From: a virus
Direction: 5' to 3' (one strand)
IMG/VR virus record: IMGVR_UViG_3300018421_000015
Span: 1 to 64,000 of that record
Length of the DNA: 64,000 bases
Numbering within the stretch: the stretch's first letter is position 1; each line of letters opens with the position of its first letter. The notes under the pieces were generated by a model, which was given only the letters and a program-made list of their open reading frames with translations, did no database searches and had not been told where the DNA came from. Below are positions 1 through 64,000 of the stretch, piece by piece. Both the position numbers and the translations under genes were made by a program.

Positions 1-20
1 ACATTGTTTTGTGGGGGGGA

Positions 21-35
21 CCCGGCGAAGCCGGG
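21..35. other. short GC-rich hairpin at window edge
   Basis: CCCGGC and GCCGGG form a 6-bp stem around a GAA loop, flanked on both sides by a repeated GGGGGGACCC word. It may be the end of an upstream transcript or part of a folded RNA. No U-tract follows, so a classical terminator is not supported. Confidence 0.35.
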
Positions 36-168
36 GGGGACCCAAAGGTAAAGATTTGAATGACAAAGGAGTAATTTCGAACACACGTTCTATGCGTGTG
101 TAAAAAAAATTACTATAGACCTTTAGTCATGAAAATCTACCCTTCGGCGTGCAACGCCCGAGCACTTA

Positions 169-177
169 TGATATACT
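169..177 (+). promoter_or_regulatory. extended -10 promoter motif TGATATACT
   Basis: TG-A-TATACT lies about 40 nt before the first gene and matches the extended -10 pattern (TGnTATAAT) seen at several other gene starts in this window. No clear -35 box is visible. Confidence 0.4.
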
Positions 178-218
178 CTACTACGTAGACGAGAAACCTA
201 CCAAAGGAGTACATACAG

Positions 219-434
219 ATGCCACGGCAGCATCAGAGCAAGGCAGTGAAGAAAGCGTTCAAGGAACTTGAGCGATTAGGATTCAATGTCACTCAAAAGA
301 AATCTGGATCATACACAATACTCCCTCCCTCCAATGTGGATGGTCCAATATACAACACTCATGGGACAGAGTCCGCACTCCATCCTATGAGACGGGATTT
401 CAAACGTATGTATAACATAGAGTTAAATATATAA
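219..434 (+). CDS. HicA-like small protein
   Basis: This 71-aa basic protein has the outline of the HicA/YcfA small double-stranded-RNA-binding fold: an N-terminal helix (KAVKKAFKELERLGF) followed by strands with a KKSGSYTI turn where HicA proteins carry G-S-H. The catalytic-type His of HicA toxins is replaced by Tyr, so toxin activity is doubtful. An AAAGGAG ribosome site precedes the ATG. No antitoxin partner is adjacent. The resemblance is short and could be coincidental. Confidence 0.5.
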   Translation: MPRQHQSKAVKKAFKELERLGFNVTQKKSGSYTILPPSNVDGPIYNTHGTESALHPMRRDFKRMYNIELNI

Positions 435-646
435 TATTATTTAGCTCAAAGGTTTTTGCGTCCGGGGTACATCCCGGTGGGGCTGTAGGTGGTCCGGTCC
501 CATCGGGAAACCCTTCCCGGCATTCAATGTATTATTTCTCTATATATAGGGAATAATAAACACCGGCCCGTAAAAAACATCATAATGCATAGTTGCATGC
601 CCATATTCTATATATAGAGAGTATATATAGAGTATAAACAAACCTA

Positions 647-748
647 GAGGCATACTATCCCAAAAATTGTTAAACAAACCCCCAAAAACGTCTTTTGCAG
701 GGGGGTGCCCATATATTTTCTGTATGATTGTTTAATATTCTATGCCTC
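647..748. ncRNA. rod-like folded RNA candidate
   Basis: Three nested pairings are visible: GAGGCATA (647-654) with TATGCCTC (741-748), TTAAACAA (670-677) with TTGTTTAA (728-735), and an inner ACCCCC/GGGGGT stem around 678-706. Together they make a rod of about 100 nt with internal loops. The long closing stem resembles the folded elements near the tRNA genes. Strand cannot be decided from the sequence. Confidence 0.45.
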
Positions 749-911
749 ATTCCCCTTATTCCTATCCCCTAGGTATCATATTAGTATGATCTCTGGATCA
801 AATGATCCACTTATACCTATTCCCCTACCATCCCTATATCCCTCCATATATCTACCATATACATTAGTTCTATATATATAGTTCTACTTAGCAATGTTTT
901 TCCCCGGCGGG

Positions 912-928
912 GTGCATACAAAACAATA
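912..928 (+). promoter_or_regulatory. conserved upstream motif GTGCATACAAAACAATA
   Basis: This 17-nt word occurs identically at 5931-5947, in both cases 20-35 nt upstream of a gene start. Shorter versions (ACATACAAAA) stand at 2717, 5469 and 40751. It is a candidate phage-specific promoter or transcript-processing signal. Confidence 0.4.
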
Positions 929-944
929 CCTGAAAGGATATACT

Positions 945-1142
945 ATGCTTTCTATTACACCTATCAAGACTATTATCACTAGAGTTAGCACATGGGCACG
1001 TACTAATGTGCCTGATGATTATAATAATTCATCACGTATGGTTTATTTTAACAAAGCTTTTGTTGCCGGGATCATCACCAAAGACGAACTCGAAGACGCA
1101 AGGATTTACTACGGTCGTCTTTGGGACTACACAGGAGACTGA
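945..1142 (+). CDS. small phage protein, paralogue of the gene at 1506
   Basis: 65 aa, function unknown. The start at 945 is preferred over an in-frame ATG at 894 because GAAAGGA precedes it and the upstream codons overlap the conserved GTGCATACAAAACAATA motif. Its C-terminus (DELEDARIYYGRLW) closely resembles that of the gene at 1506 (WELDNAKYYYGKEW), so the two are probably diverged duplicates. Confidence 0.6.
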   Translation: MLSITPIKTIITRVSTWARTNVPDDYNNSSRMVYFNKAFVAGIITKDELEDARIYYGRLWDYTGD

Positions 1143-1143
1143 T

Positions 1144-1491
1144 ATGGATCCCAACAACATGCAAGATATCGGCATTATCGCCATGAAAAAGCAGAGATAC
1201 TGGATGCCACAGTGGCAAGTTGAACTTTGCCACGGCACTCCCGGTAGTGCTGCTATCATGACGGATATTATTCACGTAACCAAGAAATGGGAACGTGTAG
1301 AAGCAGCTATCGAAGAACTTAGAGAAAAAGCATGGACATACCCACAACACGAACGTGGTGAATGGTTTGTCATTGTAACTGAGCTAGCTGCTGTAGCAAA
1401 AGGCACCTACACATTCCCTCAATCATCTGAAGAACTAATCGACCAAATTTGGGAGAAATACGGCCAATCAACTATGCACGATGTGCAATAG
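1144..1491 (+). CDS. hypothetical protein
   Basis: 115 aa, not recognised. The start at 1144 follows AGGAG and avoids overlap with the preceding gene; longer reading frames upstream are out-of-frame shadow. Middle residues form a likely helical segment (KKWERVEAAIEELREKAW). First member after the pair-end gene of a run of small genes transcribed together. Confidence 0.6.
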   Translation: MDPNNMQDIGIIAMKKQRYWMPQWQVELCHGTPGSAAIMTDIIHVTKKWERVEAAIEELREKAWTYPQHERGEWFVIVTELAAVAKGTYTFPQSSEELIDQIWEKYGQSTMHDVQ

Positions 1492-1505
1492 CAAGGACTA
1501 ACATT

Positions 1506-1727
1506 ATGGCATATCATATACCACTTTTAATGACACTTCAAGCTGAACCACCAAAATATGACTGCAACTATGAATTGTTTCTTGTTCAAAAGCAAGATGT
1601 TCGCCGTTATGCCAGAAAGCATCGTCTCACACATTTACCTATCAGCAGACAATGGGAAATGTGCGAAGACGTTAGTCCTTGGGAGCTTGACAACGCAAAA
1701 TACTACTACGGAAAAGAATGGGAATAA
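1506..1727 (+). CDS. small phage protein, paralogue of the gene at 945
   Basis: 73 aa, function unknown. The start MAYHIPLL is chosen because it avoids overlap with the gene ending at 1491. The C-terminal W-E-L-D-x-A-x-Y-Y-Y-G-K-x-W block matches the end of the gene at 945, which supports both being real. Confidence 0.6.
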   Translation: MAYHIPLLMTLQAEPPKYDCNYELFLVQKQDVRRYARKHRLTHLPISRQWEMCEDVSPWELDNAKYYYGKEWE

Positions 1728-1731
1728 CATT

Positions 1732-2010
1732 ATGTCACAAAACAATATGATTTCATTCATTACACTCACTGATATCCTTGGTCAAAAAGTTGAGCTCAAC
1801 CCGGCATTCATCGTTTATATGATGAGAGACGTGACTGAAACAGATGCAGGTGCAATGATCCCATTCACCAACATCTCACTTTCTTCTGGTCCAAACATTT
1901 ATGTGATGGAAACACCAGAAGAAATCAGCAATCTTCAAATGCAAACCATTGCCAAAGCAATGGCAGCACTCATGCCAATGATGCAAGACGTTATGGAGGA
2001 GTTAGACTAA
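1732..2010 (+). CDS. FlbD-like small protein
   Basis: 92 aa. The first half follows the pattern of the FlbD family of small proteins: ITLTDILGQKVELN, then an I-x-Y segment, a conserved small-residue strand, and a V-x-E-T-P-E-E-I helix start. FlbD-type proteins are also found in phages as single genes of unknown role. The C-terminus adds a Met-rich helix (AKAMAALMPMMQDVMEEL). Start at 1732 fits the gap after the previous stop. The family link is by eye only. Confidence 0.5.
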   Translation: MSQNNMISFITLTDILGQKVELNPAFIVYMMRDVTETDAGAMIPFTNISLSSGPNIYVMETPEEISNLQMQTIAKAMAALMPMMQDVMEELD

Positions 2011-2204
2011 TGACTTTCTACGTTACACGTAAAGAAAAGGTTCTTTTCTGGGGTAAGCTTTCTGAATGCGTTACATTTATAGGCGAAGTCCTTCCGCGTC
2101 AAGCTGGATGTGACATTACCTATAAAGACAATCTTACATTGGAGCAACAGGAATGGTTACACAAGATCAAAAAGAATCTACACTCATCAGCAAACATCCA
2201 GTGA
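2010..2204 (+). CDS. hypothetical protein
   Basis: 64 aa, not recognised. Its ATG overlaps the stop codon of the previous gene (TAATG), which suggests translational coupling. Contains KEKVLFWGKLSECVTFI, a possible small alpha/beta domain. Confidence 0.55.
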   Translation: MTFYVTRKEKVLFWGKLSECVTFIGEVLPRQAGCDITYKDNLTLEQQEWLHKIKKNLHSSANIQ

Positions 2205-2371
2205 ACTATTACGCTGTATATTCTGTCAAGAATCAGGCCATTATCTACATTGGTACAGATACTGAATGCAAAAGGTACATACAACAACATGAACTAGACG
2301 AATGCGAAGTCTGGCATATCCATGACGTAGCAATACATACTAAGCCACTATACCTACAGAACATGGAGTAA
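2153..2371 (+). CDS. hypothetical protein
   Basis: 72 aa, not recognised. It overlaps the upstream gene by 52 nt in another frame, with CAACAGGA before the ATG. The segment YYAVYSVKNQAIIYIGT followed by a helix resembles small GIY-type alpha/beta folds, but no catalytic motif can be named. Confidence 0.5.
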   Translation: MVTQDQKESTLISKHPVNYYAVYSVKNQAIIYIGTDTECKRYIQQHELDECEVWHIHDVAIHTKPLYLQNME

Positions 2372-2372
2372 A

Positions 2373-2462
2373 ATGTACTTCCTATATGGCACATTTGCTA
2401 TAATACTACTTGTATTAGCATACAAAGTGACACGATGGGAAGAAGAAGATCAAACCTTCTAA
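2373..2462 (+). CDS. 29-aa single-pass membrane peptide
   Basis: ATG to TAA encodes MYFLYGTFAIILLVLAYKVT followed by an acidic tail (RWEEEDQTF). GGAG lies 8 nt upstream of the ATG and the frame starts just after the previous stop. The hydrophobic core of about 16 residues followed by Lys/Arg fits a tiny membrane protein. Confidence 0.55.
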   Translation: MYFLYGTFAIILLVLAYKVTRWEEEDQTF

Positions 2463-2468
2463 CATTAT

Positions 2469-2542
2469 GCTCCTGTAGCTCAGTAGGATAGAGCAACGGC
2501 CTTCTAAGCCGCAGGTCGCAGGTTCGAATCCTGCCGGGAGCA
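2469..2542 (+). tRNA. tRNA-Arg (anticodon UCU)
   Basis: Full cloverleaf: acceptor GCTCCTG/CGGGAGC, anticodon loop CTTCTAA, T-arm GGTTCGAATCC. It would read AGA. No CCA is encoded. AGA is common in this AT-rich sequence. Confidence 0.93.
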
Positions 2543-2547
2543 CTGGT

Positions 2548-2633
2548 CTGGTACATATAGCATGGTGTGCAGGGAGATCCTGCAACAACCTTTCCGTTGT
2601 GTTTGTGGTTTCATGAAACACTATATGTATCAG
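2548..2633 (+). ncRNA. multibranch folded RNA between two tRNAs
   Basis: A 13-bp closing stem pairs 2548-2560 (CTGGTACATATAG) with 2621-2633 (CTATATGTATCAG, one G-U). Inside are hairpins TGCAGG/CCTGCA (2568-2573 with 2579-2584) and ACAAC/GTTGT (2585-2589 with 2596-2600), then the palindrome GTTTCATGAAAC. It is not a tRNA: there is no T-arm or anticodon arm. It lies only 5 nt from one tRNA and 8 nt from the next, so it is probably processed from the same transcript. Confidence 0.6.
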
Positions 2634-2641
2634 GCTATTAA

Positions 2642-2717
2642 TCCGGGATAGCTCAGCTGGCAGAGCAGCTGACTGTTAATCAGCGGGTCGCAGGTTCGAG
2701 CCCTGCTCCCGGAGCCA
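2642..2717 (+). tRNA. tRNA-Asn (anticodon GUU)
   Basis: Cloverleaf with acceptor TCCGGGA/TCCCGGA, anticodon loop CTGTTAA and T-arm GGTTCGAGCCC. The 3' CCA is encoded, and its last base begins the ACATACAAAA motif of the next gene. Confidence 0.95.
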
Positions 2718-2726
2718 CATACAAAA
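2717..2726 (+). promoter_or_regulatory. ACATACAAAA upstream motif
   Basis: Short form of the repeated CATACAAAA word, placed directly after tRNA-Asn and about 30 nt before the next gene start. Confidence 0.3.
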
Positions 2727-2757
2727 ATAAGCATTAATCATTAACTATGGAGTTAAT

Positions 2758-3147
2758 ATGGCTAATCTTGACTTATTCAAAGACTGTGTATTTGTACAGT
2801 TTTCCCTCAAAGAAAACGGAACTCCCAATATCCCTGAAAATGGAATCAAGGAATTCGGTTTATTTCACAACTCCAAGTACACTGGAGAAAGCTTTATTGG
2901 CGTCAAAGGCGCCAGTAAATACGGTATCCGCATGCTAAAAGGATGCACCCATTGGGGCATCGTTGACGCATCAGATCCCGAAAACCCTGTGCTAATTCAT
3001 GTAGACACATATCCTAGCAAGAAACCTTCCGTAGCTAAGATTCGTAATCACTACATGATTGCACGCCAAAAAGGTCAGGTTCACATGAATCTCGTCCTTT
3101 CAGACCATAAGTCCCACTATGATATGAAGCGCAAGCACGAAAGCTGA
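2758..3147 (+). CDS. hypothetical protein
   Basis: 129 aa, not recognised. Codons are richer in C-ending forms than in most neighbours, often a sign of high expression. It contains GVKGASKYGIRMLKGCTHWG, then a strand with VDTYPSKKPS and a basic His-containing C-terminus (KSHYDMKRKHE). It is followed 6 nt later by the HTH gene at 3154. Confidence 0.6.
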   Translation: MANLDLFKDCVFVQFSLKENGTPNIPENGIKEFGLFHNSKYTGESFIGVKGASKYGIRMLKGCTHWGIVDASDPENPVLIHVDTYPSKKPSVAKIRNHYMIARQKGQVHMNLVLSDHKSHYDMKRKHES

Positions 3148-3153
3148 TATAAC

Positions 3154-3552
3154 ATGGAAATCACTTACACTAACCCCAAGTCCAGTGCTACTCTTACCGT
3201 TACAGGTACCGCTGAGGAGCTTGCACCATTGGTGCTCCAGCTCGTCAACGACTTGCCTGTAATCCCTTCAATTACTACTTCTTCCACAAAGAAGACTTCA
3301 TCCAAGAAGACCCATTCTTCTTCTAGCTATTACAAGGATATGCGCAAGCAGATCATCGCTGATTTTGCTAACGGTCTCGACCGTGATGCTCTTGCGGACA
3401 AGTATCCTGTTAGCCGAACCAGCATTAACAAGTGGATTCGTGAAGCTAACCTTAGCACATACAAGGCCAAGAACAACAGCCGTAAGACTGCTGTTCGCAA
3501 ACCCTCTAACAACGATCTCCGTCAACGTATTGAGTCTATCTCAATTCGCTGA
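3154..3552 (+). CDS. helix-turn-helix DNA-binding protein
   Basis: 132 aa. A Ser/Thr/Lys linker (about residues 47-60) leads to a HTH unit: helix MRKQIIADFANGLDR, then DALADKYPVSRTSINKWIRE, the recognition-helix pattern of transposase- or resolvase-type HTH domains. The rest of a transposase is absent, so it is more likely a phage regulator. Codon use is C-rich, suggesting strong expression. The tail (about 95-132) is basic and probably disordered. Confidence 0.7.
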   Translation: MEITYTNPKSSATLTVTGTAEELAPLVLQLVNDLPVIPSITTSSTKKTSSKKTHSSSSYYKDMRKQIIADFANGLDRDALADKYPVSRTSINKWIREANLSTYKAKNNSRKTAVRKPSNNDLRQRIESISIR

Positions 3553-3557
3553 TGGAA

Positions 3558-3647
3558 GATGTCTGTCCCCTTGAGAAGTAAAAACTTCTAGGTACTCCTT
3601 CACCTATCTCTGTCCCCCCCTTTAACTAGAGACAAGGGGCAGACATC
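3558..3647 (+). ncRNA. folded RNA with long closing stem after the HTH gene
   Basis: GATGTCTGTCCCCTTG (3558-3573) pairs with CAAGGGGCAGACATC (3633-3647): 15 bp with one bulged base. Inside sits an AGAAGT/ACTTCT hairpin (3574-3579 with 3584-3589) and a C-rich loop region. There is no U-run after the stem, so an intrinsic terminator is unlikely. A mRNA-stabilising element or small RNA is possible. Confidence 0.55.
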
Positions 3648-3669
3648 ACAATCTTAAGAAAGACAGACT

Positions 3670-3906
3670 ATGAACACAATGACTGATATGCAAATCGAAT
3701 CAGAAATATACTCTTATTTCTCCTCGATTGCCAACACAGCCAATGCTATCAATGAACTGTCTTTGCATCTCAATTTTAAAGATCAAGATAAAGAAATTTT
3801 AGAGTTCGTAGATCAGTTCGAAGATCTGATTGTTAAACATCGAGACTCAATTAACTCTGTTCTTGATCTTTTTGTCGCTTACAAGCAATCAAAAAGACAC
3901 TCGTAA
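3670..3906 (+). CDS. hypothetical helical protein
   Basis: 78 aa, acidic and likely all helical (heptad-like segments around residues 12-40 and 50-70). Function not recognised. AAGAAAGACAGACT precedes the ATG; the ribosome site is weak. Confidence 0.55.
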   Translation: MNTMTDMQIESEIYSYFSSIANTANAINELSLHLNFKDQDKEILEFVDQFEDLIVKHRDSINSVLDLFVAYKQSKRHS

Positions 3907-4012
3907 AATTGTTAAAGACCTGAATTTATACACCTTTCAGAGTCTCTATACATATATATATTATTTTTTGTAATCTAAACATTTACAAAATACACTAAAC
4001 CACTAAAAACAT

Positions 4013-4045
4013 GTATCTACATACCTAATATTTAGATACCTTTTT
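4013..4045 (+). terminator. intrinsic terminator candidate
   Basis: GTATCTA (4013-4019) pairs with TAGATAC (4033-4039), followed by C and TTTTT. It ends the unit of the gene at 3670. A second stem TTTTGTAA/TTACAAAA lies just upstream (about 3965-3990). Confidence 0.5.
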
Positions 4046-4067
4046 ATATGTTTAGGAGCAAAAAATC

Positions 4068-4394
4068 ATGTCAAAACAAGACCAAATCAATCAATTCATC
4101 GATAACAACGTAGGTAATGAATACCGCACTGCAGACCTTGCAGAGCATGTTGGATGTTCACTTCCAACTATTCTTTCATTCATCAAAAACAATGCTCACA
4201 GGTTTGAAAAGACTGGCCATGGCAAGTACTTCATCAAAGCTGAAGCTAAAACAATGACTGTATCAGAGTCATCTATCAGTGACTCTGAGCATGAAATTGA
4301 CACTGTTGTTCATGAAGAAATGACTACTGTTAGCGATGTAGTTGCACTACCAGTATACCAATCTTCGACTCCACGTCCAACGTTTGACTGGTAA
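4068..4394 (+). CDS. winged-helix-like DNA-binding protein
   Basis: 108 aa. Residues 1-60 read as a small winged helix: DQINQFIDNNVGNEYRTADL, then AEHVGCSLPTILSFIKNN as the recognition helix, and a wing ending GHGKYFIK. The C-terminal half is acidic and probably disordered. AGGAG precedes the start. A phage transcriptional regulator is likely; target unknown. Confidence 0.6.
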   Translation: MSKQDQINQFIDNNVGNEYRTADLAEHVGCSLPTILSFIKNNAHRFEKTGHGKYFIKAEAKTMTVSESSISDSEHEIDTVVHEEMTTVSDVVALPVYQSSTPRPTFDW

Positions 4395-4410
4395 AAATCC
4401 TCAATTACCG

Positions 4411-4485
4411 TTACTATAATAAGTCACGCAGGAAAATTACGTAACATTACCGTAATAACTTGCTCTGCTAGACCACTTATAGTAA
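4411..4485 (+). ncRNA. multibranch folded RNA candidate
   Basis: TTACTATAA (4411-4419) pairs with TTATAGTAA (4477-4485). Nested within are GCAG/CTGC and a TTACG/CGTAA hairpin. It has the same architecture as the elements at 2548 and 3558. Confidence 0.45.
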
Positions 4486-4495
4486 TATGATCATT

Positions 4496-4602
4496 ATGCC
4501 CGTTGAGGAGCGGGCATTGGGAAAATATCCCTAATTGCAGTACCAAGTATTGTGAAACGAAGGTAAGATACCGATGCCCCCTTAACAGGCATTTTTCGTT
4601 TC
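4496..4602 (+). ncRNA. tandem hairpins upstream of the transglycosylase gene
   Basis: A hairpin ATGCCCG/CGGGCAT (4496-4502 with 4511-4517) is followed by a nested element, GAAACGA/TCGTTTC (4554-4560 with 4596-4602), enclosing ATGCC/GGCAT (4574-4578 with 4588-4592) and TTTTT. The inner stem plus U-run resembles a terminator, while the outer stem would compete with it. An attenuator-like leader or a processed small RNA are both possible. Confidence 0.4.
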
Positions 4603-4659
4603 GCAACCTGCGTTACACTGGCACAGAAATCCTGAGCCAGTCGCGACGAAAGGAGCGAC

Positions 4660-5388
4660 ATGAACACACTCAAAGAGATATATTTGCGTATATCTAAATA
4701 CATGCAAAATACTAAACACACTGAAATAATACCATTACCTATTGCTATAGCATTTGTTGTTATGTCAATATTGGCTATGGTATTTTTCATTAGACCACCA
4801 CATGTTGAGTCAGAAGGACTTAACTTAAATATCATATCTGAACATTATGAGGATAATCCCTATCCTCTTAATCCATTAGCAACAGAATCAATGTTTGCTG
4901 ATCAGCATGATTCAGAAGAGCTCATTCCTGCAGTACCTAAGTTACCCGAGGGTATTACCCTTGATCCTAACTTTAATGCAGTTTTGAATGATCCTGCTCG
5001 TACTGAACCATATCAACCACCAGAACCTCTACAAAGTGTTCGCATCAAGCCAGCCGAAGAACTACCTGAAGGACATTGTTCCGAATGGTATGACACAGCT
5101 CTTGATGCTGGCTGGCAGTCTGATCAGCTACAAAAACTAGGCCATATAATATATAAAGAGTCTTCTTGTCAGCACGACGTAGCTAACAAGACATACTCAT
5201 ATGGTCTAGTTCAAATTGAATGGTCCGCACATTACAAGTGGCTAGAATCAGAATTTGGCATTACTGAAAGAGAAGAGCTGTATGATCCCTATACAAACCT
5301 TCTCGTAGGTAAATGGCTATTCGATTATGCCGACATACATTATGGATGTGGTTGGCAACCATGGTACATGTCTGGAGACTGGTGCTAA
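4660..5388 (+). CDS. membrane-anchored lytic transglycosylase-like protein
   Basis: 242 aa. A transmembrane helix lies at about residues 24-45, followed by a Pro/Glu-rich spacer to about 135. The C-terminal domain resembles the SLT/lysozyme-like fold: HIIYKESSC with candidate catalytic Glu167, then YSYGLVQIEW where the family has G-L-M-Q. C-terminal Cys and Trp residues (YGCGW, GDWC) may form a disulfide. It would cleave peptidoglycan outside the membrane during lysis or genome entry. A strong terminator follows. GAAAGGAG precedes the start. Assignment rests on motifs; a pure structural role is possible. Confidence 0.7.
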   Translation: MNTLKEIYLRISKYMQNTKHTEIIPLPIAIAFVVMSILAMVFFIRPPHVESEGLNLNIISEHYEDNPYPLNPLATESMFADQHDSEELIPAVPKLPEGITLDPNFNAVLNDPARTEPYQPPEPLQSVRIKPAEELPEGHCSEWYDTALDAGWQSDQLQKLGHIIYKESSCQHDVANKTYSYGLVQIEWSAHYKWLESEFGITEREELYDPYTNLLVGKWLFDYADIHYGCGWQPWYMSGDWC

Positions 5389-5424
5389 ATAAAAACTAAA
5401 TAACCAACTGTACATTAAAAAACA

Positions 5425-5466
5425 GGGGGGGAAGGGTTCCTTTCAATGCCCTTCCCCCCTTTTTTG
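5425..5466 (+). terminator. strong intrinsic terminator
   Basis: GGGGGGAAGGG pairs with CCCTTCCCCCC (11 bp or more) around a 12-nt loop, followed by TTTTTTT. It closes the transcript of the transglycosylase-like gene. Confidence 0.85.
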
Positions 5467-5468
5467 CT

Positions 5469-5478
5469 ACATACAAAA
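5469..5478 (+). promoter_or_regulatory. ACATACAAAA upstream motif
   Basis: Placed directly after the terminator and about 27 nt before the next gene start, as expected for a promoter element of the downstream gene. Confidence 0.35.
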
Positions 5479-5504
5479 GATTTAAATCATCAAGAAAGGA
5501 ACAC

Positions 5505-5921
5505 ATGTTCTCATTTGTGATCGTTCTAACTCTTGCTTCGTTTCTTTTCGAGATGATGCTTGCTGCCAAGATCCCCTCTTGGCGACAGAATGCTAAGAAA
5601 TACAAGCTATTTAACCTGATTGTTTCAGTGTTATTGTCATTTGTTATGGGTATTCTGTTCGGTGCAGCGGGCCTCATCGTAATGACCGCAGCAATCCTTT
5701 CTACCATTCTTTCAATCCCCGGTTACACATTCTTGCACTGGTGCCTTGATTCTCCGCAAGCAAAGATGCATGGCGGTAATCAGTACCAATATTACAAGAA
5801 GCAGTTTGTAACCGTTATTTCCGACTTGATCAAGCTTATCTACAAGATACTTCGCATTATCACTTTCCCCATCTGGGGATCTCGTGCACTCATGCAGAAG
5901 TACAAAGCTTTCAAGTCTTAA
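5505..5921 (+). CDS. membrane protein, possible holin-like
   Basis: 138 aa with hydrophobic stretches at about residues 1-22, 36-60 and 62-80 and an amphipathic C-terminal region (VISDLIKLIYKILRIITFPIW). Codons are C-rich, unlike most neighbours, which suggests high expression. It is one gene downstream of a transglycosylase-like protein, so a lysis role (holin) is possible, but no family was recognised. AAGAAAGGA precedes the ATG. Confidence 0.6.
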   Translation: MFSFVIVLTLASFLFEMMLAAKIPSWRQNAKKYKLFNLIVSVLLSFVMGILFGAAGLIVMTAAILSTILSIPGYTFLHWCLDSPQAKMHGGNQYQYYKKQFVTVISDLIKLIYKILRIITFPIWGSRALMQKYKAFKS

Positions 5922-5930
5922 TATTTTTTA

Positions 5931-5947
5931 GTGCATACAAAACAATA
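5931..5947 (+). promoter_or_regulatory. conserved upstream motif GTGCATACAAAACAATA
   Basis: Exact copy of the word at 912-928, following a T-run and 22 nt before the start of the 837-aa gene (with AAGAAGGAG in between). Confidence 0.45.
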
Positions 5948-5968
5948 ATCATAAAGAAGGAGTAACAC

Positions 5969-8482
5969 ATGCAAAGAATCTACAAACCAGAACTGCGTCT
6001 CCAAGCCACCGATGATGGCCCTCTTCGCGGTGGTGACGGATACCAATTCGGTTTCTATGACTCCGGTGTCATGCGTCAGATTCTCGATAACTATGGTGGA
6101 GAGTACAAGATTTGGACTCTCCCAATCCCTGTTAACAACTACGAATACAGCAAAGCTGTCAAATATGTCAGCAATCCCAAAGTTCAATACGCTCTTGTCG
6201 ATAAAGATAAGATCGTATTCTGTGTGATCGAAAACTCTCCAGGATGGATGTCTGCCCTGAATGAACTCGGTTACGAGGTCTTTTCAGGCGATAAGACCAA
6301 CAAGCGTCTTAAGTCTCATCATCGTCCTACGCTGCTCAACGCAGAGTTTGGCCCCGATGAACTTAAGCTTATGCTTGTTGCTCATGATGAGTTTAGTCGT
6401 TACATCTTCCTTGGACCTAACCCAAATGCACCCGAAGAATACTGTAACCCTGGTGTTGCAGAACGTCTTCTTGACGGTGGCTTTGTGATCTCCCGGCGCA
6501 TTGTTCAACGCGCAGTAGAGAACCTTCCTATGTACCACCCTACTTCATCTATTGATGCAGCAGAGTATTATTATGACCCTCGTATCCGTTCGCGTATTGT
6601 AAACAATCTCTTGAATGCCCATGTTCTTAATGCTCGCATTGAGTTCGAAATGGGCTTTTTGAAGGGTAACTGTATTGTCTCTGACAATCTCCCTGAAGGT
6701 GTCGATATCTTGACTAGCGATGCCAATATCAAGCAGGAGATTAAATACAACAACGGATTTCGTTTCCTTGCAGAGCCACAAGGCCCTAAGGAAAAGGTCA
6801 TTACTGACGACCAGACTGTTATCAACTTTCCCAAGCTATTCCGCAAGAGCGACATGGATATGTGGCTCACCGAGGAATACAAGAAGCAGTATGAAAAAGC
6901 TATCAATGGTGAACTTCTCACCAACTGGCAGTATATTTATCAGCGTAACTGGCGTGATAACGAGAGCCTCGATGACAACGAAGCTCGAGCACGCACACAG
7001 TATGTAGGTTATCGCTGGACTGCAGCAGGGTTTAACATTACTCAATCACCATGGCTTATGGAAACAGTGTCCATCTCCCATGCCAAGCCTCTTGAATATC
7101 GGATTCCTATCCCATGTTCTGTCTACGAACAAGTGATTCCTGAATCATTTATTCGTATGGCAGGATATGACTTTCAAGTAGAGCCAGGTCAGATTCGACG
7201 TCACTCCGAAGTTGGAGTTCATGTCGTTAATGACCTCGATTGGCTAGAGATGTACGAGTCTCATGGTGGTCACGACGAGGACGACTTCTTCAAGTTGTTC
7301 TATCGTGAATTTGAAAGTGGCCCTATTGAAGGTAAGAAAGTTGTAGCTGTTCGTTCACCAAACGGCTTTGGCGAATATTCAATCTTTGACTATGTTGAAG
7401 GTGAATGGTCGCCAACCTGGCTTAAGTCAGATGGAACCGAAGTTAAGTTCCCTAAAGTAAATGGACGTGGCTGGCCTAAGCGTCTCAGTGAAGCAACACT
7501 TTCATCTGAGGTGCACTACAAAGGTCTGCCATCCCTCACTCAGCCAAAAGAAAAGCGAGAAGGACCATATACTCAAGAAGATGTCTTGAGAGATATCCGT
7601 ATTGCTATGGCTGGTGGAAACGTTGGTAGTTTCGTTAATGCATGTATGATGCATTCTTCTGTCATTGGTAAGCATCGTCCACTACAACTCTGCTCGTTGG
7701 AGGATGCCATCGACAAGTGTATCAACCCTGATCACGAACTCGATGTTAAAGCCATTGACCAAGAAGCTCAGAACATGTTCCGCGAAGTTATCGAATATGG
7801 TAAGCCCATTGACCGTAACTTGTGGTACAACCGTGGTAGCCAGCGTTATCTCAAGCAAGGCGAAGAAATTGAATTGTATGATGGTAAAATCACACAACTC
7901 AATAATCTTTGCTACACCCACTTCAATAACTACTGTAATGATATTCGTATGTGGTCGCAAGAGAACGCTCAACCGCCAGAAATTATCCACGAACTCGGTC
8001 GTCGTTTCTACACTTGGGCTCTGCCCATCTTGAGGGACTTCCGTAAAGGTGTGTATAATACAAACTCTTCAGAAGTTACAGCTGCCTCTGGTGCCATTGA
8101 GCGCACCAACTGGGAACATCTTTACCAGCAGCTTGTAAATAAGATTGAGTCTTTCGAACGTATTGAGGACATGTATGACTTCGTCATTGCCTTGTACTCA
8201 GCTACGATTCTCACACCTACCACTCAGGGTAAGATTTCGGATCAAGTTGTAATGAACCGCTTTGTCTTTCCTTATTTGGAGCATGCTCTTCAGTTTTATG
8301 GTATTGCTGCCCGTGCAGTATACAACCAGGAAAAGAAGAAGTTTAACCAAACCTATTCTTGTAGCTGGCAGTGGACCAACGCTGACGGCGAACTGGTTGA
8401 ATACAACGATCCTGTTGAGTTCCAAATGGCCCATTCGAACGATTCACCAATCGATTTCAGAATGCCCGCTCCAACCTCTTGA
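5969..8482 (+). CDS. large protein of unknown function (837 aa)
   Basis: 837 aa, the second-largest gene in the window and not recognised. C-rich codons and a strong AAGAAGGAG site suggest abundant expression. No transmembrane segments or signal peptide. A block near residues 550-640 (GGNVGSFVNACMMHSS, then an acidic helix and YGKPIDRNLW) vaguely recalls the catalytic C-terminal part of cellular RNA-dependent RNA polymerases, but no DxDGD metal-binding motif is present, so that reading is weak. It stands alone between its own upstream motif and a strong downstream hairpin. A large enzyme or an ejected virion protein are both possible. Confidence 0.6.
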   Translation: MQRIYKPELRLQATDDGPLRGGDGYQFGFYDSGVMRQILDNYGGEYKIWTLPIPVNNYEYSKAVKYVSNPKVQYALVDKDKIVFCVIENSPGWMSALNELGYEVFSGDKTNKRLKSHHRPTLLNAEFGPDELKLMLVAHDEFSRYIFLGPNPNAPEEYCNPGVAERLLDGGFVISRRIVQRAVENLPMYHPTSSIDAAEYYYDPRIRSRIVNNLLNAHVLNARIEFEMGFLKGNCIVSDNLPEGVDILTSDANIKQEIKYNNGFRFLAEPQGPKEKVITDDQTVINFPKLFRKSDMDMWLTEEYKKQYEKAINGELLTNWQYIYQRNWRDNESLDDNEARARTQYVGYRWTAAGFNITQSPWLMETVSISHAKPLEYRIPIPCSVYEQVIPESFIRMAGYDFQVEPGQIRRHSEVGVHVVNDLDWLEMYESHGGHDEDDFFKLFYREFESGPIEGKKVVAVRSPNGFGEYSIFDYVEGEWSPTWLKSDGTEVKFPKVNGRGWPKRLSEATLSSEVHYKGLPSLTQPKEKREGPYTQEDVLRDIRIAMAGGNVGSFVNACMMHSSVIGKHRPLQLCSLEDAIDKCINPDHELDVKAIDQEAQNMFREVIEYGKPIDRNLWYNRGSQRYLKQGEEIELYDGKITQLNNLCYTHFNNYCNDIRMWSQENAQPPEIIHELGRRFYTWALPILRDFRKGVYNTNSSEVTAASGAIERTNWEHLYQQLVNKIESFERIEDMYDFVIALYSATILTPTTQGKISDQVVMNRFVFPYLEHALQFYGIAARAVYNQEKKKFNQTYSCSWQWTNADGELVEYNDPVEFQMAHSNDSPIDFRMPAPTS

Positions 8483-8528
8483 CGTGTACCCCCTAGCCCT
8501 CACCCACATGGGCTAGGGGGATACCGTC
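8481..8528 (+). terminator. long hairpin after the 837-aa gene
   Basis: CCCCCTAGCCC (8489-8499) pairs with GGGCTAGGGGG (8510-8520). The stem extends through GTA/TAC and GACG/CGTC with single bulges. It has no strong U-tract, so it may act as a 3' stabiliser or a weak terminator. Confidence 0.6.
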
Positions 8529-8551
8529 AACCAACCACATTCCTATTATAT

Positions 8552-8800
8552 ATGATCACGCATATTGTTGTCAACCGGAACCATCAAGTAGCTTCCGGTA
8601 AAACAAGAAAATTATTAAACAAACATGGATCCATATTCGAATTACTTAAATACGGATATGAACATTCAGGCCAACGCCAAGAAGAAATACTTATTAAAAG
8701 TATAACTACAGGCTGGTCTGGATGGCTCTCGGTATCGGAGATAACATATGAAGAATACAATGGTCCTCTTAATCGAGAATCATTTTCATCAAATTTATAA
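8552..8800 (+). CDS. hypothetical protein
   Basis: 82 aa, not recognised. No good ribosome site is seen before the ATG, so the start is uncertain. It overlaps the sigma-factor gene by 53 nt, which suggests coupling. Confidence 0.4.
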   Translation: MITHIVVNRNHQVASGKTRKLLNKHGSIFELLKYGYEHSGQRQEEILIKSITTGWSGWLSVSEITYEEYNGPLNRESFSSNL

Positions 8801-9248
8801 ACGTGTAAGCGGATACGCTTACCACCAAGGTCATCCCTCACCCGAAGATGCAGCAATGGATGCAATATCTCAAGCATTGCGCCATTCCACTAAGTTTGAA
8901 GGTGACCTTGAAAACCTAGTCAGTTACATTATCGGCATTACGCGCTATGATATTATAGATCATCGTCGCAGCATGACTATTAAACCTACTGCTAACGTAT
9001 CAGTTTATGATCTTCAAGATTCTGATGCACCCACTTATTGTGATGAGTATTTTAAGTATCAATATCTTTATAATATAAAGAAAATGATAAAAGCACTCGA
9101 TCAAGCAGAATCAGATGCCATCATTGCTAAATATCTTTATGACATGACAGATGATGAAGCAGCCAGGTTTACCAAGAGAAGCTCTAAGTATCTACGCAGA
9201 GCCAGATCTACTGCATATAAAAAATTGCGTCGTCTTGTGGCGCATTAA
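8748..9248 (+). CDS. ECF-like RNA polymerase sigma factor
   Basis: 166 aa, the size of an ECF sigma factor. Residues about 30-75 fit sigma region 2 (PEDAAMDAISQALRH, then LVSYIIGITRYDIIDHRR). Residues about 110-165 fit region 4: a KALDQAESDAIIAKYLYDMT helix pair followed by DDEAARFTKRSSKYLRRARS as the HTH. It would redirect the host polymerase to phage promoters; target promoters are unknown. CGGAG stands 7 nt before the ATG. Divergence from cellular ECF factors is large, so it could have another DNA-binding role. Confidence 0.7.
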   Translation: MKNTMVLLIENHFHQIYKRVSGYAYHQGHPSPEDAAMDAISQALRHSTKFEGDLENLVSYIIGITRYDIIDHRRSMTIKPTANVSVYDLQDSDAPTYCDEYFKYQYLYNIKKMIKALDQAESDAIIAKYLYDMTDDEAARFTKRSSKYLRRARSTAYKKLRRLVAH

Positions 9249-9349
9249 AAAAAATGCCAATAGGCATCTAATCCCACTACTGTCTAGCTAAAAAGTCACA
9301 AGCCGACTAAACAAAGCTAACCAGTTCCAATTAGAAAGTATATTATATT

Positions 9350-9967
9350 ATGAGAGAAGTAACCCTTAACATCACCGGTCAAGGTGTCATGCTCGTTCAT
9401 AACGAGCGTCTTGCTAACACCATGGATCCTATTGCCAAGGATATGGTAACCATCACCTCGAAGCGCAAGAAGACTGATGAAGACCGAGACGAGCTTGCTC
9501 GCCACGAGTTCTTCGGAGGTCTCTACACCTTCGGTGAAAACCTTGTCCGATCAGCTGATGTCCCTTCTTCTTGGGAGATTTACAACAAGACCGGTATCCC
9601 TTTGTGGAACGTCTTTGTTTCCCTCAAGAACGGAGCTAAGCTTAACCGACTCGGTGCAACCGTTGACCGAGCCGTTCTTCCTTTTGGACCAGATGTCCTT
9701 GAGTTGAAGCACGACGGACCCAACGCTCCACTTGAGATGTGGGAGCAAGGTTTCTATGACCAGCGTTCCGTCAAAGTTTCAACCGCTAAGGTCACTCGTA
9801 CTCGTCCCAAGTACGTCAACTGGTCCACTACTGCGTCATTCCTCGTTGACACCGAACTGTTGAACATGGATGACTTCAACATGATTGCAGTCAACGCAGG
9901 ACGCACATCAGGTCTTGGCACCTACCGTCCTCGCTTCGGACGATTCGAAGTTGAGGTCTGTGCATGA
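9350..9967 (+). CDS. widespread phage protein of unknown function
   Basis: 205 aa. I recall a family of this shape in many phages: a strand, HNERLANTMDPIAKDM, a KRKKTDEDRDELAR helix, then EFFGGLY, and at the end GLGTYRPRFGRFEVE. Its role is not known to me. The Gly-rich C-terminal loop recalls RAMP/Cas7-type RRM folds, which is only an impression. Codon use is strongly C-rich and unlike AT-rich neighbours, suggesting high expression. Overlaps the next gene by 4 nt (ATGA). Confidence 0.65.
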   Translation: MREVTLNITGQGVMLVHNERLANTMDPIAKDMVTITSKRKKTDEDRDELARHEFFGGLYTFGENLVRSADVPSSWEIYNKTGIPLWNVFVSLKNGAKLNRLGATVDRAVLPFGPDVLELKHDGPNAPLEMWEQGFYDQRSVKVSTAKVTRTRPKYVNWSTTASFLVDTELLNMDDFNMIAVNAGRTSGLGTYRPRFGRFEVEVCA

Positions 9968-10470
9968 CCTACAGTCGACAAGATACTAGTCGACCTTCAA
10001 CGATTCGTGACTACGTCGCCGGTTATCTTAACGAAGCCGGTGACGTAGTCACCTACGAAGAGTTGGCAGCCATGATTGATGTCACCTATCCTACTGGTGA
10101 TGATCATCTTGATCATGAAGTTGTTAAATCCATCAGCAAATCTGTTGCACAAGCCAACAAGTATCTATCAGACGATGGAAGCTGGAAGCATCTTGTTGTT
10201 ATTCCTAACGTTGGTTATCGTGTAGCTACACCATCTGATCTTCGCAACGAAGCTTTAGGTCGTTCTAAACACATCCTTAAAGAGCAGCGTAGAGTTATCA
10301 CAGCAACAGAAAAGGTAACTATTCACCCTGATGCAACTGCTAACCAGCGCACTCAAGCAAACAACAATCTTACACTTCAACACAGTGTTCAAATGATGCT
10401 AAACAAAGCACGGCGTAAAACTCGTCGTGATTGGATAGCACCAGAAGAGCCAATCATTATTGAAGATTGA
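9964..10470 (+). CDS. winged-helix protein
   Basis: 168 aa. Residues about 12-90 resemble a winged-helix DNA-binding domain: TIRDYVAGYLNEAGDVVTYE, then a recognition helix (VVKSISKSVAQANKYL) and a wing ending IPNVGYRVATPSD, as in OmpR-type effector domains. The C-terminal half is basic and helical. The gene directly precedes the pentamer repeat array, so it is one candidate to bind it. Coupled to the upstream gene by a 4-nt overlap. Confidence 0.6.
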   Translation: MTYSRQDTSRPSTIRDYVAGYLNEAGDVVTYEELAAMIDVTYPTGDDHLDHEVVKSISKSVAQANKYLSDDGSWKHLVVIPNVGYRVATPSDLRNEALGRSKHILKEQRRVITATEKVTIHPDATANQRTQANNNLTLQHSVQMMLNKARRKTRRDWIAPEEPIIIED

Positions 10471-10475
10471 TCTTT

Positions 10476-10875
10476 ATGGTCGAGCACGGTACTGTGCGGT
10501 GCCGTTATGTCACGCTCGGTAGTGCAACGTCTGGTTCGGTAGCATATTGCAAGGAGCCTTCGGGCTAAATAAAAAGATCGCTTAAATTCTTTACTGTATG
10601 GCCATGCCCGGTCACGTGCTGTGCGGTGGCGTTCGGTCTCGTAATGTTATGTCGGGTGTGGTAATGCTCGGAGCCTTAGGGCTAAATACTAAGATCGCTT
10701 AAATTCTTCTGTGCTCGGTTTTGCACTGCTATGCGGTATTAGGTTTGGACACGAATTGCGTTGTGATGCTTGGAGCCTTCGGGCTACATAAAAAGATCGC
10801 TTAAATTCTTTGAGGCGTTGCTTGACGATGCTAGGTCTTGTTATGTCGTGCAATGCAAGGAGCCTTAGGGCTAAG
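10476..10875. repeat. array of hairpin blocks and 5-nt-periodic tracts
   Basis: Four copies of a block start at 10553, 10670, 10772 and 10859. The first three are 39 bp (GGAGCCTT..., AGATCGCTTAAATTCTT at the end); the fourth is truncated after 16 bp. Each block opens with an AGCC/GGCT stem closed by TTCG or TTAG. The tracts before them (10476-10550, 10593-10667, 10710-10769, 10812-10856) read as 15, 15, 12 and 9 pentamers. By my count 46 of the 51 end in G followed by T or C, while the first two positions vary freely. The distances between blocks are 117, 102 and 87 nt, dropping by exactly 15. No protein-coding frame crosses the blocks on the plus strand. Confidence 0.9.
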
Positions 10876-10914
10876 CAACATTATTTTTTTTAAATATAGA
10901 ACAAACAAAAACAT

Positions 10915-11214
10915 ATGACCTCTATCACTCTTATCCCAAATGATACATATAATCCTACTTATTCTTCTTATTCTAGTATGTCAACCAGTCGCAAATTCTT
11001 TTACAAGGCTGGTAAACTGGCTGGAAAAACGAAAAGAAACCTACAAAAACCAGAAGTAAAGATCTCTGCAATATTATCTTATTGGAGTCTTGAAACAGTA
11101 GTATGCGCAGTAGCAATAATGTCTATCACTAGTAAGACCATCATTGCTGCTACCTTGCTGCTATACATTTACGGTACGTACGCACTATTTAGTGCCATAT
11201 CAGCATTGGTATAA
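10915..11214 (+). CDS. small membrane protein
   Basis: 99 aa. A Ser/Tyr-rich N-terminus and a basic segment (KAGKLAGKTKRNLQK) are followed by two hydrophobic helices at about residues 52-72 and 74-98. Function unknown. The cytoplasmic basic region suggests an N-in topology. Confidence 0.55.
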   Translation: MTSITLIPNDTYNPTYSSYSSMSTSRKFFYKAGKLAGKTKRNLQKPEVKISAILSYWSLETVVCAVAIMSITSKTIIAATLLLYIYGTYALFSAISALV

Positions 11215-11216
11215 TT

Positions 11217-11840
11217 ATGCAAACTATTGAATCAGTACAAGAAGTTGTTACTCTTATTAAAGAAGAACTTTCCGCAGTAAAAACTATTGTAGAAACTAAT
11301 CTTTCTGAAATTAATAGCACTAAAATTGCTCCTCTTATTGTCTTTTTCACTTCTCCTGAAACAAGATATATTGTAGCTTCTTCTTCAGCTTCTGGAGATT
11401 TTGCTGACGTTGTCTGCAGAATATCCGAAGTAATGAATATTTATCCATTGATTGACGCACATGCTGCCGTCATTTCAATGAATACAAATGTAGAGATTGA
11501 CGATGATGTCGTCTCTGCTATTAACACATTTGTTATTAGCTATGAGCAAGCATGGTCGATCACTACACCATATGAAGTCTATGGCAATGAAGTCGTCTGG
11601 TGGAATGATAAAGTCAATATTGAACTTATTGACGATCTTGAACTAGATGACGAAAGTCGCCAGATGGTTTCTATGTTTTATATGTATGTACATGTTAACG
11701 ATGTACATTTTACTATGTCCGAACTGTTATCATATCTAAGTACAATGGATACTGCTATCAACTTCATTGAAGATGATGCTCCTCCGTTCTTTGATATGTC
11801 TAACAATGAGCTAATACAAAACATAAATAATGTCAACTAA
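11217..11840 (+). CDS. hypothetical acidic protein
   Basis: 207 aa, not recognised; acidic, with a likely coiled N-terminal helix (residues 1-35) and an alternating strand/helix body. It starts 3 nt after the previous stop and overlaps the next small gene by 11 nt, so it belongs to the same transcript. Confidence 0.6.
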   Translation: MQTIESVQEVVTLIKEELSAVKTIVETNLSEINSTKIAPLIVFFTSPETRYIVASSSASGDFADVVCRISEVMNIYPLIDAHAAVISMNTNVEIDDDVVSAINTFVISYEQAWSITTPYEVYGNEVVWWNDKVNIELIDDLELDDESRQMVSMFYMYVHVNDVHFTMSELLSYLSTMDTAINFIEDDAPPFFDMSNNELIQNINNVN

Positions 11841-12000
11841 AAAAAACTTTACATACTTTTCTTTCAATTCTATCACCTCAGAAAAGAAAGATAAGAAGTA
11901 TAATATTAAATCAGAAATTGTAGAAGATGATGATTTTGACGAAAAGCTTGAAAAGCTTATGAGTCAAGAACTCGTATACGGAGATGTAAATTACTACTAA
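11830..12000 (+). CDS. 56-aa charged protein
   Basis: A short gene running from ATG 11830 to TAA 12000. The product is 56 aa: a Lys-rich first half and an acidic stretch (EIVEDDDFDEKLEKLM). It overlaps both neighbours by a few bases (TAATG with the helicase), which supports translation. Function unknown; the position suggests a helicase partner. Confidence 0.5.
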   Translation: MSTKKNFTYFSFNSITSEKKDKKYNIKSEIVEDDDFDEKLEKLMSQELVYGDVNYY

Positions 12001-13679
12001 TGTCTGTTCAACTGCGTCCATACCAAACTGAAGCATTAGATGCTATTCGTGATTTTAACAACAATGGTGTATCACGACAGTTAGTAGTTCTCCCAACGGG
12101 CGCAGGTAAGACAGTTATTTTTACTCATCTCCCTCAGCATCTAGATAATGCATTGCCTATGCTTATTCTTGCTCATAGAGAAGAACTTCTCACGCAAGCA
12201 AAAGATAAGCTAGAATGGTCTAATCCACAACTAACAGTGGAAATAGAACAGGCGGAAAATTATGCAAGCACAAATGCTGACGTTGTTGTCGCTTCCGTTC
12301 CTACTCTTGGCAGGGATGGCAGTGAAAGAATCTCAAGGTTTCCAAAGAATCATTTTAGAACCATTGTTATCGATGAAGCCCATCACGCAGCTGCTCCTAC
12401 TTATCGTAGGATCCTCGATTATTTTGAAAATGATTTTACTCTTGGTGTAACCGCAACCCCACAAAGATCTGACAATACGCGCTTGACAGACGTATTCGAT
12501 GAGATAGTATACTATAAGACAATAGTTGATCTTATTGAAGAAGGTTGGCTATCAAGAATTGTTGGATACCGTATCCAAACGGATACAGATATTTCGGAGG
12601 TTAAGACACAACATGGAGACTACGTTGCTTCCCAGTTGGAAGATGCTATTAATACTCCTAAGCGCAATGCTACTATTGTTGCTAGCTATATGGAGATATG
12701 TGGTACTGCTAAAGCCATTGCCTTTGCGTCGGGAGTCGAACACGCTCACGACCTGGCCTCATCCTTTAGGCAAGCGTCGATAGCGGCAGAAGTTATTATT
12801 GGTTCAACTCCTTCTGATAAACGTCACCAAATACTTTCCCGTTTTGCTTCCGGTGAAACAAGAGTATTGGTTAACGTTGGCGTTCTTACTGAAGGCTTTG
12901 ATGAACCATCTGTAGAAGCTATTATACTTGCAAGACCTACACGATCAACGTTACTATATACACAGATCGTTGGTCGTGGAACCCGTCTATTTGAAGGGAA
13001 GGCTCATTGCAAAGTATTGGATTTTGCAGACACCACCAAAGGCAAGAAGCCTCTTGGCCTTCCGTCATTACTGGGTTTACCCCCGGACTTCGACCTTGGA
13101 GGACAAGATTTAGTAGACGTCGCAAACAAGTATAAAGAACTTGAAGAGTTCTGTCCCGGTGAAGCTGTACGTGTACTAAATCCTGAAGATATCGAACTCG
13201 CCTATAAGCGTATCGATCTCTTTATGCCTCCGCCTCCAAACGAAGTTGTACAACAATATTCTCGTTTCGTTTGGGCAGAAGTTGCTGAAAATGATTTCCA
13301 TTTAGCAGTAGATTCAAACAATTCATTTAGAATATTTGTAGACACTCTTGGTAGATGGACTGTTACTCAAACAACTAAGGTTGATACAAAAACTGAAGTT
13401 AAACTTTTGGGACATCCTGAAGATATGCGTGATGCATTTGTCAGATCTGATAAGTGGATTGTTAGACGATACAATACTAATCTGATAGAATCAGATGCAC
13501 CATGGAGAGCAGATGCTCCCACCGATGCTCAAAAGAAAACTCTTAAACGTATTGGTGTACCAATCACAGCAGACATGACTAAAGGTATTGCTTCTCAGAT
13601 TATTGGTAAATATTATGAGAACAATCCTAAACCTCAATGGTTACAGAACAAGATTAATTATAATAAAGGAAGATGGTAA
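12000..13679 (+). CDS. superfamily 2 DEAH helicase
   Basis: 559 aa. All core motifs are visible: LRPYQ at 5-9, Walker A LPTGAGKT at 31-38, DEAH at 125-128, TATP at 151-154, VLTEGFD at 295-301 and QIVGRGTR at 322-329. These define an ATP-dependent translocase of the RecQ/UvsW/RAD25-like DEAH group. Residues 400-559 are a phage-specific C-terminal extension. Likely roles are branch migration or unwinding in replication and recombination. Translation is coupled to the 56-aa gene upstream (TAATG). Confidence 0.93.
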   Translation: MSVQLRPYQTEALDAIRDFNNNGVSRQLVVLPTGAGKTVIFTHLPQHLDNALPMLILAHREELLTQAKDKLEWSNPQLTVEIEQAENYASTNADVVVASVPTLGRDGSERISRFPKNHFRTIVIDEAHHAAAPTYRRILDYFENDFTLGVTATPQRSDNTRLTDVFDEIVYYKTIVDLIEEGWLSRIVGYRIQTDTDISEVKTQHGDYVASQLEDAINTPKRNATIVASYMEICGTAKAIAFASGVEHAHDLASSFRQASIAAEVIIGSTPSDKRHQILSRFASGETRVLVNVGVLTEGFDEPSVEAIILARPTRSTLLYTQIVGRGTRLFEGKAHCKVLDFADTTKGKKPLGLPSLLGLPPDFDLGGQDLVDVANKYKELEEFCPGEAVRVLNPEDIELAYKRIDLFMPPPPNEVVQQYSRFVWAEVAENDFHLAVDSNNSFRIFVDTLGRWTVTQTTKVDTKTEVKLLGHPEDMRDAFVRSDKWIVRRYNTNLIESDAPWRADAPTDAQKKTLKRIGVPITADMTKGIASQIIGKYYENNPKPQWLQNKINYNKGRW

Positions 13680-14164
13680 TGAAAAAGATTATTTTAGCAG
13701 CAGCTATTGCACTGCCGCTAGTTTCTTGTGGTGGCAAAGAAATTGTATACCTTGAATCAACAGACACAGCACCCGCTGAGGAGCCAGCTGAAGAGCCAGT
13801 AGAAACAACTGCTGCACCAACAACTACGCAGGCTCCTACTCCTGCAACTCGTCCCACTCTTCCTCCCGAGCCAGAAGAGCCCCCAATGAATGGCTACCAG
13901 CCTGATGTTTATCTTGACATTGTTCAAGAGAACATTCCTTACTGGTATTACAGCTACAGTGATGAGAACCTTACTGGTTTAGGTATCGCCATCTGCGATG
14001 AACTTGACGCAGGTACTCCAGTTGATAGACAGCTTGTGAATATCATTATGATGGTCCAAGATATTGATCCAGACCTTGCTGACGATTCTGGACTCTTTAT
14101 GCGTTACGTAGTTCGTTACATTTGCCCAGAACATTATGTTCAGATTGAAGCGTTGAATAACTGA
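13679..14164 (+). CDS. secreted lipoprotein with DUF732-like domain
   Basis: 161 aa from ATG 13679, which overlaps the helicase stop. The start MKKIILAAAIALPLVSCGG is a lipoprotein signal with lipobox L-V-S-C. A Pro/Thr/Glu-rich linker follows to about residue 65. The rest has the DUF732 outline of actinobacterial secreted proteins: ICDELDAGTPVD, a helix with alternating acids, and a closing Y-I-C-P; the two Cys could pair. A phage lipoprotein of this kind may act at the host envelope, for example in superinfection exclusion; that role is a guess. Confidence 0.7.
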   Translation: MKKIILAAAIALPLVSCGGKEIVYLESTDTAPAEEPAEEPVETTAAPTTTQAPTPATRPTLPPEPEEPPMNGYQPDVYLDIVQENIPYWYYSYSDENLTGLGIAICDELDAGTPVDRQLVNIIMMVQDIDPDLADDSGLFMRYVVRYICPEHYVQIEALNN

Positions 14165-14211
14165 TATGAGATATTTTTTTTTAAAAATTAAACTTATATT
14201 TGTTCTTATTA

Positions 14212-14231
14212 AAGATAAAATTTTTTATCTT
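14212..14231 (+). terminator. weak AT-rich hairpin
   Basis: AAGATAAAA pairs with TTTTATCTT after the lipoprotein gene, in a T- and A-rich 120-bp gap with no other feature. Confidence 0.3.
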
Positions 14232-14284
14232 ATTACCAAAAAAGAAAAGTATAACAACAAAGATAGATACATTTATTAGGCATC

Positions 14285-15265
14285 ATGCTATTTCCTGAAA
14301 TAAAAAATACATATGAAGAACGAAATATAGATATTGAATCTATTATAAAACTTTCTAAAGTAGCTTCAGGAGACTTTCGCAACTGTGCAGAAGATGCTGA
14401 TTTTTCTGCTCAAGAAATCGTTGATCAATTTTATAAAGTTCACGGTAACTTTCCTTATGCTGTAAATTCTTTTAATTTAGTTGGTGAGGAGATTAATCAC
14501 CAAGCTCCTGTTTTAGCTATAGGATGTTCTGTTACTGCTTCTGTGGGAATTCCTCATCAGTTAACTTGGCCTAACCTTTTAAGAAAAGTTCACAATACTG
14601 ATGTTAACGTAATCGCATCTCCTGGATTAGATATTTCAGAAATAACAAGAATACTTAACGTTTATCTTATTTCAGAAAACTTTTCTACTCCAGAAGCTGT
14701 TTACATACTTGCTCCAGACATATTAAGAACTAAACTTATAAACTTTCATAAATTTTCTAAAAAGAACATTTTTGATCATATTACTTTAAACTATAATAAT
14801 AATTTAGGCTTTATAATCAAAAGCACACTTGCATCTCTGAAAGATAAACATCTTAAAAAATATTATCCTTCTGTATCATACACTCTTTTAAACAGACTAT
14901 CTGCTTTAGAAATGTGTGTTTCACTTTGTAGAGCGTTTGGTGTAAAGGTTATCATTTCTTCTTGGGAAATGTACACACAAAAGATATTTCAAGATTTAGG
15001 TTATGTATCAGATCTTGAACAAACAAACTGCTTTTCTAATGAGTCACGCTCATGGAACATGGTAAATCAATGTACTAAGCATGACTTTGAAGTTCCTGAA
15101 CATTTAAAACCTTTTTGGGATTCGGCTGTAGATAAACCACACTTTCATCCAGGTCTTCATTCTCATATACACTACTTAGAAAACTTTTTGCAGAAAGACA
15201 TGGATTATCGTATTTTAGATGATTTAAGTTACGACCCTGTCTGGCTAGACTACATCTCATTATGA
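14285..15265 (+). CDS. SGNH/GSCFA-like hydrolase paralogue A
   Basis: 326 aa. Motifs of an SGNH-type fold: LAIGCSVTASVG near residue 78 (Gly-x-Ser block I) and HPGLHSHIHY near the end (block V with His). It is clearly paralogous to the genes at 54983 and 57492 on the other strand (shared ASVGIPHQLTWP, YIL.PDI.RT, SSW...QNIF-type blocks). Family members remove or transfer acyl groups on glycans. Here it stands apart from the glycan cluster, beside a deaminase. Confidence 0.7.
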   Translation: MLFPEIKNTYEERNIDIESIIKLSKVASGDFRNCAEDADFSAQEIVDQFYKVHGNFPYAVNSFNLVGEEINHQAPVLAIGCSVTASVGIPHQLTWPNLLRKVHNTDVNVIASPGLDISEITRILNVYLISENFSTPEAVYILAPDILRTKLINFHKFSKKNIFDHITLNYNNNLGFIIKSTLASLKDKHLKKYYPSVSYTLLNRLSALEMCVSLCRAFGVKVIISSWEMYTQKIFQDLGYVSDLEQTNCFSNESRSWNMVNQCTKHDFEVPEHLKPFWDSAVDKPHFHPGLHSHIHYLENFLQKDMDYRILDDLSYDPVWLDYISL

Positions 15266-15271
15266 TATACT
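15263..15271 (+). promoter_or_regulatory. extended -10 motif TGATATACT
   Basis: Overlaps the stop region of the SGNH-like gene and lies 15 nt before the deaminase start, so a transcript could begin just ahead of its AAGGA site. Confidence 0.35.
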
Positions 15272-15286
15272 TCAAGGATGCAAAAA

Positions 15287-15733
15287 ATGAGTTACTCAAA
15301 TATTTATTTAAAGAACCCTTACAAGCAATACGATTATGTTTCTGATTCTTTAAGTAATACCGATAACTCATTTCTTTCTGCTGCAGCTAAAATTGCTCAG
15401 ACTTCTAATTATAAATATAGAATGGCTGCACTTTTAGTTAAGTCTGGCAGAGTGTTGGGTGGTGATGTAAATGTTCCTCGCATCACCCCCGACACTCCGC
15501 CTAAAAGATGCTCCACTCATGCAGAAATTCGAGTTCTAAAAAACGTTAAAAATACTTTAGGTTCAACTATCTATATAGCTAGACTGCTACTAGATGATAC
15601 CATTGCTATAGCCAAACCTTGTGTTTGGTGTCTTGAATCCATTATTAATTCAGATGTTTCTCGTGTTGTTTTCACTTGCAATGACAACACTTCAGATTCT
15701 TTTTACACTAATATGATTTCCTGGAATCACTAA
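15287..15733 (+). CDS. cytidine/deoxycytidylate deaminase family protein
   Basis: 148 aa. It carries the zinc-dependent deaminase signature: H-A-E (in CSTHAEIRVLK) and P-C-x-x-C (PCVWCLESI). The start at 15287 is preferred because AAGGA lies 8 nt upstream; an ATG 9 nt earlier is too close to it. Members convert dCMP, cytidine or related bases. Phage versions usually supply dUMP for thymidylate synthesis, but no thymidylate synthase is in this window, so the substrate is open. Coupled to the next gene by TAATGG. Confidence 0.85.
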   Translation: MSYSNIYLKNPYKQYDYVSDSLSNTDNSFLSAAAKIAQTSNYKYRMAALLVKSGRVLGGDVNVPRITPDTPPKRCSTHAEIRVLKNVKNTLGSTIYIARLLLDDTIAIAKPCVWCLESIINSDVSRVVFTCNDNTSDSFYTNMISWNH

Positions 15734-16194
15734 TGGAATATACAATACCTCTTAAATACTTACAGTATAATCCTTTTACTGCTCCAGAATGCTATAATCC
15801 TACTGAAGATATCAGTCAAAATAAAGTCAGAGCATTATTTATATCTTCTGATAAAAATATGTCTCCTTTAATTTTAACTGATTATTCCTCAGTTATACTT
15901 GATACATGTTTTGAAGATAATGAAATAAGAATTCTTAATTGTTTAAATAATTATCATATTTTTTATGAGCCTTATCTACAGTGGTCTGTATCATACTCTA
16001 ATTACATTGCTACAATGTTGATTAGAAATGATCAAATATATTTAGATGGATCTTTGATAACTGATTCTATATCTGGTAATGTAATAATTTTTGGTTCAAT
16101 AAATCCTTTTACTGGTGTTATTGACGGTAAAGATTATTCTGTTCCATATGAAATAATAGAGCAGGCCTCAAGAGTCTATGAAACCTATACCTAG
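15733..16194 (+). CDS. hypothetical protein
   Basis: 153 aa, not recognised. Strand-rich, with many Tyr/Ile/Asn residues and no obvious motif. Starts on the stop codon of the deaminase gene. Confidence 0.55.
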   Translation: MEYTIPLKYLQYNPFTAPECYNPTEDISQNKVRALFISSDKNMSPLILTDYSSVILDTCFEDNEIRILNCLNNYHIFYEPYLQWSVSYSNYIATMLIRNDQIYLDGSLITDSISGNVIIFGSINPFTGVIDGKDYSVPYEIIEQASRVYETYT

Positions 16195-16336
16195 AGATAA
16201 GCTTAAAGTACATAAAAGAAAATGTACAGAATGTTCTGAGTTTTCTATCGAAGTAAATCAATCAGTAGTTTTTGAAAGACTTTTATGTCCTGATTGTTTA
16301 ATTCTTCTCTTAAGACAATCGTTCTTTAGAGATTAA
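16178..16336 (+). CDS. 52-aa zinc-ribbon protein
   Basis: A short gene running from ATG 16178 to TAA 16336. It carries two C-x-x-C knuckles (KCTECS and LCPDCL) about 20 residues apart, a typical zinc ribbon. It overlaps the previous gene by 17 nt. Confidence 0.55.
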   Translation: MKPIPRDKLKVHKRKCTECSEFSIEVNQSVVFERLLCPDCLILLLRQSFFRD

Positions 16337-16402
16337 AGATCATGCAAAAGCATGAATGGGGGGAAATATATAAAACCATATATTTCACCAAAGGAAAAGG
16401 AA

Positions 16403-16573
16403 ATGAGTATAACTATTGCCATAGGCAACGACCCCACAGATATAAAAAGATTAAATACAATAAAACAAGTTTTAGAATCTCAAGAAGAAAAACCAGAGAT
16501 TGTAGACGTAAAGTCTTGGGTTTCAGATATCCATAGATTCCTAACTGACCCATCAGTTTTTGCAGAGATGTAA
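16403..16573 (+). CDS. hypothetical protein
   Basis: 56 aa (MSITIAIGNDPTDIKRLNTI...), not recognised. The start at 16403 follows AAAGGAAAAGGAA; a longer in-frame start at 16352 lacks a ribosome site. It ends 8 nt before tRNA-Leu. Confidence 0.5.
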   Translation: MSITIAIGNDPTDIKRLNTIKQVLESQEEKPEIVDVKSWVSDIHRFLTDPSVFAEM

Positions 16574-16580
16574 TTCTCTG

Positions 16581-16663
16581 GCCCGAGTGGCGGAATGGCA
16601 GACGCCGAGGACTTAAAATCCTCTGATCGAAAGATCGTGCGGGTTCGAGTCCCGCCTCGGGTA
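16581..16663 (+). tRNA. tRNA-Leu (anticodon UAA)
   Basis: Class II tRNA with a long variable arm (TGATCGAAAGATCGT). Anticodon loop CTTAAAA, acceptor GCCCGAG/CTCGGGT, T-arm GGTTCGAGTCC. It reads TTA. Confidence 0.93.
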
Positions 16664-16665
16664 CT

Positions 16666-16726
16666 TCTCAGATAAGTAAATAAAACAATTATCAATCTGG
16701 TTGGTGGGTAATGGGCTTATCTGAGA
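16666..16726 (+). ncRNA. folded RNA 1 of the tRNA spacer
   Basis: TCTCAGATAAG (16666-16676) pairs perfectly with CTTATCTGAGA (16716-16726), an 11-bp stem enclosing 39 nt. It begins 3 nt after tRNA-Leu. Confidence 0.6.
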
Positions 16727-16731
16727 TTCAT

Positions 16732-16786
16732 TTTATTGCAGTAAGGCAAACTTATCCTAGTTCGCGTGAACACTTACTGCAATAAA
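16732..16786 (+). ncRNA. folded RNA 2 of the tRNA spacer
   Basis: TTTATTGCAGTAAG (16732-16745) pairs perfectly with CTTACTGCAATAAA (16773-16786), a 14-bp stem. The 27-nt loop contains a small TTC/GAA hairpin. Confidence 0.65.
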
Positions 16787-16787
16787 T

Positions 16788-16886
16788 CCTTAGTCAATAA
16801 ATTATATTCTACGAAGATCATTATAGCTCTACCAAACCTATTGATGGTCGTCTTTCTTTTACGTAGAGAACATTTATTGGCTAAGG
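16788..16886 (+). ncRNA. folded RNA 3 of the tRNA spacer
   Basis: CCTTAGTCAATAAAT (16788-16802) pairs with ATTTATTGGCTAAGG (16872-16886), 15 bp with one G-U. Inside, TCTACG (16808-16813) pairs with CGTAGA (16862-16867), leaving a 48-nt inner region. Confidence 0.65.
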
Positions 16887-16893
16887 TAATTTC

Positions 16894-16959
16894 TGTGACC
16901 GTTATGTAGGGATCGTGATGTGTTATTTACATTTAATACATCGTGTTTAACGTGTCACA
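16894..16959 (+). ncRNA. folded RNA 4 of the tRNA spacer
   Basis: TGTGAC (16894-16899) pairs with GTCACA (16954-16959). Inside, GATGTGTTA (16917-16925) pairs with TAATACATC (16934-16942, one G-U). Confidence 0.45.
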
Positions 16960-16960
16960 T

Positions 16961-16998
16961 AGGCGGTAGCTGTTTAATCTGTTCGGCGGCTACCGCCT
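16961..16998 (+). ncRNA. folded RNA 5 of the tRNA spacer
   Basis: AGGCGGTAGC (16961-16970) pairs perfectly with GCTACCGCCT (16989-16998), a 10-bp stem ending 5 nt before tRNA-Lys. Confidence 0.6.
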
Positions 16999-17003
16999 AA
17001 CTC

Positions 17004-17076
17004 CCGCCTTTAGCTCAGTTGGTAGAGCAGTGGACTTTTAATCCATTGGTCCTGGGTTCGAGCCCCAGAGGGCGGA
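17004..17076 (+). tRNA. tRNA-Lys (anticodon UUU)
   Basis: Acceptor CCGCCTT/AGGGCGG, D-arm AGCTCAGTTGGTAGAGC, anticodon loop CTTTTAA, T-arm GGGTTCGAGCCC. It reads AAA. Confidence 0.94.
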
Positions 17077-17105
17077 CTATCATTAACCTTAAAAGGAGAA
17101 ACACA

Positions 17106-17336
17106 ATGACAAAAACTAACACTACTTCAAATTACTCTTTAACAAGATTTGACACTTCTTCTGACACCATGACTTTCACCTACAATAATCCAGAACTTGG
17201 TTCTACAGTTGTTCTGGAAATTGAAACTGGACCAGGCGCAGGTGCCGTTGTTCTTCAGAAAGGTGAAAGACTTAGTGGAATGATGATTGATGATGTCGTT
17301 GATTTCATCTTTCACAACGGTGACATTTTAAACTAA
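17106..17336 (+). CDS. hypothetical protein
   Basis: 76 aa, not recognised; likely a small beta-rich domain. The start at 17106 has AAAAGGAGAAACACA in front; longer frames run through tRNA-Lys and are rejected. Confidence 0.6.
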   Translation: MTKTNTTSNYSLTRFDTSSDTMTFTYNNPELGSTVVLEIETGPGAGAVVLQKGERLSGMMIDDVVDFIFHNGDILN

Positions 17337-17342
17337 TTACTT

Positions 17343-17606
17343 ATGATTTTAAATACAACATACATTGAACCAGGTACATTAGTTGGAGATACTCAAAGAA
17401 AAGTTACTCTAGCCTCCAAGATTAGAGAAGCTGGAGATGGCACTTATCCTGTTTGGATTGCTATCTGCACTGACCCTAATGGGTATCATCAATATGTTGT
17501 TTGGGATATTGCTCTTCGCCCAGAAGGTCCTTACGCTTCTAATGGAGATTACTTCCATAATATCAAAGATGCTATGGAGTGTTACATTCAACGAGGCGGA
17601 TCTTAA
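17343..17606 (+). CDS. hypothetical protein
   Basis: 87 aa, not recognised. It has a strand-rich centre (YPVWIAICTDPNGYHQYVVW) and ends in a short helix (NIKDAMECYIQRGG). It follows the preceding gene by 6 nt. Confidence 0.6.
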   Translation: MILNTTYIEPGTLVGDTQRKVTLASKIREAGDGTYPVWIAICTDPNGYHQYVVWDIALRPEGPYASNGDYFHNIKDAMECYIQRGGS

Positions 17607-17647
17607 AAAAATTTTTTCTCTTAGTTTGTTCCAATAATAGTATACTG

Positions 17648-17656
17648 TGATATACT
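17648..17656 (+). promoter_or_regulatory. extended -10 motif TGATATACT
   Basis: Lies about 26 nt before the gene at 17682, whose GGAGG ribosome site is between them. A second TATACT stands just upstream at 17641. Confidence 0.4.
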
Positions 17657-17681
17657 GTTGGAGCACAAATACGGAGGCCAG

Positions 17682-17861
17682 ATGCAAACAATACACTTAA
17701 CACTCGATATGATTATCGAAGTCCCTGAGGACGAGAAAGCAAAAGACATACTTGTTATTCAAGAACTCTTGAGTAAATTGTATGTCGGAGAAGATCACTA
17801 TGAAGGTGATGTTTTCTCAGTTAAGGATATTACCCTTAGCACTTTTGTAAAGGAAAAGTAA
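17682..17861 (+). CDS. hypothetical protein
   Basis: 59 aa, acidic, not recognised. The ATG at 17682 is chosen because GGAGG precedes it; an in-frame TTG at 17658 would start within the promoter-like sequence. Confidence 0.55.
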   Translation: MQTIHLTLDMIIEVPEDEKAKDILVIQELLSKLYVGEDHYEGDVFSVKDITLSTFVKEK

Positions 17862-17968
17862 TGGCATTAGCTAAATTTAGAAAGATAGTCGGAGGTGCCA
17901 AAAACAAGGCAACCAAAGACCTTTCAACTAGTCCCAAGAAAAGTGATAAGGATAAGAAGACTAAGTAG
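17861..17968 (+). CDS. 35-aa strongly basic peptide
   Basis: A short gene overlapping the previous stop (TAATG). The product MALAKFRKIVGGAKNKATKD... is Lys-rich with an amphipathic N-terminus. It could bind nucleic acid or host proteins; function unknown. Confidence 0.45.
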   Translation: MALAKFRKIVGGAKNKATKDLSTSPKKSDKDKKTK

Positions 17969-17974
17969 TCTTCA

Positions 17975-18047
17975 GCCGGATTAGCTCAGTTGGTAGAGCA
18001 CTTCACTTGTAATGAAGATGTCGCGGGTTCGAATCCTGCATCCGGCT
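17975..18047 (+). tRNA. tRNA-Thr (anticodon UGU)
   Basis: Acceptor GCCGGAT/ATCCGGC, anticodon loop CTTGTAA, T-arm GGGTTCGAATCC. It reads ACA. Confidence 0.94.
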
Positions 18048-18048
18048 C

Positions 18049-18178
18049 TGTATGGTAGCCAGTACAGCAAACTTGATAAATAAACTCATAGCTATTTATC
18101 GAGTTCATACTCTAGCTGGACGGATCCAAATCACATACCATATGCTGGTGCACAATAGTGTTGTGTGACTACCATACA
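18049..18178 (+). ncRNA. multibranch folded RNA between tRNA-Thr and tRNA-Ile
   Basis: TGTATGGTAG (18049-18058) pairs perfectly with CTACCATACA (18169-18178). Inside are CCAG/CTGG (18059-18062 with 18116-18119), enclosing CTTGATAAATA/TATTTATCGAG (18072-18082 with 18093-18103, 11 bp), and a CACAA/TTGTG hairpin (18151-18155 with 18161-18165). It starts 1 nt after one tRNA and ends 2 nt before the next. Confidence 0.65.
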
Positions 18179-18180
18179 AC

Positions 18181-18261
18181 AGGGGAGAAGGTGCGGCGCT
18201 GGTTGCTGCAGCGTGTCTTATAAACACGTGGTCATGGGTTCAATTCCCATTTCTCCTACCA
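18181..18261 (+). tRNA. tRNA-Ile (anticodon UAU)
   Basis: Acceptor AGGGGAG/TTCTCCT with G-U pairs, anticodon arm CGTGT-CTTATAA-ACACG, T-arm ATGGGTTCAATTCCCAT, encoded CCA. The D-arm is irregular. The UAU anticodon would read ATA, a codon used often in this window. C34-modified Ile-CAU is excluded by the loop sequence. Confidence 0.8.
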
Positions 18262-18276
18262 GTCAATGGGGGTAGA

Positions 18277-18348
18277 ATGCACACTTTCATACACATATTA
18301 ATTCCAGTAATTGGTTCTTTAATAATTATTTACCTGAAAGCGAGATAA
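18277..18348 (+). CDS. 23-aa hydrophobic peptide
   Basis: A short gene: MHTFIHILIPVIGSLIIIYL followed by KAR. A GGGGG run lies just before the ATG. It looks like one transmembrane helix with a basic cytoplasmic end. Confidence 0.4.
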   Translation: MHTFIHILIPVIGSLIIIYLKAR

Positions 18349-18349
18349 C

Positions 18350-18634
18350 ATGAATCTTCTAGAATATTTCGATGAAGAGTATTCTAAAGTTCAAAAATCT
18401 CATGGATCAATAACAGCTGCAATTCTACAAGCTAATGACATAGCTAAATCTTTAACAATTGCATACAAAAAACTTTCAGATATTAAACCAGATTTACACT
18501 CTATATCTGAAATAGAATCTGATAAGTTAGAAGAATTGCTTTCATCAATGAATAATTTTATTCGTGATTGTAAGAATTTTGCTGATGATATAGATATAGC
18601 TATCAAAGCAACTGAAGATATAAGGAGCCTTTAA
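18350..18634 (+). CDS. coiled-coil protein
   Basis: 94 aa, acidic, with heptad-like helices over most of its length. AAAGCGAGATAAC precedes the ATG. It is coupled to the WhiB gene by an ATG/TAA overlap. Function unknown. Confidence 0.6.
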   Translation: MNLLEYFDEEYSKVQKSHGSITAAILQANDIAKSLTIAYKKLSDIKPDLHSISEIESDKLEELLSSMNNFIRDCKNFADDIDIAIKATEDIRSL

Positions 18635-18993
18635 TGGACGAGACGCAATGGCGATCTTTTGCCTCCTGTAAAAATCTTGATACCTCTCTATTCTTTCCTA
18701 TTTCTATAGGTAAATATAATAAATCTGAAATCAATCAACTTCTTGATCTTTGTGATTCTTGTCCTGTTGCAGCTAATTGCTTACATGAAGCTATATCTAC
18801 TCAATCTATTGGAATATGGGCACGCACTACTAACGTTCAAAGAGAAGCTTTCTTGAAGGCTAGAGATTCCTCTAAACCCTTAACGCTAGAAGAGTGTCAG
18901 TCTTACTATGAATTTTTGAAAGATAATAAAGTTTATCCTTATACTCGGAAACACAAATTTTATACTCATAAATTTGTAGATACAAACGAGTGA
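18634..18993 (+). CDS. whiB: WhiB-family Fe-S transcription regulator
   Basis: 119 aa. The four Fe-S cysteines have WhiB spacing: Cys12, then C-x2-C-x5-C at 40, 43 and 49 (LCDSCPVAANCL). A G-I-W-A turn follows at 60-63, where WhiB proteins have G-V/I-W-G-G. WhiB proteins are essentially confined to Actinobacteria and their phages, and bind the principal sigma factor to alter transcription. This is the best host indicator in the window. The C-terminal basic tail (RKHKFYTHK) could contact DNA. Coupled to the gene before it. Confidence 0.88.
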   Translation: MDETQWRSFASCKNLDTSLFFPISIGKYNKSEINQLLDLCDSCPVAANCLHEAISTQSIGIWARTTNVQREAFLKARDSSKPLTLEECQSYYEFLKDNKVYPYTRKHKFYTHKFVDTNE

Positions 18994-19020
18994 TAAAATT
19001 ATTTTACATGAAAGGAAATC

Positions 19021-19728
19021 ATGTCCTTTGACAATGATGACGATTTGTTTGATTATGAACCAGAAGAAGATTCGCCATCAAATATTTCCATACAAAACGA
19101 ACCCAATAATCTTTCTCAAACTGAACAAGAGTTTGTTGATTCAATAAAGTCCGCTGAAAATTCTGTTGGATCTCTTAACGGTGTTGAAGCTCGTCTTGCA
19201 ATAGCGTACATTAATTCTGCTAGCGCTTTTATCTCTAAAGAAGCAGGTCCTTCGGGTCACGCTTATGCTATAAGATATGTTTTAGATGAATTGACTGATG
19301 GTAGGTTTTCTCTTTTAGAATTGTTTAAATCTACTGAAGCAAAGATTATTCGTCTTATGGCATATATTAGTTTGTCTGAGTCTATCTTTGGCAATGACGG
19401 CACTGAATTTAAAGAAGCTCTTAATGAGCTTTTTGGCGTCAATGTTGGAGATCTTCACGTTAGATCTACTTATTATACCCACCTCGCTGTATCTCGACAT
19501 TCCCTTATTATCAATAGGGCTATATATTCTCAGTTATCTGAAAAGCTTGATATGCCCTGTGAGCCATCTTTATTTGATGACCAGTTTGATGTCGATAAAC
19601 TAAAGATTACTTATTCTCATCTTGTTGATAATATTCATTCTAATATTATTTCTGAATTAGCCACAGAAGGTTTATCTACCAAAGTTTCGGAGGCTTTTGG
19701 GCAAGATGTACAACTATATAAAAAATAA
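19021..19728 (+). CDS. hypothetical acidic helical protein
   Basis: 235 aa. The first 40 residues are very acidic and probably disordered; the rest is helical. Not recognised. AAAGGAAATC precedes the ATG. It overlaps the membrane protease gene by 23 nt. Confidence 0.6.
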   Translation: MSFDNDDDLFDYEPEEDSPSNISIQNEPNNLSQTEQEFVDSIKSAENSVGSLNGVEARLAIAYINSASAFISKEAGPSGHAYAIRYVLDELTDGRFSLLELFKSTEAKIIRLMAYISLSESIFGNDGTEFKEALNELFGVNVGDLHVRSTYYTHLAVSRHSLIINRAIYSQLSEKLDMPCEPSLFDDQFDVDKLKITYSHLVDNIHSNIISELATEGLSTKVSEAFGQDVQLYKK

Positions 19729-20173
19729 GTTTAAACAACTTCCAGATGGATTTTACACAGCCGCTACCATTGTAGCTGCTGCCCAGATAAACTATGCTAT
19801 TGTACATAGTTCATTTGTTTATGTAGTTCTTTTAATAATGTTAGCCCATGAATTAGCTCACTACTTCATAGGAAAATATTATAAAGGAAAAGCTAAGTTA
19901 CCTTTCTTTATACCAATACCATTTTTTATTATTGGTATAACTAGAGTTTCTAAACTTAGCCCTTTTGGTAAGAAAAATACAGCTTTAGCTGGTCCTTTAG
20001 TTGGATTACTAAGCGCTGTTCTTATAATGCTCTATAATTATATTAATACATTTATGTCATTTGTACCTCTATTTGTTCTTGCTATTAGTGAAATAATTAC
20101 CAATTACTTTGGTAGTGATGGAGCTAAATATAAGCAGGCCAAAAAGGAAATGAAAGCATGTATTTCATATTAA
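19706..20173 (+). CDS. site-2-type intramembrane metalloprotease (M50-like)
   Basis: 155 aa. H-E-L-A-H at 48-52 inside a hydrophobic helix matches the HExxH zinc site of M50 proteases. AGPLVG at about 95-100 matches the family's conserved G-P. NYFGSDG at 133-139 sits where the third zinc ligand (N-x-x-P-x-x-x-x-D-G) is expected, although the Pro is missing. Four to five membrane segments. This minimal form would cleave membrane proteins such as anti-sigma factors. GGAGG lies 12 nt before the ATG; a TTG at 19697 is an alternative start. Confidence 0.72.
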   Translation: MYNYIKNKFKQLPDGFYTAATIVAAAQINYAIVHSSFVYVVLLIMLAHELAHYFIGKYYKGKAKLPFFIPIPFFIIGITRVSKLSPFGKKNTALAGPLVGLLSAVLIMLYNYINTFMSFVPLFVLAISEIITNYFGSDGAKYKQAKKEMKACISY

Positions 20174-20358
20174 TTCCCTTTGTTGCAGCTGGACTTGCAG
20201 CTAAAATAAAAAATAATAAATACAAAAATAAACTCATCTCTCCTATATTAGAATTAGATAATATTACACGGCACGGCATCCTTAATAGGGGGAATACACA
20301 AAATGTCTTTCATAAAAGACAAAGCTCAGAAGAAAAAGGTTTTATCGAACAAGATTGA
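20158..20358 (+). CDS. small membrane-anchored protein
   Basis: 66 aa. A short hydrophobic N-terminus (MYFILIPFVAAGLAA) is followed by a basic tail. It overlaps the genes on both sides in other frames, so reality is moderate. Confidence 0.4.
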   Translation: MYFILIPFVAAGLAAKIKNNKYKNKLISPILELDNITRHGILNRGNTQNVFHKRQSSEEKGFIEQD

Positions 20359-20578
20359 CGCATTATTTGAAGATTGTTACTTTGATGTACAAGGTATTAA
20401 TCCCAATCTTCCTAATCTTGATGAAGCCTATCTTGCCAGGCTGCTTACAAAATTAGCAGTCGGTTCAGCAACTGTCTGGTGGTCTTTGATTGAAATCAGA
20501 GATTTCATGAAAATAAGATCATCAGCCATGAAGATAAGGACTTCAAAGTATGACGTATCCAGAACAGATCCCTTCTAA
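20303..20578 (+). CDS. hypothetical protein
   Basis: 91 aa, not recognised; basic N- and C-termini with a helical middle. Start supported by TAGGGGG upstream. Overlaps the next gene by 29 nt. Confidence 0.55.
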   Translation: MSFIKDKAQKKKVLSNKIDALFEDCYFDVQGINPNLPNLDEAYLARLLTKLAVGSATVWWSLIEIRDFMKIRSSAMKIRTSKYDVSRTDPF

Positions 20579-20942
20579 TAATACTGTAAATTCATTCAAC
20601 TTTTCTTTTTCGAGAGTTAACAAAAATCACAAAACTCTTGAAAATGAACTGAATGAAGTTACTGAAAGAATTATTAAAATAATCGATTCTGATAAATTTC
20701 ATATCAACGGCTTTCCAGTTCTAAGAAACATATATGCCCTAGGACCTTCTAGAGCTGATCTTAAAAAACTTTCTAAAGCTTGCGACCGTTTGGCAGATCT
20801 TGTTCAAGTTGTATCTGATCTTCAGTCAAAAATGACTGTTGTAGAAATGGCTCAAAACAATCCCAATTGGCTTGCTTTTGCCTTTGGTGATTTTCAAGAT
20901 GAAATCGATAAAGATATACAATCTCTATTTTCAGAAGATTAA
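20550..20942 (+). CDS. hypothetical helical protein
   Basis: 130 aa, not recognised. Helical with a coiled segment (residues 28-50) and an acidic end. Last gene before the ubiquitin-like cassette. Confidence 0.55.
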   Translation: MTYPEQIPSNNTVNSFNFSFSRVNKNHKTLENELNEVTERIIKIIDSDKFHINGFPVLRNIYALGPSRADLKKLSKACDRLADLVQVVSDLQSKMTVVEMAQNNPNWLAFAFGDFQDEIDKDIQSLFSED

Positions 20943-20951
20943 TAGGTAAAA

Positions 20952-22991
20952 ATGTCACAAGTAGATTACTCATTTGTAAAGAACTCGGAAGGTTTATTTA
21001 CCTTTCGTTCTACGGTAAATTCTTTTGGTATAGAAAATATAACAGAGAAAGATATTAATTCTTTTTATGTTAACTTTTCTAACTCAGCTCTTTTAGATAC
21101 TGGCCTTCTTCCAGTTGATGGTACAGGGATGCTTGCTTACCGTAAGGCTGATAATCATGAACAAATTGTTTATCAAATTAAGCCTGGAAAATATTATATC
21201 AACTGGGGAGCTCACGAAGGCGATTCTTCGGCTCGCACCTATTATGTAGCTCAACCATACAGAATTGTTATCGCAGATCTTCTTAATCAAAATCTACTTG
21301 GTGCTAGAACATTTTACAGCCCTTATCCTATTACCTCTCCTTCTTCTCAGCTTTACCATGTTAATCTTCCTAATATTAACTGTAAAGGTTACAGAGGTAA
21401 TGGTGTAGGCTGGATTTGTTTATATCACACTCACGATATCTCCAATCTTCCCTTTAACGAGAGACTTTCTCACATTCTTCAGAGATGTTCTGGCGTAGAA
21501 ACTTATAACGACGCCAATATGTCTGAAACTGATGGTCCTCGTTTTTATGCTGCTCATTACAATAATGATACAGAATATTCTCATCTTTGGGATCCACAGT
21601 CTTGGGAAGACTATACCGATTCTAACGGCTATGAGTGGACTTTAAATCCAGATCTTTGGATACCAGTTCTTGTTACCGACTTAGATACTCAGGATCGTCA
21701 CGATCCACAGGGCATGCCTCTGGACATTCAAACGGCCTTGCTCGGTAACTATCAGGCTTATTACACTGATACCCTAATTCCTAAGCCTGTAAATTCTATA
21801 GTTCGACATCAAATTGATTATCCAGTTGAGAAAATTCTGTCCATGTTTGTAAAAGCATATGCTAGTTCTGCTAGTGTTGGACATCATACATCTCAAGATG
21901 TTTTTTCTCAAACTCTTGAAAACAGAGAAAATCTTACTCTACAAAATTCTAATTCAGACTCTGAAGGTCTCAAGAATTGCAAGTACTGTAATCTTGAAAT
22001 AGATCCAGATATAGAATCTTGTTACAATATTCCTGATCAACCTGATCAAATAGCCTGCGATAGTTGTTGGCACGAAAACTATATACTTATTGAACCTGCA
22101 GGAGATTATTTTCCAATAGAAGATCCAAACATTTTCTATGATCAGTATATTGAAGAATGGATCCATCAACATTATATCGATGAAAACTTCAAAAAAGTAG
22201 AATGCACAAGTTGCAGTAGTGCTTACGTTGTTGCAGATCTTCCTCTTTATGAAGACTCTCGTTTCTACTTTCCTCTTACAGAAGACCTTTCTCCAATTTG
22301 CTACTCTTGCATTCCTAGTAACAGTAACCAGGATACTAAATGCAGTGTTTGTTCAACTGTTGTTCCTGACCCAACCAAATATTCTGTAAATTCGTATTCT
22401 GGCCACTATTTTTGCAATGGATGCTGGATAGTTGCTCCGCCCATAATTAAGAATTCTGAGTCTCATGAACTTCTTAAATGTGCTTGTGGTGAAGAATATT
22501 CTTTTGATGAAATGCAACTATATAAGAATGAACATTTTAACTTTAATTCTTATCCTAGTTCTTTCAATAAAACCCAAACGCATATCTTTAGTCAAGATGA
22601 TGGTTATATCATACCTTCTGGTATGGAACCAGATCCTGATGAAGAAGATCCTGATTCTGTAAGCTACTCAGTTATGTATAAAGAAGAAGAACTGTTTGAT
22701 AAAATAGTTCAATCTTTCTTTTTAGATTTACCTAATGGAAACTTTTCTTACCATTCAATTTTAGTAAAAACTTTATTCCTTTGTTCCAATTGCAGTGATC
22801 ATATTGATGACATTGTAAACAAGCATAAGGCAAAAGATCCCTCTTCTGCTTGGTATCCTCCTCCTATCAGCACATATCTTTTCTTCAAAACTTATTCAGA
22901 AGTTTTTGATTACGATAAAGATAAATTCATTTCATACTTAGCTAATTCTAATATTAGCTTTTCTTTTACCTATGGAATAAGTCCATTTTGA
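20952..22991 (+). CDS. PRTRC-B-like protein with four double CxxC zinc modules
   Basis: 679 aa. The N-terminal part (about 1-300) follows PRTRC system protein B: a strand with YYVAQPYRIVI, then ARTFYSPYP, and S-Q-L-Y-H-V-N-L-P-N-I with G-W-I-C-L about 13 residues later. The C-terminal half holds four pairs of C-x-x-C knuckles: CKYC/CDSC, CTSC/CYSC, CSVC/CNGC and a CACG/CSNC pair, suggesting serial zinc-ribbon or RING-like modules. Position directly before the JAMM and E1 genes suggests it works with the ubiquitin-like protein, perhaps as the target-recognising part. That role is inference. Confidence 0.65.
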   Translation: MSQVDYSFVKNSEGLFTFRSTVNSFGIENITEKDINSFYVNFSNSALLDTGLLPVDGTGMLAYRKADNHEQIVYQIKPGKYYINWGAHEGDSSARTYYVAQPYRIVIADLLNQNLLGARTFYSPYPITSPSSQLYHVNLPNINCKGYRGNGVGWICLYHTHDISNLPFNERLSHILQRCSGVETYNDANMSETDGPRFYAAHYNNDTEYSHLWDPQSWEDYTDSNGYEWTLNPDLWIPVLVTDLDTQDRHDPQGMPLDIQTALLGNYQAYYTDTLIPKPVNSIVRHQIDYPVEKILSMFVKAYASSASVGHHTSQDVFSQTLENRENLTLQNSNSDSEGLKNCKYCNLEIDPDIESCYNIPDQPDQIACDSCWHENYILIEPAGDYFPIEDPNIFYDQYIEEWIHQHYIDENFKKVECTSCSSAYVVADLPLYEDSRFYFPLTEDLSPICYSCIPSNSNQDTKCSVCSTVVPDPTKYSVNSYSGHYFCNGCWIVAPPIIKNSESHELLKCACGEEYSFDEMQLYKNEHFNFNSYPSSFNKTQTHIFSQDDGYIIPSGMEPDPDEEDPDSVSYSVMYKEEELFDKIVQSFFLDLPNGNFSYHSILVKTLFLCSNCSDHIDDIVNKHKAKDPSSAWYPPPISTYLFFKTYSEVFDYDKDKFISYLANSNISFSFTYGISPF

Positions 22992-23037
22992 GCATTCAGA
23001 AACAAGGATCTAATACACTAAATATTATAGGAGTATA

Positions 23038-24744
23038 ATGTCAACTACAGCCACACAAGAGATCACTCTTGACGATCTCAATCACTTCTGGACTGCCGAA
23101 GGACTTCCTGTCTTTTATGCAGACAGAGATGATATTTGCGATATTGTTGAGGGCATGGGATTTAGTATATACTACCTTCTTGCCGATTATCAAAAGAAGG
23201 TAAATCCCCCTGCTAACAACAATAAGCATACCAACAACGGTAAGCCGCAAACCCCACCTGCGCCAACCTACACCCATGAAACGCAATGGTTCAAAGTTGT
23301 TAATAACTTTGTTGGCAGAAGTGTTTCCAAATGTGCTCCTTCTCTTCCTGATAATTTTATTTCTGTTGAAGAATTAGCCCATTACAAAATGCCTGCCATT
23401 CCTCATGTTATTGTTGACAAGCTTGATCAGTTTTTCCGTCTTGTTGACGCTCAGCATGGTACTGAGTCAATTGTAATGCTAACATATGACATTACTAAAG
23501 AGGGCCCTGAAGGCTGGGGTATTCTTGTTCCAGATCAAGAGAACACAGCAGCTCACTGCAATTATGATCCTCACAGTATTGCAGAGATGAAGCCCGATGA
23601 TGTAATGATTGTTGGCTCTGTCCACAGTCATCCTCATATGGCAGCTTACGCATCTGGCACAGATCATGCTGATCAAGCTGACTTTGATGGTATTCACATT
23701 ACTTATGGTTGGCAGAAAAGTGTAAATAACGGAGCTACCCAGTATCACATAGAACTTCAAATGGCTGGTCAAGCTTATACACTTAAGCCTGAAGATGTTT
23801 TTGAAGATTTTGTGATACAAAAAGAGCCCGATCCTGACGTTGTTGAGTGGAGTTCTAAAGTAAAAAAAGAACTCCCCCTGCCAACAAAGGCGGGGGTCTA
23901 CACACCACAGGATCTGTCCGCCCCGCAAATTCTTCTGCAAGCTCCTATCAGTCTTGGTACGGGCCTACCAAAAGCTAACGATTATCAAGACCTTCCTTGG
24001 GTCAAGCACTTGAATAATATTTATTCAAGTTGTGATGTACCTGAAGGTTCTATACTGATTGCAGAAGTCGATGCACAAACTACTCAAAGCCAGTATTGTC
24101 CCTCTTGTGACACTTATCTTGACTACTATTGTATTTACGATGGTTTCTGTGACACTTGTTTTATTCCCATATCTGCTAAAGGTACGTCAAGACAAGAAGT
24201 AATGCAGCTTGCCAACATGTACGCTAAAAGCGTCAACATGTCTAATGACGTACCTGTGTATCTTGTTGGTTATGATTCTTATGAATCTGGTCGCCAGCTT
24301 TTTGTTATGGCTATTTGCGAAACAAGTCTTTTGTCTGAAATTCCTTCTTCAACTTCTTCTACCGATGAAGTTGACGAACAAGATCACGCAAATAGTTTTG
24401 ATCCTGACTATCTTATTTGCTGTGGTGTCCACAAAGACGACTACGCATCGTGTTATTGCGATCATCAAATAACATACAATGATTATCTCGATTATGAAGC
24501 TCTTATCCAAACTGAAGATCAGAGCATTTATCTAGATAAAAACGTAAACTGCATTGGATGTGAACACTATTACTCTCCTGTTTGCAGCCAAATGCGTAGC
24601 CTACTTGTTGACTGGATCAAAGATCCCAAGAGCCATGTAGAGTTAATAGTCTCTGGTACAGTCAATAAGATAGATGGTCGTGGCTGTGAACAATTTGAAC
24701 AGTATTACGTACCACTAGATGAAAGTAGTTATTATTATGAGTAA
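23038..24744 (+). CDS. JAMM/MPN metalloprotease (PRTRC-type deubiquitinase-like)
   Basis: 568 aa. A complete JAMM signature, H-x-H-x7-S-x2-D, is formed by His196, His198, Ser206 and Asp209 (in VGSVHSHPHMAAYASGTD), with Glu143 as a plausible catalytic acid upstream. The enzyme class removes ubiquitin-like proteins from targets or trims their C-termini. The N-terminus (1-85) carries a Pro/Asn linker. The C-terminal half has two Cys-rich regions (CPSCDTYLDYYC...CDTC and CCGVH...CYCDH...CIGC), probably zinc-binding. It overlaps the E1-like gene by 8 nt. Confidence 0.85.
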   Translation: MSTTATQEITLDDLNHFWTAEGLPVFYADRDDICDIVEGMGFSIYYLLADYQKKVNPPANNNKHTNNGKPQTPPAPTYTHETQWFKVVNNFVGRSVSKCAPSLPDNFISVEELAHYKMPAIPHVIVDKLDQFFRLVDAQHGTESIVMLTYDITKEGPEGWGILVPDQENTAAHCNYDPHSIAEMKPDDVMIVGSVHSHPHMAAYASGTDHADQADFDGIHITYGWQKSVNNGATQYHIELQMAGQAYTLKPEDVFEDFVIQKEPDPDVVEWSSKVKKELPLPTKAGVYTPQDLSAPQILLQAPISLGTGLPKANDYQDLPWVKHLNNIYSSCDVPEGSILIAEVDAQTTQSQYCPSCDTYLDYYCIYDGFCDTCFIPISAKGTSRQEVMQLANMYAKSVNMSNDVPVYLVGYDSYESGRQLFVMAICETSLLSEIPSSTSSTDEVDEQDHANSFDPDYLICCGVHKDDYASCYCDHQITYNDYLDYEALIQTEDQSIYLDKNVNCIGCEHYYSPVCSQMRSLLVDWIKDPKSHVELIVSGTVNKIDGRGCEQFEQYYVPLDESSYYYE

Positions 24745-25489
24745 ACGATTTGTAGTTGTAGGCGCTGGCGGTGTTGGTACCTGGCTATGCGCTGGTCTAG
24801 TACGCTTACTTGAGTGGAAGTATCCAGGCTCTGCTCTTATTATTGTAGATGGAGATACTTATGAAGAAAAGAATAAAGAGCGTCAAGACTTTACTAAAAT
24901 TGGAAACAAAGCCGTTGTCAAAGCAGCGGAACTCACTCCGCAATTCCCTAACACAACCATTATACCTGTGCCAAAGTGGGTGGTCGGAGACGACTTTAGT
25001 GGCGTCGCAGACGAAGATTCACCAAAGATAAAGGCCACTGATCTTATCCATGAAAACGACGTTGTTTTTGCGGTTGTTGATAACTTTGCTGCTCGTGCTA
25101 TACTTTTTGATGCCGCAAGGAAGCTCAATAACATTGACGTTTTTACAGGCGGTAATGATGATGAATTGTTTGGTTCTATTTATCATTATCAAAAGCGTGA
25201 TGGATTAGAAATCACTTGTCATCCAGAAGAGTTCCATCCTGAATATCTTAACCCACCAGATAAGAATCCAGGTGAACTCTCTTGTCAAGAACGATCAGAA
25301 ATAGAAGGTGGCACTCAGCTACTAGCTACTAACATGGCGGTAGCTGCCTTCATTCTTGGTCGTGTACAAAAAACAATAGTGTCAAATCAAAACCCTGATG
25401 AGACAGAGGTCTTCTTTGATCTCGGTCTTGGTAAGGCGGAGCCTTTCAATAGGACTCATGCTCATCTTAATGAACCATCATTAGTATAA
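24737..25489 (+). CDS. ThiF/E1-like adenylyltransferase (PRTRC ThiF type)
   Basis: 250 aa. A Rossmann start VVVGAGGVG (6-14), acidic strand IIVDGD (35-40), an Arg in ERQDF (about 49-52) and VVDNFAAR (113-120) form the ATP-binding core of the ThiF/MoeB/E1 family. Cys183 in GELSCQERSEIEGG is a candidate catalytic cysteine. Such enzymes adenylate the C-terminal Gly of ubiquitin-like proteins, and one is encoded 12 nt downstream. The start at 24737 is chosen for its position after GAAAG; an ATG at 24719 is also possible. Confidence 0.88.
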   Translation: MSKRFVVVGAGGVGTWLCAGLVRLLEWKYPGSALIIVDGDTYEEKNKERQDFTKIGNKAVVKAAELTPQFPNTTIIPVPKWVVGDDFSGVADEDSPKIKATDLIHENDVVFAVVDNFAARAILFDAARKLNNIDVFTGGNDDELFGSIYHYQKRDGLEITCHPEEFHPEYLNPPDKNPGELSCQERSEIEGGTQLLATNMAVAAFILGRVQKTIVSNQNPDETEVFFDLGLGKAEPFNRTHAHLNEPSLV

Positions 25490-25501
25490 TAGGAGAATAC
25501 A

Positions 25502-25753
25502 GTGGAAGCTACAAGCAACAATTCACAGCCCACCCCTGCAACTGGTATGGCGAATCTTCGCTATGGCGTTTACAATCAGCCAAGCAACATCGCTGGTAAA
25601 ACTGTCAAGGAAGTTCGTGATCAGTTCAGCAAGATTTGGGGTATCCCATCTGATGCTGTCGCATACTGCGGCAAGGAAAAGATGGATGAGAACGCCACAA
25701 TCGAGCCTGGTCAGAACATCGAGTTCCATCGCCGTGCTGGCGAGAAGGGCTGA
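25502..25753 (+). CDS. ubiquitin-like protein (PRTRC-C-like)
   Basis: 83 aa from a GTG start with AGGAG upstream. A disordered N-terminus is followed by a beta-grasp pattern: LRYGVYNQPSN, then a helix (TVKEVRDQFSKIWGIP), two short strands (AVAYCGKEKM) and IEPGQNIEFHRRAGEKG. The end G-E-K-G matches the G-x-K-G end I recall for PRTRC protein C, so it may need processing or uses its terminal Gly directly. Codons are C/G-rich compared with both neighbours, implying abundant synthesis. A long hairpin follows. Confidence 0.8.
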   Translation: MEATSNNSQPTPATGMANLRYGVYNQPSNIAGKTVKEVRDQFSKIWGIPSDAVAYCGKEKMDENATIEPGQNIEFHRRAGEKG

Positions 25754-25773
25754 GATTTCCTCCAACAGGGAAT

Positions 25774-25809
25774 TTAGGGGGGAGTAGGCTAATACCTGCT
25801 CCCCCCTAA
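25774..25809 (+). promoter_or_regulatory. hairpin between the ubiquitin-like and AAA+ genes
   Basis: TTAGGGGGGAG (25774-25784) pairs with CTCCCCCCTAA (25799-25809), extended inward by AGG/CCT. No U-tract follows, so it probably limits read-through or stabilises the upstream mRNA, keeping the small protein in excess over the ATPase. Confidence 0.6.
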
Positions 25810-25846
25810 CTAAACTCAAACCCAGATTATTAGATTGGTTATTATT

Positions 25847-27430
25847 ATGATTAACAAAATTAAGCTGGGACTACCGAATCTCTGGTTGCAAGATCCAGAT
25901 TTTATTCGCTCAATCGATATAATAGTTTCGGCGGTTCCTGACCGAAACTATTATTACATCGATAGCATTAAAGGCTTCTGTAAATATGTAGACAATGAGT
26001 GGAAGCCAGTACTCGTACAAAATCCTCGCTCTGACGAAGAAGGCGAAAGCGATTACATAACCACTGACCATCCAGAACTTGCTAACGATTACCTGGATAA
26101 TTCCGATGAGCTCAATGTAACTGTCTTCAAGTTTATTGCCGGTGTCGATGCCGAAAGACTTCAGTACAGAATACCTATGCTGTACGATGCCCTTTCTAGG
26201 TATCGCCAAGCATTTTGGTCAGATTCTAAAACCGATCTTCCTCAACAAGTTATTTACATTAGTCCCCAAGAATGTCCAGAACCTCTAACGCCCTGCTTTG
26301 AAGTTCTGGAAAGTGTTTATCCTAACCTGTCAGAACTTGCAACAGTTCTTACACACATTAAAGACCGTGCTCCTAATTCTTTTGATGAAAACAATATCAA
26401 AGAAATTGCTCGCGCAGGTCTAGGCTTTAGTGAAACCGAATTCATATTTGCATGCCTTAATGTCATCAGCGAAGAAAAAACTTTGACCGCTAAGCATGTT
26501 AATGATATTAAAATGTCTAATATTAAGTCTCGTGGTATTCTTGAAATTATCAACCCCAATATAACCTTCGACAACATTGGTGGTCTTGATAATATTAAAG
26601 ATATCATTAGGCGCACTTCAGTTCTTCGCCAAAACCCTCAGCTTTCTGAGGACTACGGCATAACTCCTATCAGAAGAATGCTTATGGTTGGTGTTCCTGG
26701 TACTGGTAAATCAGCAATCTGTCAGGCAACTGCTGCTGAGCTTAATCTTGATCTTGCTCGTACTGGTATTGCACAAGTTATGAACAAGTATATTGGCCAG
26801 TCAGAAGCCAACATGCGCGCTGTATTTCAGCAGATCAAACTCATGAATCCTTTATGCGTTTGGATTGACGAGTTTGGCCGTGATCTTTCAGGTAGTGGAG
26901 ACGGTGCCGACAGTGGCACCACTGACCGTGTTCATGGTGAGTTCTTAACAGGTCTTCAAGAACTTCCTGAAGAATCATTCCTTTTGTGCGCAGCTAATGA
27001 GCTTCATTCTCTTAAGCCAGAAATGTTACGCGCAGACCGATTTGACAAGATATTCTTTGTCGGTCTGCCATCACATTCCGAGCGTAGCCATATCTTTAAG
27101 ATTCATCTTAGCTCAATCAAAAACCAAGAGTATGATTATGACGCGCTTGCTGAATCTTCTGCCTTTATGACCGGTGCAGAGATAGTTTCTCTTATCAAAG
27201 AAACTAAGTTCTATGTTGTTTCTGAACATGCTCGTCCAATCAATACCAACGATATTCTCCAACGCATTCCTACCATCCGTAATACTATCTGGCGTAAGCA
27301 TCCCGATACTGTTAAAAGCATGTATCAATATGCTCTTGAACAGTGGGATTGGGCCTCGACAGAACAGATGGAAGATGCTAAGATAATTCTTGGTAGAAAT
27401 AAGTCTTCAACTAAACTATCATTTGCGTGA
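25847..27430 (+). CDS. Ycf46-type AAA+ ATPase
   Basis: 527 aa from ATG 25847. Residues about 20-240 resemble the N-terminal part of Ycf46-type ATPases, including the stretch before F-D-N-I-G-G-L-D. The AAA+ module has Walker A GVPGTGKS, Walker B CVWIDEF and a second region of homology with R-A-D-R-F-D arginine finger(s). A hexameric unfoldase or remodeller is expected. Next to a ubiquitin-like conjugation set, a Cdc48-like role on tagged proteins is plausible but unproven. The ribosome site is weak, and the gene follows the hairpin. Confidence 0.85.
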   Translation: MINKIKLGLPNLWLQDPDFIRSIDIIVSAVPDRNYYYIDSIKGFCKYVDNEWKPVLVQNPRSDEEGESDYITTDHPELANDYLDNSDELNVTVFKFIAGVDAERLQYRIPMLYDALSRYRQAFWSDSKTDLPQQVIYISPQECPEPLTPCFEVLESVYPNLSELATVLTHIKDRAPNSFDENNIKEIARAGLGFSETEFIFACLNVISEEKTLTAKHVNDIKMSNIKSRGILEIINPNITFDNIGGLDNIKDIIRRTSVLRQNPQLSEDYGITPIRRMLMVGVPGTGKSAICQATAAELNLDLARTGIAQVMNKYIGQSEANMRAVFQQIKLMNPLCVWIDEFGRDLSGSGDGADSGTTDRVHGEFLTGLQELPEESFLLCAANELHSLKPEMLRADRFDKIFFVGLPSHSERSHIFKIHLSSIKNQEYDYDALAESSAFMTGAEIVSLIKETKFYVVSEHARPINTNDILQRIPTIRNTIWRKHPDTVKSMYQYALEQWDWASTEQMEDAKIILGRNKSSTKLSFA

Positions 27431-27437
27431 GGTGAGC

Positions 27438-28064
27438 ATGTCAGAAATATTAGATAACATTGACGATTTTATGAGTTCTTTAGATGAAGACTCAGTTCCC
27501 GTCAATAAAGATACCAAAGAATATCAAAGCGATCTTTATAAGAAGTGGTTTAGATCTAAATCTCAATCTGGATTCTTAGCTATTCGTCCTTGGTACGAAG
27601 CGCTAAAATTCAAAATTGATATTGGTAAAACTTCTTCTGATGGAAAACTTCTTAGCAGCACAAATGTTTTTGTTGATGCAATCGATTTCGGTGCCTACCT
27701 AAAGAGCATTGTTAGCGGCACCGCACAGAACAACTATCCTGCAAATGCTAAGATGGGTGTTCCAACTCCTGAAGGTTTTGTATCTTACGGAGGTGCCGTT
27801 GTAGATAACAAACCTGTCTCTAGAATATTTAAGGCGCATCACTGGCAATCAAACGATGAATATGATCCTAATTCATTCGTTTGGAAATGTGGTCATTTTG
27901 CTGCTCGCAAGTCTGACTCTGGCGCCTTTATTCCAGACATGAAGCAGCTTATATCAGCTGACATGATCAAGGTTACTCGTCAAGATGTTTGCTCAATATC
28001 GTACATTGTCGATATGGCAATATCATCTTACGTTGCTAACAATACGGATTGGTACGAAAAATGA
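27438..28064 (+). CDS. hypothetical protein in the ubiquitin-like cassette
   Basis: 208 aa from ATG 27438 (GAGGTGAGC upstream). An acidic N-terminus leads to a strand-rich region, LAIRPWYEALKFKIDIG and NVFVDAIDFGAYL, resembling an OB-like or PRTRC-associated beta domain. Not assigned. One conserved-looking KCGHFAARKS motif holds Cys and His. Overlaps the next gene by 4 nt. Confidence 0.6.
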   Translation: MSEILDNIDDFMSSLDEDSVPVNKDTKEYQSDLYKKWFRSKSQSGFLAIRPWYEALKFKIDIGKTSSDGKLLSSTNVFVDAIDFGAYLKSIVSGTAQNNYPANAKMGVPTPEGFVSYGGAVVDNKPVSRIFKAHHWQSNDEYDPNSFVWKCGHFAARKSDSGAFIPDMKQLISADMIKVTRQDVCSISYIVDMAISSYVANNTDWYEK

Positions 28065-28444
28065 CAGACATTCCCCAAATTGATGAGGCAACAGTTAAGG
28101 CTGTTATGTCTATTGTTGAAGAAGTAATCGGAAGTGCTGTTGTTAGATTTTCTGAAAAACTTCAAGAATTAGAAAATCGTATTAATTCTATTGATGAGCA
28201 AATTGCTACCTTGATCATTGGTTATGGCGAACAAGCTGTATTCATGGAAGCTCTTGTTGCACAAATGGCTTTTGCTACAGATCAGGAAAGAACTTCTTTC
28301 AACAATTCTCTTACAGAGGCTCGTAAGAAAATGCTGGAGGTGATGCGTGATGCCTCAGCAGCAAACCTGGCCGATGAAGATCCAAACCTTGCCTCAGCCG
28401 TTGAGGACCTGGTTAACCAAAAGCTACTTGACTCAAACGACTGA
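28061..28444 (+). CDS. coiled-coil protein
   Basis: 127 aa. Residues 10-60 and 75-100 have heptad character (SEKLQELENRINSIDEQIAT). Probably a helical scaffold. Overlaps the preceding stop (ATGA). Confidence 0.6.
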   Translation: MTDIPQIDEATVKAVMSIVEEVIGSAVVRFSEKLQELENRINSIDEQIATLIIGYGEQAVFMEALVAQMAFATDQERTSFNNSLTEARKKMLEVMRDASAANLADEDPNLASAVEDLVNQKLLDSND

Positions 28445-28640
28445 TAGTTCTTGTGTTCTTTGTCTAGAAAAAGATAGCTATTTAATATTAGATAATTTTT
28501 CTTATCTGTCATTAATTTATTCTGCAGTGCATTCAATATATCCAGATGTAACTTCTTTGCATCTTGTTGAATCTCCGTTTGTTGAACTTTTAAAAACAGG
28601 AAAACTATCTCTAGATTCGCTAGAGGTACTAAGAGATTAG
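28428..28640 (+). CDS. hypothetical protein with CxxC
   Basis: About 70 aa if started at TTG 28428. It contains SSCVLCLEKDSYL, half of a zinc knuckle, and a helical end. The start is uncertain because the frame is open further upstream inside the previous gene. Confidence 0.4.
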   Translation: MTQTTDSSCVLCLEKDSYLILDNFSYLSLIYSAVHSIYPDVTSLHLVESPFVELLKTGKLSLDSLEVLRD

Positions 28641-28650
28641 GTGTTTATAA

Positions 28651-29157
28651 ATGGTAATTTCAAAATTCAATGATCTAAATGATTTTATTTCTTACGTGAA
28701 TTCCAAAATTGAAACTCACTTTTTACCTCTTGATGTTCATGCGGATCCTGATCTCTTATTAACTATTCATACATGCGATATGGATTCTAACAATTATAGT
28801 TTTTATTACAAAGGCAGTAAAACTGACCTTAAAAATAATGTTTTTAATGATCTTCTTCCATCTCTAAGAGATTCTCTTTTGCAAGCTCTGATTACCAGAA
28901 TGCACACCATACATTCCCATTATCTTGTTCCTAATATAATTTCTTATTATGATATTTACAATGATCTAGAAAATGACGATGTTGATTACTCTAATTATTT
29001 TTCAGATATTAAATCCGTAATAAGCAAATTAGCTAATGACAATAAATTTTATAGAAAAAATATAGTTGATTTAAATGTAGAGATTGTTGAACTGCGCAAA
29101 CAAAACGCAGACCTACAACAGCAATTGCAAATTAAATCTATTTCTACTTGGGGATAA
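28651..29157 (+). CDS. hypothetical protein with C-terminal coiled coil
   Basis: 168 aa. An alpha/beta N-terminal part is followed by a coiled coil near the end (VDLNVEIVELRKQNADLQQQ). Not recognised. It sits within the PRTRC-like region. Confidence 0.55.
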   Translation: MVISKFNDLNDFISYVNSKIETHFLPLDVHADPDLLLTIHTCDMDSNNYSFYYKGSKTDLKNNVFNDLLPSLRDSLLQALITRMHTIHSHYLVPNIISYYDIYNDLENDDVDYSNYFSDIKSVISKLANDNKFYRKNIVDLNVEIVELRKQNADLQQQLQIKSISTWG

Positions 29158-29159
29158 TT

Positions 29160-30122
29160 ATGTTTAAATATGATACAAGTTTCGATACAGACGAAACTTA
29201 TTCTATGCGTCAAAGCTCTACCTATAATCAAACCTATTTCACTGCTAACATATTTAGGGATAACCAATCTCTTAATGCAAATTTCTATCTTAACGAAATG
29301 TCAGAACTTCCTGAAAATGTTTTGATATATGATTATTTTGGTTCTGGAGAAATGTATTATAGTCCCAATGGAATATCTTCTCCTATTGTTTCTGTATCCA
29401 AAAATTCTCTTGATTACATGTACAAGTGGGTTACCGAAACTTCATCCAATGCTAGCGAGTATGCAAATTCGGTATTATTTTTAGATAAAGATTATTCTGA
29501 AATATTAACTACAACATTTTCTCTTGAAATATTTTCTTGCTGGGTTAAGCCAGCATATGGATTTGAGAATTATCTTTTACTTCATTATATGCCCAATCTT
29601 TTTAATTATGAGTTAAACGATAACTCAGTTAACTCTTCTCCTCCTATTTGTTCTCACGTTACATATGTTTCTCCATCCAAAGAGTACATATCAGATCATT
29701 ATCAGTTTGCAAACATGATTGATGGATATCCTTCATGTTCTCATCCTTCTTTTGCTGACAAGCACATGCCTTGTCACTTCTTTGAAAATTTCTCTCTTTG
29801 TCCTATGCATGAATCTAAATCTGAAATTATTACTCAAGTTTCAGTAAATCATGCAAACACAGATAATTCTACTGTATTTTCTGTAAGAAAAATTCATCTT
29901 TCAAATATGGAATATTCTTATTCCGTATTTAACAATACAGAAAATCAAACTGTCTTTAATGTTACTGTTCCACCAGAAACACCTGAGCTAGAAGTTTCTT
30001 CTCATGTAACTCAACTTCTTGAAGAACTTCTTGATTCATACAAAGAAGACACCATTCAAGTTTTACCAGATAGTCTCCAGCCGGAAAGCAAACAACCTTT
30101 TATAGCCTCTGCATTAAGCTGA
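29160..30122 (+). CDS. possible diverged PRTRC-B-like protein
   Basis: 320 aa from ATG 29160. Two features recall PRTRC-B: LPENVLIYD.. followed by YYSP, and LLLHYMPNLFNYE with PICSH after it (compare L-Y-x-x-P-Y-F-N-V plus G-x-I-C). A Cys/His-rich segment (CSHPSFADKHMPCHF...LCPMH) may bind metal. The match is weak and the gene could be unrelated. Confidence 0.45.
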   Translation: MFKYDTSFDTDETYSMRQSSTYNQTYFTANIFRDNQSLNANFYLNEMSELPENVLIYDYFGSGEMYYSPNGISSPIVSVSKNSLDYMYKWVTETSSNASEYANSVLFLDKDYSEILTTTFSLEIFSCWVKPAYGFENYLLLHYMPNLFNYELNDNSVNSSPPICSHVTYVSPSKEYISDHYQFANMIDGYPSCSHPSFADKHMPCHFFENFSLCPMHESKSEIITQVSVNHANTDNSTVFSVRKIHLSNMEYSYSVFNNTENQTVFNVTVPPETPELEVSSHVTQLLEELLDSYKEDTIQVLPDSLQPESKQPFIASALS

Positions 30123-30129
30123 GTTAACT

Positions 30130-31683
30130 ATGTCAAATTTTCCTAATTTTACAGTTCTTACTACAGATTCAGATAACAACCGCTATCAGAAAAACTCTTT
30201 TTACAATGTTTTTCTTCGTGAGAAAAATGATGTTTATTATTATCGCGACACTATAACTAACTCTATTGCAAAATATTTATCCAACCAGGATACTCAATTT
30301 CCTTTAGACTGTTATCCTATTGATGCAGAAAATCGACATGGTCTTACCATTCGTGAAATTATTTCTGGTAATTTTCTTACAGATTTACTTACTGATTCTT
30401 TGTATTTAAATTCGAAACAGAATCTTACCTCGATTCTCTCCAAGGCCTCGCACATTAATCTCACAAAATTACCTTTGTTTTTTAGCGTAGAGTTAAATCA
30501 TGGATATTCTTATGATTACCAAGATGTTATAACTCAATCTTTAAACTACAATAACAGCTTTGCCTTCAATGATTCGACAGACATAAATCCTACATCTTTA
30601 AGGTACTTTTCTTCAAATGGTACAATCTATGTAGAACGTCCTCCTTTTAAGGCTATAGTTAATTATAAGCCTGTTAGGGCTTCTGGTACAACAAAACATA
30701 TTGAATCATATGAAATATGGGTTCCCTGGACTTTAACTAGAATTTCTACTTCAGAATATCACCATCTATCTGATAGATCTTTTAGGATATATTTTTCATC
30801 TTCTCCATTAACTGATACTTCCGATGATCAGTATGTTCCTTGTATGTTTCCTAATTCTTATACTGATGGAACAATCTGTTTTTCAAATAGTCTTCAAGAA
30901 ATACCTGATTTTGAATCCCAGTCTATTAGATATATATATTCTATGATGATAAATGAATATATATCTGGTGGATGGAATCTTGACCTTGGTCTTCCTGTTC
31001 TTCAAAATTCTGTTTTAAATCCTTCAGATACTTATAAAGAATATTGTAGACCTACTTACAATTCTCTTCTTGCTAGGTTTCCTGACTTAACTGACTCTAA
31101 GATTGCTACCTTAAAGTCACAATCTCTTTCTTCTTCTGGTTCTGCTCACTCAAAATATTTCTTCAAAATGATGTCTAGCTTTAATCTTGAAGAGACTTTA
31201 GATTTTTATAGTTCATTTGAACGTATGTCTTTTGATAAGATTAATTCTACGAATCAATCCTTATCTTTCTCCAATGATATAACTGGTTATATTCGTTCAA
31301 GGAATCATCATCACGAAGTTTTAGCAGGATACACTAATGTCTCTGAGTTAGACAAGAAAATATTTATTACTTGCTTTAACCATAATAATGAAGACTCTGT
31401 TTATAAAGATACTAATAAGTTTATTAGATCTATAAATAAAACAAAAATCTCTTCCACTTGGAACGATTCAGTAGATTATACTGATGAATTTTCTTCTATT
31501 TTTCAAGAAGAACTTTCTAATATGATGAATATGGAACATAGTTTTATATATTTGTATTACGATAAATCATCTGGAGATTATGAAATTCATAACTCTTCAA
31601 ATTCATCAATTGAGACAATTGTCAGTATGGATATTATTTCAGATATCCTTATTGATCAAAGTTTAAAAGAGATTTCAATATGA
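30130..31683 (+). CDS. PRTRC-B-like protein
   Basis: 517 aa. The middle (about 150-290) follows PRTRC protein B in order: GTIYVERPP, a VPWTLTRI strand, FRIYFSSSPLTD and VPCMFPNSYTDGTICFS. In PRTRC-B the same order is W-W-R-P-P, P-G-L-V-F, L-Y-V-W-A-L and A-P-Y-F-N-V..G-x-I-C. The C-terminal 200 residues are unassigned. Overlaps the next gene by 4 nt. Confidence 0.6.
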   Translation: MSNFPNFTVLTTDSDNNRYQKNSFYNVFLREKNDVYYYRDTITNSIAKYLSNQDTQFPLDCYPIDAENRHGLTIREIISGNFLTDLLTDSLYLNSKQNLTSILSKASHINLTKLPLFFSVELNHGYSYDYQDVITQSLNYNNSFAFNDSTDINPTSLRYFSSNGTIYVERPPFKAIVNYKPVRASGTTKHIESYEIWVPWTLTRISTSEYHHLSDRSFRIYFSSSPLTDTSDDQYVPCMFPNSYTDGTICFSNSLQEIPDFESQSIRYIYSMMINEYISGGWNLDLGLPVLQNSVLNPSDTYKEYCRPTYNSLLARFPDLTDSKIATLKSQSLSSSGSAHSKYFFKMMSSFNLEETLDFYSSFERMSFDKINSTNQSLSFSNDITGYIRSRNHHHEVLAGYTNVSELDKKIFITCFNHNNEDSVYKDTNKFIRSINKTKISSTWNDSVDYTDEFSSIFQEELSNMMNMEHSFIYLYYDKSSGDYEIHNSSNSSIETIVSMDIISDILIDQSLKEISI

Positions 31684-32783
31684 TTGTTATAACACCAGAT
31701 ATTCAAAATTCCTACTATGATAACCGCCTGTACAAAACTCCCGTAAAAGATAATCCTGCGGCTTATAGTAGGCTGAAGAATTTTATGAACTTATTTGAAT
31801 TTATTCCAAATACTTCTATTCTATCTGATACTCTTCTTCCTCCTGGAATACTTTACGCTGACAATTCTGTTGTTGTTTACGAAAAGCCTCCTTGTGTTAA
31901 AAATTATTTTCACATACATGCTCAAGTAGATTCTATTAACGAAGATAATATTGATGAACAATCTATATATTCTTTGCCCATTCCTTGGCAGGTTTATGTA
32001 GTAAAATACGGTTCTCATTCTGATGAAATGTACATAGAAGATGTATACATGTACTTTTCTAACTCAAGTATACAGTCTTTTGATCAGCCTGTATATCTTC
32101 CCCCTATAACTAATTTCTATGCTAACGGCAAGCTTTGCCGACCATATTTTGATAGCATGTCTGATGTTATTGTTCCTAACAATAATCTTCCTGGGCTTGT
32201 TGAACTTTCCTACAATTGGGTTTGGAATTCTGGCTACAACGCTGACCTTACAGAATCTGTTATGCAATCTTTTGTATGGGGCTATGCTAGATCTAAAAAG
32301 TTATTTCCCGATATTAGCAGTTCTATAAGGTACAATCCCTTAACAAATTATTATTGTTCAAACGAAGCTTCTCATAACTTTTTCCGTGCGTGGGAGAAAA
32401 TTTCTATCGACAATATTCTTTTTACAAACTGGTTTCCTCCTCATACCGCTGAAAGATATCACGTATATTACAACAATGTCTTTAATAACAATCGTGTTGA
32501 TTGGAGTCTTCATAATATGTCTGCTCTTTCTATTTCTGATGCATGTTGTGAAGACTGTCAGTATTACGACGAAGACGGAGATCCTGTAGAAGATACTTGT
32601 AGCTACGAAGATTGCTCTTGCCACTCTGAAGTTGTTTTTAACATTGATAATACTTATCAACTTCTTCGCGATTGTGGCGCCTTTGATTTCACTTCTTCCC
32701 TTAGGAAAATGATCTCTACTATTAATACTGGTTCTGTATCTCTTGATTTTAATTTCAGAGATCCTCTATTAATTGCCGGTTAA
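31680..32783 (+). CDS. PRTRC-B-like protein
   Basis: 367 aa, the clearest PRTRC-B match: LPPGILYADNSVVVYEKPP, then LPIPWQVYVVKY, YMYFSN and PVYLPPITNFYANGKLC. The C-terminus adds a Cys cluster (CCEDC...CSYEDCSCH) likely to bind zinc. With the genes at 20952 and 30130 it forms an expanded set around one JAMM/E1/ubiquitin-like core. Confidence 0.65.
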   Translation: MIVITPDIQNSYYDNRLYKTPVKDNPAAYSRLKNFMNLFEFIPNTSILSDTLLPPGILYADNSVVVYEKPPCVKNYFHIHAQVDSINEDNIDEQSIYSLPIPWQVYVVKYGSHSDEMYIEDVYMYFSNSSIQSFDQPVYLPPITNFYANGKLCRPYFDSMSDVIVPNNNLPGLVELSYNWVWNSGYNADLTESVMQSFVWGYARSKKLFPDISSSIRYNPLTNYYCSNEASHNFFRAWEKISIDNILFTNWFPPHTAERYHVYYNNVFNNNRVDWSLHNMSALSISDACCEDCQYYDEDGDPVEDTCSYEDCSCHSEVVFNIDNTYQLLRDCGAFDFTSSLRKMISTINTGSVSLDFNFRDPLLIAG

Positions 32784-32848
32784 CACTTGATTTAATACTT
32801 ATTTTGTGCTACTATATATTTATATAAACTTAAATAAGGGTAGATAAA

Positions 32849-33148
32849 ATGAGTAAAAATCAATACTCAGAACCTAGTTTTACTAGGTCTGAAGTCGCAG
32901 AAATACTCAATGTCACTACGTTGACTATTTCTAATAGAGAAAAAAATAACAAGTATCCTCCCCCAAGAAGAGATCTAAACAACTATAGAATATATACTTT
33001 GAATGATGTTTTTAATCTTCAACTTATAACATATAGTTCTATAGATCCAAAACCAATTATATCAATCTTATATGACAAAGGATATAACGACATCAAACAA
33101 CTTGGCAAAATGATAGACTTAGCACTATCTAAAAGAACAGGTGGTTGA
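32849..33148 (+). CDS. MerR-like helix-turn-helix protein
   Basis: 99 aa. PSFTRSEVAEILNVTTLTIS and the wing-like PPPRRDLNNYRIYTLNDVFN match MerR/excisionase-type HTH domains. The dimerisation part is short. A possible regulator of the SSB/UDG genes downstream. AAATAAGGGTAG precedes the start. Confidence 0.7.
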   Translation: MSKNQYSEPSFTRSEVAEILNVTTLTISNREKNNKYPPPRRDLNNYRIYTLNDVFNLQLITYSSIDPKPIISILYDKGYNDIKQLGKMIDLALSKRTGG

Positions 33149-33151
33149 TAA

Positions 33152-33388
33152 ATGGCGGAGCATACAAATACTAGTGATTCAGATTATAAACTAGTTGAAG
33201 ATGTACCGGATATGGTATCTACTGACACTGTCACCGATATCAAGAATGGTATATATAATTTGTTTATAAATCTTTATCGCTCACAAATACCTCAATTTGG
33301 ACCTGAAGGTGCAATGAGAGAATCAATAGAATTTTTAGAAGAAATAGCCTTTAACTTTAAGGCTGCAGTAGATAACAAGGAGACATAA
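33152..33388 (+). CDS. hypothetical protein
   Basis: 78 aa, acidic N-terminus and helical C-terminus. Not recognised. Overlaps the SSB start (TAATG). Confidence 0.55.
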   Translation: MAEHTNTSDSDYKLVEDVPDMVSTDTVTDIKNGIYNLFINLYRSQIPQFGPEGAMRESIEFLEEIAFNFKAAVDNKET

Positions 33389-33825
33389 TGCTTGATCCTC
33401 AAAATATGGTAAGCATTTCGGGTGGCTTAGTTGCTGATCCCGAAATGGTTGCTAGTGGTAAGATCATGAAATCACGTATTGGCGTTGACTATTCAGGTTC
33501 TGAGAAAGATTCAGATAACAACTCAGGCTATTTTGATGTTGTCTACTACCTCAAGGACAAAGATGGTTACACCTGCAAGAACGCAGGTTTTGTTGATAAT
33601 CAGATTTCTAGCGGCAAAATGAAGAAGGGTACCAGCGTTTCAATTGTTGGTCGCCTTGTTCAGGAGCGCTGGAAGCAAGATGGCAGCTCTCGCTCAAAGG
33701 TTGTTATTGTTATTGAGCACATGTCGTATGGTGCTCGTGCAGGTAAGTCCTCTGATTCCTCATCAGCTTCGTCTTCAAACAGTTCTTCAACTGATAACTC
33801 AGCTTCAATTCCTTCAAGCTTCTGA
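33388..33825 (+). CDS. ssb: single-stranded DNA-binding protein
   Basis: 145 aa. An OB-fold pattern runs from VSISGGLVADPEM to SIVGRLVQERW and VVIVIEHMSYG. It is followed by a Ser/Asn-rich tail ending in S-I-P-S-S-F, a variant of the usual D-D-D-I-P-F tip that recruits partner proteins. The acidic residues are mostly missing. C-rich codons suggest strong expression. It coats ssDNA during phage replication. Overlaps the UDG gene by one base. Confidence 0.85.
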   Translation: MLDPQNMVSISGGLVADPEMVASGKIMKSRIGVDYSGSEKDSDNNSGYFDVVYYLKDKDGYTCKNAGFVDNQISSGKMKKGTSVSIVGRLVQERWKQDGSSRSKVVIVIEHMSYGARAGKSSDSSSASSSNSSSTDNSASIPSSF

Positions 33826-34562
33826 TGGATGATGAATTTAACGAAGAAGAACTAGATAAACTTATAGAGTACGCTTTAGGTAAATCAGAATCAGCTAATC
33901 CCTTTGTAAACTCAGGCTTACATTTGGGACTTGCTGAATCCGAAACCTTATCTAAACTCCATAATTCTTTATCTAAGAGATTCGTTGAATCTGAAGTAAA
34001 TGATATATTCCAAGAAGTTCGTGGTGAATTAAATAATTCTACTTTTAGACTTGATCTGAAATCAATACATACTGTTGCTAGAAATTGCAATAAATGTTCT
34101 ATTTCAGCTCAAGCTGAACTTCCTAAATGGAATCTGCAAAACCCAGACATAGTTGTCGTAATAGATTCGCCATCACTACCTTCTGAAGCTATAGCTGTAA
34201 TGCTTAACGCTTTTAAAAATGCTGGCTTATCATCTGATCAACTATGTTTAACATATGTTAACAGATGTCCTGCACAAAGAAAATATGAACCGCAAGAAGT
34301 AATGAACTGCACTCCATATTTGCATTCAGAACTAATTGCTTTTAATCCTAAATTAATTCTTTGCTTGGGCGGAACTCCAACTACAGCTGTATTTGGAGCA
34401 CCCGCAAAGTCCCTTAAAGATTTTAGGGGACAAGTTACCTGGTTAGGTAGCTGGCCTATTATGGCAACCTATTCTCCCATGTACGTTTTACGAGCCGGTG
34501 AGTCTGCCCAGCAGGCGTTTGTTAATGACATAATTACATCCAGAAATTTTATAAATTCATAA
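33825..34562 (+). CDS. uracil-DNA glycosylase superfamily protein (family 4/5 type)
   Basis: 245 aa. An N-terminal acidic region (1-60) precedes C-N-K-C, NPDIVVVIDSPS, NRCPAQRKYEPQEVMNC, TPYLHSEL and PKLILCLGGTP, then ATYSPMYVLR near the end. This order fits Fe-S uracil-DNA glycosylases (family 4/5), with CxxC plus C-x13-C as cluster ligands. The active-site G-E-A-P block is changed to D-S-P-S, so catalysis is uncertain. A role in base excision or in DNA-end handling near SSB is plausible. Confidence 0.75.
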   Translation: MDDEFNEEELDKLIEYALGKSESANPFVNSGLHLGLAESETLSKLHNSLSKRFVESEVNDIFQEVRGELNNSTFRLDLKSIHTVARNCNKCSISAQAELPKWNLQNPDIVVVIDSPSLPSEAIAVMLNAFKNAGLSSDQLCLTYVNRCPAQRKYEPQEVMNCTPYLHSELIAFNPKLILCLGGTPTTAVFGAPAKSLKDFRGQVTWLGSWPIMATYSPMYVLRAGESAQQAFVNDIITSRNFINS

Positions 34563-34569
34563 GGAAATC

Positions 34570-34962
34570 ATGTCAACAGACGTTTGGACAAAAAACTATA
34601 TCAGAGATTTATCTGAGGCAGAACTTGAAAAATTTCAAGAAATGGTTTCAGATAATGTTAAGGGCTCTTCTTCATCTGAAGAAAGAACTATCCTTAATAA
34701 CAACTTAGAGCTATGGCTTTATTGCCTACAAGTTATGAGACGAGATGTTGAGCTTAAGCTTTCTCGTTTCAAAACTAACTTTAAGATTAAACTTTCTCAG
34801 CTTCAAGAAGCAGGTTCTTCTCATAGGCACATAGAAGACATGCGAATCGCTGAAGAAAAGTGGCGCAGCAATGCCATGAAGTTTTTGAACTCCGTTGAAA
34901 AGAAAATGTTGTACGTCAAACTTATGTTGGACGAAGAAGAAATTATAGATGAAGAAGAATGA
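34570..34962 (+). CDS. hypothetical helical protein
   Basis: 130 aa, long helices with mixed charge (AEEKWRSNAMKFLNSVEKK) and an acidic end. AAGGAAATC upstream. Function unknown. Overlaps the next gene by 14 nt. Confidence 0.6.
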   Translation: MSTDVWTKNYIRDLSEAELEKFQEMVSDNVKGSSSSEERTILNNNLELWLYCLQVMRRDVELKLSRFKTNFKIKLSQLQEAGSSHRHIEDMRIAEEKWRSNAMKFLNSVEKKMLYVKLMLDEEEIIDEEE

Positions 34963-35431
34963 AGATCATTTAATATACAATTTAGAAAATCTTCATATGA
35001 TTGAATCTACTCATGATGAAGAAGATTCATTCTACATATACAACAATTATCAAAATGTACATGAAAATTATCTAAATTATGTCTACCCCAAAATAGACAT
35101 TAGTATTGTTCAGTCTATATTTAATGACTATTGCTTATTCTACGGACGAATTCAAGAGACCTTAAATTCTCCGTCTCATAACTCACCTTTTCCTCTTGGC
35201 GTTATAAGATTTATGATCGATGCAGATCTCAACTGCAATAAATACTATACGCCCAAAAGAAAACCCGGCTGGGTTGTAGAGGGATACTTCTGGACAAATG
35301 GTTTTGTCCGTAGAATAAGAGAAGACAAAACAAAAGATTTTCAAGTACATGAGATATCTTGTTTACTTCATCCTACTACAGCTCATTTTATGAACCTTTC
35401 TTTGCCGGAGAAATATGCAACAGCCAATTAA
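34949..35431 (+). CDS. hypothetical protein
   Basis: 160 aa, not recognised. Tyr/Asn-rich first half, then an alpha/beta domain (VIRFMIDADLNCNKYYTPK, PGWVVEGYFWTNGFV). Confidence 0.55.
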   Translation: MKKNEDHLIYNLENLHMIESTHDEEDSFYIYNNYQNVHENYLNYVYPKIDISIVQSIFNDYCLFYGRIQETLNSPSHNSPFPLGVIRFMIDADLNCNKYYTPKRKPGWVVEGYFWTNGFVRRIREDKTKDFQVHEISCLLHPTTAHFMNLSLPEKYATAN

Positions 35432-35681
35432 AGATTACAAGTTTTTTAAAGCTGATTCTAGCTTTATAAAAGCCGTTATATGGAACATCAATACGGAAAC
35501 TTTAGCCGTTATATTTTCTAGCGGATCCATATGGGTATACTATAATGTGCCGGAAAATGTTTACGACGAACTAGAATCAGCTGAATCAACAGGAAAATAT
35601 TTTAATACTACCATCAGAGACGTTTACCAATCAGAAAAAGTAAACGATAAGCTGAAGAAAACTCAGACCGCTGATGGCTAA
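35415..35681 (+). CDS. KTSC-domain protein
   Basis: 88 aa. It fits the small KTSC domain: ADSSFIKAVIWN, LAVIFSSGSIWVYYNVPENV, a helix and STGKYFNTTIRDVY. KTSC domains are common as lone phage proteins and as fusions with lysyl-tRNA synthetase-type modules; their role is unclear. Confidence 0.8.
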   Translation: MQQPIKDYKFFKADSSFIKAVIWNINTETLAVIFSSGSIWVYYNVPENVYDELESAESTGKYFNTTIRDVYQSEKVNDKLKKTQTADG

Positions 35682-35862
35682 GAAGAAAAAAAGGAATAAG
35701 AAAAGACATTACTTGTCCGAATGGGATGGACATTTCTTTGGAAACTCTTCATATGGCTATGGTGGATTCTCTCTTTACTCTACCAAGCCGGAAGATATTC
35801 ACAAAATTGCCACAGAAGTTTTCGGACAAACTTACTATGTAGACTTCACTGAATCTTCCTGA
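35674..35862 (+). CDS. hypothetical basic protein
   Basis: 62 aa with a Lys/Arg-rich start (MAKKKKRNKKRH) and a Gly/Tyr-rich middle. Not recognised. Its stop codon TGA is part of the TGATATAAT promoter-like motif. Confidence 0.5.
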   Translation: MAKKKKRNKKRHYLSEWDGHFFGNSSYGYGGFSLYSTKPEDIHKIATEVFGQTYYVDFTESS

Positions 35863-35868
35863 TATAAT
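35860..35868 (+). promoter_or_regulatory. extended -10 promoter TGATATAAT, probably leaderless
   Basis: A perfect extended -10 lies 7 nt before ATG 35876, so a transcript would begin at or next to the start codon. No separate ribosome site exists. Leaderless starts are frequent in Actinobacteria. Confidence 0.55.
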
Positions 35869-35875
35869 ATTGGGG

Positions 35876-36193
35876 ATGAAAAAAGTCGTATATTCCCCTT
35901 CTAATAAAAAAAATATTGTACATACAAAAAAAGATTCTTCTGTAACTAATAAGAAAATCTACACTATAGTATGGCGAGATGCCTATTCGAGCGAAGACAT
36001 ATGGTATTCAGAAGATGAACACGATAATTCTGACTACTTAGTAGAAACAACAGGATACCTAATAGAATCTCCTGAATCTAATCCTAACTACTACACAATA
36101 GCTTCTACCATAACTCAGTCTGGGAACTTTTGCTCTGTAATTAACATACCAAAAGATATGGTAGTCACAAAAACAAGACTAGTTAGGAATTGA
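35876..36193 (+). CDS. hypothetical protein
   Basis: 105 aa, not recognised. The ATG at 35876 is favoured by the promoter position; a TTG at 35870 is in frame. Basic N-terminus, then a strand-rich body with IYTIVWRDAYSSEDIWYSE. Confidence 0.55.
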   Translation: MKKVVYSPSNKKNIVHTKKDSSVTNKKIYTIVWRDAYSSEDIWYSEDEHDNSDYLVETTGYLIESPESNPNYYTIASTITQSGNFCSVINIPKDMVVTKTRLVRN

Positions 36194-36194
36194 C

Positions 36195-36416
36195 ATGAAC
36201 CAACCGTGTAATATAGAAGATGCTCTCGCACACGCAGTTCCAGGACCAGTAACATCTTATATTGTCGTTGCCGCTTACATAGATGAATACGGTGAAACAA
36301 TACTGTACGCCGATTCGCCAAACAACCAACCTATACATTCCTCAATGGGATTGTTAGAATTTGGAAAAATATACTTACATAATAAAGTATCAAGAATTAT
36401 TGATGATATTATATAA
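36195..36416 (+). CDS. hypothetical protein
   Basis: 73 aa, not recognised. A small alpha/beta domain is likely (VTSYIVVAAYIDEYGETILYAD). Starts directly after the preceding stop. Confidence 0.5.
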   Translation: MNQPCNIEDALAHAVPGPVTSYIVVAAYIDEYGETILYADSPNNQPIHSSMGLLEFGKIYLHNKVSRIIDDII

Positions 36417-36436
36417 GTATACATGTAGGAGTCCAA

Positions 36437-36862
36437 ATGAAAGAAACACTGACTTGCACTCAGTGCGAGAAACGATGGAGAAGAGAAAGATCTCGCGGAA
36501 GAAAACCGCATCTTTGCCCTAAATGCACAAAGGCTGCAGCCAATATACAACCAAAGAAAAAAGCTGTCGTTGAAGTAGCAGAAGTTTCAAAGAAGAAAAA
36601 ATTCCGTAAGGTAGAACCTAAACGAATCGAAGTAAAAGCTTCTGATCAAAAAGATGATAGCCCACAAGAGCTTAGTGTTGGCAAAGTGCTTAGCTATTAT
36701 CACCCAACTGATGAGAAGCTTAGAGAGCAAACCAAAGGTGGATCTCAATGGAAATGTAGATGCGGCTACATCTTTGAAACTAAATTTTCTCTCACTGCTG
36801 TTCCTACACACAAGTGTACCGAGAACGGCAAATCAATACCAATGACCCGTACAGACAAATGA
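36437..36862 (+). CDS. two-zinc-ribbon protein
   Basis: 141 aa. An N-terminal zinc ribbon (CTQC...CPKC) and a C-terminal one (CRCG...HKC) are separated by a Lys-rich linker (about 40-75). Nucleic-acid binding is likely. GTAGGAGTCCAA precedes the ATG. Confidence 0.65.
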   Translation: MKETLTCTQCEKRWRRERSRGRKPHLCPKCTKAAANIQPKKKAVVEVAEVSKKKKFRKVEPKRIEVKASDQKDDSPQELSVGKVLSYYHPTDEKLREQTKGGSQWKCRCGYIFETKFSLTAVPTHKCTENGKSIPMTRTDK

Positions 36863-37074
36863 CATATATACAAAATACAATAATTGTATGTGACTTCTGC
36901 TGTCAAGAAGAAGTATTCGATGGCCTTACGCAAGGTCAAGCATTTAGGCTACTAGAACCACGAGGCTGGAAGTATTATCCAGACACTCAAAGCCACTACT
37001 GTAGCCGTACATGCTCAGCTAATGACAGAACAGTCACATACAACGATTCCAATCAAATAACAACCCAACCATAG
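36859..37074 (+). CDS. small zinc-finger protein
   Basis: 71 aa from ATG 36859, overlapping the previous stop (ATGA). CDFCCQEE and HYCSRTC form a four-Cys zinc site around a helical insert. Confidence 0.6.
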   Translation: MTYIQNTIIVCDFCCQEEVFDGLTQGQAFRLLEPRGWKYYPDTQSHYCSRTCSANDRTVTYNDSNQITTQP

Positions 37075-37090
37075 TACATTAAGGATTACA

Positions 37091-37474
37091 ATGTCGTTCG
37101 GCAGACATACTAGATATAATGGTAATCACAACAACCTTAGCTTATCAATAGGTGCTATCAACACCGAAGAGCGTGAAAAAATACGCTCAATCAACATAAA
37201 GTACAACTCCAGACCTTACCTTATGTTGACATATGCCAAGATGAATGCACCAAACTATGTTTCCGTCGAAGACGCAATATCTATCAATCCAAATAAATTC
37301 AAAGGTCGAGACGCCGTACCCAGCGCAAAAAACAGGACACTAGAAAACCTGTACAAACACGGACTCATAGAAGAAAACCCCGACGACCCACAAGAATTTC
37401 GCATTACACACTTTGGAATAAAGTACCTTTACGCTAAACATTATTTTAGATATAGAAAAAAAACAAATGCTTAA
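37091..37474 (+). CDS. winged-helix-like protein
   Basis: 127 aa. Residues about 50-120 could form a winged helix: a helix with NYVSVEDAISIN, then RTLENLYKHGLIEENP and a wing FRITHFGIKYL. A DNA-binding role is plausible. Basic C-terminus. Confidence 0.5.
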   Translation: MSFGRHTRYNGNHNNLSLSIGAINTEEREKIRSINIKYNSRPYLMLTYAKMNAPNYVSVEDAISINPNKFKGRDAVPSAKNRTLENLYKHGLIEENPDDPQEFRITHFGIKYLYAKHYFRYRKKTNA

Positions 37475-37489
37475 CACATAAAGGAAACA

Positions 37490-37636
37490 ATGCTGGCAAT
37501 AATCAGACAAAAACTTATATTATTTTTTAGATCTATTATTGTCAAAGTAAAGAGTTTCACCGAACTCCTAAGAGTATGCGAACAAGTTGCAACGCTACTT
37601 GTAATCCTCATAACCTATACTCTCAAACCCATTTAA
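37490..37636 (+). CDS. 48-aa membrane protein
   Basis: A short gene with AAAGGAAACA before the ATG. It has a basic amphipathic N-terminal helix (MLAIIRQKLILFFRSIIVKV) and a C-terminal hydrophobic helix (VATLLVILITYTL). Confidence 0.5.
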   Translation: MLAIIRQKLILFFRSIIVKVKSFTELLRVCEQVATLLVILITYTLKPI

Positions 37637-37646
37637 GGAGACCATC

Positions 37647-38117
37647 ATGGGAATGGACGTCTACGGTAAAAACCCCACCTCAGAAAAAGGGGAATACTTC
37701 CGCAACAACGTATGGTGGTGGCGACCGCTATGGAACTATTGTTGTCTAGTTGATCCAGAGTTAGACCAAAAAGTACCATACGGTCACTCCAACGACGGAG
37801 ACGGACTAGACTCCGAAGGCGCAAAAGAACTAGGGATAAAACTTCAAGCAGAGATCATCACAGGACGCGCCCTGACCTACGTAGAACAGTACGAAAAAGC
37901 ACGCCAAGCCATACCAAAAGAAGACTGTAAATACTGCGACGAAAACGGTGAACGTACCTGGCAACAAGAAAACGGTGAACCCTACACCAAAATATGTAAC
38001 GCATGTAGCGGAACAAAAAAGGTAGATTCATGGGAAGTACACTACCCAATGAACCTAGAAAACATAAAAGAATTCTCAGAATTCCTACTAGAATCCGGAG
38101 GATTCCAAATATGTTAA
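37647..38117 (+). CDS. conserved phage protein with CxxC pairs
   Basis: 156 aa. The start MGMDVYGKNP and the WWWRPLWNYCC block match a phage protein type that I recall as widespread and uncharacterised. CKYC..NG..T and CNACSGTK form a DnaJ-like zinc site near residues 95-122. AAGGAG upstream. Its stop overlaps the methyltransferase start. Confidence 0.65.
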   Translation: MGMDVYGKNPTSEKGEYFRNNVWWWRPLWNYCCLVDPELDQKVPYGHSNDGDGLDSEGAKELGIKLQAEIITGRALTYVEQYEKARQAIPKEDCKYCDENGERTWQQENGEPYTKICNACSGTKKVDSWEVHYPMNLENIKEFSEFLLESGGFQIC

Positions 38118-38761
38118 GCTTCTTCGCAGCCACAACAACAAGTCTATGGCCTAGAATAAAAAAAATTTTACGCCGCGATTTTTCAAGGCATGATGTGGGT
38201 GAGCCGGAGAAGTTCAAACAGTTCAATGTCAAAGATGAACTCAAAGAACTTCCAGTAACATCAATACGTAGCTGGCAACAGGGTCATTCTATTCCTTACT
38301 CTGTGGCCATGTACAATACGGTAAGAGATTTCAATCTAGCTTCAGTCATACGTAACGCTTCAGCGTTTGCCATCCAGGAAATAAATATTATAGGATGGAA
38401 AAAATATGATAAGCGTGGGGCTGTTGGTGCTTATAACTACGTTAAAATAAATCACTTTGTTGATTTTGACGCTTTCTCTCGTTATATCAGCCCTCACAAT
38501 CTTGTGGCTTTAGAGCTTCCAGAACACTACCCAAATGTTCCTGACGCAGCTTTTATGGAGCTTTCAAACTTTGAATGGCGTCCTGGCTACTGTTTATTAA
38601 TAGGCGAAGAGGGAGCCGGTATACCAGAAGATGATCTTCGCAAATGTTTTCATAAAGTAAAAATAACTATACCAGGATCAATGAGATCTTTAAATGCAGC
38701 TACTGCTGCTGGTATTGCAATGTACAGTGCAAGTCGATCAAACGTGAGGGAATATGTCTAG
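38111..38761 (+). CDS. SpoU-type SPOUT RNA methyltransferase
   Basis: 216 aa from ATG 38111. Knot motifs are visible: VRDFNLASVIRNASAF (motif 1, N-x-x-x-x-x-R-x-A), LLIGEEGAGIPEDDL (motif 2) and ITIPGSMRSLNAATAAGIAM (motif 3). These are 2'-O-ribose methyltransferases acting on rRNA or tRNA with S-adenosylmethionine. A phage copy may modify its own tRNAs or host tRNA. The N-terminal 60 residues are variable. Overlaps both neighbours by 7-8 nt. Confidence 0.85.
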   Translation: MLSFFAATTTSLWPRIKKILRRDFSRHDVGEPEKFKQFNVKDELKELPVTSIRSWQQGHSIPYSVAMYNTVRDFNLASVIRNASAFAIQEINIIGWKKYDKRGAVGAYNYVKINHFVDFDAFSRYISPHNLVALELPEHYPNVPDAAFMELSNFEWRPGYCLLIGEEGAGIPEDDLRKCFHKVKITIPGSMRSLNAATAAGIAMYSASRSNVREYV

Positions 38762-38999
38762 TCCACAGTATCAAAAACTTACTGATCAAGATAAAGATTG
38801 GAAGCTTAAATACTACTCTTTCTTAAAGGGCGCTAAAATAATCAATGTAGAAATATTTGAAGACGACCTTTTTACTGGCACTGATCAGAATTGGCCTGTA
38901 ATCATTATAGAGAAAAATGGTCAAACATTTGAACTTCAGCTTTCTCGCGATGAAGAAGGCAATGGTCCAGGCTTTATGTTTGGTCTTCCCTATGTCTAG
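38754..38999 (+). CDS. hypothetical protein
   Basis: 81 aa, not recognised. Likely a small beta domain (IINVEIFEDDLF, WPVIIIEKNGQTFELQLSRD). Confidence 0.55.
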   Translation: MSSPQYQKLTDQDKDWKLKYYSFLKGAKIINVEIFEDDLFTGTDQNWPVIIIEKNGQTFELQLSRDEEGNGPGFMFGLPYV

Positions 39000-39189
39000 A
39001 TTCGATAAAACACCTACTAGAGCAGAAGAATATTTTGAACTTAAGGACTGGCTCCAATCTTCTGCTGAGCATGCGCGCTCTGTTCTTCGTGGAGATGAAC
39101 CTCTTGACAAAGAGGCTTATGAGAATCTATACTATGCTTTAATGGATTTAGCAGACTGGTACAGGATAGATCTCATATATGATACGTAA
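38992..39189 (+). CDS. hypothetical protein
   Basis: 65 aa from ATG 38992, overlapping the previous stop. Acidic and helical; contains PLDKEAYENLYYALMDLADW. Not recognised. Confidence 0.5.
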   Translation: MSRFDKTPTRAEEYFELKDWLQSSAEHARSVLRGDEPLDKEAYENLYYALMDLADWYRIDLIYDT

Positions 39190-39406
39190 AAACTACGGAG
39201 AACTTACTCCACATCAAGTAGACAAAGCTCGTGATGCGTGGCTTGATCCTGGTAATCTTTTTGATGAACAAGAACATCATGAAGACTGCGAAGATGAAGA
39301 CTGCGAAGGCGATTGTGTTGAAATTGGCGAACCAGACTGGGGCCAGATAATACAAGATCGAGAAGATTACGAGGCAGATAGGTGGCTAGATAATAATGGA
39401 TACTGA
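39179..39406 (+). CDS. acidic protein with Cys/His cluster
   Basis: 75 aa. A run of Asp/Glu with C-E-D-E-D-C-E-G-D-C and H-H could bind metal. Not recognised. Overlaps both neighbouring genes. Confidence 0.5.
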   Translation: MIRKNYGELTPHQVDKARDAWLDPGNLFDEQEHHEDCEDEDCEGDCVEIGEPDWGQIIQDREDYEADRWLDNNGY

Positions 39407-39566
39407 AGTTAATGATGAAAACTGGAATCATTTTTTCGTGACAGAAATTGATGACGCATACTGGGAAAGCCTGTTGCATTGGGTTGATCTCAATATAGAT
39501 TCTCTTGAGTACGCACTTTATGATGATTATCAAGAACCATTTAACGATAGACTGGAGGACTCATGA
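39396..39566 (+). CDS. 56-aa acidic protein
   Basis: A short gene from ATG 39396 to TGA 39566, overlapping its neighbours by 11 and 4 nt. Trp- and Asp-rich (WNHFFVTEIDDAYWESLLHW). Function unknown. Confidence 0.5.
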   Translation: MDTEVNDENWNHFFVTEIDDAYWESLLHWVDLNIDSLEYALYDDYQEPFNDRLEDS

Positions 39567-40009
39567 AAGATAGGTTTAAAAAGACAAAACCTGATTCTTA
39601 CTCAGATGTAATTAAAACATCTCCCTACAAAAGCTCTTCTTATGATCCAAGAACTTTTGGTTCCAAAAACTACTCAGATACTTTTTTTAAAATGAAAAAG
39701 ACTCCTTTAGAAGAAGTTATTGAACTTCGTGATATTTTAAGATCTGCCTATGCAAATAGGCCATCTGATGGTCATATAGAAAAAGTTCTTACTCACGCTC
39801 TTGCTGAAATCACTAATCTTGAAAAGAAGATTCAACGTCTTGAAAAAGATTTGGATGAAGCTAATAAAGATTTAATTGAAATACAAGTTGGTGACGAAAC
39901 TGTTGTTATAAATGGCGATCTAGCATCACAGGTTATTTCTTCTGGTGTTAAAAAATATATCACAGAAGCTTTGGAGGCTTATTGTGACTCTCAAACCGTT
40001 CAAGAATAA
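39563..40009 (+). CDS. coiled-coil protein
   Basis: 148 aa. A basic disordered N-terminus and a coiled coil at about 75-110 (ITNLEKKIQRLEKDLDEANK). ACTGGAGGACTC upstream. Overlaps the next gene by 26 nt. Confidence 0.6.
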   Translation: MKDRFKKTKPDSYSDVIKTSPYKSSSYDPRTFGSKNYSDTFFKMKKTPLEEVIELRDILRSAYANRPSDGHIEKVLTHALAEITNLEKKIQRLEKDLDEANKDLIEIQVGDETVVINGDLASQVISSGVKKYITEALEAYCDSQTVQE

Positions 40010-40208
40010 CATTGGTCCTTCTGGCGAAAAACCAGGTGACAGAATACAGCTAAGATTTACAAATGATCAGTACACCACCTTAAAACCTGGTGACAAAGGT
40101 ACCGTAAACTTTGTAGATGATTACGGCACTGTACATATAAACTGGGATGAAGGATCTACATTAGGTCTTGTTCCTGATCACGATAAATGGATGGTTATAT
40201 CAAAATGA
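39984..40208 (+). CDS. DUF4314-domain protein
   Basis: 74 aa from GTG 39984, chosen for GGAGG 8 nt upstream. PGDRIQLRFTNDQYTTLKPG, GTVNFVDDYGTVHINWDEGS and LGLVPDHD match the DUF4314 pattern, a small SH3-like domain found in phages and mobile elements. Function unknown. Confidence 0.75.
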   Translation: MTLKPFKNNIGPSGEKPGDRIQLRFTNDQYTTLKPGDKGTVNFVDDYGTVHINWDEGSTLGLVPDHDKWMVISK

Positions 40209-40402
40209 TAGAGAACCTTATTTGCCCAAGGTGTGAGGGCCTAGTACCTAATAACGGCTCTCCTGGAGCATATCCGGGGGCTCTCAGCAGGACTGACAAC
40301 AATACAGAGATATGCTCTAGGTGTGGTGAAATGGAAGCCCTAGAAGAAATGATGTGGGGATCTCCCCTTCCTCAAACAGATTGGATTATTAACAATATAT
40401 GA
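40205..40402 (+). CDS. zinc-ribbon protein
   Basis: 65 aa from ATG 40205. ICPRCEG and ICSRCGE form a zinc ribbon. Overlaps the previous stop (ATGA). Confidence 0.6.
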   Translation: MIENLICPRCEGLVPNNGSPGAYPGALSRTDNNTEICSRCGEMEALEEMMWGSPLPQTDWIINNI

Positions 40403-40545
40403 TTACCATTCTGTACATCATGGCATTTATAACATTGTTATCTGTAATTGGTTTTCTCTCAGTTACAATAACACTTATATTACATGAAGCTTACCAGCAT
40501 ACTATTTCTTTCTTTAGGCGTTATCGCTATAGGAAAACAAAATGA
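40399..40545 (+). CDS. 48-aa membrane protein
   Basis: A short gene overlapping the previous one by 4 nt. Hydrophobic helix at 2-29, then an Arg/Tyr/Lys-rich tail (FFRRYRYRKTK). Confidence 0.5.
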   Translation: MITILYIMAFITLLSVIGFLSVTITLILHEAYQHTISFFRRYRYRKTK

Positions 40546-40667
40546 GGTTAAATAAAGGTCAACCTTTGTGGTTGCCAGAAATGATATGCCCGAAATGCCA
40601 GGTTGCTTGGTCTCCAACTTTAACGTTACTATGTTGGATATGCAATGAACAAGGAGTCCCTAAATGA
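40542..40667 (+). CDS. 41-aa zinc-ribbon peptide
   Basis: A short gene coupled by ATGA overlap. ICPKCQ and LCWICN form a minimal zinc ribbon. Confidence 0.45.
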   Translation: MRLNKGQPLWLPEMICPKCQVAWSPTLTLLCWICNEQGVPK

Positions 40668-40741
40668 AAATAATAGGATATACAGTATTGGTTTTTGCTT
40701 TCATATTGAGCATACCAGTCCTACTGTGGGCTGGCGCCTGA
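40664..40741 (+). CDS. 25-aa transmembrane peptide
   Basis: A short gene coupled by ATGA overlap, with AAGGAG 9 nt before the ATG. MKIIGYTVLVFAFILSIPVL plus LWAGA is one membrane helix. Confidence 0.45.
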   Translation: MKIIGYTVLVFAFILSIPVLLWAGA

Positions 40742-40744
40742 TTT

Positions 40745-40760
40745 TTTTGTACATACAAAA
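40745..40760. terminator. AT-rich hairpin between convergent genes
   Basis: TTTTGT/ACAAAA pair around ACAT in a T-rich stretch, with a long T-run near 40779-40788. It separates the convergent + and - gene blocks and contains one copy of ACATACAAAA. Confidence 0.35.
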
Positions 40761-40801
40761 TATTATTTAATATGGTATTTTTTTTCAAATAGAGCCTTAG
40801 G

Positions 40802-41206
40802 TTACTGCCTATAGAAAATAGAGCCACTAGGTGTACCGGAATCTACTTCTACATAAATTCCATCCGGGCAGTAAATGCCGTTAGGTCCGAACCAGTGACT
40901 GTCGTGGTCACCGTTAGGTGGCACAGCTCCAGCAATCAAGTCACCAGTTGCATCTGCTCCATTATAAATATGGATATGAACGTTACCTGAATCATCGTCA
41001 TTAACATCAAGTCCCATAAAGATCGCTGCACTAGAAACTACCTGCTCACTAGAACCACTCAAGGTAAATATTCTGCTAGCTTCCGTAAAATGACCTATTG
41101 GTCTTTCATGATCGTAAAGCTTAGGTGTAGTAGTGCTATTTTTTGATGGTGCTGGTTTTTGCGATGCCGGTCTTGCAGTGCTATTTGATGCATTTACTAA
41201 TGCCAT
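40802..41206 (-). CDS. possible virion protein
   Basis: 134 aa. A Ser/Thr/Pro-rich N-terminus leads to a beta-rich domain (IFTLSGSSEQVVSSAAIFMG, VHIHIYNGADATGDLI, GIYVEVDSGTPSGSIFYRQ). The layout recalls small phage decoration or fibre-tip proteins. AAGGAG precedes the ATG on the minus strand. Confidence 0.5.
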   Translation of the reverse strand: MALVNASNSTARPASQKPAPSKNSTTTPKLYDHERPIGHFTEASRIFTLSGSSEQVVSSAAIFMGLDVNDDDSGNVHIHIYNGADATGDLIAGAVPPNGDHDSHWFGPNGIYCPDGIYVEVDSGTPSGSIFYRQ

Positions 41207-41228
41207 ATTAATCTCCTTGAGTTTTAGG

Positions 41229-41237
41229 TGATATAAT
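41229..41237 (+). promoter_or_regulatory. extended -10 motif TGATATAAT
   Basis: Lies in the 94-bp divergent gap between the minus gene at 41206 and the plus gene at 41301. Matches the motif at 35860 and, on the minus strand, at 46226-46234. Confidence 0.45.
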
Positions 41238-41300
41238 ATATAGTAACATCCATATTTCGGGTACTATAAATTCTGATAGTGAATAAAGTTTGGAGATTAA

Positions 41301-41657
41301 ATGGGAATGTTTGACTACGTCCGCACTAATTATAGATTGCCAAATATTGAAGTTAACGAAGATCTAACCCTAATATTTAATGCAGGTAATACCAGGCATT
41401 TTGGATATGAAACAGAATTTCAAACAAAAGATTTTGAGCAGCAGTTTGATCAATATCTAATAACCTCCCATGGGATACTTTTTGTTAGGGAGGGAGTCAG
41501 TAACGTTGAAACCGATTACACTGGCAGCCTCAGCTTCGCTACAATCGTTCCACATCCTACTGGTGGAGGATATTACGTAGAATATCATTCAAGCTGGTTA
41601 GACGGCAAAATAGCTAGCATTGGCGGGGAATGCATTAGGGCCACAGGTGGGGCATGA
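41301..41657 (+). CDS. conserved phage-type protein
   Basis: 118 aa. The start MGMFDYVRTNYRLP is typical of a small phage/bacterial protein type of unknown role. GGAGATTAA upstream. Overlaps the next gene by 4 nt. Confidence 0.6.
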   Translation: MGMFDYVRTNYRLPNIEVNEDLTLIFNAGNTRHFGYETEFQTKDFEQQFDQYLITSHGILFVREGVSNVETDYTGSLSFATIVPHPTGGGYYVEYHSSWLDGKIASIGGECIRATGGA

Positions 41658-41974
41658 TAGAAGAAGAGTTTGATATTAGGTTAGTAGATTTTAGTGAATT
41701 ATCAAACGAAGATGCTTTAGAACTATTAGAAGCCTCTAAAATAATAGCTCTTAAAGATTTATACTCGGGCCTTTTACTGTGGGGCATAATTGAGGTACAT
41801 AAGATTGAGAATCTAGATGAGTTGCATCATTTTCTCTTTGACCCCGAAAGCTTAGCTGCCGTTGAATATTATAATTCCTTTAAAGAATTAGGATACGATA
41901 AAGCCTACTACAATATGAGGGATAGTTACGATAAGCTTACCTTTATTGAATCAGTAGTTAAAGAATTATCTTGA
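41654..41974 (+). CDS. hypothetical acidic protein
   Basis: 106 aa, not recognised; acidic, helical. Its 3' end overlaps the convergent minus gene by 9 nt. Confidence 0.55.
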   Translation: MIEEEFDIRLVDFSELSNEDALELLEASKIIALKDLYSGLLLWGIIEVHKIENLDELHHFLFDPESLAAVEYYNSFKELGYDKAYYNMRDSYDKLTFIESVVKELS

Positions 41975-42799
41975 CCACCTATTTGCTATCCATTCCAACA
42001 TTCTAGAGAGCCAATTTCCTTTTCCATCTTTTTTTTCAAGAAGTTCATCTTTATCTCGCTGCTCTTTTTTGTATCTAGATTTTTGATTAATTGGAATAAA
42101 CGTAGATTTAAAACCACGCTGAGAAAGAAGATCGTATATACTACCGTCACCCCAAATGTAATTAATCCCTTTTTGCCTAGGAATAGGTACCACATGCTGC
42201 ATAATTTCACCTATTTCTATAGTAAATTCTTTATCAGTCAATATGTTCAAAACTATATTTGCATGATGGTAATAATCGGTATTTACTAATGCTGGCAAAA
42301 GTGTATAGTTTGGATTAGGTTCCCAAAGTGGAGGAAGGAAAATGGAAGACCACCCTGGTGCCGTTTTAAATAGCCAGGGATTTATTATTTTAATATAATT
42401 TGCTCTCTCAAGTTTTCTTACCCTAGTCACTGGGCATTCTCCACTTTGATGAAAACCAAAACCTTCAACATGAAATTCGTGATTACCAGCAATGTCAAAT
42501 CTACTTTCCCAAAATGAACCATCTGGAGATGGTCTGAAATGCAGTCTTGCCCACATCGGTATATTGAAACCAAGAGATATATAATCAGCTGTCCCAGAAC
42601 ATCTTCTCAATGCACCATCTCCAGAATCTAAATCTTTCCACCAATCTGGCCAATTTCTCCAGTTATCAATTGGCATTACTTCAGGGTCATAGAGCATTTG
42701 TGTATTCGGAGTAATTAAAACCTCACCTGGTTTTACTTTTGGTATATTATAAAAAGAATTAGCTGTCTCTATTTTTAGTTCTCTCAATGGCTTCTCCAT
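41966..42799 (-). CDS. DUF6065-like protein
   Basis: 277 aa. The block PWLFKTAPGWSSIFLPPLWE, then LVNTDYYHHANIVLNIL and IGEIMQHVVPIPRQ, matches what I recall of DUF6065. Its role is unknown. Its start overlaps the halogenase by about 40 nt, implying translational coupling and a joint function. The last 50 residues are basic. Confidence 0.65.
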   Translation of the reverse strand: MEKPLRELKIETANSFYNIPKVKPGEVLITPNTQMLYDPEVMPIDNWRNWPDWWKDLDSGDGALRRCSGTADYISLGFNIPMWARLHFRPSPDGSFWESRFDIAGNHEFHVEGFGFHQSGECPVTRVRKLERANYIKIINPWLFKTAPGWSSIFLPPLWEPNPNYTLLPALVNTDYYHHANIVLNILTDKEFTIEIGEIMQHVVPIPRQKGINYIWGDGSIYDLLSQRGFKSTFIPINQKSRYKKEQRDKDELLEKKDGKGNWLSRMLEWIANRWSR

Positions 42800-44267
42800 G
42801 ATCTATCATCTTTAAATTAATTAGATTAGAATTTGTCTCGCTTAGATGTTGAGTTGCTATTCTTCTGGATAGGTGTGCATTCAGCGAAACCGTTGCGGAT
42901 TCACTATTTAGAACTCCTTGACCCTGGGCAACGTGCCAGAAATGAGGTATAAAGAAGAGCTCAAATCCATTAGCAGTTATATCATGATCTTCGGGAGGTC
43001 GTTCTGACCATATTTCCAAAAGCTTCTGTAGCATTAGAGGCTTAGGTCTATTTTGTTGATCTAACCACATCTTAGTGTCATTTCTGTCAGAAATATAATG
43101 TAAACAAATCATACTCAAAGCATTTTCCATAACTTCATTCATTATCTTATTATATTCTCTTATGGAGAATTCTGTCTTTTCGTTAAAGTTTGCTATATAT
43201 GAGCATAGTAATCTGGCCTGCTGTATCCCTATTGATATGGTTGTAGCCTCTAAAGGTTCGATGAAGCTATACGATAGGCCTATTGATACACAGTTTTTTT
43301 GCCAAGGTTCGCTATAATAGCCGGGTCTGAACTTAATGAATCTAGGATTTTCTATTTCAATACCATGAAACTCTTCAGCCTCAATAATCGCCTCCTCTTC
43401 AGTTATATAAGAGGAAGAGAAAACATATCCATTACCTTTTCTTTCTTGAGTTGGTATTTCCCACATCCACCCAGCATTCATGCTGATAGCTCTTGTGTAT
43501 GGGTGAATCTTTCCAAATATGTCTTTATCAGTTTGAAAAACTAGAGCTGTATCACAAGGTAAGTATTCGCTAAATGAATTAAACTCCACATTCTGCATTT
43601 TACTGGACAGCACTCTTGCAAATCCTGTTGCATCTATAAAAAAATCTCCAGATATTTTACTATCGAAACCATTAACTTTTATATATTTTATATGACCATT
43701 TGAACCCTTATTTACAGATTCAATTTCACCTTCAACAAATCTTATGCCCATGTTATTGGCAAAGTTCTTAAGATATTTGTTGAGAAGAAATGTATCAAAA
43801 TGATATTGATTTGTTCCAAGATGAGTTTTATCTGGCTCTGTATCATCTTCACTAATCCCATCTATAACCTGATCCTCAATCATGCCTTTCCAGGAAAGTG
43901 AATTTGTTAAAAGGATTTCATTTTCTAGCAAAAAGCTATAGGTTGCATAGAAGGAGTTTCGTTTAATTCCTGTACCAGAAACAGAATGGATATACTTTGG
44001 CGTATGATTATTCCATCCCTCAAACATGATTCCATATTTGTGGGTGACGCCTGCAAATTTAATCATATCATCTACATTTATTCCAACAAAATCCTGAAAC
44101 CATCTCCAATGTTCCGTAGACCCCTCTCCTACGCCTATAATAGGGCTTTTTTCGGAAAAGCATACGGTTATGTCATATAAGGGGAATGTTTTTTTTAGAA
44201 TTATTGCAGTTGTCAATCCCGATGTACCAGCTCCGGCGATGACGATATGTTTTTGATCTATCTTCAT
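42759..44267 (-). CDS. flavin-dependent (tryptophan) halogenase
   Basis: 502 aa. FAD-binding GAGTSG at 12-17, VGEGS at 46-50, candidate catalytic Lys77 in VTHKYG, and the diagnostic W-x-W-x-I-P at 267-272 (WMWEIP). FIEPLEATTIS matches the second flavin region. The enzyme class uses reduced FAD, O2 and halide to form hypohalous acid passed to the Lys. The substrate is unknown; free tryptophan, a small aromatic or a protein-bound residue are all possible. No flavin reductase is seen here. It lies between 2OG oxygenases and a DUF6065 gene, 2 nt from its neighbour. Confidence 0.9.
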   Translation of the reverse strand: MKIDQKHIVIAGAGTSGLTTAIILKKTFPLYDITVCFSEKSPIIGVGEGSTEHWRWFQDFVGINVDDMIKFAGVTHKYGIMFEGWNNHTPKYIHSVSGTGIKRNSFYATYSFLLENEILLTNSLSWKGMIEDQVIDGISEDDTEPDKTHLGTNQYHFDTFLLNKYLKNFANNMGIRFVEGEIESVNKGSNGHIKYIKVNGFDSKISGDFFIDATGFARVLSSKMQNVEFNSFSEYLPCDTALVFQTDKDIFGKIHPYTRAISMNAGWMWEIPTQERKGNGYVFSSSYITEEEAIIEAEEFHGIEIENPRFIKFRPGYYSEPWQKNCVSIGLSYSFIEPLEATTISIGIQQARLLCSYIANFNEKTEFSIREYNKIMNEVMENALSMICLHYISDRNDTKMWLDQQNRPKPLMLQKLLEIWSERPPEDHDITANGFELFFIPHFWHVAQGQGVLNSESATVSLNAHLSRRIATQHLSETNSNLINLKMIDHGEAIERTKNRDS

Positions 44268-44268
44268 A

Positions 44269-44862
44269 TCATTTAAACCAGGTAACTAAAGAGTACTTCA
44301 CCGTTTCATCATCTGCACCAGCTGGTTTGGCTATATGCAAATACGGGAAATTGGATGGGAATAAGACACAGGATCCAGCTTGCGGCTTTATCTCAACATC
44401 GAAATGAGGAAATACTAATTCGCCACCAGAGAAATCATCATTAAGAAAACAAACTAAGCTTAAAACTCTTTCATTATTTGGACCATGATCTTGATGAGCC
44501 CTATACTCTGCCCCTTTTCCATATCTTAATACTCTATAATTTTCGTCACCACTTAACTCCAATTCAAAGTCATCCCTATAGTCCCAGACGGTTTTATCTA
44601 TAGATTGGAAAATATCTATCCAAGTTGAATGCAATTCACTAATCCTCGAAGAGTGACCATCATAATTTGATAAAGGGGACAATTCACACGACATAGATGT
44701 TCGAACATCTGATATGTATCCATCACCCACTTGAGCTCTAACCCAATTAAGAAAAGACCACTCCTGAGAACACTCGCTTTCTAGTAGGTCTATAAATTTT
44801 TTACCAGAATCAAAAACATTAGTATATAACCTAATGCAAGTTCCTAAATCTTCTTTTTTCAT
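44269..44862 (-). CDS. Fe(II)/2OG oxygenase (prolyl-hydroxylase-like)
   Basis: 197 aa. H123-x-D125 (AHQDHG), the GGELVFP strand, PQAGSCVLFPS and distal His176 form the double-stranded beta-helix iron site; Lys189 may bind 2OG. Resembles prolyl-4-hydroxylase-type enzymes. Directly follows another oxygenase gene in the run downstream of the fibre genes. Confidence 0.85.
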   Translation of the reverse strand: MKKEDLGTCIRLYTNVFDSGKKFIDLLESECSQEWSFLNWVRAQVGDGYISDVRTSMSCELSPLSNYDGHSSRISELHSTWIDIFQSIDKTVWDYRDDFELELSGDENYRVLRYGKGAEYRAHQDHGPNNERVLSLVCFLNDDFSGGELVFPHFDVEIKPQAGSCVLFPSNFPYLHIAKPAGADDETVKYSLVTWFK

Positions 44863-44863
44863 A

Positions 44864-45487
44864 TTAATACAAGCTTTCTCTATATTCTTGTTCTTTCTTC
44901 CTTATCACGGAGTGATGTGCCTGGCCTATCGTTTTACTCCAATGGTTACCGGGTACAAAGTGATAAAATATAACACTAACTTCATTAGTCTTGGGATTTG
45001 GAAAATCTGGTCTCCAATGATATTGATCTTCACCATAGTATATTATAGCATCATTAGGGTCAACCGTAAACTCCTTACCTTCAACAAAAAGGGGCCAGGC
45101 ATCCTTGTGGTCGATAGAAACATCTATCGTATACGTACATGCGTTGTCATCTACATGCTCGAACAGTCTAGCCTTATAACCTCTGTAGGTAGAAAATATA
45201 GCATAGGACGCCTCAATGGTATCGTCCAAAAAAAGTTCTTTAGCCAAAGGAACTAATTTTTCAAGCGACTCTCTGAGCATGCAATCAGGGCCGCTATTCT
45301 GGGTATGATAGGTTAGTCTACCGAAACCTTCGTCATAAATAAATAGGGGTCTATTATTATTCCTTAAGTTAAGTAAATAATCCTTTAGAGAATTAAAATA
45401 TGATACATCAAATACCCCCTCATAGACGAAAGCATCAGGTCTTAGTGTTAGGTTTCTGCCTGTTCTTTTATCAAAATAAGTTTCCAA
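44864..45487 (-). CDS. Fe(II)/2OG oxygenase-like protein
   Basis: 207 aa. LFEHVDDNACTYTIDVSID gives H-x-D, and YYGEDQYHWRPDFP with a following VSVIFYHFV strand gives the distal His region. More divergent than its neighbours. Probably a hydroxylase on the same substrate set. 7 nt from the next gene. Confidence 0.7.
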   Translation of the reverse strand: METYFDKRTGRNLTLRPDAFVYEGVFDVSYFNSLKDYLLNLRNNNRPLFIYDEGFGRLTYHTQNSGPDCMLRESLEKLVPLAKELFLDDTIEASYAIFSTYRGYKARLFEHVDDNACTYTIDVSIDHKDAWPLFVEGKEFTVDPNDAIIYYGEDQYHWRPDFPNPKTNEVSVIFYHFVPGNHWSKTIGQAHHSVIRKKEQEYRESLY

Positions 45488-45493
45488 AATATA

Positions 45494-46198
45494 TCACTTA
45501 GACTCCTTCTTAGCCTTTTCTTCTGGTGCATCATCTTTAACCTCTGGATCTTCTTGAATTGAACACAGGTAAAATGTGCTAATCATCCATTTATCACCGG
45601 ATATTGGAGGATTTCCCTGGTGTGGATGTGTCCAATGCGCAGGAAAAATAGCTATGCTACCAGCTCGTGGCTTTACGCTTTGTTCGTATATTGGAAAATA
45701 TGTCTCGCCCCCAACCTCTACATCGTTAAGGTATACTATTCCAGCTAAAACTCTTTTGCCTACAGAACCGGACAGAGGGTTAGGCGATGACCACGGAGTG
45801 CCATCAACATGCTGTCGATAATGCCCCCAATTAGTTCCATAATGTTGAAGCCTAAAACCAGTATCAGTAATTCCTGGCCAATGCCACAATTCATTATATG
45901 TTTTTTGATAATAAGCGATACAGCCAAAAAGGGCTTGATTTATTGTCGACTCGGCGTTAGCAAAGATCATGGAATTTATCCCGAGTTCCTGAAGTGCATA
46001 TGAACTAAAATTAAAATCCATACTAGATTTAACGAATGGATTAATCCCACCAATTGTCGGTCCAGGAGAAAACAAATCCTTGTAATACTTATTGCATTCC
46101 CCAATAAGCTCTGAACATAAATCTGGATCTATTGCGTTTTTTGCCTCTAGAATATAACTTTGCTTTCCACCAAGAAAGTTTAACTCTACATTTTTCAT
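45494..46198 (-). CDS. Fe(II)/2OG oxygenase (prolyl 4-hydroxylase-like)
   Basis: 234 aa. His130-x-Asp132 (YRQHVDGTPW), GGETYFP, KPRAGSIAIFP, distal His191 and Lys203 fit the P4H domain. A charged Lys/Glu tail ends the protein. It is the first gene after the collagen-like fibre genes and has its own promoter with a ribosome site that can be hidden in a hairpin. Confidence 0.88.
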   Translation of the reverse strand: MKNVELNFLGGKQSYILEAKNAIDPDLCSELIGECNKYYKDLFSPGPTIGGINPFVKSSMDFNFSSYALQELGINSMIFANAESTINQALFGCIAYYQKTYNELWHWPGITDTGFRLQHYGTNWGHYRQHVDGTPWSSPNPLSGSVGKRVLAGIVYLNDVEVGGETYFPIYEQSVKPRAGSIAIFPAHWTHPHQGNPPISGDKWMISTFYLCSIQEDPEVKDDAPEEKAKKESK

Positions 46199-46200
46199 TA

Positions 46201-46234
46201 ATATCTCCTAAAGTAATCAGGAGATATTATATCA
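46201..46234 (-). promoter_or_regulatory. promoter overlapping a ribosome-site-hiding hairpin
   Basis: On the minus strand TGATATAAT (46234-46226) is followed by ATATCTCCT, a 9-nt loop and AGGAGATAT, then TTA-ATG. The AGGAG ribosome site lies in the 3' arm of a perfect 9-bp stem. A transcript from this -10 would start near 46219, after the 5' arm, leaving the site free, whereas read-through RNA could fold and hide it. Confidence 0.6.
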
Positions 46235-46238
46235 CAAA

Positions 46239-46499
46239 CTACGAAGGCGTCGCTGCATTGAGTGAGTTTTCAGCTAAGAGCAGTGTTTCATATAACGAAA
46301 TTTGAATCATGAGCATCTCTTGGTTACTATTCTTATTCGAATCTTCATAATCAACTTCAACGTATTCTGAAGGAACAAAAGATTCAGGATTTATACCTAT
46401 TCTAAGGCAGCAGGTATACATCTGTTCTAGTACAAAAGTTTTCTGAGAGTCAACCAAATTCTGTCTAACTTCTAATGAAAGATCTGAAAATATGGACAT
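46239..46499 (-). CDS. hypothetical protein downstream of the fibre genes
   Basis: 86 aa, acidic and helical, not recognised. AAGGAGAAATA precedes the start. Small proteins here are often fibre chaperones, but nothing in the sequence proves it. Confidence 0.55.
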   Translation of the reverse strand: MSIFSDLSLEVRQNLVDSQKTFVLEQMYTCCLRIGINPESFVPSEYVEVDYEDSNKNSNQEMLMIQISLYETLLLAENSLNAATPS

Positions 46500-46540
46500 T
46501 ATTTCTCCTTAATAAGATATTTATATAGTAAAGCAAAAAG

Positions 46541-49500
46541 TTAAGCGTCTAATATTTTAGAGAAATTAGAATGCCCTATCTGATTCTGAACATTTCCGGA
46601 ATCTCTAGAAACTATTAAAACACCACCCTGGTATCCTGGATCATACGTTGAAGGATCTGCGGTACCTCCAGCTCCTCCAGCTCCTCCAGCTCCACCAGTT
46701 CCGCCTAAGTATTCAAGGTTATCATAGGATTCATTATGGCCAGCATTATAGGGGTTTCCATGGTGAGGACCAGACGGAAGTGCCCCACCAGTAGCATGAT
46801 GTACATTATAGGATGGATGGTGATGGTATCCAGCTGTAAAAGTGGTTGGATTCTGAGATCCACCTGTTGACTGAACAAACCTCCTACCTATAAGCGGAAC
46901 ACCAGGTACTAAAGCATGTGCCGCGAAGTTTACTCCATCATTCGTACCGACAAAGTGATAAATACCAGCTGCACCTACATGTGAACCCGGAGTATGACCT
47001 CTTAAATGCCTCGTCCCAGTATGGTTCTCGTCATTAAAGTCAGTAGTGTAAAGATACCTAACTGTTGGAGTTGTCGGATCATTTAATGGCGATATAGGTC
47101 CCGCAGTATGATCATGATTCCCTTCAGGCCAACTGCCAGAATGGTAATCGCCAGTGTGCCCATTGGCAGTTCCAGTATGAGTAACGGGAGTGTGGCCAGC
47201 AATATTTGCTGCCGTAGGAGCACCATGAATATTTAGCCCATTTATATCTCCATGAGGGTAATACCCTGCGTTGTGTAGATATTCCTTGTTTCCACTATGT
47301 CCAGAATAGTTAGTAGGAAGATTAGAATTTTGCCCATGATTCACATCGGGATTATGCCCTGGTGTATGGTGTACCCACTCTCCAGAATTCCACCCTTCAT
47401 TATAATGTGCGCTATGATTGTGGGTAGACCTCGGATAAAATGGTGCACTAGAGGGATGGCCATTGTAATTATTGTGATTATGATTATAGTCATGGTTACC
47501 TGCGTTATGGCTATAGGTATTAGTGTGTTGATGAGGATTATTTGCCGGTAAGTTTGGTGAATTATAGTGACCAGAAGTATGGGGGTGAGTATGATTAGGA
47601 TTGTGTCCTGGATTATGATTTATGTGATCACCAGCATTAAATGATAAAAAGGTATAAGCATTACCATTGTACACCTGATTAGCTGGAACACCAAGCGCCG
47701 GATTAGCATGGGGAGCAGAGTTATGGTTGCTGTTACCCGAAACAGCAGGGCCATTTCCCGACCCAGGGTTTACTCTATGCCAGTAAGTCTGAATGCCAGT
47801 TAGTGGTCCAGTATAATGATTTTGATGGCTTCCACTATGGTTATGATTATTTGTGGGCCATATCGGAGAATTGCTAGGAAGGATCTGCAAGTGATGTGGT
47901 TTAGTGGAGTAATAAGTGGTATGGCTTCTGCTGTGTGTATTGTGAGATCCATAATTATGTGAATTATAGCCGGAGCTGTGCCAGGGTGTCACGTTACCTG
48001 TATGACCTACAGGATTATCATTTGTTGAATTATATGTACCATGGCCAAGACTGATAGCAGGTGAGGGTATAGATGGGCCAACGTTTGCATGATTACCTGC
48101 GTTGTGGGGGTGCTCGCTCTTTGTATGAAACTCGGTACCCGCTATATGATAATGGCCTGCAGGATGGGTGGCATTTGATGGATTGCCCGGCAAAGTACCG
48201 GCACTGTGGGGATGATTACCAGGATGATAACCATGCCCGTGCTGATTATGTACGGTAGCAGTGTGGCCATTATGCCCGGTGGGAAGATTAACTGATGGCG
48301 TATGATGCTGGTTTGCAGGAAAAACAGGTGCATGAGCGTCATCGAAAGTGGTATGCGAGGGCCACGATCCATCTCCTGCATGAGGATGTGTAAGCTGCTG
48401 ATGAAAAGGTGTACCTGGGATTGTTCCAGGAGTATGGTGATGATACATGTTTCCCGCATTACTTGGAGCGGCAACAGTTGAGGGAAGATGTATGTTGGCA
48501 TTGGTGCCAGTTGAATTATGCGCGTGAGATATCTCACTACCCAAAAAAGGATATGAAGAATTAACACCAGCCGGATGATCATGATACCCCGGATTATGAC
48601 CCTGTGGGTCATAAATAGCGTTATGGTTTGAAACATTTGGTCTTTGATTTGCTGGTAGTCCACTAAAAGCTGGATAGTTTGTTGGGGCTATACTTACTGC
48701 CGGATGAGGATGTTCACCCTCATTTATTCCCTGGTTAAAAAAAGTTGCATCAGTGGGAAATGGATTAGCGTTCCTTATATCATATAAGTCTGAAATGTCA
48801 TATAAATTACCATGGTTATGAGTAGAGGGATTAAAAGTACCACCAGAAGTAGTAGCGTTATGACTTAACTTGCCCCCTGTTGCTGCAAAAATTGATCCGG
48901 TTCCTGATCCATGAGGGTGATTTCCTGCCGATACATGATGGTAACCCTGATTTACGCCAGAATCGTAAGGGCTACCTAAGTTAGCAAATGAGTCTATGTT
49001 TGGTGCAGGGTTGCCTGGGTTGCCATCTACGCCATCCAATCCCTGGGAAGGGCTACTCTCTGAAGTGGAAGATGTTCCTCTTGATTCAATTATTCCAGAA
49101 CCATCTATAGTTTTAGCTACTATAAGAACAACTCCACCACCAGAACCCCTTTGCCCACCACTACCTCTTGCAGCAGCGTTTCCATCTTGACCTGGGTTGC
49201 CTGGGTTGCCAGGGCCACCAGGAGATCCTGGTGGTAGTGATATAAATGCACCAGGGTTACCCGGCTGTCCAGGTTGACCTTCACCGGGATCTTCTAGGTC
49301 ACCAACTTGTTGATCACCAGGTTGGCCACCAGAAACGGCGTGTATATTTCCATCAGCGGAGACTAGAAAACCATTAACAGCTACATCTAGGTCTTTAACA
49401 ATATTTTCAGATAAAGCTTCATTAGCAGATCCTTCACCCCAAGCATAACTCTTAACTACATCAGATCTCCTAGAAACAGTAGAAGCATTGGCTGTTTCTA

Positions 49501-49765
49501 AGATATTATTAGGCATTCCTATAGTGCCATTATTGGTTAGAGTACCATTAACCAATATTCTAAACCCATTGGTAAATAATGTTGCACCGGATTGAATTGT
49601 TAAATCTTGGTAATACATATCTGATGATAGGTATATTGTTTGACCAGAAGAAATGGTCAAACTCCCATCTGACCCGTCTCCGAACATCTCATCTACACCG
49701 GCAGTCATAGTCTGCTCGGCCTTAGTCAGGCTAAATTTATTGTTTACTCTTCTTACTCTAGCCAT
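46541..49765 (-). CDS. giant collagen-like, His-rich tail-fibre/adhesin protein
   Basis: 1074 aa. An N-terminal domain (1-90) is shared with the gene at 49767. Residues about 160-196 are a collagen-like Gly-x-y stretch (GQPGQPGNPGAF, GGPGNPGNPGQDG). A Gly-rich beta unit (GSGGGVVLIVAKTIDGSG) follows, then a second Pro-Gly segment. Roughly residues 275-1015 are low-complexity His/Asn/Gly/Pro, with words such as HNPGHNP and GNHPHSAG. The end returns to GGTGGAGGAGGAGG and a GGVLIVSRD strand. It looks like the 259-aa paralogue with a huge His-rich insertion. Likely displayed on the virion; metal binding by the His array is inferred. Confidence 0.8.
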   Translation of the reverse strand: MARVRRVNNKFSLTKAEQTMTAGVDEMFGDGSDGSLTISSGQTIYLSSDMYYQDLTIQSGATLFTNGFRILVNGTLTNNGTIGMPNNILETANASTVSRRSDVVKSYAWGEGSANEALSENIVKDLDVAVNGFLVSADGNIHAVSGGQPGDQQVGDLEDPGEGQPGQPGNPGAFISLPPGSPGGPGNPGNPGQDGNAAARGSGGQRGSGGGVVLIVAKTIDGSGIIESRGTSSTSESSPSQGLDGVDGNPGNPAPNIDSFANLGSPYDSGVNQGYHHVSAGNHPHGSGTGSIFAATGGKLSHNATTSGGTFNPSTHNHGNLYDISDLYDIRNANPFPTDATFFNQGINEGEHPHPAVSIAPTNYPAFSGLPANQRPNVSNHNAIYDPQGHNPGYHDHPAGVNSSYPFLGSEISHAHNSTGTNANIHLPSTVAAPSNAGNMYHHHTPGTIPGTPFHQQLTHPHAGDGSWPSHTTFDDAHAPVFPANQHHTPSVNLPTGHNGHTATVHNQHGHGYHPGNHPHSAGTLPGNPSNATHPAGHYHIAGTEFHTKSEHPHNAGNHANVGPSIPSPAISLGHGTYNSTNDNPVGHTGNVTPWHSSGYNSHNYGSHNTHSRSHTTYYSTKPHHLQILPSNSPIWPTNNHNHSGSHQNHYTGPLTGIQTYWHRVNPGSGNGPAVSGNSNHNSAPHANPALGVPANQVYNGNAYTFLSFNAGDHINHNPGHNPNHTHPHTSGHYNSPNLPANNPHQHTNTYSHNAGNHDYNHNHNNYNGHPSSAPFYPRSTHNHSAHYNEGWNSGEWVHHTPGHNPDVNHGQNSNLPTNYSGHSGNKEYLHNAGYYPHGDINGLNIHGAPTAANIAGHTPVTHTGTANGHTGDYHSGSWPEGNHDHTAGPISPLNDPTTPTVRYLYTTDFNDENHTGTRHLRGHTPGSHVGAAGIYHFVGTNDGVNFAAHALVPGVPLIGRRFVQSTGGSQNPTTFTAGYHHHPSYNVHHATGGALPSGPHHGNPYNAGHNESYDNLEYLGGTGGAGGAGGAGGTADPSTYDPGYQGGVLIVSRDSGNVQNQIGHSNFSKILDA

Positions 49766-49766
49766 A

Positions 49767-50546
49767 TCAAGAAACCTGACAATAAACTACTCTTCCGTTA
49801 GCTCCGCCTGTGCCACCGCTAACATCCGTTGTTACACTACTATTTAGTACATCATTAGAAGAAACAACAACAACTACACCACCGCCACCACCACCGGAAC
49901 CGGAATCACCTGGAGCGCTAAAATAGGCTGTTCCTGATTTGACAACAATATATCTAGCAGCGATTATCACAACTCCACCACCTGCACCAGTTTGACCACC
50001 AGCACCACCCCTAAGAAAGACTGGTGCACCAATACCTGCAGTAATTGAATAGCCACGAGCAGCATTTAAGGGTTGATTGTAAAAGTTTGCACCACCTTCT
50101 TCTGGAGTAGGTTCTGTTGCTGATCTATATGTGGTTGATCCACCAAGGCTATGCGTCACTGCTTCGGCTTGAGCTCCACCCTGTCTTATTGATCCATCTG
50201 TTGAGAATCCAGAAGTAAAACCTATCCTAGAGTTAGAGTTAAGGATTAAAGTATTCCTAACGAATAATCTATAACCACTTGTTTTAAGATGAATTCCTGA
50301 ATTTATGGTTAAATTATGGAAAAACAAATCTCGGTTCATACTATAAACATTAGAGGAAGGCGACATACCAAGGACAGAGGAACTTCCATCAAGAGTTGCA
50401 CTTCCGTCAGCTGCTGAACCAAAAAGGGCATTAGCAACATCTAGATTATTTAAAAAAGCTAATGTCTCATCTTCCAGTGAAGATGATGAATCAAAATAGC
50501 TCTTTCCTACACCAAATCTGTTATTCCTTCTAAATCCAGTCATCAA
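49767..50546 (-). CDS. fibre/adhesin protein, short paralogue
   Basis: 259 aa. A basic start (MMTGFRRNNRFG) and FHNLTINSGIHLKTSGYRLF match the N-terminal domain of the 1074-aa protein. The C-terminal half is Gly-rich beta (GAGGGVVIIAARYIV, SGSGGGGGGVVVVVSS), a pattern seen in phage tail fibres and adhesins. It overlaps the preceding gene by 4 nt and lies 1 nt from the next, so all three are co-translated. Confidence 0.75.
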   Translation of the reverse strand: MMTGFRRNNRFGVGKSYFDSSSSLEDETLAFLNNLDVANALFGSAADGSATLDGSSSVLGMSPSSNVYSMNRDLFFHNLTINSGIHLKTSGYRLFVRNTLILNSNSRIGFTSGFSTDGSIRQGGAQAEAVTHSLGGSTTYRSATEPTPEEGGANFYNQPLNAARGYSITAGIGAPVFLRGGAGGQTGAGGGVVIIAARYIVVKSGTAYFSAPGDSGSGGGGGGVVVVVSSNDVLNSSVTTDVSGGTGGANGRVVYCQVS

Positions 50547-50902
50547 CTTTCCTCTATTCCATTAATAATTAAATTCACAGAGGCACCGGCGTCGCAAACT
50601 GCTACTATTTGATCAGAATTAGAAGCGCCCGCTGTTGAACCATTATTATTAAGGACTAGAGAAGTAGAAAGTGATAAAGTTTCATCTGCAGATATTGATA
50701 TATCGCTGAAAAATATATGAGAACTGGATAATGTCTCTCCAGCTGGCTTACAATACAATTTAACAGTTCTTGTACTCGCAGAATAATTACAAAGTATTAT
50801 TTCTTTTATTATAGTCACAGTATTCTGTGGAACCGTGTAATAATCTGCATTTGACGCAGTTAATGTAGAAGGTCCAACAAGACGCTTTTGAATGAGGGGC
50901 AT
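50543..50902 (-). CDS. small virion-type beta protein
   Basis: 119 aa. YYTVPQNTVTIIKEIILCN followed by RTVKLYCKPAGE matches a small beta-sandwich protein type common beside phage tail-fibre genes. TTAGGAGTTAGC upstream. First gene of the minus-strand fibre block. Confidence 0.7.
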   Translation of the reverse strand: MPLIQKRLVGPSTLTASNADYYTVPQNTVTIIKEIILCNYSASTRTVKLYCKPAGETLSSSHIFFSDISISADETLSLSTSLVLNNNGSTAGASNSDQIVAVCDAGASVNLIINGIEES

Positions 50903-50998
50903 GCTAACTCCTAAATATAGTTAAAGTATTTTAGCACATGGCGAATCAATCTTTCAATATAGTAATCGATTTATCCACTAACACTTAAAACCTTTATG

Positions 50999-51007
50999 TG
51001 GTATAGT
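50999..51007 (+). promoter_or_regulatory. extended -10 motif TGGTATAGT, probably leaderless
   Basis: The motif ends 7 nt before ATG 51015 and there is no ribosome site, as at 35860. Confidence 0.45.
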
Positions 51008-51014
51008 ATAGCTT

Positions 51015-51440
51015 ATGAATGAGTATATGTATTTAGAAAAATTGACATTTGCTACTGCTGTTTCTTACACTGTAGCTGAAACTATTTATAAAATCAAGGA
51101 AAACAGATTTACTCAGCCTAAAAATGTTAAAAAATGGCAAATGGTAATCAGTGATGCACTTCATCATTTTCAATACGACTTATCTGCAGTGGTGGAACAA
51201 AAAGGGTATCAATTTACAAAAATACCATTTGCATACTGCCACGTAGATTCAAGAACATTGATAAGTAATCGATACAGTGGATGTGATGCAAGAATATATC
51301 TAAACATTGGACCTGGTACAATAAACCTACCAATGGATTTAGAAGTTGGTGATGCGATGATCACGACAACAAGAGAAAACACATTTTACTCAAAACCACA
51401 AAGTATAGTTTTTTATAGAGATTTAGTAAAAAATGACTAA
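51015..51440 (+). CDS. hypothetical protein coupled to the P450
   Basis: 141 aa, not recognised. No ferredoxin or reductase motif is visible, so it is not an obvious electron donor. Overlaps the P450 start by 8 nt, and therefore probably works with it. Confidence 0.6.
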   Translation: MNEYMYLEKLTFATAVSYTVAETIYKIKENRFTQPKNVKKWQMVISDALHHFQYDLSAVVEQKGYQFTKIPFAYCHVDSRTLISNRYSGCDARIYLNIGPGTINLPMDLEVGDAMITTTRENTFYSKPQSIVFYRDLVKND

Positions 51441-52656
51441 GGATGCAATAAGTGATCAATGGATACTTGACCTATCTGTTGATCACCATGATCGCGAAAT
51501 AAGATCCTCAATCTTTAAAGCGTATACTGAATTAAGAAAACCCGTATGGTTTAATGACCATAAAAGGCCAGATGTAAACTATTTATCAGTTTTTACCTGG
51601 GATGACGTAAGCTTAGTTAGTTCAAAATCAGATATTTTTCACTCTAAGGAGGGTTATCTTATAAATGACAACTTTGACAGAATGTCTTTTGATGGCTCAC
51701 TCTTGTCAATGAATGGGGAAGAGCACAAGAACATGAGGGCAATTGTTTCTTTCATATTTACAAATAAAATGGTCCAAGAACTGGAGCCTATGATAAGAAG
51801 AATAGCCAAAAAAGCCTTTGAGCAGGTTTTGTCACAAAATGATAAAATTGATATATTTAAAACTGTATGTACAGATATACCTTTAAATATAAATGCAGAA
51901 ATGATGGGCATGCCGGAAGAGTTGAAGTATGAAATTTTAAATTTAACAAAATTTATAGTTGTAAATGATGATCCCGACTATGGGAATAGTAAACCACTAA
52001 AATGGCTCCAAGCGACAAAAAGAATGAAAAACCATGCCCTGTCTATTGGTGAGTTAAACAAAAATTCTCAAAACACTAATATGACGACTATGCTCCTAAA
52101 TTCCATGGATAACTCCAAGAATCTTACCTTAGAAGAATACTCTCAATTTTTCATGCTATTAGTCATTGCGGGCATGGAAACAACTACTCATTCCCTGGCT
52201 CATGGAATAAAGTTGTTGTATCAAAATCCGGATCAACTTGATTTACTTAAAAATAATTTCGACACCTATATAGAAACAGCTTGCGAAGAAATACTAAGAG
52301 TTGAACCAACAGTGCTACACTTCAGAAGAACTGCGACTATTGATACCGAAATATCTGGTGTACCAGTAAAAAAGGGTGACAGAATACTTACCTGGTACAA
52401 TTGTGCGAATAACGATTCGGAAAAATTTAATAACCCCTATGAATTTGACATAACAAGGCCCAAAAGACCTCCCCATACAACCTTCGGTGGACCTGGCATA
52501 CACCATTGCCTGGGGGCCGGACTAGCTAGACTTGAAATGAAAATATTTTACGAATATTTATTTGAATATATTCCTGAAATAAAGTTAGACCTTGATAACA
52601 TTAAATATGTTAAAACACGCTGGGCAAATGGTTACAAATCAATGCCACTAAAATAA
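51433..52656 (+). CDS. cytochrome P450
   Basis: 407 aa, normal bacterial length. I-helix AGMETT at 246-251, E-x-x-R at 286-289 (EILR), and heme loop FGGPGIHHCLGAG with Cys359. It would be a soluble class I enzyme needing host ferredoxin partners. The substrate is unknown. It is embedded between two minus-strand oxygenase runs but is itself on the plus strand, with a leaderless-type promoter two genes upstream. Confidence 0.93.
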   Translation: MTKDAISDQWILDLSVDHHDREIRSSIFKAYTELRKPVWFNDHKRPDVNYLSVFTWDDVSLVSSKSDIFHSKEGYLINDNFDRMSFDGSLLSMNGEEHKNMRAIVSFIFTNKMVQELEPMIRRIAKKAFEQVLSQNDKIDIFKTVCTDIPLNINAEMMGMPEELKYEILNLTKFIVVNDDPDYGNSKPLKWLQATKRMKNHALSIGELNKNSQNTNMTTMLLNSMDNSKNLTLEEYSQFFMLLVIAGMETTTHSLAHGIKLLYQNPDQLDLLKNNFDTYIETACEEILRVEPTVLHFRRTATIDTEISGVPVKKGDRILTWYNCANNDSEKFNNPYEFDITRPKRPPHTTFGGPGIHHCLGAGLARLEMKIFYEYLFEYIPEIKLDLDNIKYVKTRWANGYKSMPLK

Positions 52657-52725
52657 AAAACCCTATAGGGACAAAAAATAGGAAAAAATTTTAAGGCCCT
52701 TTTTTGTTTTACAGTTTTTTAAATA
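52655..52725. terminator. repeated CCCTATAGGG terminator element, copy 1
   Basis: AAACCCTATAGGG at 52661-52670 is followed by AT-rich words (aaaaaatagg, aaaaattttaagg, cccttttttgtttt) that recur in the same order at 54903. It lies between convergent genes; read on the minus strand it is CCCTATAGGGTTTTTT, a terminator for the gene at 52745. Confidence 0.6.
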
Positions 52726-52744
52726 ATTTGAAAACTATACATAA

Positions 52745-53725
52745 TTAAAGGTTGAAATTGTTACCATTATAATTCCTAAAAAAAATTCTATCATACTTTA
52801 TATCGTATAATAAATTTAGAATTTCGTGAGCGGAGACCCAAAAATTTTCTCCATGCTTCCAGTTGTGTAAATCTAAAGTAACAGCTTCACCTTGATGTGG
52901 ACCGTCACCGGTAAATACGCCTACAGTATTAAAACCAGCTTTAATTATCTGTTCTATCTTTTCTTGTAATTCTTCTTCGTTTTTAGATTCAGCTTTTAGC
53001 TCATAATAATAGTCTTTGTAGTCAGTTTCATACTGAATATACGATCTAGTGAAATACTTTTCCCCACCAGAAACCAGTCCTACGGCGTGGAAGTAGGGAT
53101 TTCTATTTGGAAATTCTGGATAAAGAGGAGATCCTGATGGAAATACTATGAGATCACCTTTTACAGGTTTATAAGGAATAATGCTATCGTCATGATAAAA
53201 TATAATCTCCCCACCCTCATAGTCATCATTAATGTAAAGATTAGCGGTCAATAAAAACTGACGAGACTCCAAAAACCATTTACCAATTTCATAATCTGTG
53301 TGAAACTGCATGGCTAAACCGCCCCATCTTGAATCCCTAGTGTCATCAAGCCATTCGGCTCTAATGTATTTAGCTATATTAGGACTAGTGATTATATGAT
53401 TATCGGGAATGTTTACTTTTTTCAGGTCAACATAATGGTCGATACAGTTTTTGGTAGCATTGCTGATTACTTCTACAATTTCTCTTTCTGCTAAAGCTAC
53501 GGGATTGTCAGGATTTTTTTCAACAATGTCATCATAGTCAGCATATTTAACACCTGTTAAAATATTCGTATACGTCCCGAAAACAAACCACTGAGACCAC
53601 TCTTCTAAAATAAACTCCCCATGACTATTATTCTCACTGTATTTAATCTTGTCCAGCAAAGAGTCAATGTCATCTACAGAATTTTTATATACAATTATTG
53701 ATGGGTGTATTTCTTCGAAATCCAT
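52745..53725 (-). CDS. Fe(II)/2OG oxygenase (P4H-like), extended
   Basis: 326 aa. MQFHTDYEIG gives H-x-D, then YEGGEIIFYHD, KPVKGDLIVFPSGSP and PYFHAVGLVSGG for the distal His, with a downstream Arg. A C-terminal extension (about 245-326) is unassigned. Last gene of the long minus-strand run. Confidence 0.83.
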   Translation of the reverse strand: MDFEEIHPSIIVYKNSVDDIDSLLDKIKYSENNSHGEFILEEWSQWFVFGTYTNILTGVKYADYDDIVEKNPDNPVALAEREIVEVISNATKNCIDHYVDLKKVNIPDNHIITSPNIAKYIRAEWLDDTRDSRWGGLAMQFHTDYEIGKWFLESRQFLLTANLYINDDYEGGEIIFYHDDSIIPYKPVKGDLIVFPSGSPLYPEFPNRNPYFHAVGLVSGGEKYFTRSYIQYETDYKDYYYELKAESKNEEELQEKIEQIIKAGFNTVGVFTGDGPHQGEAVTLDLHNWKHGENFWVSAHEILNLLYDIKYDRIFFRNYNGNNFNL

Positions 53726-53736
53726 ATAAATCTATA

Positions 53737-54324
53737 TCAATTAGGGCTTCTAAAGTTTGCGTAATGATCAATATCTATTACTGTTGGATCGACCCACCAA
53801 TCTTCATGTATGTCTTTAAACAAGAGCGTATAGCCCAAACAGTCTAATATCTCTCTTTGGGAATCGCGCATTCCTGCATTTCTAAAATACATATTAGTGT
53901 CATGCTCGAAAGTAATAACATTAAATCTATACTTACTTAACGGTAAACTAATTAGTCCTAACAAAGTTGTATAATGATTACCAAAAGGTCTTTGAGCGGG
54001 ATCATAACCGGCATCTATATCTACCTGCAAAAAATCTATTTGATTGGGAAAATTGTTTTCTTCAAAGTAGCACAGGTAATCAAAACTAAGGGCATCTCCC
54101 AAACACGGGTTTGATCTATTGGAAATAAACTCCTGTCTTCTTTCATCTTCAATTTCAAAAGAAACACCCTTCCAATCAAAATCTCTTTCAAGATAATAGG
54201 TATTACTGCCATGAGTCGAATGAAATGCTCCCAGTTCAACGTAATATCCATTTTTTTTATATTTATTAATATCTAATACAAACTTTTCCTGTCTGCTATT
54301 TCCATTATAATTCATTGTTTTCAC
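53737..54324 (-). CDS. FkbM-type methyltransferase
   Basis: 195 aa from a GTG start with GGGAAG upstream. YYVELGAFHSTHGSNTYYLE, a DWKGVSFEIE strand and a FLQVDIDAGYD block match FkbM-type SAM-dependent methyltransferases, which often O-methylate sugars. It overlaps the preceding gene by 4 nt. Confidence 0.75.
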   Translation of the reverse strand: MKTMNYNGNSRQEKFVLDINKYKKNGYYVELGAFHSTHGSNTYYLERDFDWKGVSFEIEDERRQEFISNRSNPCLGDALSFDYLCYFEENNFPNQIDFLQVDIDAGYDPAQRPFGNHYTTLLGLISLPLSKYRFNVITFEHDTNMYFRNAGMRDSQREILDCLGYTLLFKDIHEDWWVDPTVIDIDHYANFRSPN

Positions 54325-54851
54325 TCAACTTCCCAAAAATAGTTTACTGATATTTTTTGACCTTCTATAACTTCCATTGAACCGTGCAGCAGCTTTGCAT
54401 CAAAAGCTACCATTCTATTTCTTTTAGAATCTATTTTTATATCTAAATCTGGAAAATATAGCTCCCCACCTTCTCTCGGCTGCTCCACAAAGTGAACAGC
54501 TGAGAACACATGTATATCATGATTAACACCATCACCATCTTTATGGTAATTATCTACATGATACCCCTTACTTCCACCTACTGGATATATTATAGCACTA
54601 ATGTGGCTTTTTCTTTTTAATTTAGAAAGAAAAATACCCTCAACGTATCCCTGAATAGTGCCACAATAGTCTTCTATGAGCTTGCCCATTTTATGATCAT
54701 GATGAGATGTAAACATATTGGCTCTGTCGCCAGAATGATACTCGTAGCTATCGGGATAGCTTTTAATATACGATTCAACTTGATCTATGTTGTCATACAT
54801 ATCATCAATTACAAATATTTTTTCATTTACCTTCTCAATATACTTTAACAT
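54321..54851 (-). CDS. Fe(II)/2OG oxygenase (P4H-like)
   Basis: 176 aa from ATG 54851 (a GTG at 54860 is in frame). KGYHVDNYHKDG gives H-x-D, then REGGELYFPDLD, MVAFDAKLLHGS for the distal His and KISVNYF for the 2OG-binding base. Confidence 0.83.
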   Translation of the reverse strand: MLKYIEKVNEKIFVIDDMYDNIDQVESYIKSYPDSYEYHSGDRANMFTSHHDHKMGKLIEDYCGTIQGYVEGIFLSKLKRKSHISAIIYPVGGSKGYHVDNYHKDGDGVNHDIHVFSAVHFVEQPREGGELYFPDLDIKIDSKRNRMVAFDAKLLHGSMEVIEGQKISVNYFWEVE

Positions 54852-54902
54852 AACTATCACAACCTTAAACGCATTTTACCATTTCTGATGGAATCTATCA
54901 AG

Positions 54903-54970
54903 TAAAAACCCTATAGGGTTAAAAATAGGGAAAAATTTTATAAGGGGTTTTTGTTTTTAAACTTTTTTTC
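54903..54970. terminator. repeated CCCTATAGGG terminator element, copy 2
   Basis: CCCTATAGGG at 54909-54918 and the following AT-rich words match the copy at 52655. On the minus strand it reads AACCCTATAGGGTTTTT after the SGNH-like gene. Confidence 0.6.
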
Positions 54971-54982
54971 TAAATTTGGTTT

Positions 54983-55900
54983 TTACAGAAAATCTATCCA
55001 TTCCCTGTTGTAATCTAAGGTGGATAAAAAGTTTTCCTCCATACTTATATCCAATAGGCTTTCAGTATAATGCAAGTGATGATGTAGTCCTGGATGAGCT
55101 TGAGTATCTACAGCCGAGTCCCAGAAATATTTTAGATGATCTGGAATATCGTAGGCGTGTTTGCCGCAGGGGGCTTCAAATGACCAATGTGTATCTTCAT
55201 AATTAAAACAGCCTGTTGAATCAAGACCTTTTATGTATCCAAGATTATAGAAAATATTTTGAGTGTACAAATCCCATGATGATACTGTCACCTCTACTCC
55301 CAGACTCTTACAGATGGCTAAACATAGTTCTAAAGTTTTTATAGTGTCATGAAGCTTGTATTCAACCGATGGAAAATATTTCTTTAAATATGTATCATTT
55401 AACCAAGCTATACGCTTATTATTTATAGTAAAACCCGCTTTAGGATTGAACTCTAAATGTTTCGTATGCATTGTTTTCAGATCGGTAATCTGCGTCCTAA
55501 AAATATCTGGCATGAGGATATAGACCTGTTTCGGTGTTGCTAAATCTTTACAAGAAAGATAGCCCACCAATAGCTCTAGTATAGAAATAATATTAAGGCC
55601 CGGTTGTGCAACAACATTAACTTTATTGCCAGTAATTTGCTGAAGCATATAAGGCCAAGTTAACTGATGGGGAATTCCGACAGAAGCAGTAACTGAACAG
55701 CCAAGCGCAACAACTTCAGCATCGCATGCTATATCTTCTCCTACTATATTAAGGGAATTTTTTTGGTAGGGAAAATCACCGTATACCACTTTATCAATAT
55801 TACCGTATTGTTTAAAGAAAAAATCTACTGACTCGGATTCATGATCCACTGCCAGAACCCTTGCCTCTATTAAAATATTATCTATGTTTATACTTCTCAT
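54983..55900 (-). CDS. SGNH/GSCFA-like hydrolase paralogue B
   Basis: 305 aa. VVALGCSVTASVGIPHQLTW holds the Gly-x-Ser block, and QAHPGLHHHLHY the C-terminal His block. Closely similar along its length to the gene at 14285. Within a glycan-type cluster it could acylate or deacylate sugars, but no substrate can be read from sequence. 8 nt from the carbamoyltransferase. Confidence 0.72.
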   Translation of the reverse strand: MRSINIDNILIEARVLAVDHESESVDFFFKQYGNIDKVVYGDFPYQKNSLNIVGEDIACDAEVVALGCSVTASVGIPHQLTWPYMLQQITGNKVNVVAQPGLNIISILELLVGYLSCKDLATPKQVYILMPDIFRTQITDLKTMHTKHLEFNPKAGFTINNKRIAWLNDTYLKKYFPSVEYKLHDTIKTLELCLAICKSLGVEVTVSSWDLYTQNIFYNLGYIKGLDSTGCFNYEDTHWSFEAPCGKHAYDIPDHLKYFWDSAVDTQAHPGLHHHLHYTESLLDISMEENFLSTLDYNREWIDFL

Positions 55901-55908
55901 TACTACTC

Positions 55909-57351
55909 TTAGACTATTCTTACGTGTGGATTAACTTTTTTCCATCTTATTACATCTTTTTCAGAATTTATAAGTGGTTCACCTTTTATGTTTAAACTGG
56001 TATTCAATAATATGGGTATTCCGGTATGATTTTCCCATTCTTTTAAAGTGTGATACAGCCCGGGATGCTGTTGTTCGTTAACTGTTTGAACCCTAGATGT
56101 CCCGTCAACATGTACAACAGACGGTATTTCTTCAGGTCTTTTACACCTGACTGCATATTGCATGTATGGAGAAGGTTTATCAAGATCAAACCAATCACTA
56201 AAAGCATCTTCGGTAACTACGGGTGCAAAAGGTCTAAACATTTCCCTCTTCTTTACCGTGTTCACCTTATCCTTTATGCCTGGATCTCTCGGATCAGCAA
56301 GTATGCTTCTATTACCCAATGCCCTAGGGCCAAACTCTGCCCTACCTGAAGCTACAGCTACGACTGACTTAGATTTAAGCTCTGCTAATATTTTTTCAAC
56401 TGGATACTCTCCAGGAATGTTATGCCCAAGATAAGGACCATTCCAGTTAACATGCTTTTGATCATAGAGCAGAGCTGCACCCAGGCTTGAACCAGCATCA
56501 CCTGGGTTTGGCATAATCCATATATCGTTCCAGTGTTGAATTAATTTTGCATTGGCTGAGCAGTTGAGTGCGCAGCCACCCATATAAACAAGGTTCTTGC
56601 AGCCTGTTAAATTTCTAGCAAACGACATAAATTCTATTAACCTATTCTCAAATACCACCTGAACAGCGGCTGCTATATCAAACTTATCTTGATCTGACCT
56701 TATTTTAAACGGGAAATTATTAACTCCAATGTGAAAGTTTTGAGATTGACTATCAAAAGATGGGAAACTATCGTTTATGTATGAAAAATATCTCCCAGGA
56801 CTGCCAAACCCAGCCATTCCCATAAGAATATATTCCTCTGTTCCAGGAACAAGTCCAAGGAGTTGAGTGTACGCACTATAAAACAGTCCAAAACTAGCGG
56901 GATAATTTATAGAGTATTTTTTTTCTATACTAAAACCATTAGCGTACCAAATGGTAGCAGTTTCAAATTCCCCTATAGCGTCTATGACGACCACTGTTGC
57001 TTCATTAAAGGGGCTTGTATAGTACCCGGCGCACGCATGAGAAAGGTGATGATCTGATTGATACTCCCTTATACCTTTTAGTGAATCAATATTTTTTTTA
57101 TATAATTTATTATATTCACCATTTATTCCACCATATATAAGTCTTCTAATTCTTTTGCTAATTCTGTTTTCATAGTAAGCTATAAAATCTGGAGTACCAT
57201 ACGTAAGAGCATCGTTGATCAAGCCATTGCTTATCTGCCAGTCATTTTTAACTCTAGAGTACCTTTCGGAATGACCAGCAAAAAGTATATCAGAGTCATG
57301 TATCAAAGCAATAGCGGCGTCGTGGCTACAGTCGTTTATCCCCAGTATCAT
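55909..57351 (-). CDS. carbamoyltransferase (NodU/CmcH/TobZ family)
   Basis: 480 aa from ATG 57351. ILGINDCSHDAAIALI at the start, HHLSHACAGYYTS and VVVIDAIGE in the Kae1-like domain, YMGGCALNC, and FGPRALGNRSILADPR in the C-terminal domain are the family's hallmark blocks. The enzyme makes carbamoyl-adenylate from carbamoyl phosphate and ATP and transfers the carbamoyl group to a hydroxyl, usually on a sugar or antibiotic. The length is shorter than typical members (about 550-600 aa), the missing part being at the C-terminus. An in-frame TTG at 57363 is an alternative start. Confidence 0.9.
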   Translation of the reverse strand: MILGINDCSHDAAIALIHDSDILFAGHSERYSRVKNDWQISNGLINDALTYGTPDFIAYYENRISKRIRRLIYGGINGEYNKLYKKNIDSLKGIREYQSDHHLSHACAGYYTSPFNEATVVVIDAIGEFETATIWYANGFSIEKKYSINYPASFGLFYSAYTQLLGLVPGTEEYILMGMAGFGSPGRYFSYINDSFPSFDSQSQNFHIGVNNFPFKIRSDQDKFDIAAAVQVVFENRLIEFMSFARNLTGCKNLVYMGGCALNCSANAKLIQHWNDIWIMPNPGDAGSSLGAALLYDQKHVNWNGPYLGHNIPGEYPVEKILAELKSKSVVAVASGRAEFGPRALGNRSILADPRDPGIKDKVNTVKKREMFRPFAPVVTEDAFSDWFDLDKPSPYMQYAVRCKRPEEIPSVVHVDGTSRVQTVNEQQHPGLYHTLKEWENHTGIPILLNTSLNIKGEPLINSEKDVIRWKKVNPHVRIV

Positions 57352-57491
57352 ACGGGCATCCAATCATTAAATCTTTTAGTATATAAACCTATTTGGTTCT
57401 TTATACTTTTTATTTTTTGTTATGAGAAACATTATTTTTTTAAAACTTTTTTTAATTCTAAATTTAATTAGATTATAAGAAATATTCACAG

Positions 57492-58604
57492 TTATTTACC
57501 TCTTTCATTACTAGGTTTGCGAACGACTTTAACATCTGGGAGTGGTTCAGATATTATACTTAAAACTCTTTCAGAAATAGGTCTTTTTAGAAATCTTTCA
57601 GCGTAATGTAATTGTGCATGTATACCGGGATGTGATTTATCAGCTGCTATAGACCAGTAGTTGTGACCAGACATGGGGTGATGTAGGTGGCAATTTTCAT
57701 TGTCAATCTTATCCACAAACCAATGAACTGTATTCATATATGAGTCTAGCTCATCGAGAGAGTCAAAATCCTCGATAGTTTTTACCACTTCTGATTCACT
57801 CTTATAAATATCATTACACAAAGCTTCATCCGAAATACACAATTTAAGAACCTCGTTGGTAATCATGTCCCATGAAGATACTTTAAGTTCTATACCCATG
57901 TTACGACATAGTGACTCAATTCTGCATAGTTCAGATATATTCTGCAGTATACCTGATTCAATCGGGTAACTATATCTTTTACCATACAGACCTCTGTAGG
58001 TGTGTGGACCAAGATTCATGTTAGTGGAATAGTCTTTAAAATCTGTAAACCAACTAAAAGACTTTGTGTTAAAAACGTAGTTATCTTTAGAGATAGGATC
58101 AATTTCCATAACTTTTAATCTAAAAATATCTGGAGAAAGTAAGAACACTTTTTCTGGCTTACCATATAAATCTATATATTTATAAAAACTGTCTAGGCAG
58201 TACGCAATACCCTTTCCTGGATTAGCTAAGACATTGATTGGGTAACCAAGTTCTTTAGATAATATGTAAGGCCATGTCCATTTATGCCAAAGCCCGCACC
58301 CAGCAGTTACAGAGCAACCAAGTGCTAAGGCAGGGGCTCCCTCTACGAAATCTTCTCCGGGTATACCCAAATTGTTAACTCTATAAAACATATCCTCAAC
58401 GGGAGGATGCCAATGTGAGCCATCAGCATAGAAGGGGGTATCTCCCGCTCTTAAGTAATTAACGTCCCACAAATACTCTGTAATTTGACCATTATCAGAT
58501 GGATCCTTTATTATTCCAACTATCTGAGGTATATCAGAAATTTTGATATTTAAATTTTGAATTGATTTTCTTTTAAAAAAATTCCACATACTAAAACTCA
58601 TCAT
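57492..58604 (-). CDS. SGNH/GSCFA-like hydrolase paralogue C
   Basis: 370 aa. LALGCSVTAGCGLWHKWTW and SHPGIHAQLHYAERF give the same two active-site blocks as the genes at 14285 and 54983, with a more divergent body. Overlaps the glycosyltransferase gene by 14 nt. A 140-bp AT-rich gap without genes follows upstream of the carbamoyltransferase. Confidence 0.7.
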   Translation of the reverse strand: MMSFSMWNFFKRKSIQNLNIKISDIPQIVGIIKDPSDNGQITEYLWDVNYLRAGDTPFYADGSHWHPPVEDMFYRVNNLGIPGEDFVEGAPALALGCSVTAGCGLWHKWTWPYILSKELGYPINVLANPGKGIAYCLDSFYKYIDLYGKPEKVFLLSPDIFRLKVMEIDPISKDNYVFNTKSFSWFTDFKDYSTNMNLGPHTYRGLYGKRYSYPIESGILQNISELCRIESLCRNMGIELKVSSWDMITNEVLKLCISDEALCNDIYKSESEVVKTIEDFDSLDELDSYMNTVHWFVDKIDNENCHLHHPMSGHNYWSIAADKSHPGIHAQLHYAERFLKRPISERVLSIISEPLPDVKVVRKPSNERGK

Positions 58605-59628
58605 CTATATCTACTAGCACATCTTTTAGCTTTATCCCAACTTTATTCTGAAAATCCTTAAAACTTTCTTCATCTGGTGCACCCCAATATCCTATCTCTT
58701 TTCCGGTAAGGATCCTATGTAGTCTAGAAGAAGACCTATTCATCGGATCGTCCGTTTTTATTTCATTATAGAAAAACTTTTCTCTTCTTCTATCAGTTAA
58801 ACGACGCCAAGAAATATCGCCATCTTCATAATTAAATCCATTTTCATCGAACTCTTTACCTTTATGATAAAAGTAATTTAAATCAGGAACAAAAATTCTA
58901 TAGCCCCTAGATACAGCCCTTAAAGAAATGGCCTCTTCTTCTCCATAAAAGAATATTTCAGGATCCCATACACACTCAGATAAAAAAGATGTCTTTGCAA
59001 ACAAAAAGTTACCAGAAATTATATGGTGCTCCACAACTCCAGAAACCCTTCTATCTACAGTGGTATGAACTTTATTGATATAGTCATAGTTATCATAAAC
59101 TATAGAATCCTCATACATAACATCATTAATAATGATACTACGATACAGAATGTCATCATAGCTAGTATTAAATTGCAACCCTAAGCCTAATGTTGATCTT
59201 GCAAAAGAATAATTATCTTTAATAATTTCATTATTTTTACCTCTACTAAAATTAGGTATCCTATAACTTATAATAGGCTTATCTGCATATCCAAGCAGTT
59301 TCTTAAAGTACTCGACAATATATGTATCCCAGCCCTCATCGAAGATAGTATGAGCATCGACAGCAAGGCAATATTCTTCACCATTGTTTAGATAGTAGGC
59401 GTTGATTCTTGCTAGTCCGGTACCCAACAAGTCTTCTGTTAACACCTTAACGTGTTTTACGTTATCAAACTTGCTAAAATCTGTAAATTTATTATCTGTT
59501 CTTTGTTCATATATCCCAAAAAATAATCTATCCGGATCATCCGCGTTCTCGATAGCTGATTCTACTGTCGTAAATATCTCTTTTTCATCGAATCCATTCA
59601 AGGGAATAAATATACTATCTTTCTGCAC
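58591..59628 (-). CDS. GlcNAc-transferase-like glycosyltransferase
   Basis: 345 aa from a GTG start with AGGAAG upstream. IFIPLNGFDEKEIFTTVESA, RLFFGIYEQ, EYCLAVDAHTIFDEGWD (metal-binding D-x-H) and IFFYGEEEAISLRAVSRGY match the Pfam 'Glycosyltransferase (GlcNAc)' group (Skp1-type). The enzyme transfers a sugar to protein hydroxyls, in eukaryotes to hydroxyproline. The presence of prolyl-hydroxylase-like genes next to it is striking. Acceptor unknown. Confidence 0.8.
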   Translation of the reverse strand: MQKDSIFIPLNGFDEKEIFTTVESAIENADDPDRLFFGIYEQRTDNKFTDFSKFDNVKHVKVLTEDLLGTGLARINAYYLNNGEEYCLAVDAHTIFDEGWDTYIVEYFKKLLGYADKPIISYRIPNFSRGKNNEIIKDNYSFARSTLGLGLQFNTSYDDILYRSIIINDVMYEDSIVYDNYDYINKVHTTVDRRVSGVVEHHIISGNFLFAKTSFLSECVWDPEIFFYGEEEAISLRAVSRGYRIFVPDLNYFYHKGKEFDENGFNYEDGDISWRRLTDRRREKFFYNEIKTDDPMNRSSSRLHRILTGKEIGYWGAPDEESFKDFQNKVGIKLKDVLVDIDDEF

Positions 59629-59630
59629 TG

Positions 59631-60260
59631 CTAGACTTCCTGGGTAATAATTGGCCTATCCCAATACACAGACCAATCAGCGTTGGGAGATTTGTTCGGA
59701 GTTACTGGACCCCAATTCATACTAACCACTAAACGAGATTCTTCTGACTGGTTTCTGGAAGTCATATGCTGTATAAAAGAATTAAAGATAACCAGTGTAC
59801 CAACCTCTGGTTTGATACTCTTTACTCCATTTATTATACCACAATAATTATAGGTGAAGACCAGTTCCGCTGAACCTTCTGGAACCTGTGGATAATATGT
59901 TACACTGTAATACTCAGACGGATCTAAATGGAGATTTGAGTGATGAGTATGTGATATTACACTTTGATTTTTAACCAGATCAACAGCCCACGTATCATTT
60001 AATTGATATTCTTTTCCGAATAAAAATTTAAGCCTGTCTGCCACAGTTGATTCAAGTTTTGAAATTTCAGGAGTTACGGGCATAACCAGATCTTCAAACT
60101 GAACAAAACCCCTTGAAACCACACCGTAATCTGGGCAGTCTTGGTCTATTGTTTTAGAATACTTTTTAATATCATTAGATATAATTTCTGGATCAACCTC
60201 ATCAAGCTTATCGGTCCAAATGCAAAGATCTATTAATGGGATTTGATTAATCTTATTCAT
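59631..60260 (-). CDS. 2OG-Fe(II) oxygenase-like protein
   Basis: 209 aa from ATG 60260. ISHTHHSNLHLDPSEYYSVT, then VGTLVIFNSFIQHMTSRNQ and SRLVVSMNW follow the 'putative 2OG-Fe(II) oxygenase' family common in marine phages. A longer frame upstream overlaps the neighbour and is rejected. Overlaps the next gene by 8 nt. Confidence 0.8.
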   Translation of the reverse strand: MNKINQIPLIDLCIWTDKLDEVDPEIISNDIKKYSKTIDQDCPDYGVVSRGFVQFEDLVMPVTPEISKLESTVADRLKFLFGKEYQLNDTWAVDLVKNQSVISHTHHSNLHLDPSEYYSVTYYPQVPEGSAELVFTYNYCGIINGVKSIKPEVGTLVIFNSFIQHMTSRNQSEESRLVVSMNWGPVTPNKSPNADWSVYWDRPIITQEV

Positions 60261-60939
60261 AATAAAAATCCCCAGTTGAAAGAGCAGAAGGTGGACTATC
60301 CTTATGCCACACATTGACAACCATTACTTGCCTAATGCCAGAATTGGTTACAGTAGTTTCATGCAACCTTCTACCGGCATCAAAGCATATCAACCTGTTA
60401 GGGACATAGGCCAATCTTTCTCTTTTTTCTGGCGGAGATGTTAGTCTATCAACATTCTCTCTCTCCAGAGCGTCTTCTGGACTTCCCTCTATCCATCCCT
60501 CATGAAGTTCTAGAAAGCCAGGATCTACACTTTCTTCAAAGCCATACCAAACACAACCATATGCTGGAGCATTGAAGCGTCGCTCCTTCTGGTACGCAAA
60601 AGTATCTTCGTCTACATGGATCCTTAGATACTGCCCTTGCATAAAAGTTCTAGTCCAGTATTCAAATCCACATATTTCCGAAAGTGGGAAAGGAAGAAAA
60701 GATTCATTACCCCATATTTCTTGGACAACTTTCTTACGTAAAGTATCGGCCTCAGAATTCCACCAACCATCCCAAAACATATATGGGGCGTAGCAGTCGG
60801 CGGCTTCATCGTGGAAATGGTTATTAGTTTCACCTATATTATAAACATCACCCATTGTCTCAGGAAAAAAGGTTTTATCATTTTTAATTGAATTGATTAG
60901 ATTAGCATCTTTGATAAAATTATCTATAACTATCATCAT
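60253..60939 (-). CDS. Fe(II)/2OG oxygenase-like protein
   Basis: 228 aa. LRIHVDEDTF gives H-x-D, RLICFDAGRRLHETTVTNSG the distal His, and IRQVMVVNVW the 2OG-binding Arg. Sequence otherwise distinct from its neighbours. Overlaps the gene on each side by a few bases. Confidence 0.75.
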   Translation of the reverse strand: MMIVIDNFIKDANLINSIKNDKTFFPETMGDVYNIGETNNHFHDEAADCYAPYMFWDGWWNSEADTLRKKVVQEIWGNESFLPFPLSEICGFEYWTRTFMQGQYLRIHVDEDTFAYQKERRFNAPAYGCVWYGFEESVDPGFLELHEGWIEGSPEDALERENVDRLTSPPEKRERLAYVPNRLICFDAGRRLHETTVTNSGIRQVMVVNVWHKDSPPSALSTGDFYYE

Positions 60940-61763
60940 GCCTCACTCATTATGCTAAATGTATACTCATCGTGTTTGAACCCCCATCTTCCAGTAAACT
61001 TTCTGTCTTCGGAAGAAAAACCACCTAAGACAGCATGGTAGCAGCAGAACGTATCAACAAAGACTAAATCACCTTGACTCCATGATAGGTAGTGAATCAC
61101 TTCAGGGTAGTCGTCCTGCACGGCATCTGACACACCTGGAATATCATCAAAGAATCTTTCTTCCTTTGCGGTCGGCTTTTTGCCATCAACGGAATGAAGA
61201 CAGTCACCCCCTCTTGGGCTAAGCCTTAAGCACATGTCGCCTGTTACCGGATGTTCTGCTATAGCAGATCTGATTTCGCTTGAAAAGGAATTTCCCTTTT
61301 CATCTGGATCACTAGATTTTACTTTAACTTCACATTTCTTTAAAAAATTTAATTGATCCGCTGATAGTAGATTAAGAATGTCGGCACTATCTATAAAAAT
61401 TGTTCTACCACTAGTGGTTTCGCATGAAAAGCTATGCATGTTCCAGCTTCCAATCACAGGAGGAGTACTAGACTGAATATGTTCTAGGTGCCAATCTATT
61501 AAAAGTATATTAGGTTCATTTATTTTTTTAGAGGTAACGTGAGAATGATCTTCATCATAAGAGAAATCTAATATCTTGTTGTGCTCTGGTGCCGGAAAAT
61601 ATCCCAGTCTGGAATGGAACTGTTGAGATATTAGCCTGTGCTGATCTTCTGTAATGTTTATTTTCTTGAACTGTAAAACTTTGTTTTGTTTAAATAAATC
61701 TATATAATAATCTATATTTGACTCTAACTCATCATAAGATGTATCTATCTGAACTATGCGCAT
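60936..61763 (-). CDS. TauD/TfdA-like 2OG oxygenase
   Basis: 275 aa. WHLEHIQ supplies H-x-E, CCYHAVLGG the distal His and RKFTGRW the 2OG-binding Arg of the TauD/clavaminate-synthase-like group, which hydroxylate small molecules such as amino acids, sulfonates or betaines. Overlaps the aminotransferase by 10 nt. Confidence 0.82.
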   Translation of the reverse strand: MRIVQIDTSYDELESNIDYYIDLFKQNKVLQFKKINITEDQHRLISQQFHSRLGYFPAPEHNKILDFSYDEDHSHVTSKKINEPNILLIDWHLEHIQSSTPPVIGSWNMHSFSCETTSGRTIFIDSADILNLLSADQLNFLKKCEVKVKSSDPDEKGNSFSSEIRSAIAEHPVTGDMCLRLSPRGGDCLHSVDGKKPTAKEERFFDDIPGVSDAVQDDYPEVIHYLSWSQGDLVFVDTFCCYHAVLGGFSSEDRKFTGRWGFKHDEYTFSIMSEA

Positions 61764-62842
61764 GTTGTACTATATTCCTTTAAGGCTGTAACAATTCTTT
61801 TTACCTGATAAGTTTCAAGAGAAGGATATCCAGGTATACTAACCACTTCCTCGCAGCAGGCGCTGGTATTCTTTAGATGTATTTTATCATTATACCAAGC
61901 TGGCTGCAAATAATCTGGAGTAGGGTAATGGATAGCTGTACTGACACCCGCCTCACTCATGTAATGACAAAAGTCTATTCTATTTTTGACTCTTAAAACA
62001 CTTAAATGAAATATACTAGTGGCGATGTTGCCAACCCAGGGTAAGTTGGGTAAAGAATTTTGATAAATCTCATTTAGTATTTTTCTTTTAGTATTATTGT
62101 TATCTAGTAACTGCAATTTTTCTACTAAACATGCGGCCTGAAACTCATCCATTCTTGAGTTTATTCCATCTTTGGTAGAAGCAACAAATCTATTAACCCA
62201 TCCATACTGTCTTAGGATTCTTACTTTTTCGGCTATTCCATAATCCGAAGTGCAAACTGCCCCTGCGTCACCATTTGATCCAAGATTTTTTGTTGGATAA
62301 AAACTGAAGGCTGAGCAGTCCCCCATAGAGCCAGCCCTTACTCCGTTAATTTCTGAACCGTGAGCTTGTGCACAGTCTTCTATTATCATGATATTACCTG
62401 GAAGATTTTTCCTAATTGCTTCCACGTCAACACATTGACCATATAAGTGAGTTATGATAATAGCTTTAGTTTTATCTGTTAAACTTAAATTAATCATCTC
62501 GGGTTCGATAAGGCAGTGTTCATCAACATCTATATAAATAGGAGTTGCTCCCAGCCTGGATATAGCTAAACTTGAATACCCCCCAGCGTTTGCTACGGTC
62601 ATAACTTCATCGCCAGCAGTAACGCCACATGCAGCTAGACATATTTGAATGGCATCTGTTCCATTTGCTAACCCGCAACAGTATTTAGTTCCAATATAAT
62701 CAGAAAACATAGATTCAAATTGATATACATATTTAGAATTTAAATATAATCCTGAATCTATAATATTAAATATGTTAATCTTTATCTTATCTTCTACGGA
62801 TTGAAAATCTTTCCTAGGATTATGTAACGGTATCAACTCCAT
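61754..62842 (-). CDS. DegT/DnrJ/EryC1 aminotransferase
   Basis: 362 aa from ATG 62842, chosen because it avoids the upstream gene. PLHNPRKDFQSVEDKI at the start, CCGLANGTDAIQICL, IIEDCAQAHGSE with the cofactor Asp, and FSFYPTKNLGSNGDAGA with the PLP Lys185. The family aminates keto-sugars to make amino-sugar nucleotides. The matching dehydratase is not in the window. Confidence 0.9.
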   Translation of the reverse strand: MELIPLHNPRKDFQSVEDKIKINIFNIIDSGLYLNSKYVYQFESMFSDYIGTKYCCGLANGTDAIQICLAACGVTAGDEVMTVANAGGYSSLAISRLGATPIYIDVDEHCLIEPEMINLSLTDKTKAIIITHLYGQCVDVEAIRKNLPGNIMIIEDCAQAHGSEINGVRAGSMGDCSAFSFYPTKNLGSNGDAGAVCTSDYGIAEKVRILRQYGWVNRFVASTKDGINSRMDEFQAACLVEKLQLLDNNNTKRKILNEIYQNSLPNLPWVGNIATSIFHLSVLRVKNRIDFCHYMSEAGVSTAIHYPTPDYLQPAWYNDKIHLKNTSACCEEVVSIPGYPSLETYQVKRIVTALKEYSTTCA

Positions 62843-62846
62843 ATAT

Positions 62847-63665
62847 TTAAAGGTTACCCCATTTGTGGTGGGGCACTGTGAATCCGCCCTGAAGCCTAGT
62901 AAAGACTCTTTCGCCATCTTTCCACCCGGAAGAATATGTGTGCAATAAGTTTGTATTATCCCATATGATAGCTTTACCTTCTTGCCATTCCCAGGTGATC
63001 CAATTTGAATTGTCATGAAAGTAGTCATCGATAAACTCTTCATACTCTGACTCCAAGGACATATCTTCAGCAATAACCTTGTGTTTATAGCTAGTGAAAG
63101 CAAAGTTATCTATTCCGGTAACTGGGTGACTTATTATTCCTGGCATGTTTCTTAGGGGCCATCTTTTTCCACCCCAGTCTATACCGTTAACTCCACCAGT
63201 ATCTTTTTCACCGATTAAGCCTACGACATGTATTTGCTTCATCCATTCCCTTATATGATCTGGAGTTTGCTGTAACATTTTTTCTCTGTCTAAGAAAAAA
63301 GTTTTACCATACTCACCTGAACACGTGAAGACGTCCATGACCATGCCTATCAATCGACATACTGCCAGGTTAGGGTTAGCTACTTCAGCGATATCGGAGT
63401 GAATGTTATACCAAATAAAATCTTTATGTTCGTTTTCGTAACCTTCAGGAGCAATCCTCTCTTGTCCATTGTGCTGATTATTTGGACTGACGACAACCTG
63501 ATTTGCTTCGCAATCTGCCATGTGCATTATTAAGGTATTTAATCCAACTTCATTAAATACACTAAATTTGTTGAAGCCAATTATTTTTTCCTCGATAAAT
63601 AAGTTCCTAAGATAATCTATCTTATGAGGTATGTCATCATCTTTTAATTCATCTAAAACTATCAT
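62847..63665 (-). CDS. TauD/TfdA-like 2OG oxygenase
   Basis: 272 aa. WYNIHSDIA supplies H-x-D, NLLHTYSSGW the distal His and GERVFTRLQGGF the 2OG-binding Arg. A small-molecule hydroxylase is likely. Ends 4 nt before the aminotransferase start, suggesting a shared pathway step. Start overlaps the stop of the next gene. Confidence 0.82.
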   Translation of the reverse strand: MIVLDELKDDDIPHKIDYLRNLFIEEKIIGFNKFSVFNEVGLNTLIMHMADCEANQVVVSPNNQHNGQERIAPEGYENEHKDFIWYNIHSDIAEVANPNLAVCRLIGMVMDVFTCSGEYGKTFFLDREKMLQQTPDHIREWMKQIHVVGLIGEKDTGGVNGIDWGGKRWPLRNMPGIISHPVTGIDNFAFTSYKHKVIAEDMSLESEYEEFIDDYFHDNSNWITWEWQEGKAIIWDNTNLLHTYSSGWKDGERVFTRLQGGFTVPHHKWGNL

Positions 63666-64000
63666 AACTCTTTAAGACCAACTTTCTGAGAGTCAGATAT
63701 TAGGTCTGGCATCCAGATCTTATACGGATTGTCTGATCCTATATATTCCTGATCGTTAGAGAAATCGACACCATAACATGCCATAGTTAAAAATGCATAT
63801 CGGGCCCCTTCAGTCACGGGGAACACTTCATGTCTTCCAATATAGTTAGAAGGATATATTAAAACAGTTCCAGCCTTAGGCGCATAGACTGTTCCTATAT
63901 TGGGGAAGTGCATTTCTCCACCCTGGTAATCTTCGCCACAGTTATTCAGATACAAATTGACACTAGTACTATTGTGCATGGAAACTTGATTTTGTGGACG
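63662..64000 (-). CDS. partial Fe(II)/2OG oxygenase (P4H-like), 5' end outside window
   Basis: The frame stays open to the window edge (upstream codons read ...RPQNQVS before MHNSTSV). VNLYLNNCGEDYQGGEMHFP, APKAGTVLIYPS and YIGRHEVFPV give the later half of a prolyl-hydroxylase-type fold with the distal His. The H-x-D half lies beyond 64000. Confidence 0.8.
   Translation of the reverse strand, partial: RPQNQVSMHNSTSVNLYLNNCGEDYQGGEMHFPNIGTVYAPKAGTVLIYPSNYIGRHEVFPVTEGARYAFLTMACYGVDFSNDQEYIGSDNPYKIWMPDLISDSQKVGLKEL

Follow-up and report, generated by a model that had tools for sequence, protein, structure and literature searches.

The window, a 64,000-nucleotide stretch of viral DNA covering positions 1 to 64,000 of IMG/VR record IMGVR_UViG_3300018421_000015, holds a cassette of tightly packed genes on the + strand between positions 20952 and 32783. 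All of its ORFs were confirmed at the coordinates collected in Table 1. Judged by sequence, it encodes a JAMM protease, an enzyme of the ThiF/E1 type and an AAA+ ATPase of the CDC48/PAN class, along with a beta-grasp protein of 83 aa and three E2-like proteins.

Table 1. Genes of the cassette and the downstream peptidase site (positions in the window).
Feature	Position	Strand	Remarks
E2a, first E2-D-like protein, 679 aa	20952..22991	+	PRTRC-B/E2-D-like domain ~1-290, then Cys-rich CxxC pairs
JAMM/JAB isopeptidase (PRTRC A-like), 568 aa, C-terminal CxxC...CxxC element	23038..24744	+	Prok-JAB, PRTRC_A, motif
E1-like ThiF enzyme	24737..25489	+	PF00899, PRTRC_ThiF; candidate catalytic Cys codon 25283-25285
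Ubiquitin-like modifier, 83 aa, GTG start, ends EFHRRAGEKG	25502..25753	+	beta-grasp model, Foldseek
AAA+ ATPase, CDC48/PAN class, PHROG 8638	25847..27430	+	ORF opens at 25835
g224, conserved cassette protein	27438..28064	+	39-72% identity across relatives
g127, conserved small protein after g224	28061..28444	+	in nearly every related locus
g168, variable cassette protein	28651..29157	+	C-terminal predicted coiled coil; weakly conserved
g320, variable cassette protein	29160..30122	+	~25% identity, ~half of related loci
g517, second E2-D-like protein	30130..31683	+	invariant Cys250 in PN-x-Y-x-DG-x-I-C
g367, third E2-D-like protein	31680..32783	+	invariant Cys153 in NFY-x-NG-x-LC
HslV/proteasome-like peptidase site in most relatives, empty here	35682..36436	+	between 35415 and 36437 genes

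The same gene order is repeated in about 40 IMG/VR contigs of up to 268 kb, and the catalytic residues of the cassette enzymes are all invariant across them. The ratio of computed dN and dS is approximately 0.03-0.14 for five core genes, and is higher (0.14-0.35) for g517 and g367, the two downstream E2-like genes. The recurrence of the order and the low dN/dS, which reflects purifying selection, thus indicate that the cassette is not a chance assembly. No close relative of it was found among 50,697 reference phages. The carriers are large freshwater phages, whose hosts are probably actinobacteria. The cassette adjoins an SSB gene and small early-type genes.

The JAMM gene matches Prok-JAB above the cut-off (2.5e-6), and the JAMM/MPN+ motif (E + HxHx7SxxD) is complete, with E143, H196, H198, S206 and D209 invariant in 32 relatives. 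The ORF of the ThiF gene opens at 24719, the ATG at 24737 being the preferred start, and residues of the enzyme are numbered here from base 24740. The gene matches PF00899 above the cut-off (8.2e-13), and wherever the respective column is present, GxGGxG, D37/D39, N45, R48, K57, D114 and R119 are invariant in 29-30 homologues, as is the candidate catalytic Cys182 in 30. A sequence-only reading of the locus had proposed both a JAMM protease with an intact motif and an E1-like enzyme with GxGGxG and a candidate catalytic cysteine, and both assignments stand. The comparison of the two enzymes with PRTRC A and ThiF, which that reading had put forward as a check, also came out in its favor. The JAMM gene matches the NCBIfam model PRTRC_A at 3.4e-4 (20.2 bits; cut-off 101.8), and PRTRC_ThiF is the top NCBIfam model for the ThiF gene at 6.9e-7 (28.8 bits; cut-off 144.75). 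Profile comparison with hhalign relates the JAMM protein to PRTRC A (P=95%, E=2e-8) and the E1 to PRTRC ThiF (P=99.4%, E=1.5e-21); in control runs, unrelated pairs reached at most 4% and shuffled columns at most 0.13%.

The AlphaFold model of the 83-aa protein (pLDDT 77) displays a predicted beta-beta-alpha-beta-beta-beta fold, which Foldseek matches to the structures of ubiquitin, SUMO and NEDD8 with a probability of 1.00. The beta-grasp fold initially suspected from the sequence is therefore corroborated by the model. The tail EFHR(R/K)xGEKG is near-invariant in homologues, including the conserved terminal KG, and RRAGEKG resembles the tails of PRTRC C (RAAGAKG, RAVGTKG). The match to the PRTRC C profile is weak (P=9%), and a domain-model search yielded no match to Prok_Ub. 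Some homologues carry two residues beyond GEKG (SL, NI or SK).

A small beta-grasp protein of this kind could also be a ThiS/MoaD-like sulphur carrier, activated by ThiF and trimmed by the JAMM protease, that thiolates a cofactor, RNA or base while the E2-like genes do something else. Sulphur transfer is the best-known role of ThiF and beta-grasp proteins. JAMM proteases, moreover, accompany sulphur carriers as well (PMC1779556). However, the nearest model of the E1 is PRTRC_ThiF, the tail of the modifier is KG and not GG, E2-D-like proteins with an invariant cysteine are part of the cassette, and nothing in it was recognized as a rhodanese, thiazole or molybdopterin gene. A role in sulphur chemistry is thus quite improbable, and transfer of the protein itself is the favored function.

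Contrary to the sequence-only reading, which saw no clear E2, three genes of the cassette resemble PRTRC protein B, and they count as E2-like because this protein corresponds to the Pfam family 'Prokaryotic E2 family D'. As far as profiles can tell, all three proteins fall in the PRTRC protein B/Prok-E2_D superfamily, g517 and g367 directly and E2a through those two. Taken singly, g517 and g367 match PRTRC B by hhalign with P=68% (E=4.6e-5) and P=47.5%, respectively. PRTRC B models find no match inside the window itself, and the pooled profile of the two proteins reaches P=94% (E=9e-8), against the 0.13% at most obtained with shuffled columns. Likewise, a Prok-E2_D search of the window's own record gave no match, g517 and g367 alone being below detection, and orthologues of g367 in related phages do match this family, one of them above the cut-off (9.3e-9). 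E2a matches the g367 profile (P=95%, E=2.6e-8) and occupies the position of PRTRC B, ahead of A and ThiF. A conserved cysteine after a PN...G motif, an E2-type feature, is found in each family: Cys156 of E2a (34/34 homologues, in which Cys144 is equally invariant), Cys250 of g517 (28/28) and Cys153 of g367 (28/28).

A Foldseek search of the PDB with the E2a model (pLDDT 79) returned no E2 match and nothing below E=0.19, nor does the PDB contain any sequence relative of PRTRC B. In BFVD, the model matched a single close homologue and, more distantly, two unnamed viral proteins. The tail of E2a ends in -PF in most relatives. Its Cys-rich region was considered as a RING finger, an assignment that was dropped given the weak matches and the absence of the region from two relatives.

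The lack of an E2 match for the E2a model would be in line with an arrangement in which the E1 transfers the modifier directly, leaving the E2-like proteins as adaptors or substrates with no catalytic role. That there are three divergent paralogues, and that dN/dS is higher in g517 and g367, suggests adaptor roles for some of them, and bacterial operons are known to contain RWD-like inactive relatives of E2 (PMC1779556). Such inactive RWD domains, however, lack a cysteine like the one that is invariant at the E2 position in all three families of the cassette, and an E1-only system is considered unlikely. Catalytic E2-like proteins remain the preferred interpretation.

The AAA+ gene matches PF00004 (1.1e-23) and phrog_8638 (7.4e-65), its top NCBIfam matches are CDC48 (1.1e-33) and PAN, and its product displays Walker A and Walker B motifs and the arginine finger RADRFD. 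It may act as an unfoldase on tagged targets; the gene is conserved in the cassette, and the family also occurs in phages that show no cassette next to it. PHROG 8638 relatives in Rhodobacter, Agrobacterium and Mycobacterium phages have no neighboring E1, E2 or JAB genes, and the gene is similar to the anti-phage ATPase IetA (1.2e-28), as might be expected of a separate exclusion or host-takeover ATPase linked to the cassette by coincidence. That similarity, however, lies mainly over the AAA+ domain, no IetS-like partner was recognized, and in this phage group the gene sits between the modifier gene and the pair g224 and g127. We regard such an independent ATPase as rather unlikely and retain the AAA+ protein as part of the cassette. 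Where both exist, g224 is always directly 3' of the AAA+ gene; the downstream neighbors of the AAA+ gene in other phages are unrelated to it, and no family match for g224 was found among domain, NCBIfam and PHROG models. The matches of g168 are confined to weak ones with coiled-coil families.

An HslV-like peptidase is found in 14 of 19 records, between orthologues of the genes at 35415 and 36437, 3.5 kb downstream of the cassette. It occurs mostly in contigs without visible cassette genes, and this phage has neither a peptidase nor a remnant of one at the site. A ClpP partner was absent from 12 relatives.

We consider it likely that the cassette constitutes a self-contained phage pathway of ubiquitin-like conjugation and deconjugation during infection. 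In this pathway, the E1 would adenylate the C-terminal glycine of the modifier and link the modifier to its own invariant cysteine through a thioester bond, from where it would be handed to the invariant cysteines of E2a, g517 and g367 and thence to target proteins. The JAMM protease would strip the tag from the targets and may also trim modifier precursors, as the two residues after GEKG in relatives suggest. The AAA+ protein could extract or unfold tagged proteins, here as a Cdc48-like segregase and possibly paired with the HslV-like peptidase in those relatives that carry one. Replication or host proteins are a guess at the targets, prompted by the acidic, SSB-like -PF tip of E2a and by the SSB gene next to it.

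Alternatively, the modifier, JAMM protease and E1 could process or decorate structural proteins during virion assembly, as proposed for lambda TAPI/TAPK; in lambdoid tail genes, the ubiquitin-like TAPI is paired with a JAB peptidase (PMC1779556), and the E2-like and ThiF genes of Salmonella phage Arash carry the label 'structural protein'. The Arash label is, however, of unstated origin, the lambda set is described without E1 or E2, and the cassette lies beside SSB and early-type genes, so that a virion assembly module is very improbable. An extended form of the conjugation pathway, a phage ubiquitin-proteasome-like system that includes the peptidase of most relatives and dismantles host or replication-associated proteins, is possible, if on balance doubtful. 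Within such a system, E2a would stand out by its fused zinc-finger-like modules and SSB-like C-terminal tip.

Ubiquitin-like conjugation is usually linked with eukaryotes, and with a small number of bacterial systems; in prokaryotes, it is known chiefly from host anti-phage systems and plasmid PRTRC cassettes. A conserved version under purifying selection in phages reverses the direction, since here the virus itself would tag proteins. PRTRC-type systems, in turn, gain an infection context, an AAA+ partner and several E2-like paralogues. No description of phage PRTRC or ubiquitin cassettes was found in the literature searched, and JAB and ThiF are unmentioned in a 2021 survey of jumbo phages (PMC7824862). 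A complete tagging set with an unfolding motor appears to be previously undescribed in phages. Related cassettes occur in the cultured phages KLEB27-3 and Arash, which makes bench testing feasible.

A comparison with PRTRC (ParB-related, ThiF-related cassette), operon type 6d of Iyer et al. 2006 (PMC1779556), reveals shared JAB (A) and ThiF components, probable E2-D-like (B) counterparts, the B-A-ThiF order and a small protein that agrees with PRTRC C in its beta-grasp fold and KG tail. Profile kinship and the fold of the modifier thus uphold the claim of a PRTRC-related, ubiquitin-type cassette for attachment and removal in a phage. By contrast, the PRTRC label in its strict sense does not apply and a bona fide PRTRC system was rejected: ParB_N matches nothing in 13 records, the 86 kb one of this phage and 12 related ones of 159-268 kb, PRTRC E and F have no profile match among the cassette and adjacent proteins compared, and the A and ThiF scores are under the PRTRC cut-offs. 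Furthermore, the modifier gene follows ThiF instead of lying upstream, an AAA+ ATPase is added, and the B-like genes number three, of which one is extended by a Cys-rich region.

The resemblance to archaeal PAN and to the eukaryotic Cdc48-ubiquitin-proteasome system is an analogy of parts alone: modifier, E1, E2-like proteins, JAMM and AAA+, with a proteasome-fold peptidase in most relatives. Similar but separate sets are present in Salmonella phage Arash (E1/E2/JAB) and in the cultured Bacillus phage vB_BauM_KLEB27-3 (OM634661), whose tetra-ubiquitin-like precursor consists of tandem repeats with KG|M junctions. The KLEB27-3 and Bacillota plasmid cassettes share with the present one a ubiquitin-like protein with a (K/R)AGxKG tail, E2-D, JAB, ThiF and the absence of an annotated ParB, but differ in their tandem ubiquitin repeats (two in a Cytobacillus plasmid, four in the phage) and in that no AAA+ gene was seen within them, and sequence identity is low. 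Bil (BilABCD) and type II CBASS (Cap2/Cap3) likewise combine bacterial E1, E2 and JAB proteins, with a ubiquitin-like protein in Bil. The ThiF gene gives weak E1-E2 matches (7e-4) to the PADLOC models, which identify neither system here. Both are host-encoded anti-phage systems with other E2 families, whereas here it is the phage that carries the system.

Every open reading frame of the ubiquitin-type modification cassette proposed in the sequence-only reading was found in the window. Beyond JAMM, ThiF and AAA+, whose family matches are tabulated, single-sequence searches gave no convincing family match for the cassette proteins. ThiF searches of IMG/VR revealed 45 loci. The same cassette recurs in a conserved order in about 40 contigs, the longest of 268 kb: E2a, JAMM, ThiF, modifier, AAA+, g224, g127, variable genes, g517, g367 and a MerR-like gene. 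Leaving out one record that is nearly identical and belongs to the same virus, the ThiF proteins of the relatives share 54-86% identity with that of the window, and their E2a and JAMM mostly ~35-60%. The dN/dS values between two related loci (L003 and L004) are ~0.03-0.14 for E2a, JAMM, ThiF, modifier, AAA+ and g367, and that of g517 is ~0.35 (L003/L005 pair). No match to ThiF or g367 was obtained by tblastn against 50,697 reference phages. The sole match in the genome collection was a 10-kb contig (L026; PXAT01000157.1) with the phage cassette within an Ectothiorhodospiraceae MAG, into which a phage contig was probably binned. The 268-kb contig IMGVR_UViG_3300042868_009074 holds two differing cassette copies ~215 kb apart (L041 and L043), and is perhaps a chimeric assembly.

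Coordinates (window positions unless a related locus, L, is named) and family matches of the features
Feature	Position	Strand	Match
WhiB-like regulator	18634-18993		1.5e-13
E2a	20952-22991	+	
JAMM	23038-24744	+	Prok-JAB 2.5e-6 (Pfam, over cut-off); PRTRC_A 3.4e-4 (NCBIfam)
ThiF/E1	24737-25489	+	8.2e-13 (Pfam); PRTRC_ThiF 6.9e-7 (top NCBIfam model)
Modifier (83 aa)	25502-25753	+	
AAA+ ATPase	25847-27430	+	1.1e-23 (Pfam); CDC48 1.1e-33 (NCBIfam); PHROG 8638 member (7.4e-65)
g224	27438-28064	+	
g127	28061-28444	+	
g517	30130-31683	+	
g367	31680-32783	+	
SSB	33388-33825		
Place of the relatives' peptidase gene (empty of peptidase)	35682-36436		
Tryptophan halogenase-like	42759-44267	-	PHROGs 8e-94
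Nol-like carbamoyltransferase-like	55909-57363	-	PHROGs 1e-106
Repeat protein, phage KLEB27-3	L072:718-1425		Prok_Ub 5e-27
Di-ubiquitin-like protein, plasmid pN497-ZHONG	L025:2556-2897		

An AlphaFold model of the modifier, built with 28 homologues, displays strands 17-21 and 24-28, a helix at 35-46 and strands 53-56, 59-61 and 72-76, with both ends disordered. Foldseek matched it to ubiquitin variants, SUMO and NEDD8 (probability 1.00, TM ~0.6). The C-terminus, EFHR(R/K)xGEKG, is near-invariant among homologues; SL, NI or SK is appended to it at four loci (L009, L010, L012 and L026), which would fit trimming by a protease. The PRTRC C proteins end in RAAGAKG or RAVGTKG, but the profile match of the modifier to PRTRC C is weak (P=9%); common descent of the two is therefore likely, short of demonstrated.

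Profile-profile comparison with PRTRC proteins from plasmids gave P=99.4% for E1 and P=95% for JAMM, against <4% for unrelated pairs. The active-site residues of both enzymes, including Cys182 of E1, are invariant wherever the column is present. The paralogues g517 and g367 (P=99%) match PRTRC B as their sole PRTRC protein (68% and 47.5%, respectively); pooled, they reach 94% (E=9e-8), compared with <=0.13% for controls with shuffled columns, and Cys250 of g517 aligns with the Cys that is conserved in PRTRC B. A Prok-E2_D scan gave matches at E<=1 in 6/12 related records: both matches in record G008 coincide by coordinates with g517 and g367, and those in the divergent relative L058 lie in its B-like genes, one over the cut-off (9.3e-9) and a second at 4.6e-4.

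E2a is linked to g367 by profile (95%) and occupies the position of PRTRC B (order B-A-ThiF). Its Cys144 and Cys156 are conserved in 34/34 homologues. Its AlphaFold model (pLDDT 79) has no E2 match in the PDB, where PRTRC B likewise has no sequence relative. E2a is therefore named E2-D-like by profile, its fold unconfirmed. In 25/34 homologues it ends in -PF, mostly behind acidic residues, compared with 47 of the 1,201 ORFs of a background set that includes the E2a genes. The adjoining SSB is Phe-terminal in 26/26, with (I/V)P-x-x-F in the tails inspected. The two tails possibly constitute a common docking tip; docking on replication proteins is a guess at which these tails hint.

The stretches examined around PHROG 8638 genes of Rhodobacter, Agrobacterium and Mycobacterium phages contain no E1, E2 or JAB. 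A proteasome-family scan of the relatives revealed an HslV-like protein (~203 aa, N-terminus MTTI) with D and K where an Ntn hydrolase is expected to have them. It occurs in 14/19 records searched, and is missing from the window's record, its nearest relatives (G005, G006 and G014) and L058. At the loci examined, its gene is flanked by genes orthologous to 35415 and 36437 of the window (peptidase loci L077-L086). Overall, 374 viral loci match the peptidase, and cassette genes are visible at 9 of the best 80, where much of the examined DNA is short. Proteolysis of tagged proteins is therefore possible in relatives, but unsupported in the window's phage.

The virus record from which the window is taken spans 86,299 bases, and its WhiB-like regulator suggests an actinobacterial host. 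WhiB is also found in the lake-derived Actinomycetia phage DSL-LC01, the top reference-phage match to the relatives' peptidase. Six tRNA genes, a DNA helicase and an SSB were found.

Other phages carry related genes. Bacillus phage vB_BauM_KLEB27-3 (OM634661.1) encodes four tandem 57-residue repeats, each ending in KAGVKG followed by Met, with a 7-residue tail, a predicted polyubiquitin-like precursor; the gene adjoins E2-D-like (2.7e-4), JAB and ThiF genes. In Salmonella phage Arash (L074), E2-D-like (0.024) and ThiF genes flank a gene that is JAB-like by motif, and the E2-like gene has a relative in Vibrio phages D69, D148 and D181. Phages therefore have several distinct cassette versions, the window's group being one. 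Both flanking Arash genes are annotated 'structural protein', a label that may reflect virion detection. The Cytobacillus plasmid protein has two KAGTKG ends, and its gene adjoins E2-D, JAB-like and ThiF genes. In Xanthomonas phage PhiXhv-12 (L073), three consecutive genes encode a 140-aa protein ending in SGG, one of 892 aa whose C-terminus is Cys-rich, and ThiF; this may be a further modifier cassette in a phage. ThiF and JAB also occur in two viral contigs that are more distant (L062 and L063), accompanied in L062 by a protein with a double beta-grasp (ThiS 3e-6) and by one that is E2-like.

The best-supported reading of the observed parts, fold, kinship and selection is that the modifier would be joined reversibly to proteins and that the AAA+ ATPase would work on the modified products, catalysis, partners and targets being inferred. 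The PRTRC-type operon (type 6d) comprises Ub-like, JAB, E1-like and E2-like proteins and one helical protein (Iyer et al. 2006; PMC1779556). The window's cassette is PRTRC-like, yet lacks ParB, and differs by its AAA+ motor, its three E2-like genes and its location in a phage.
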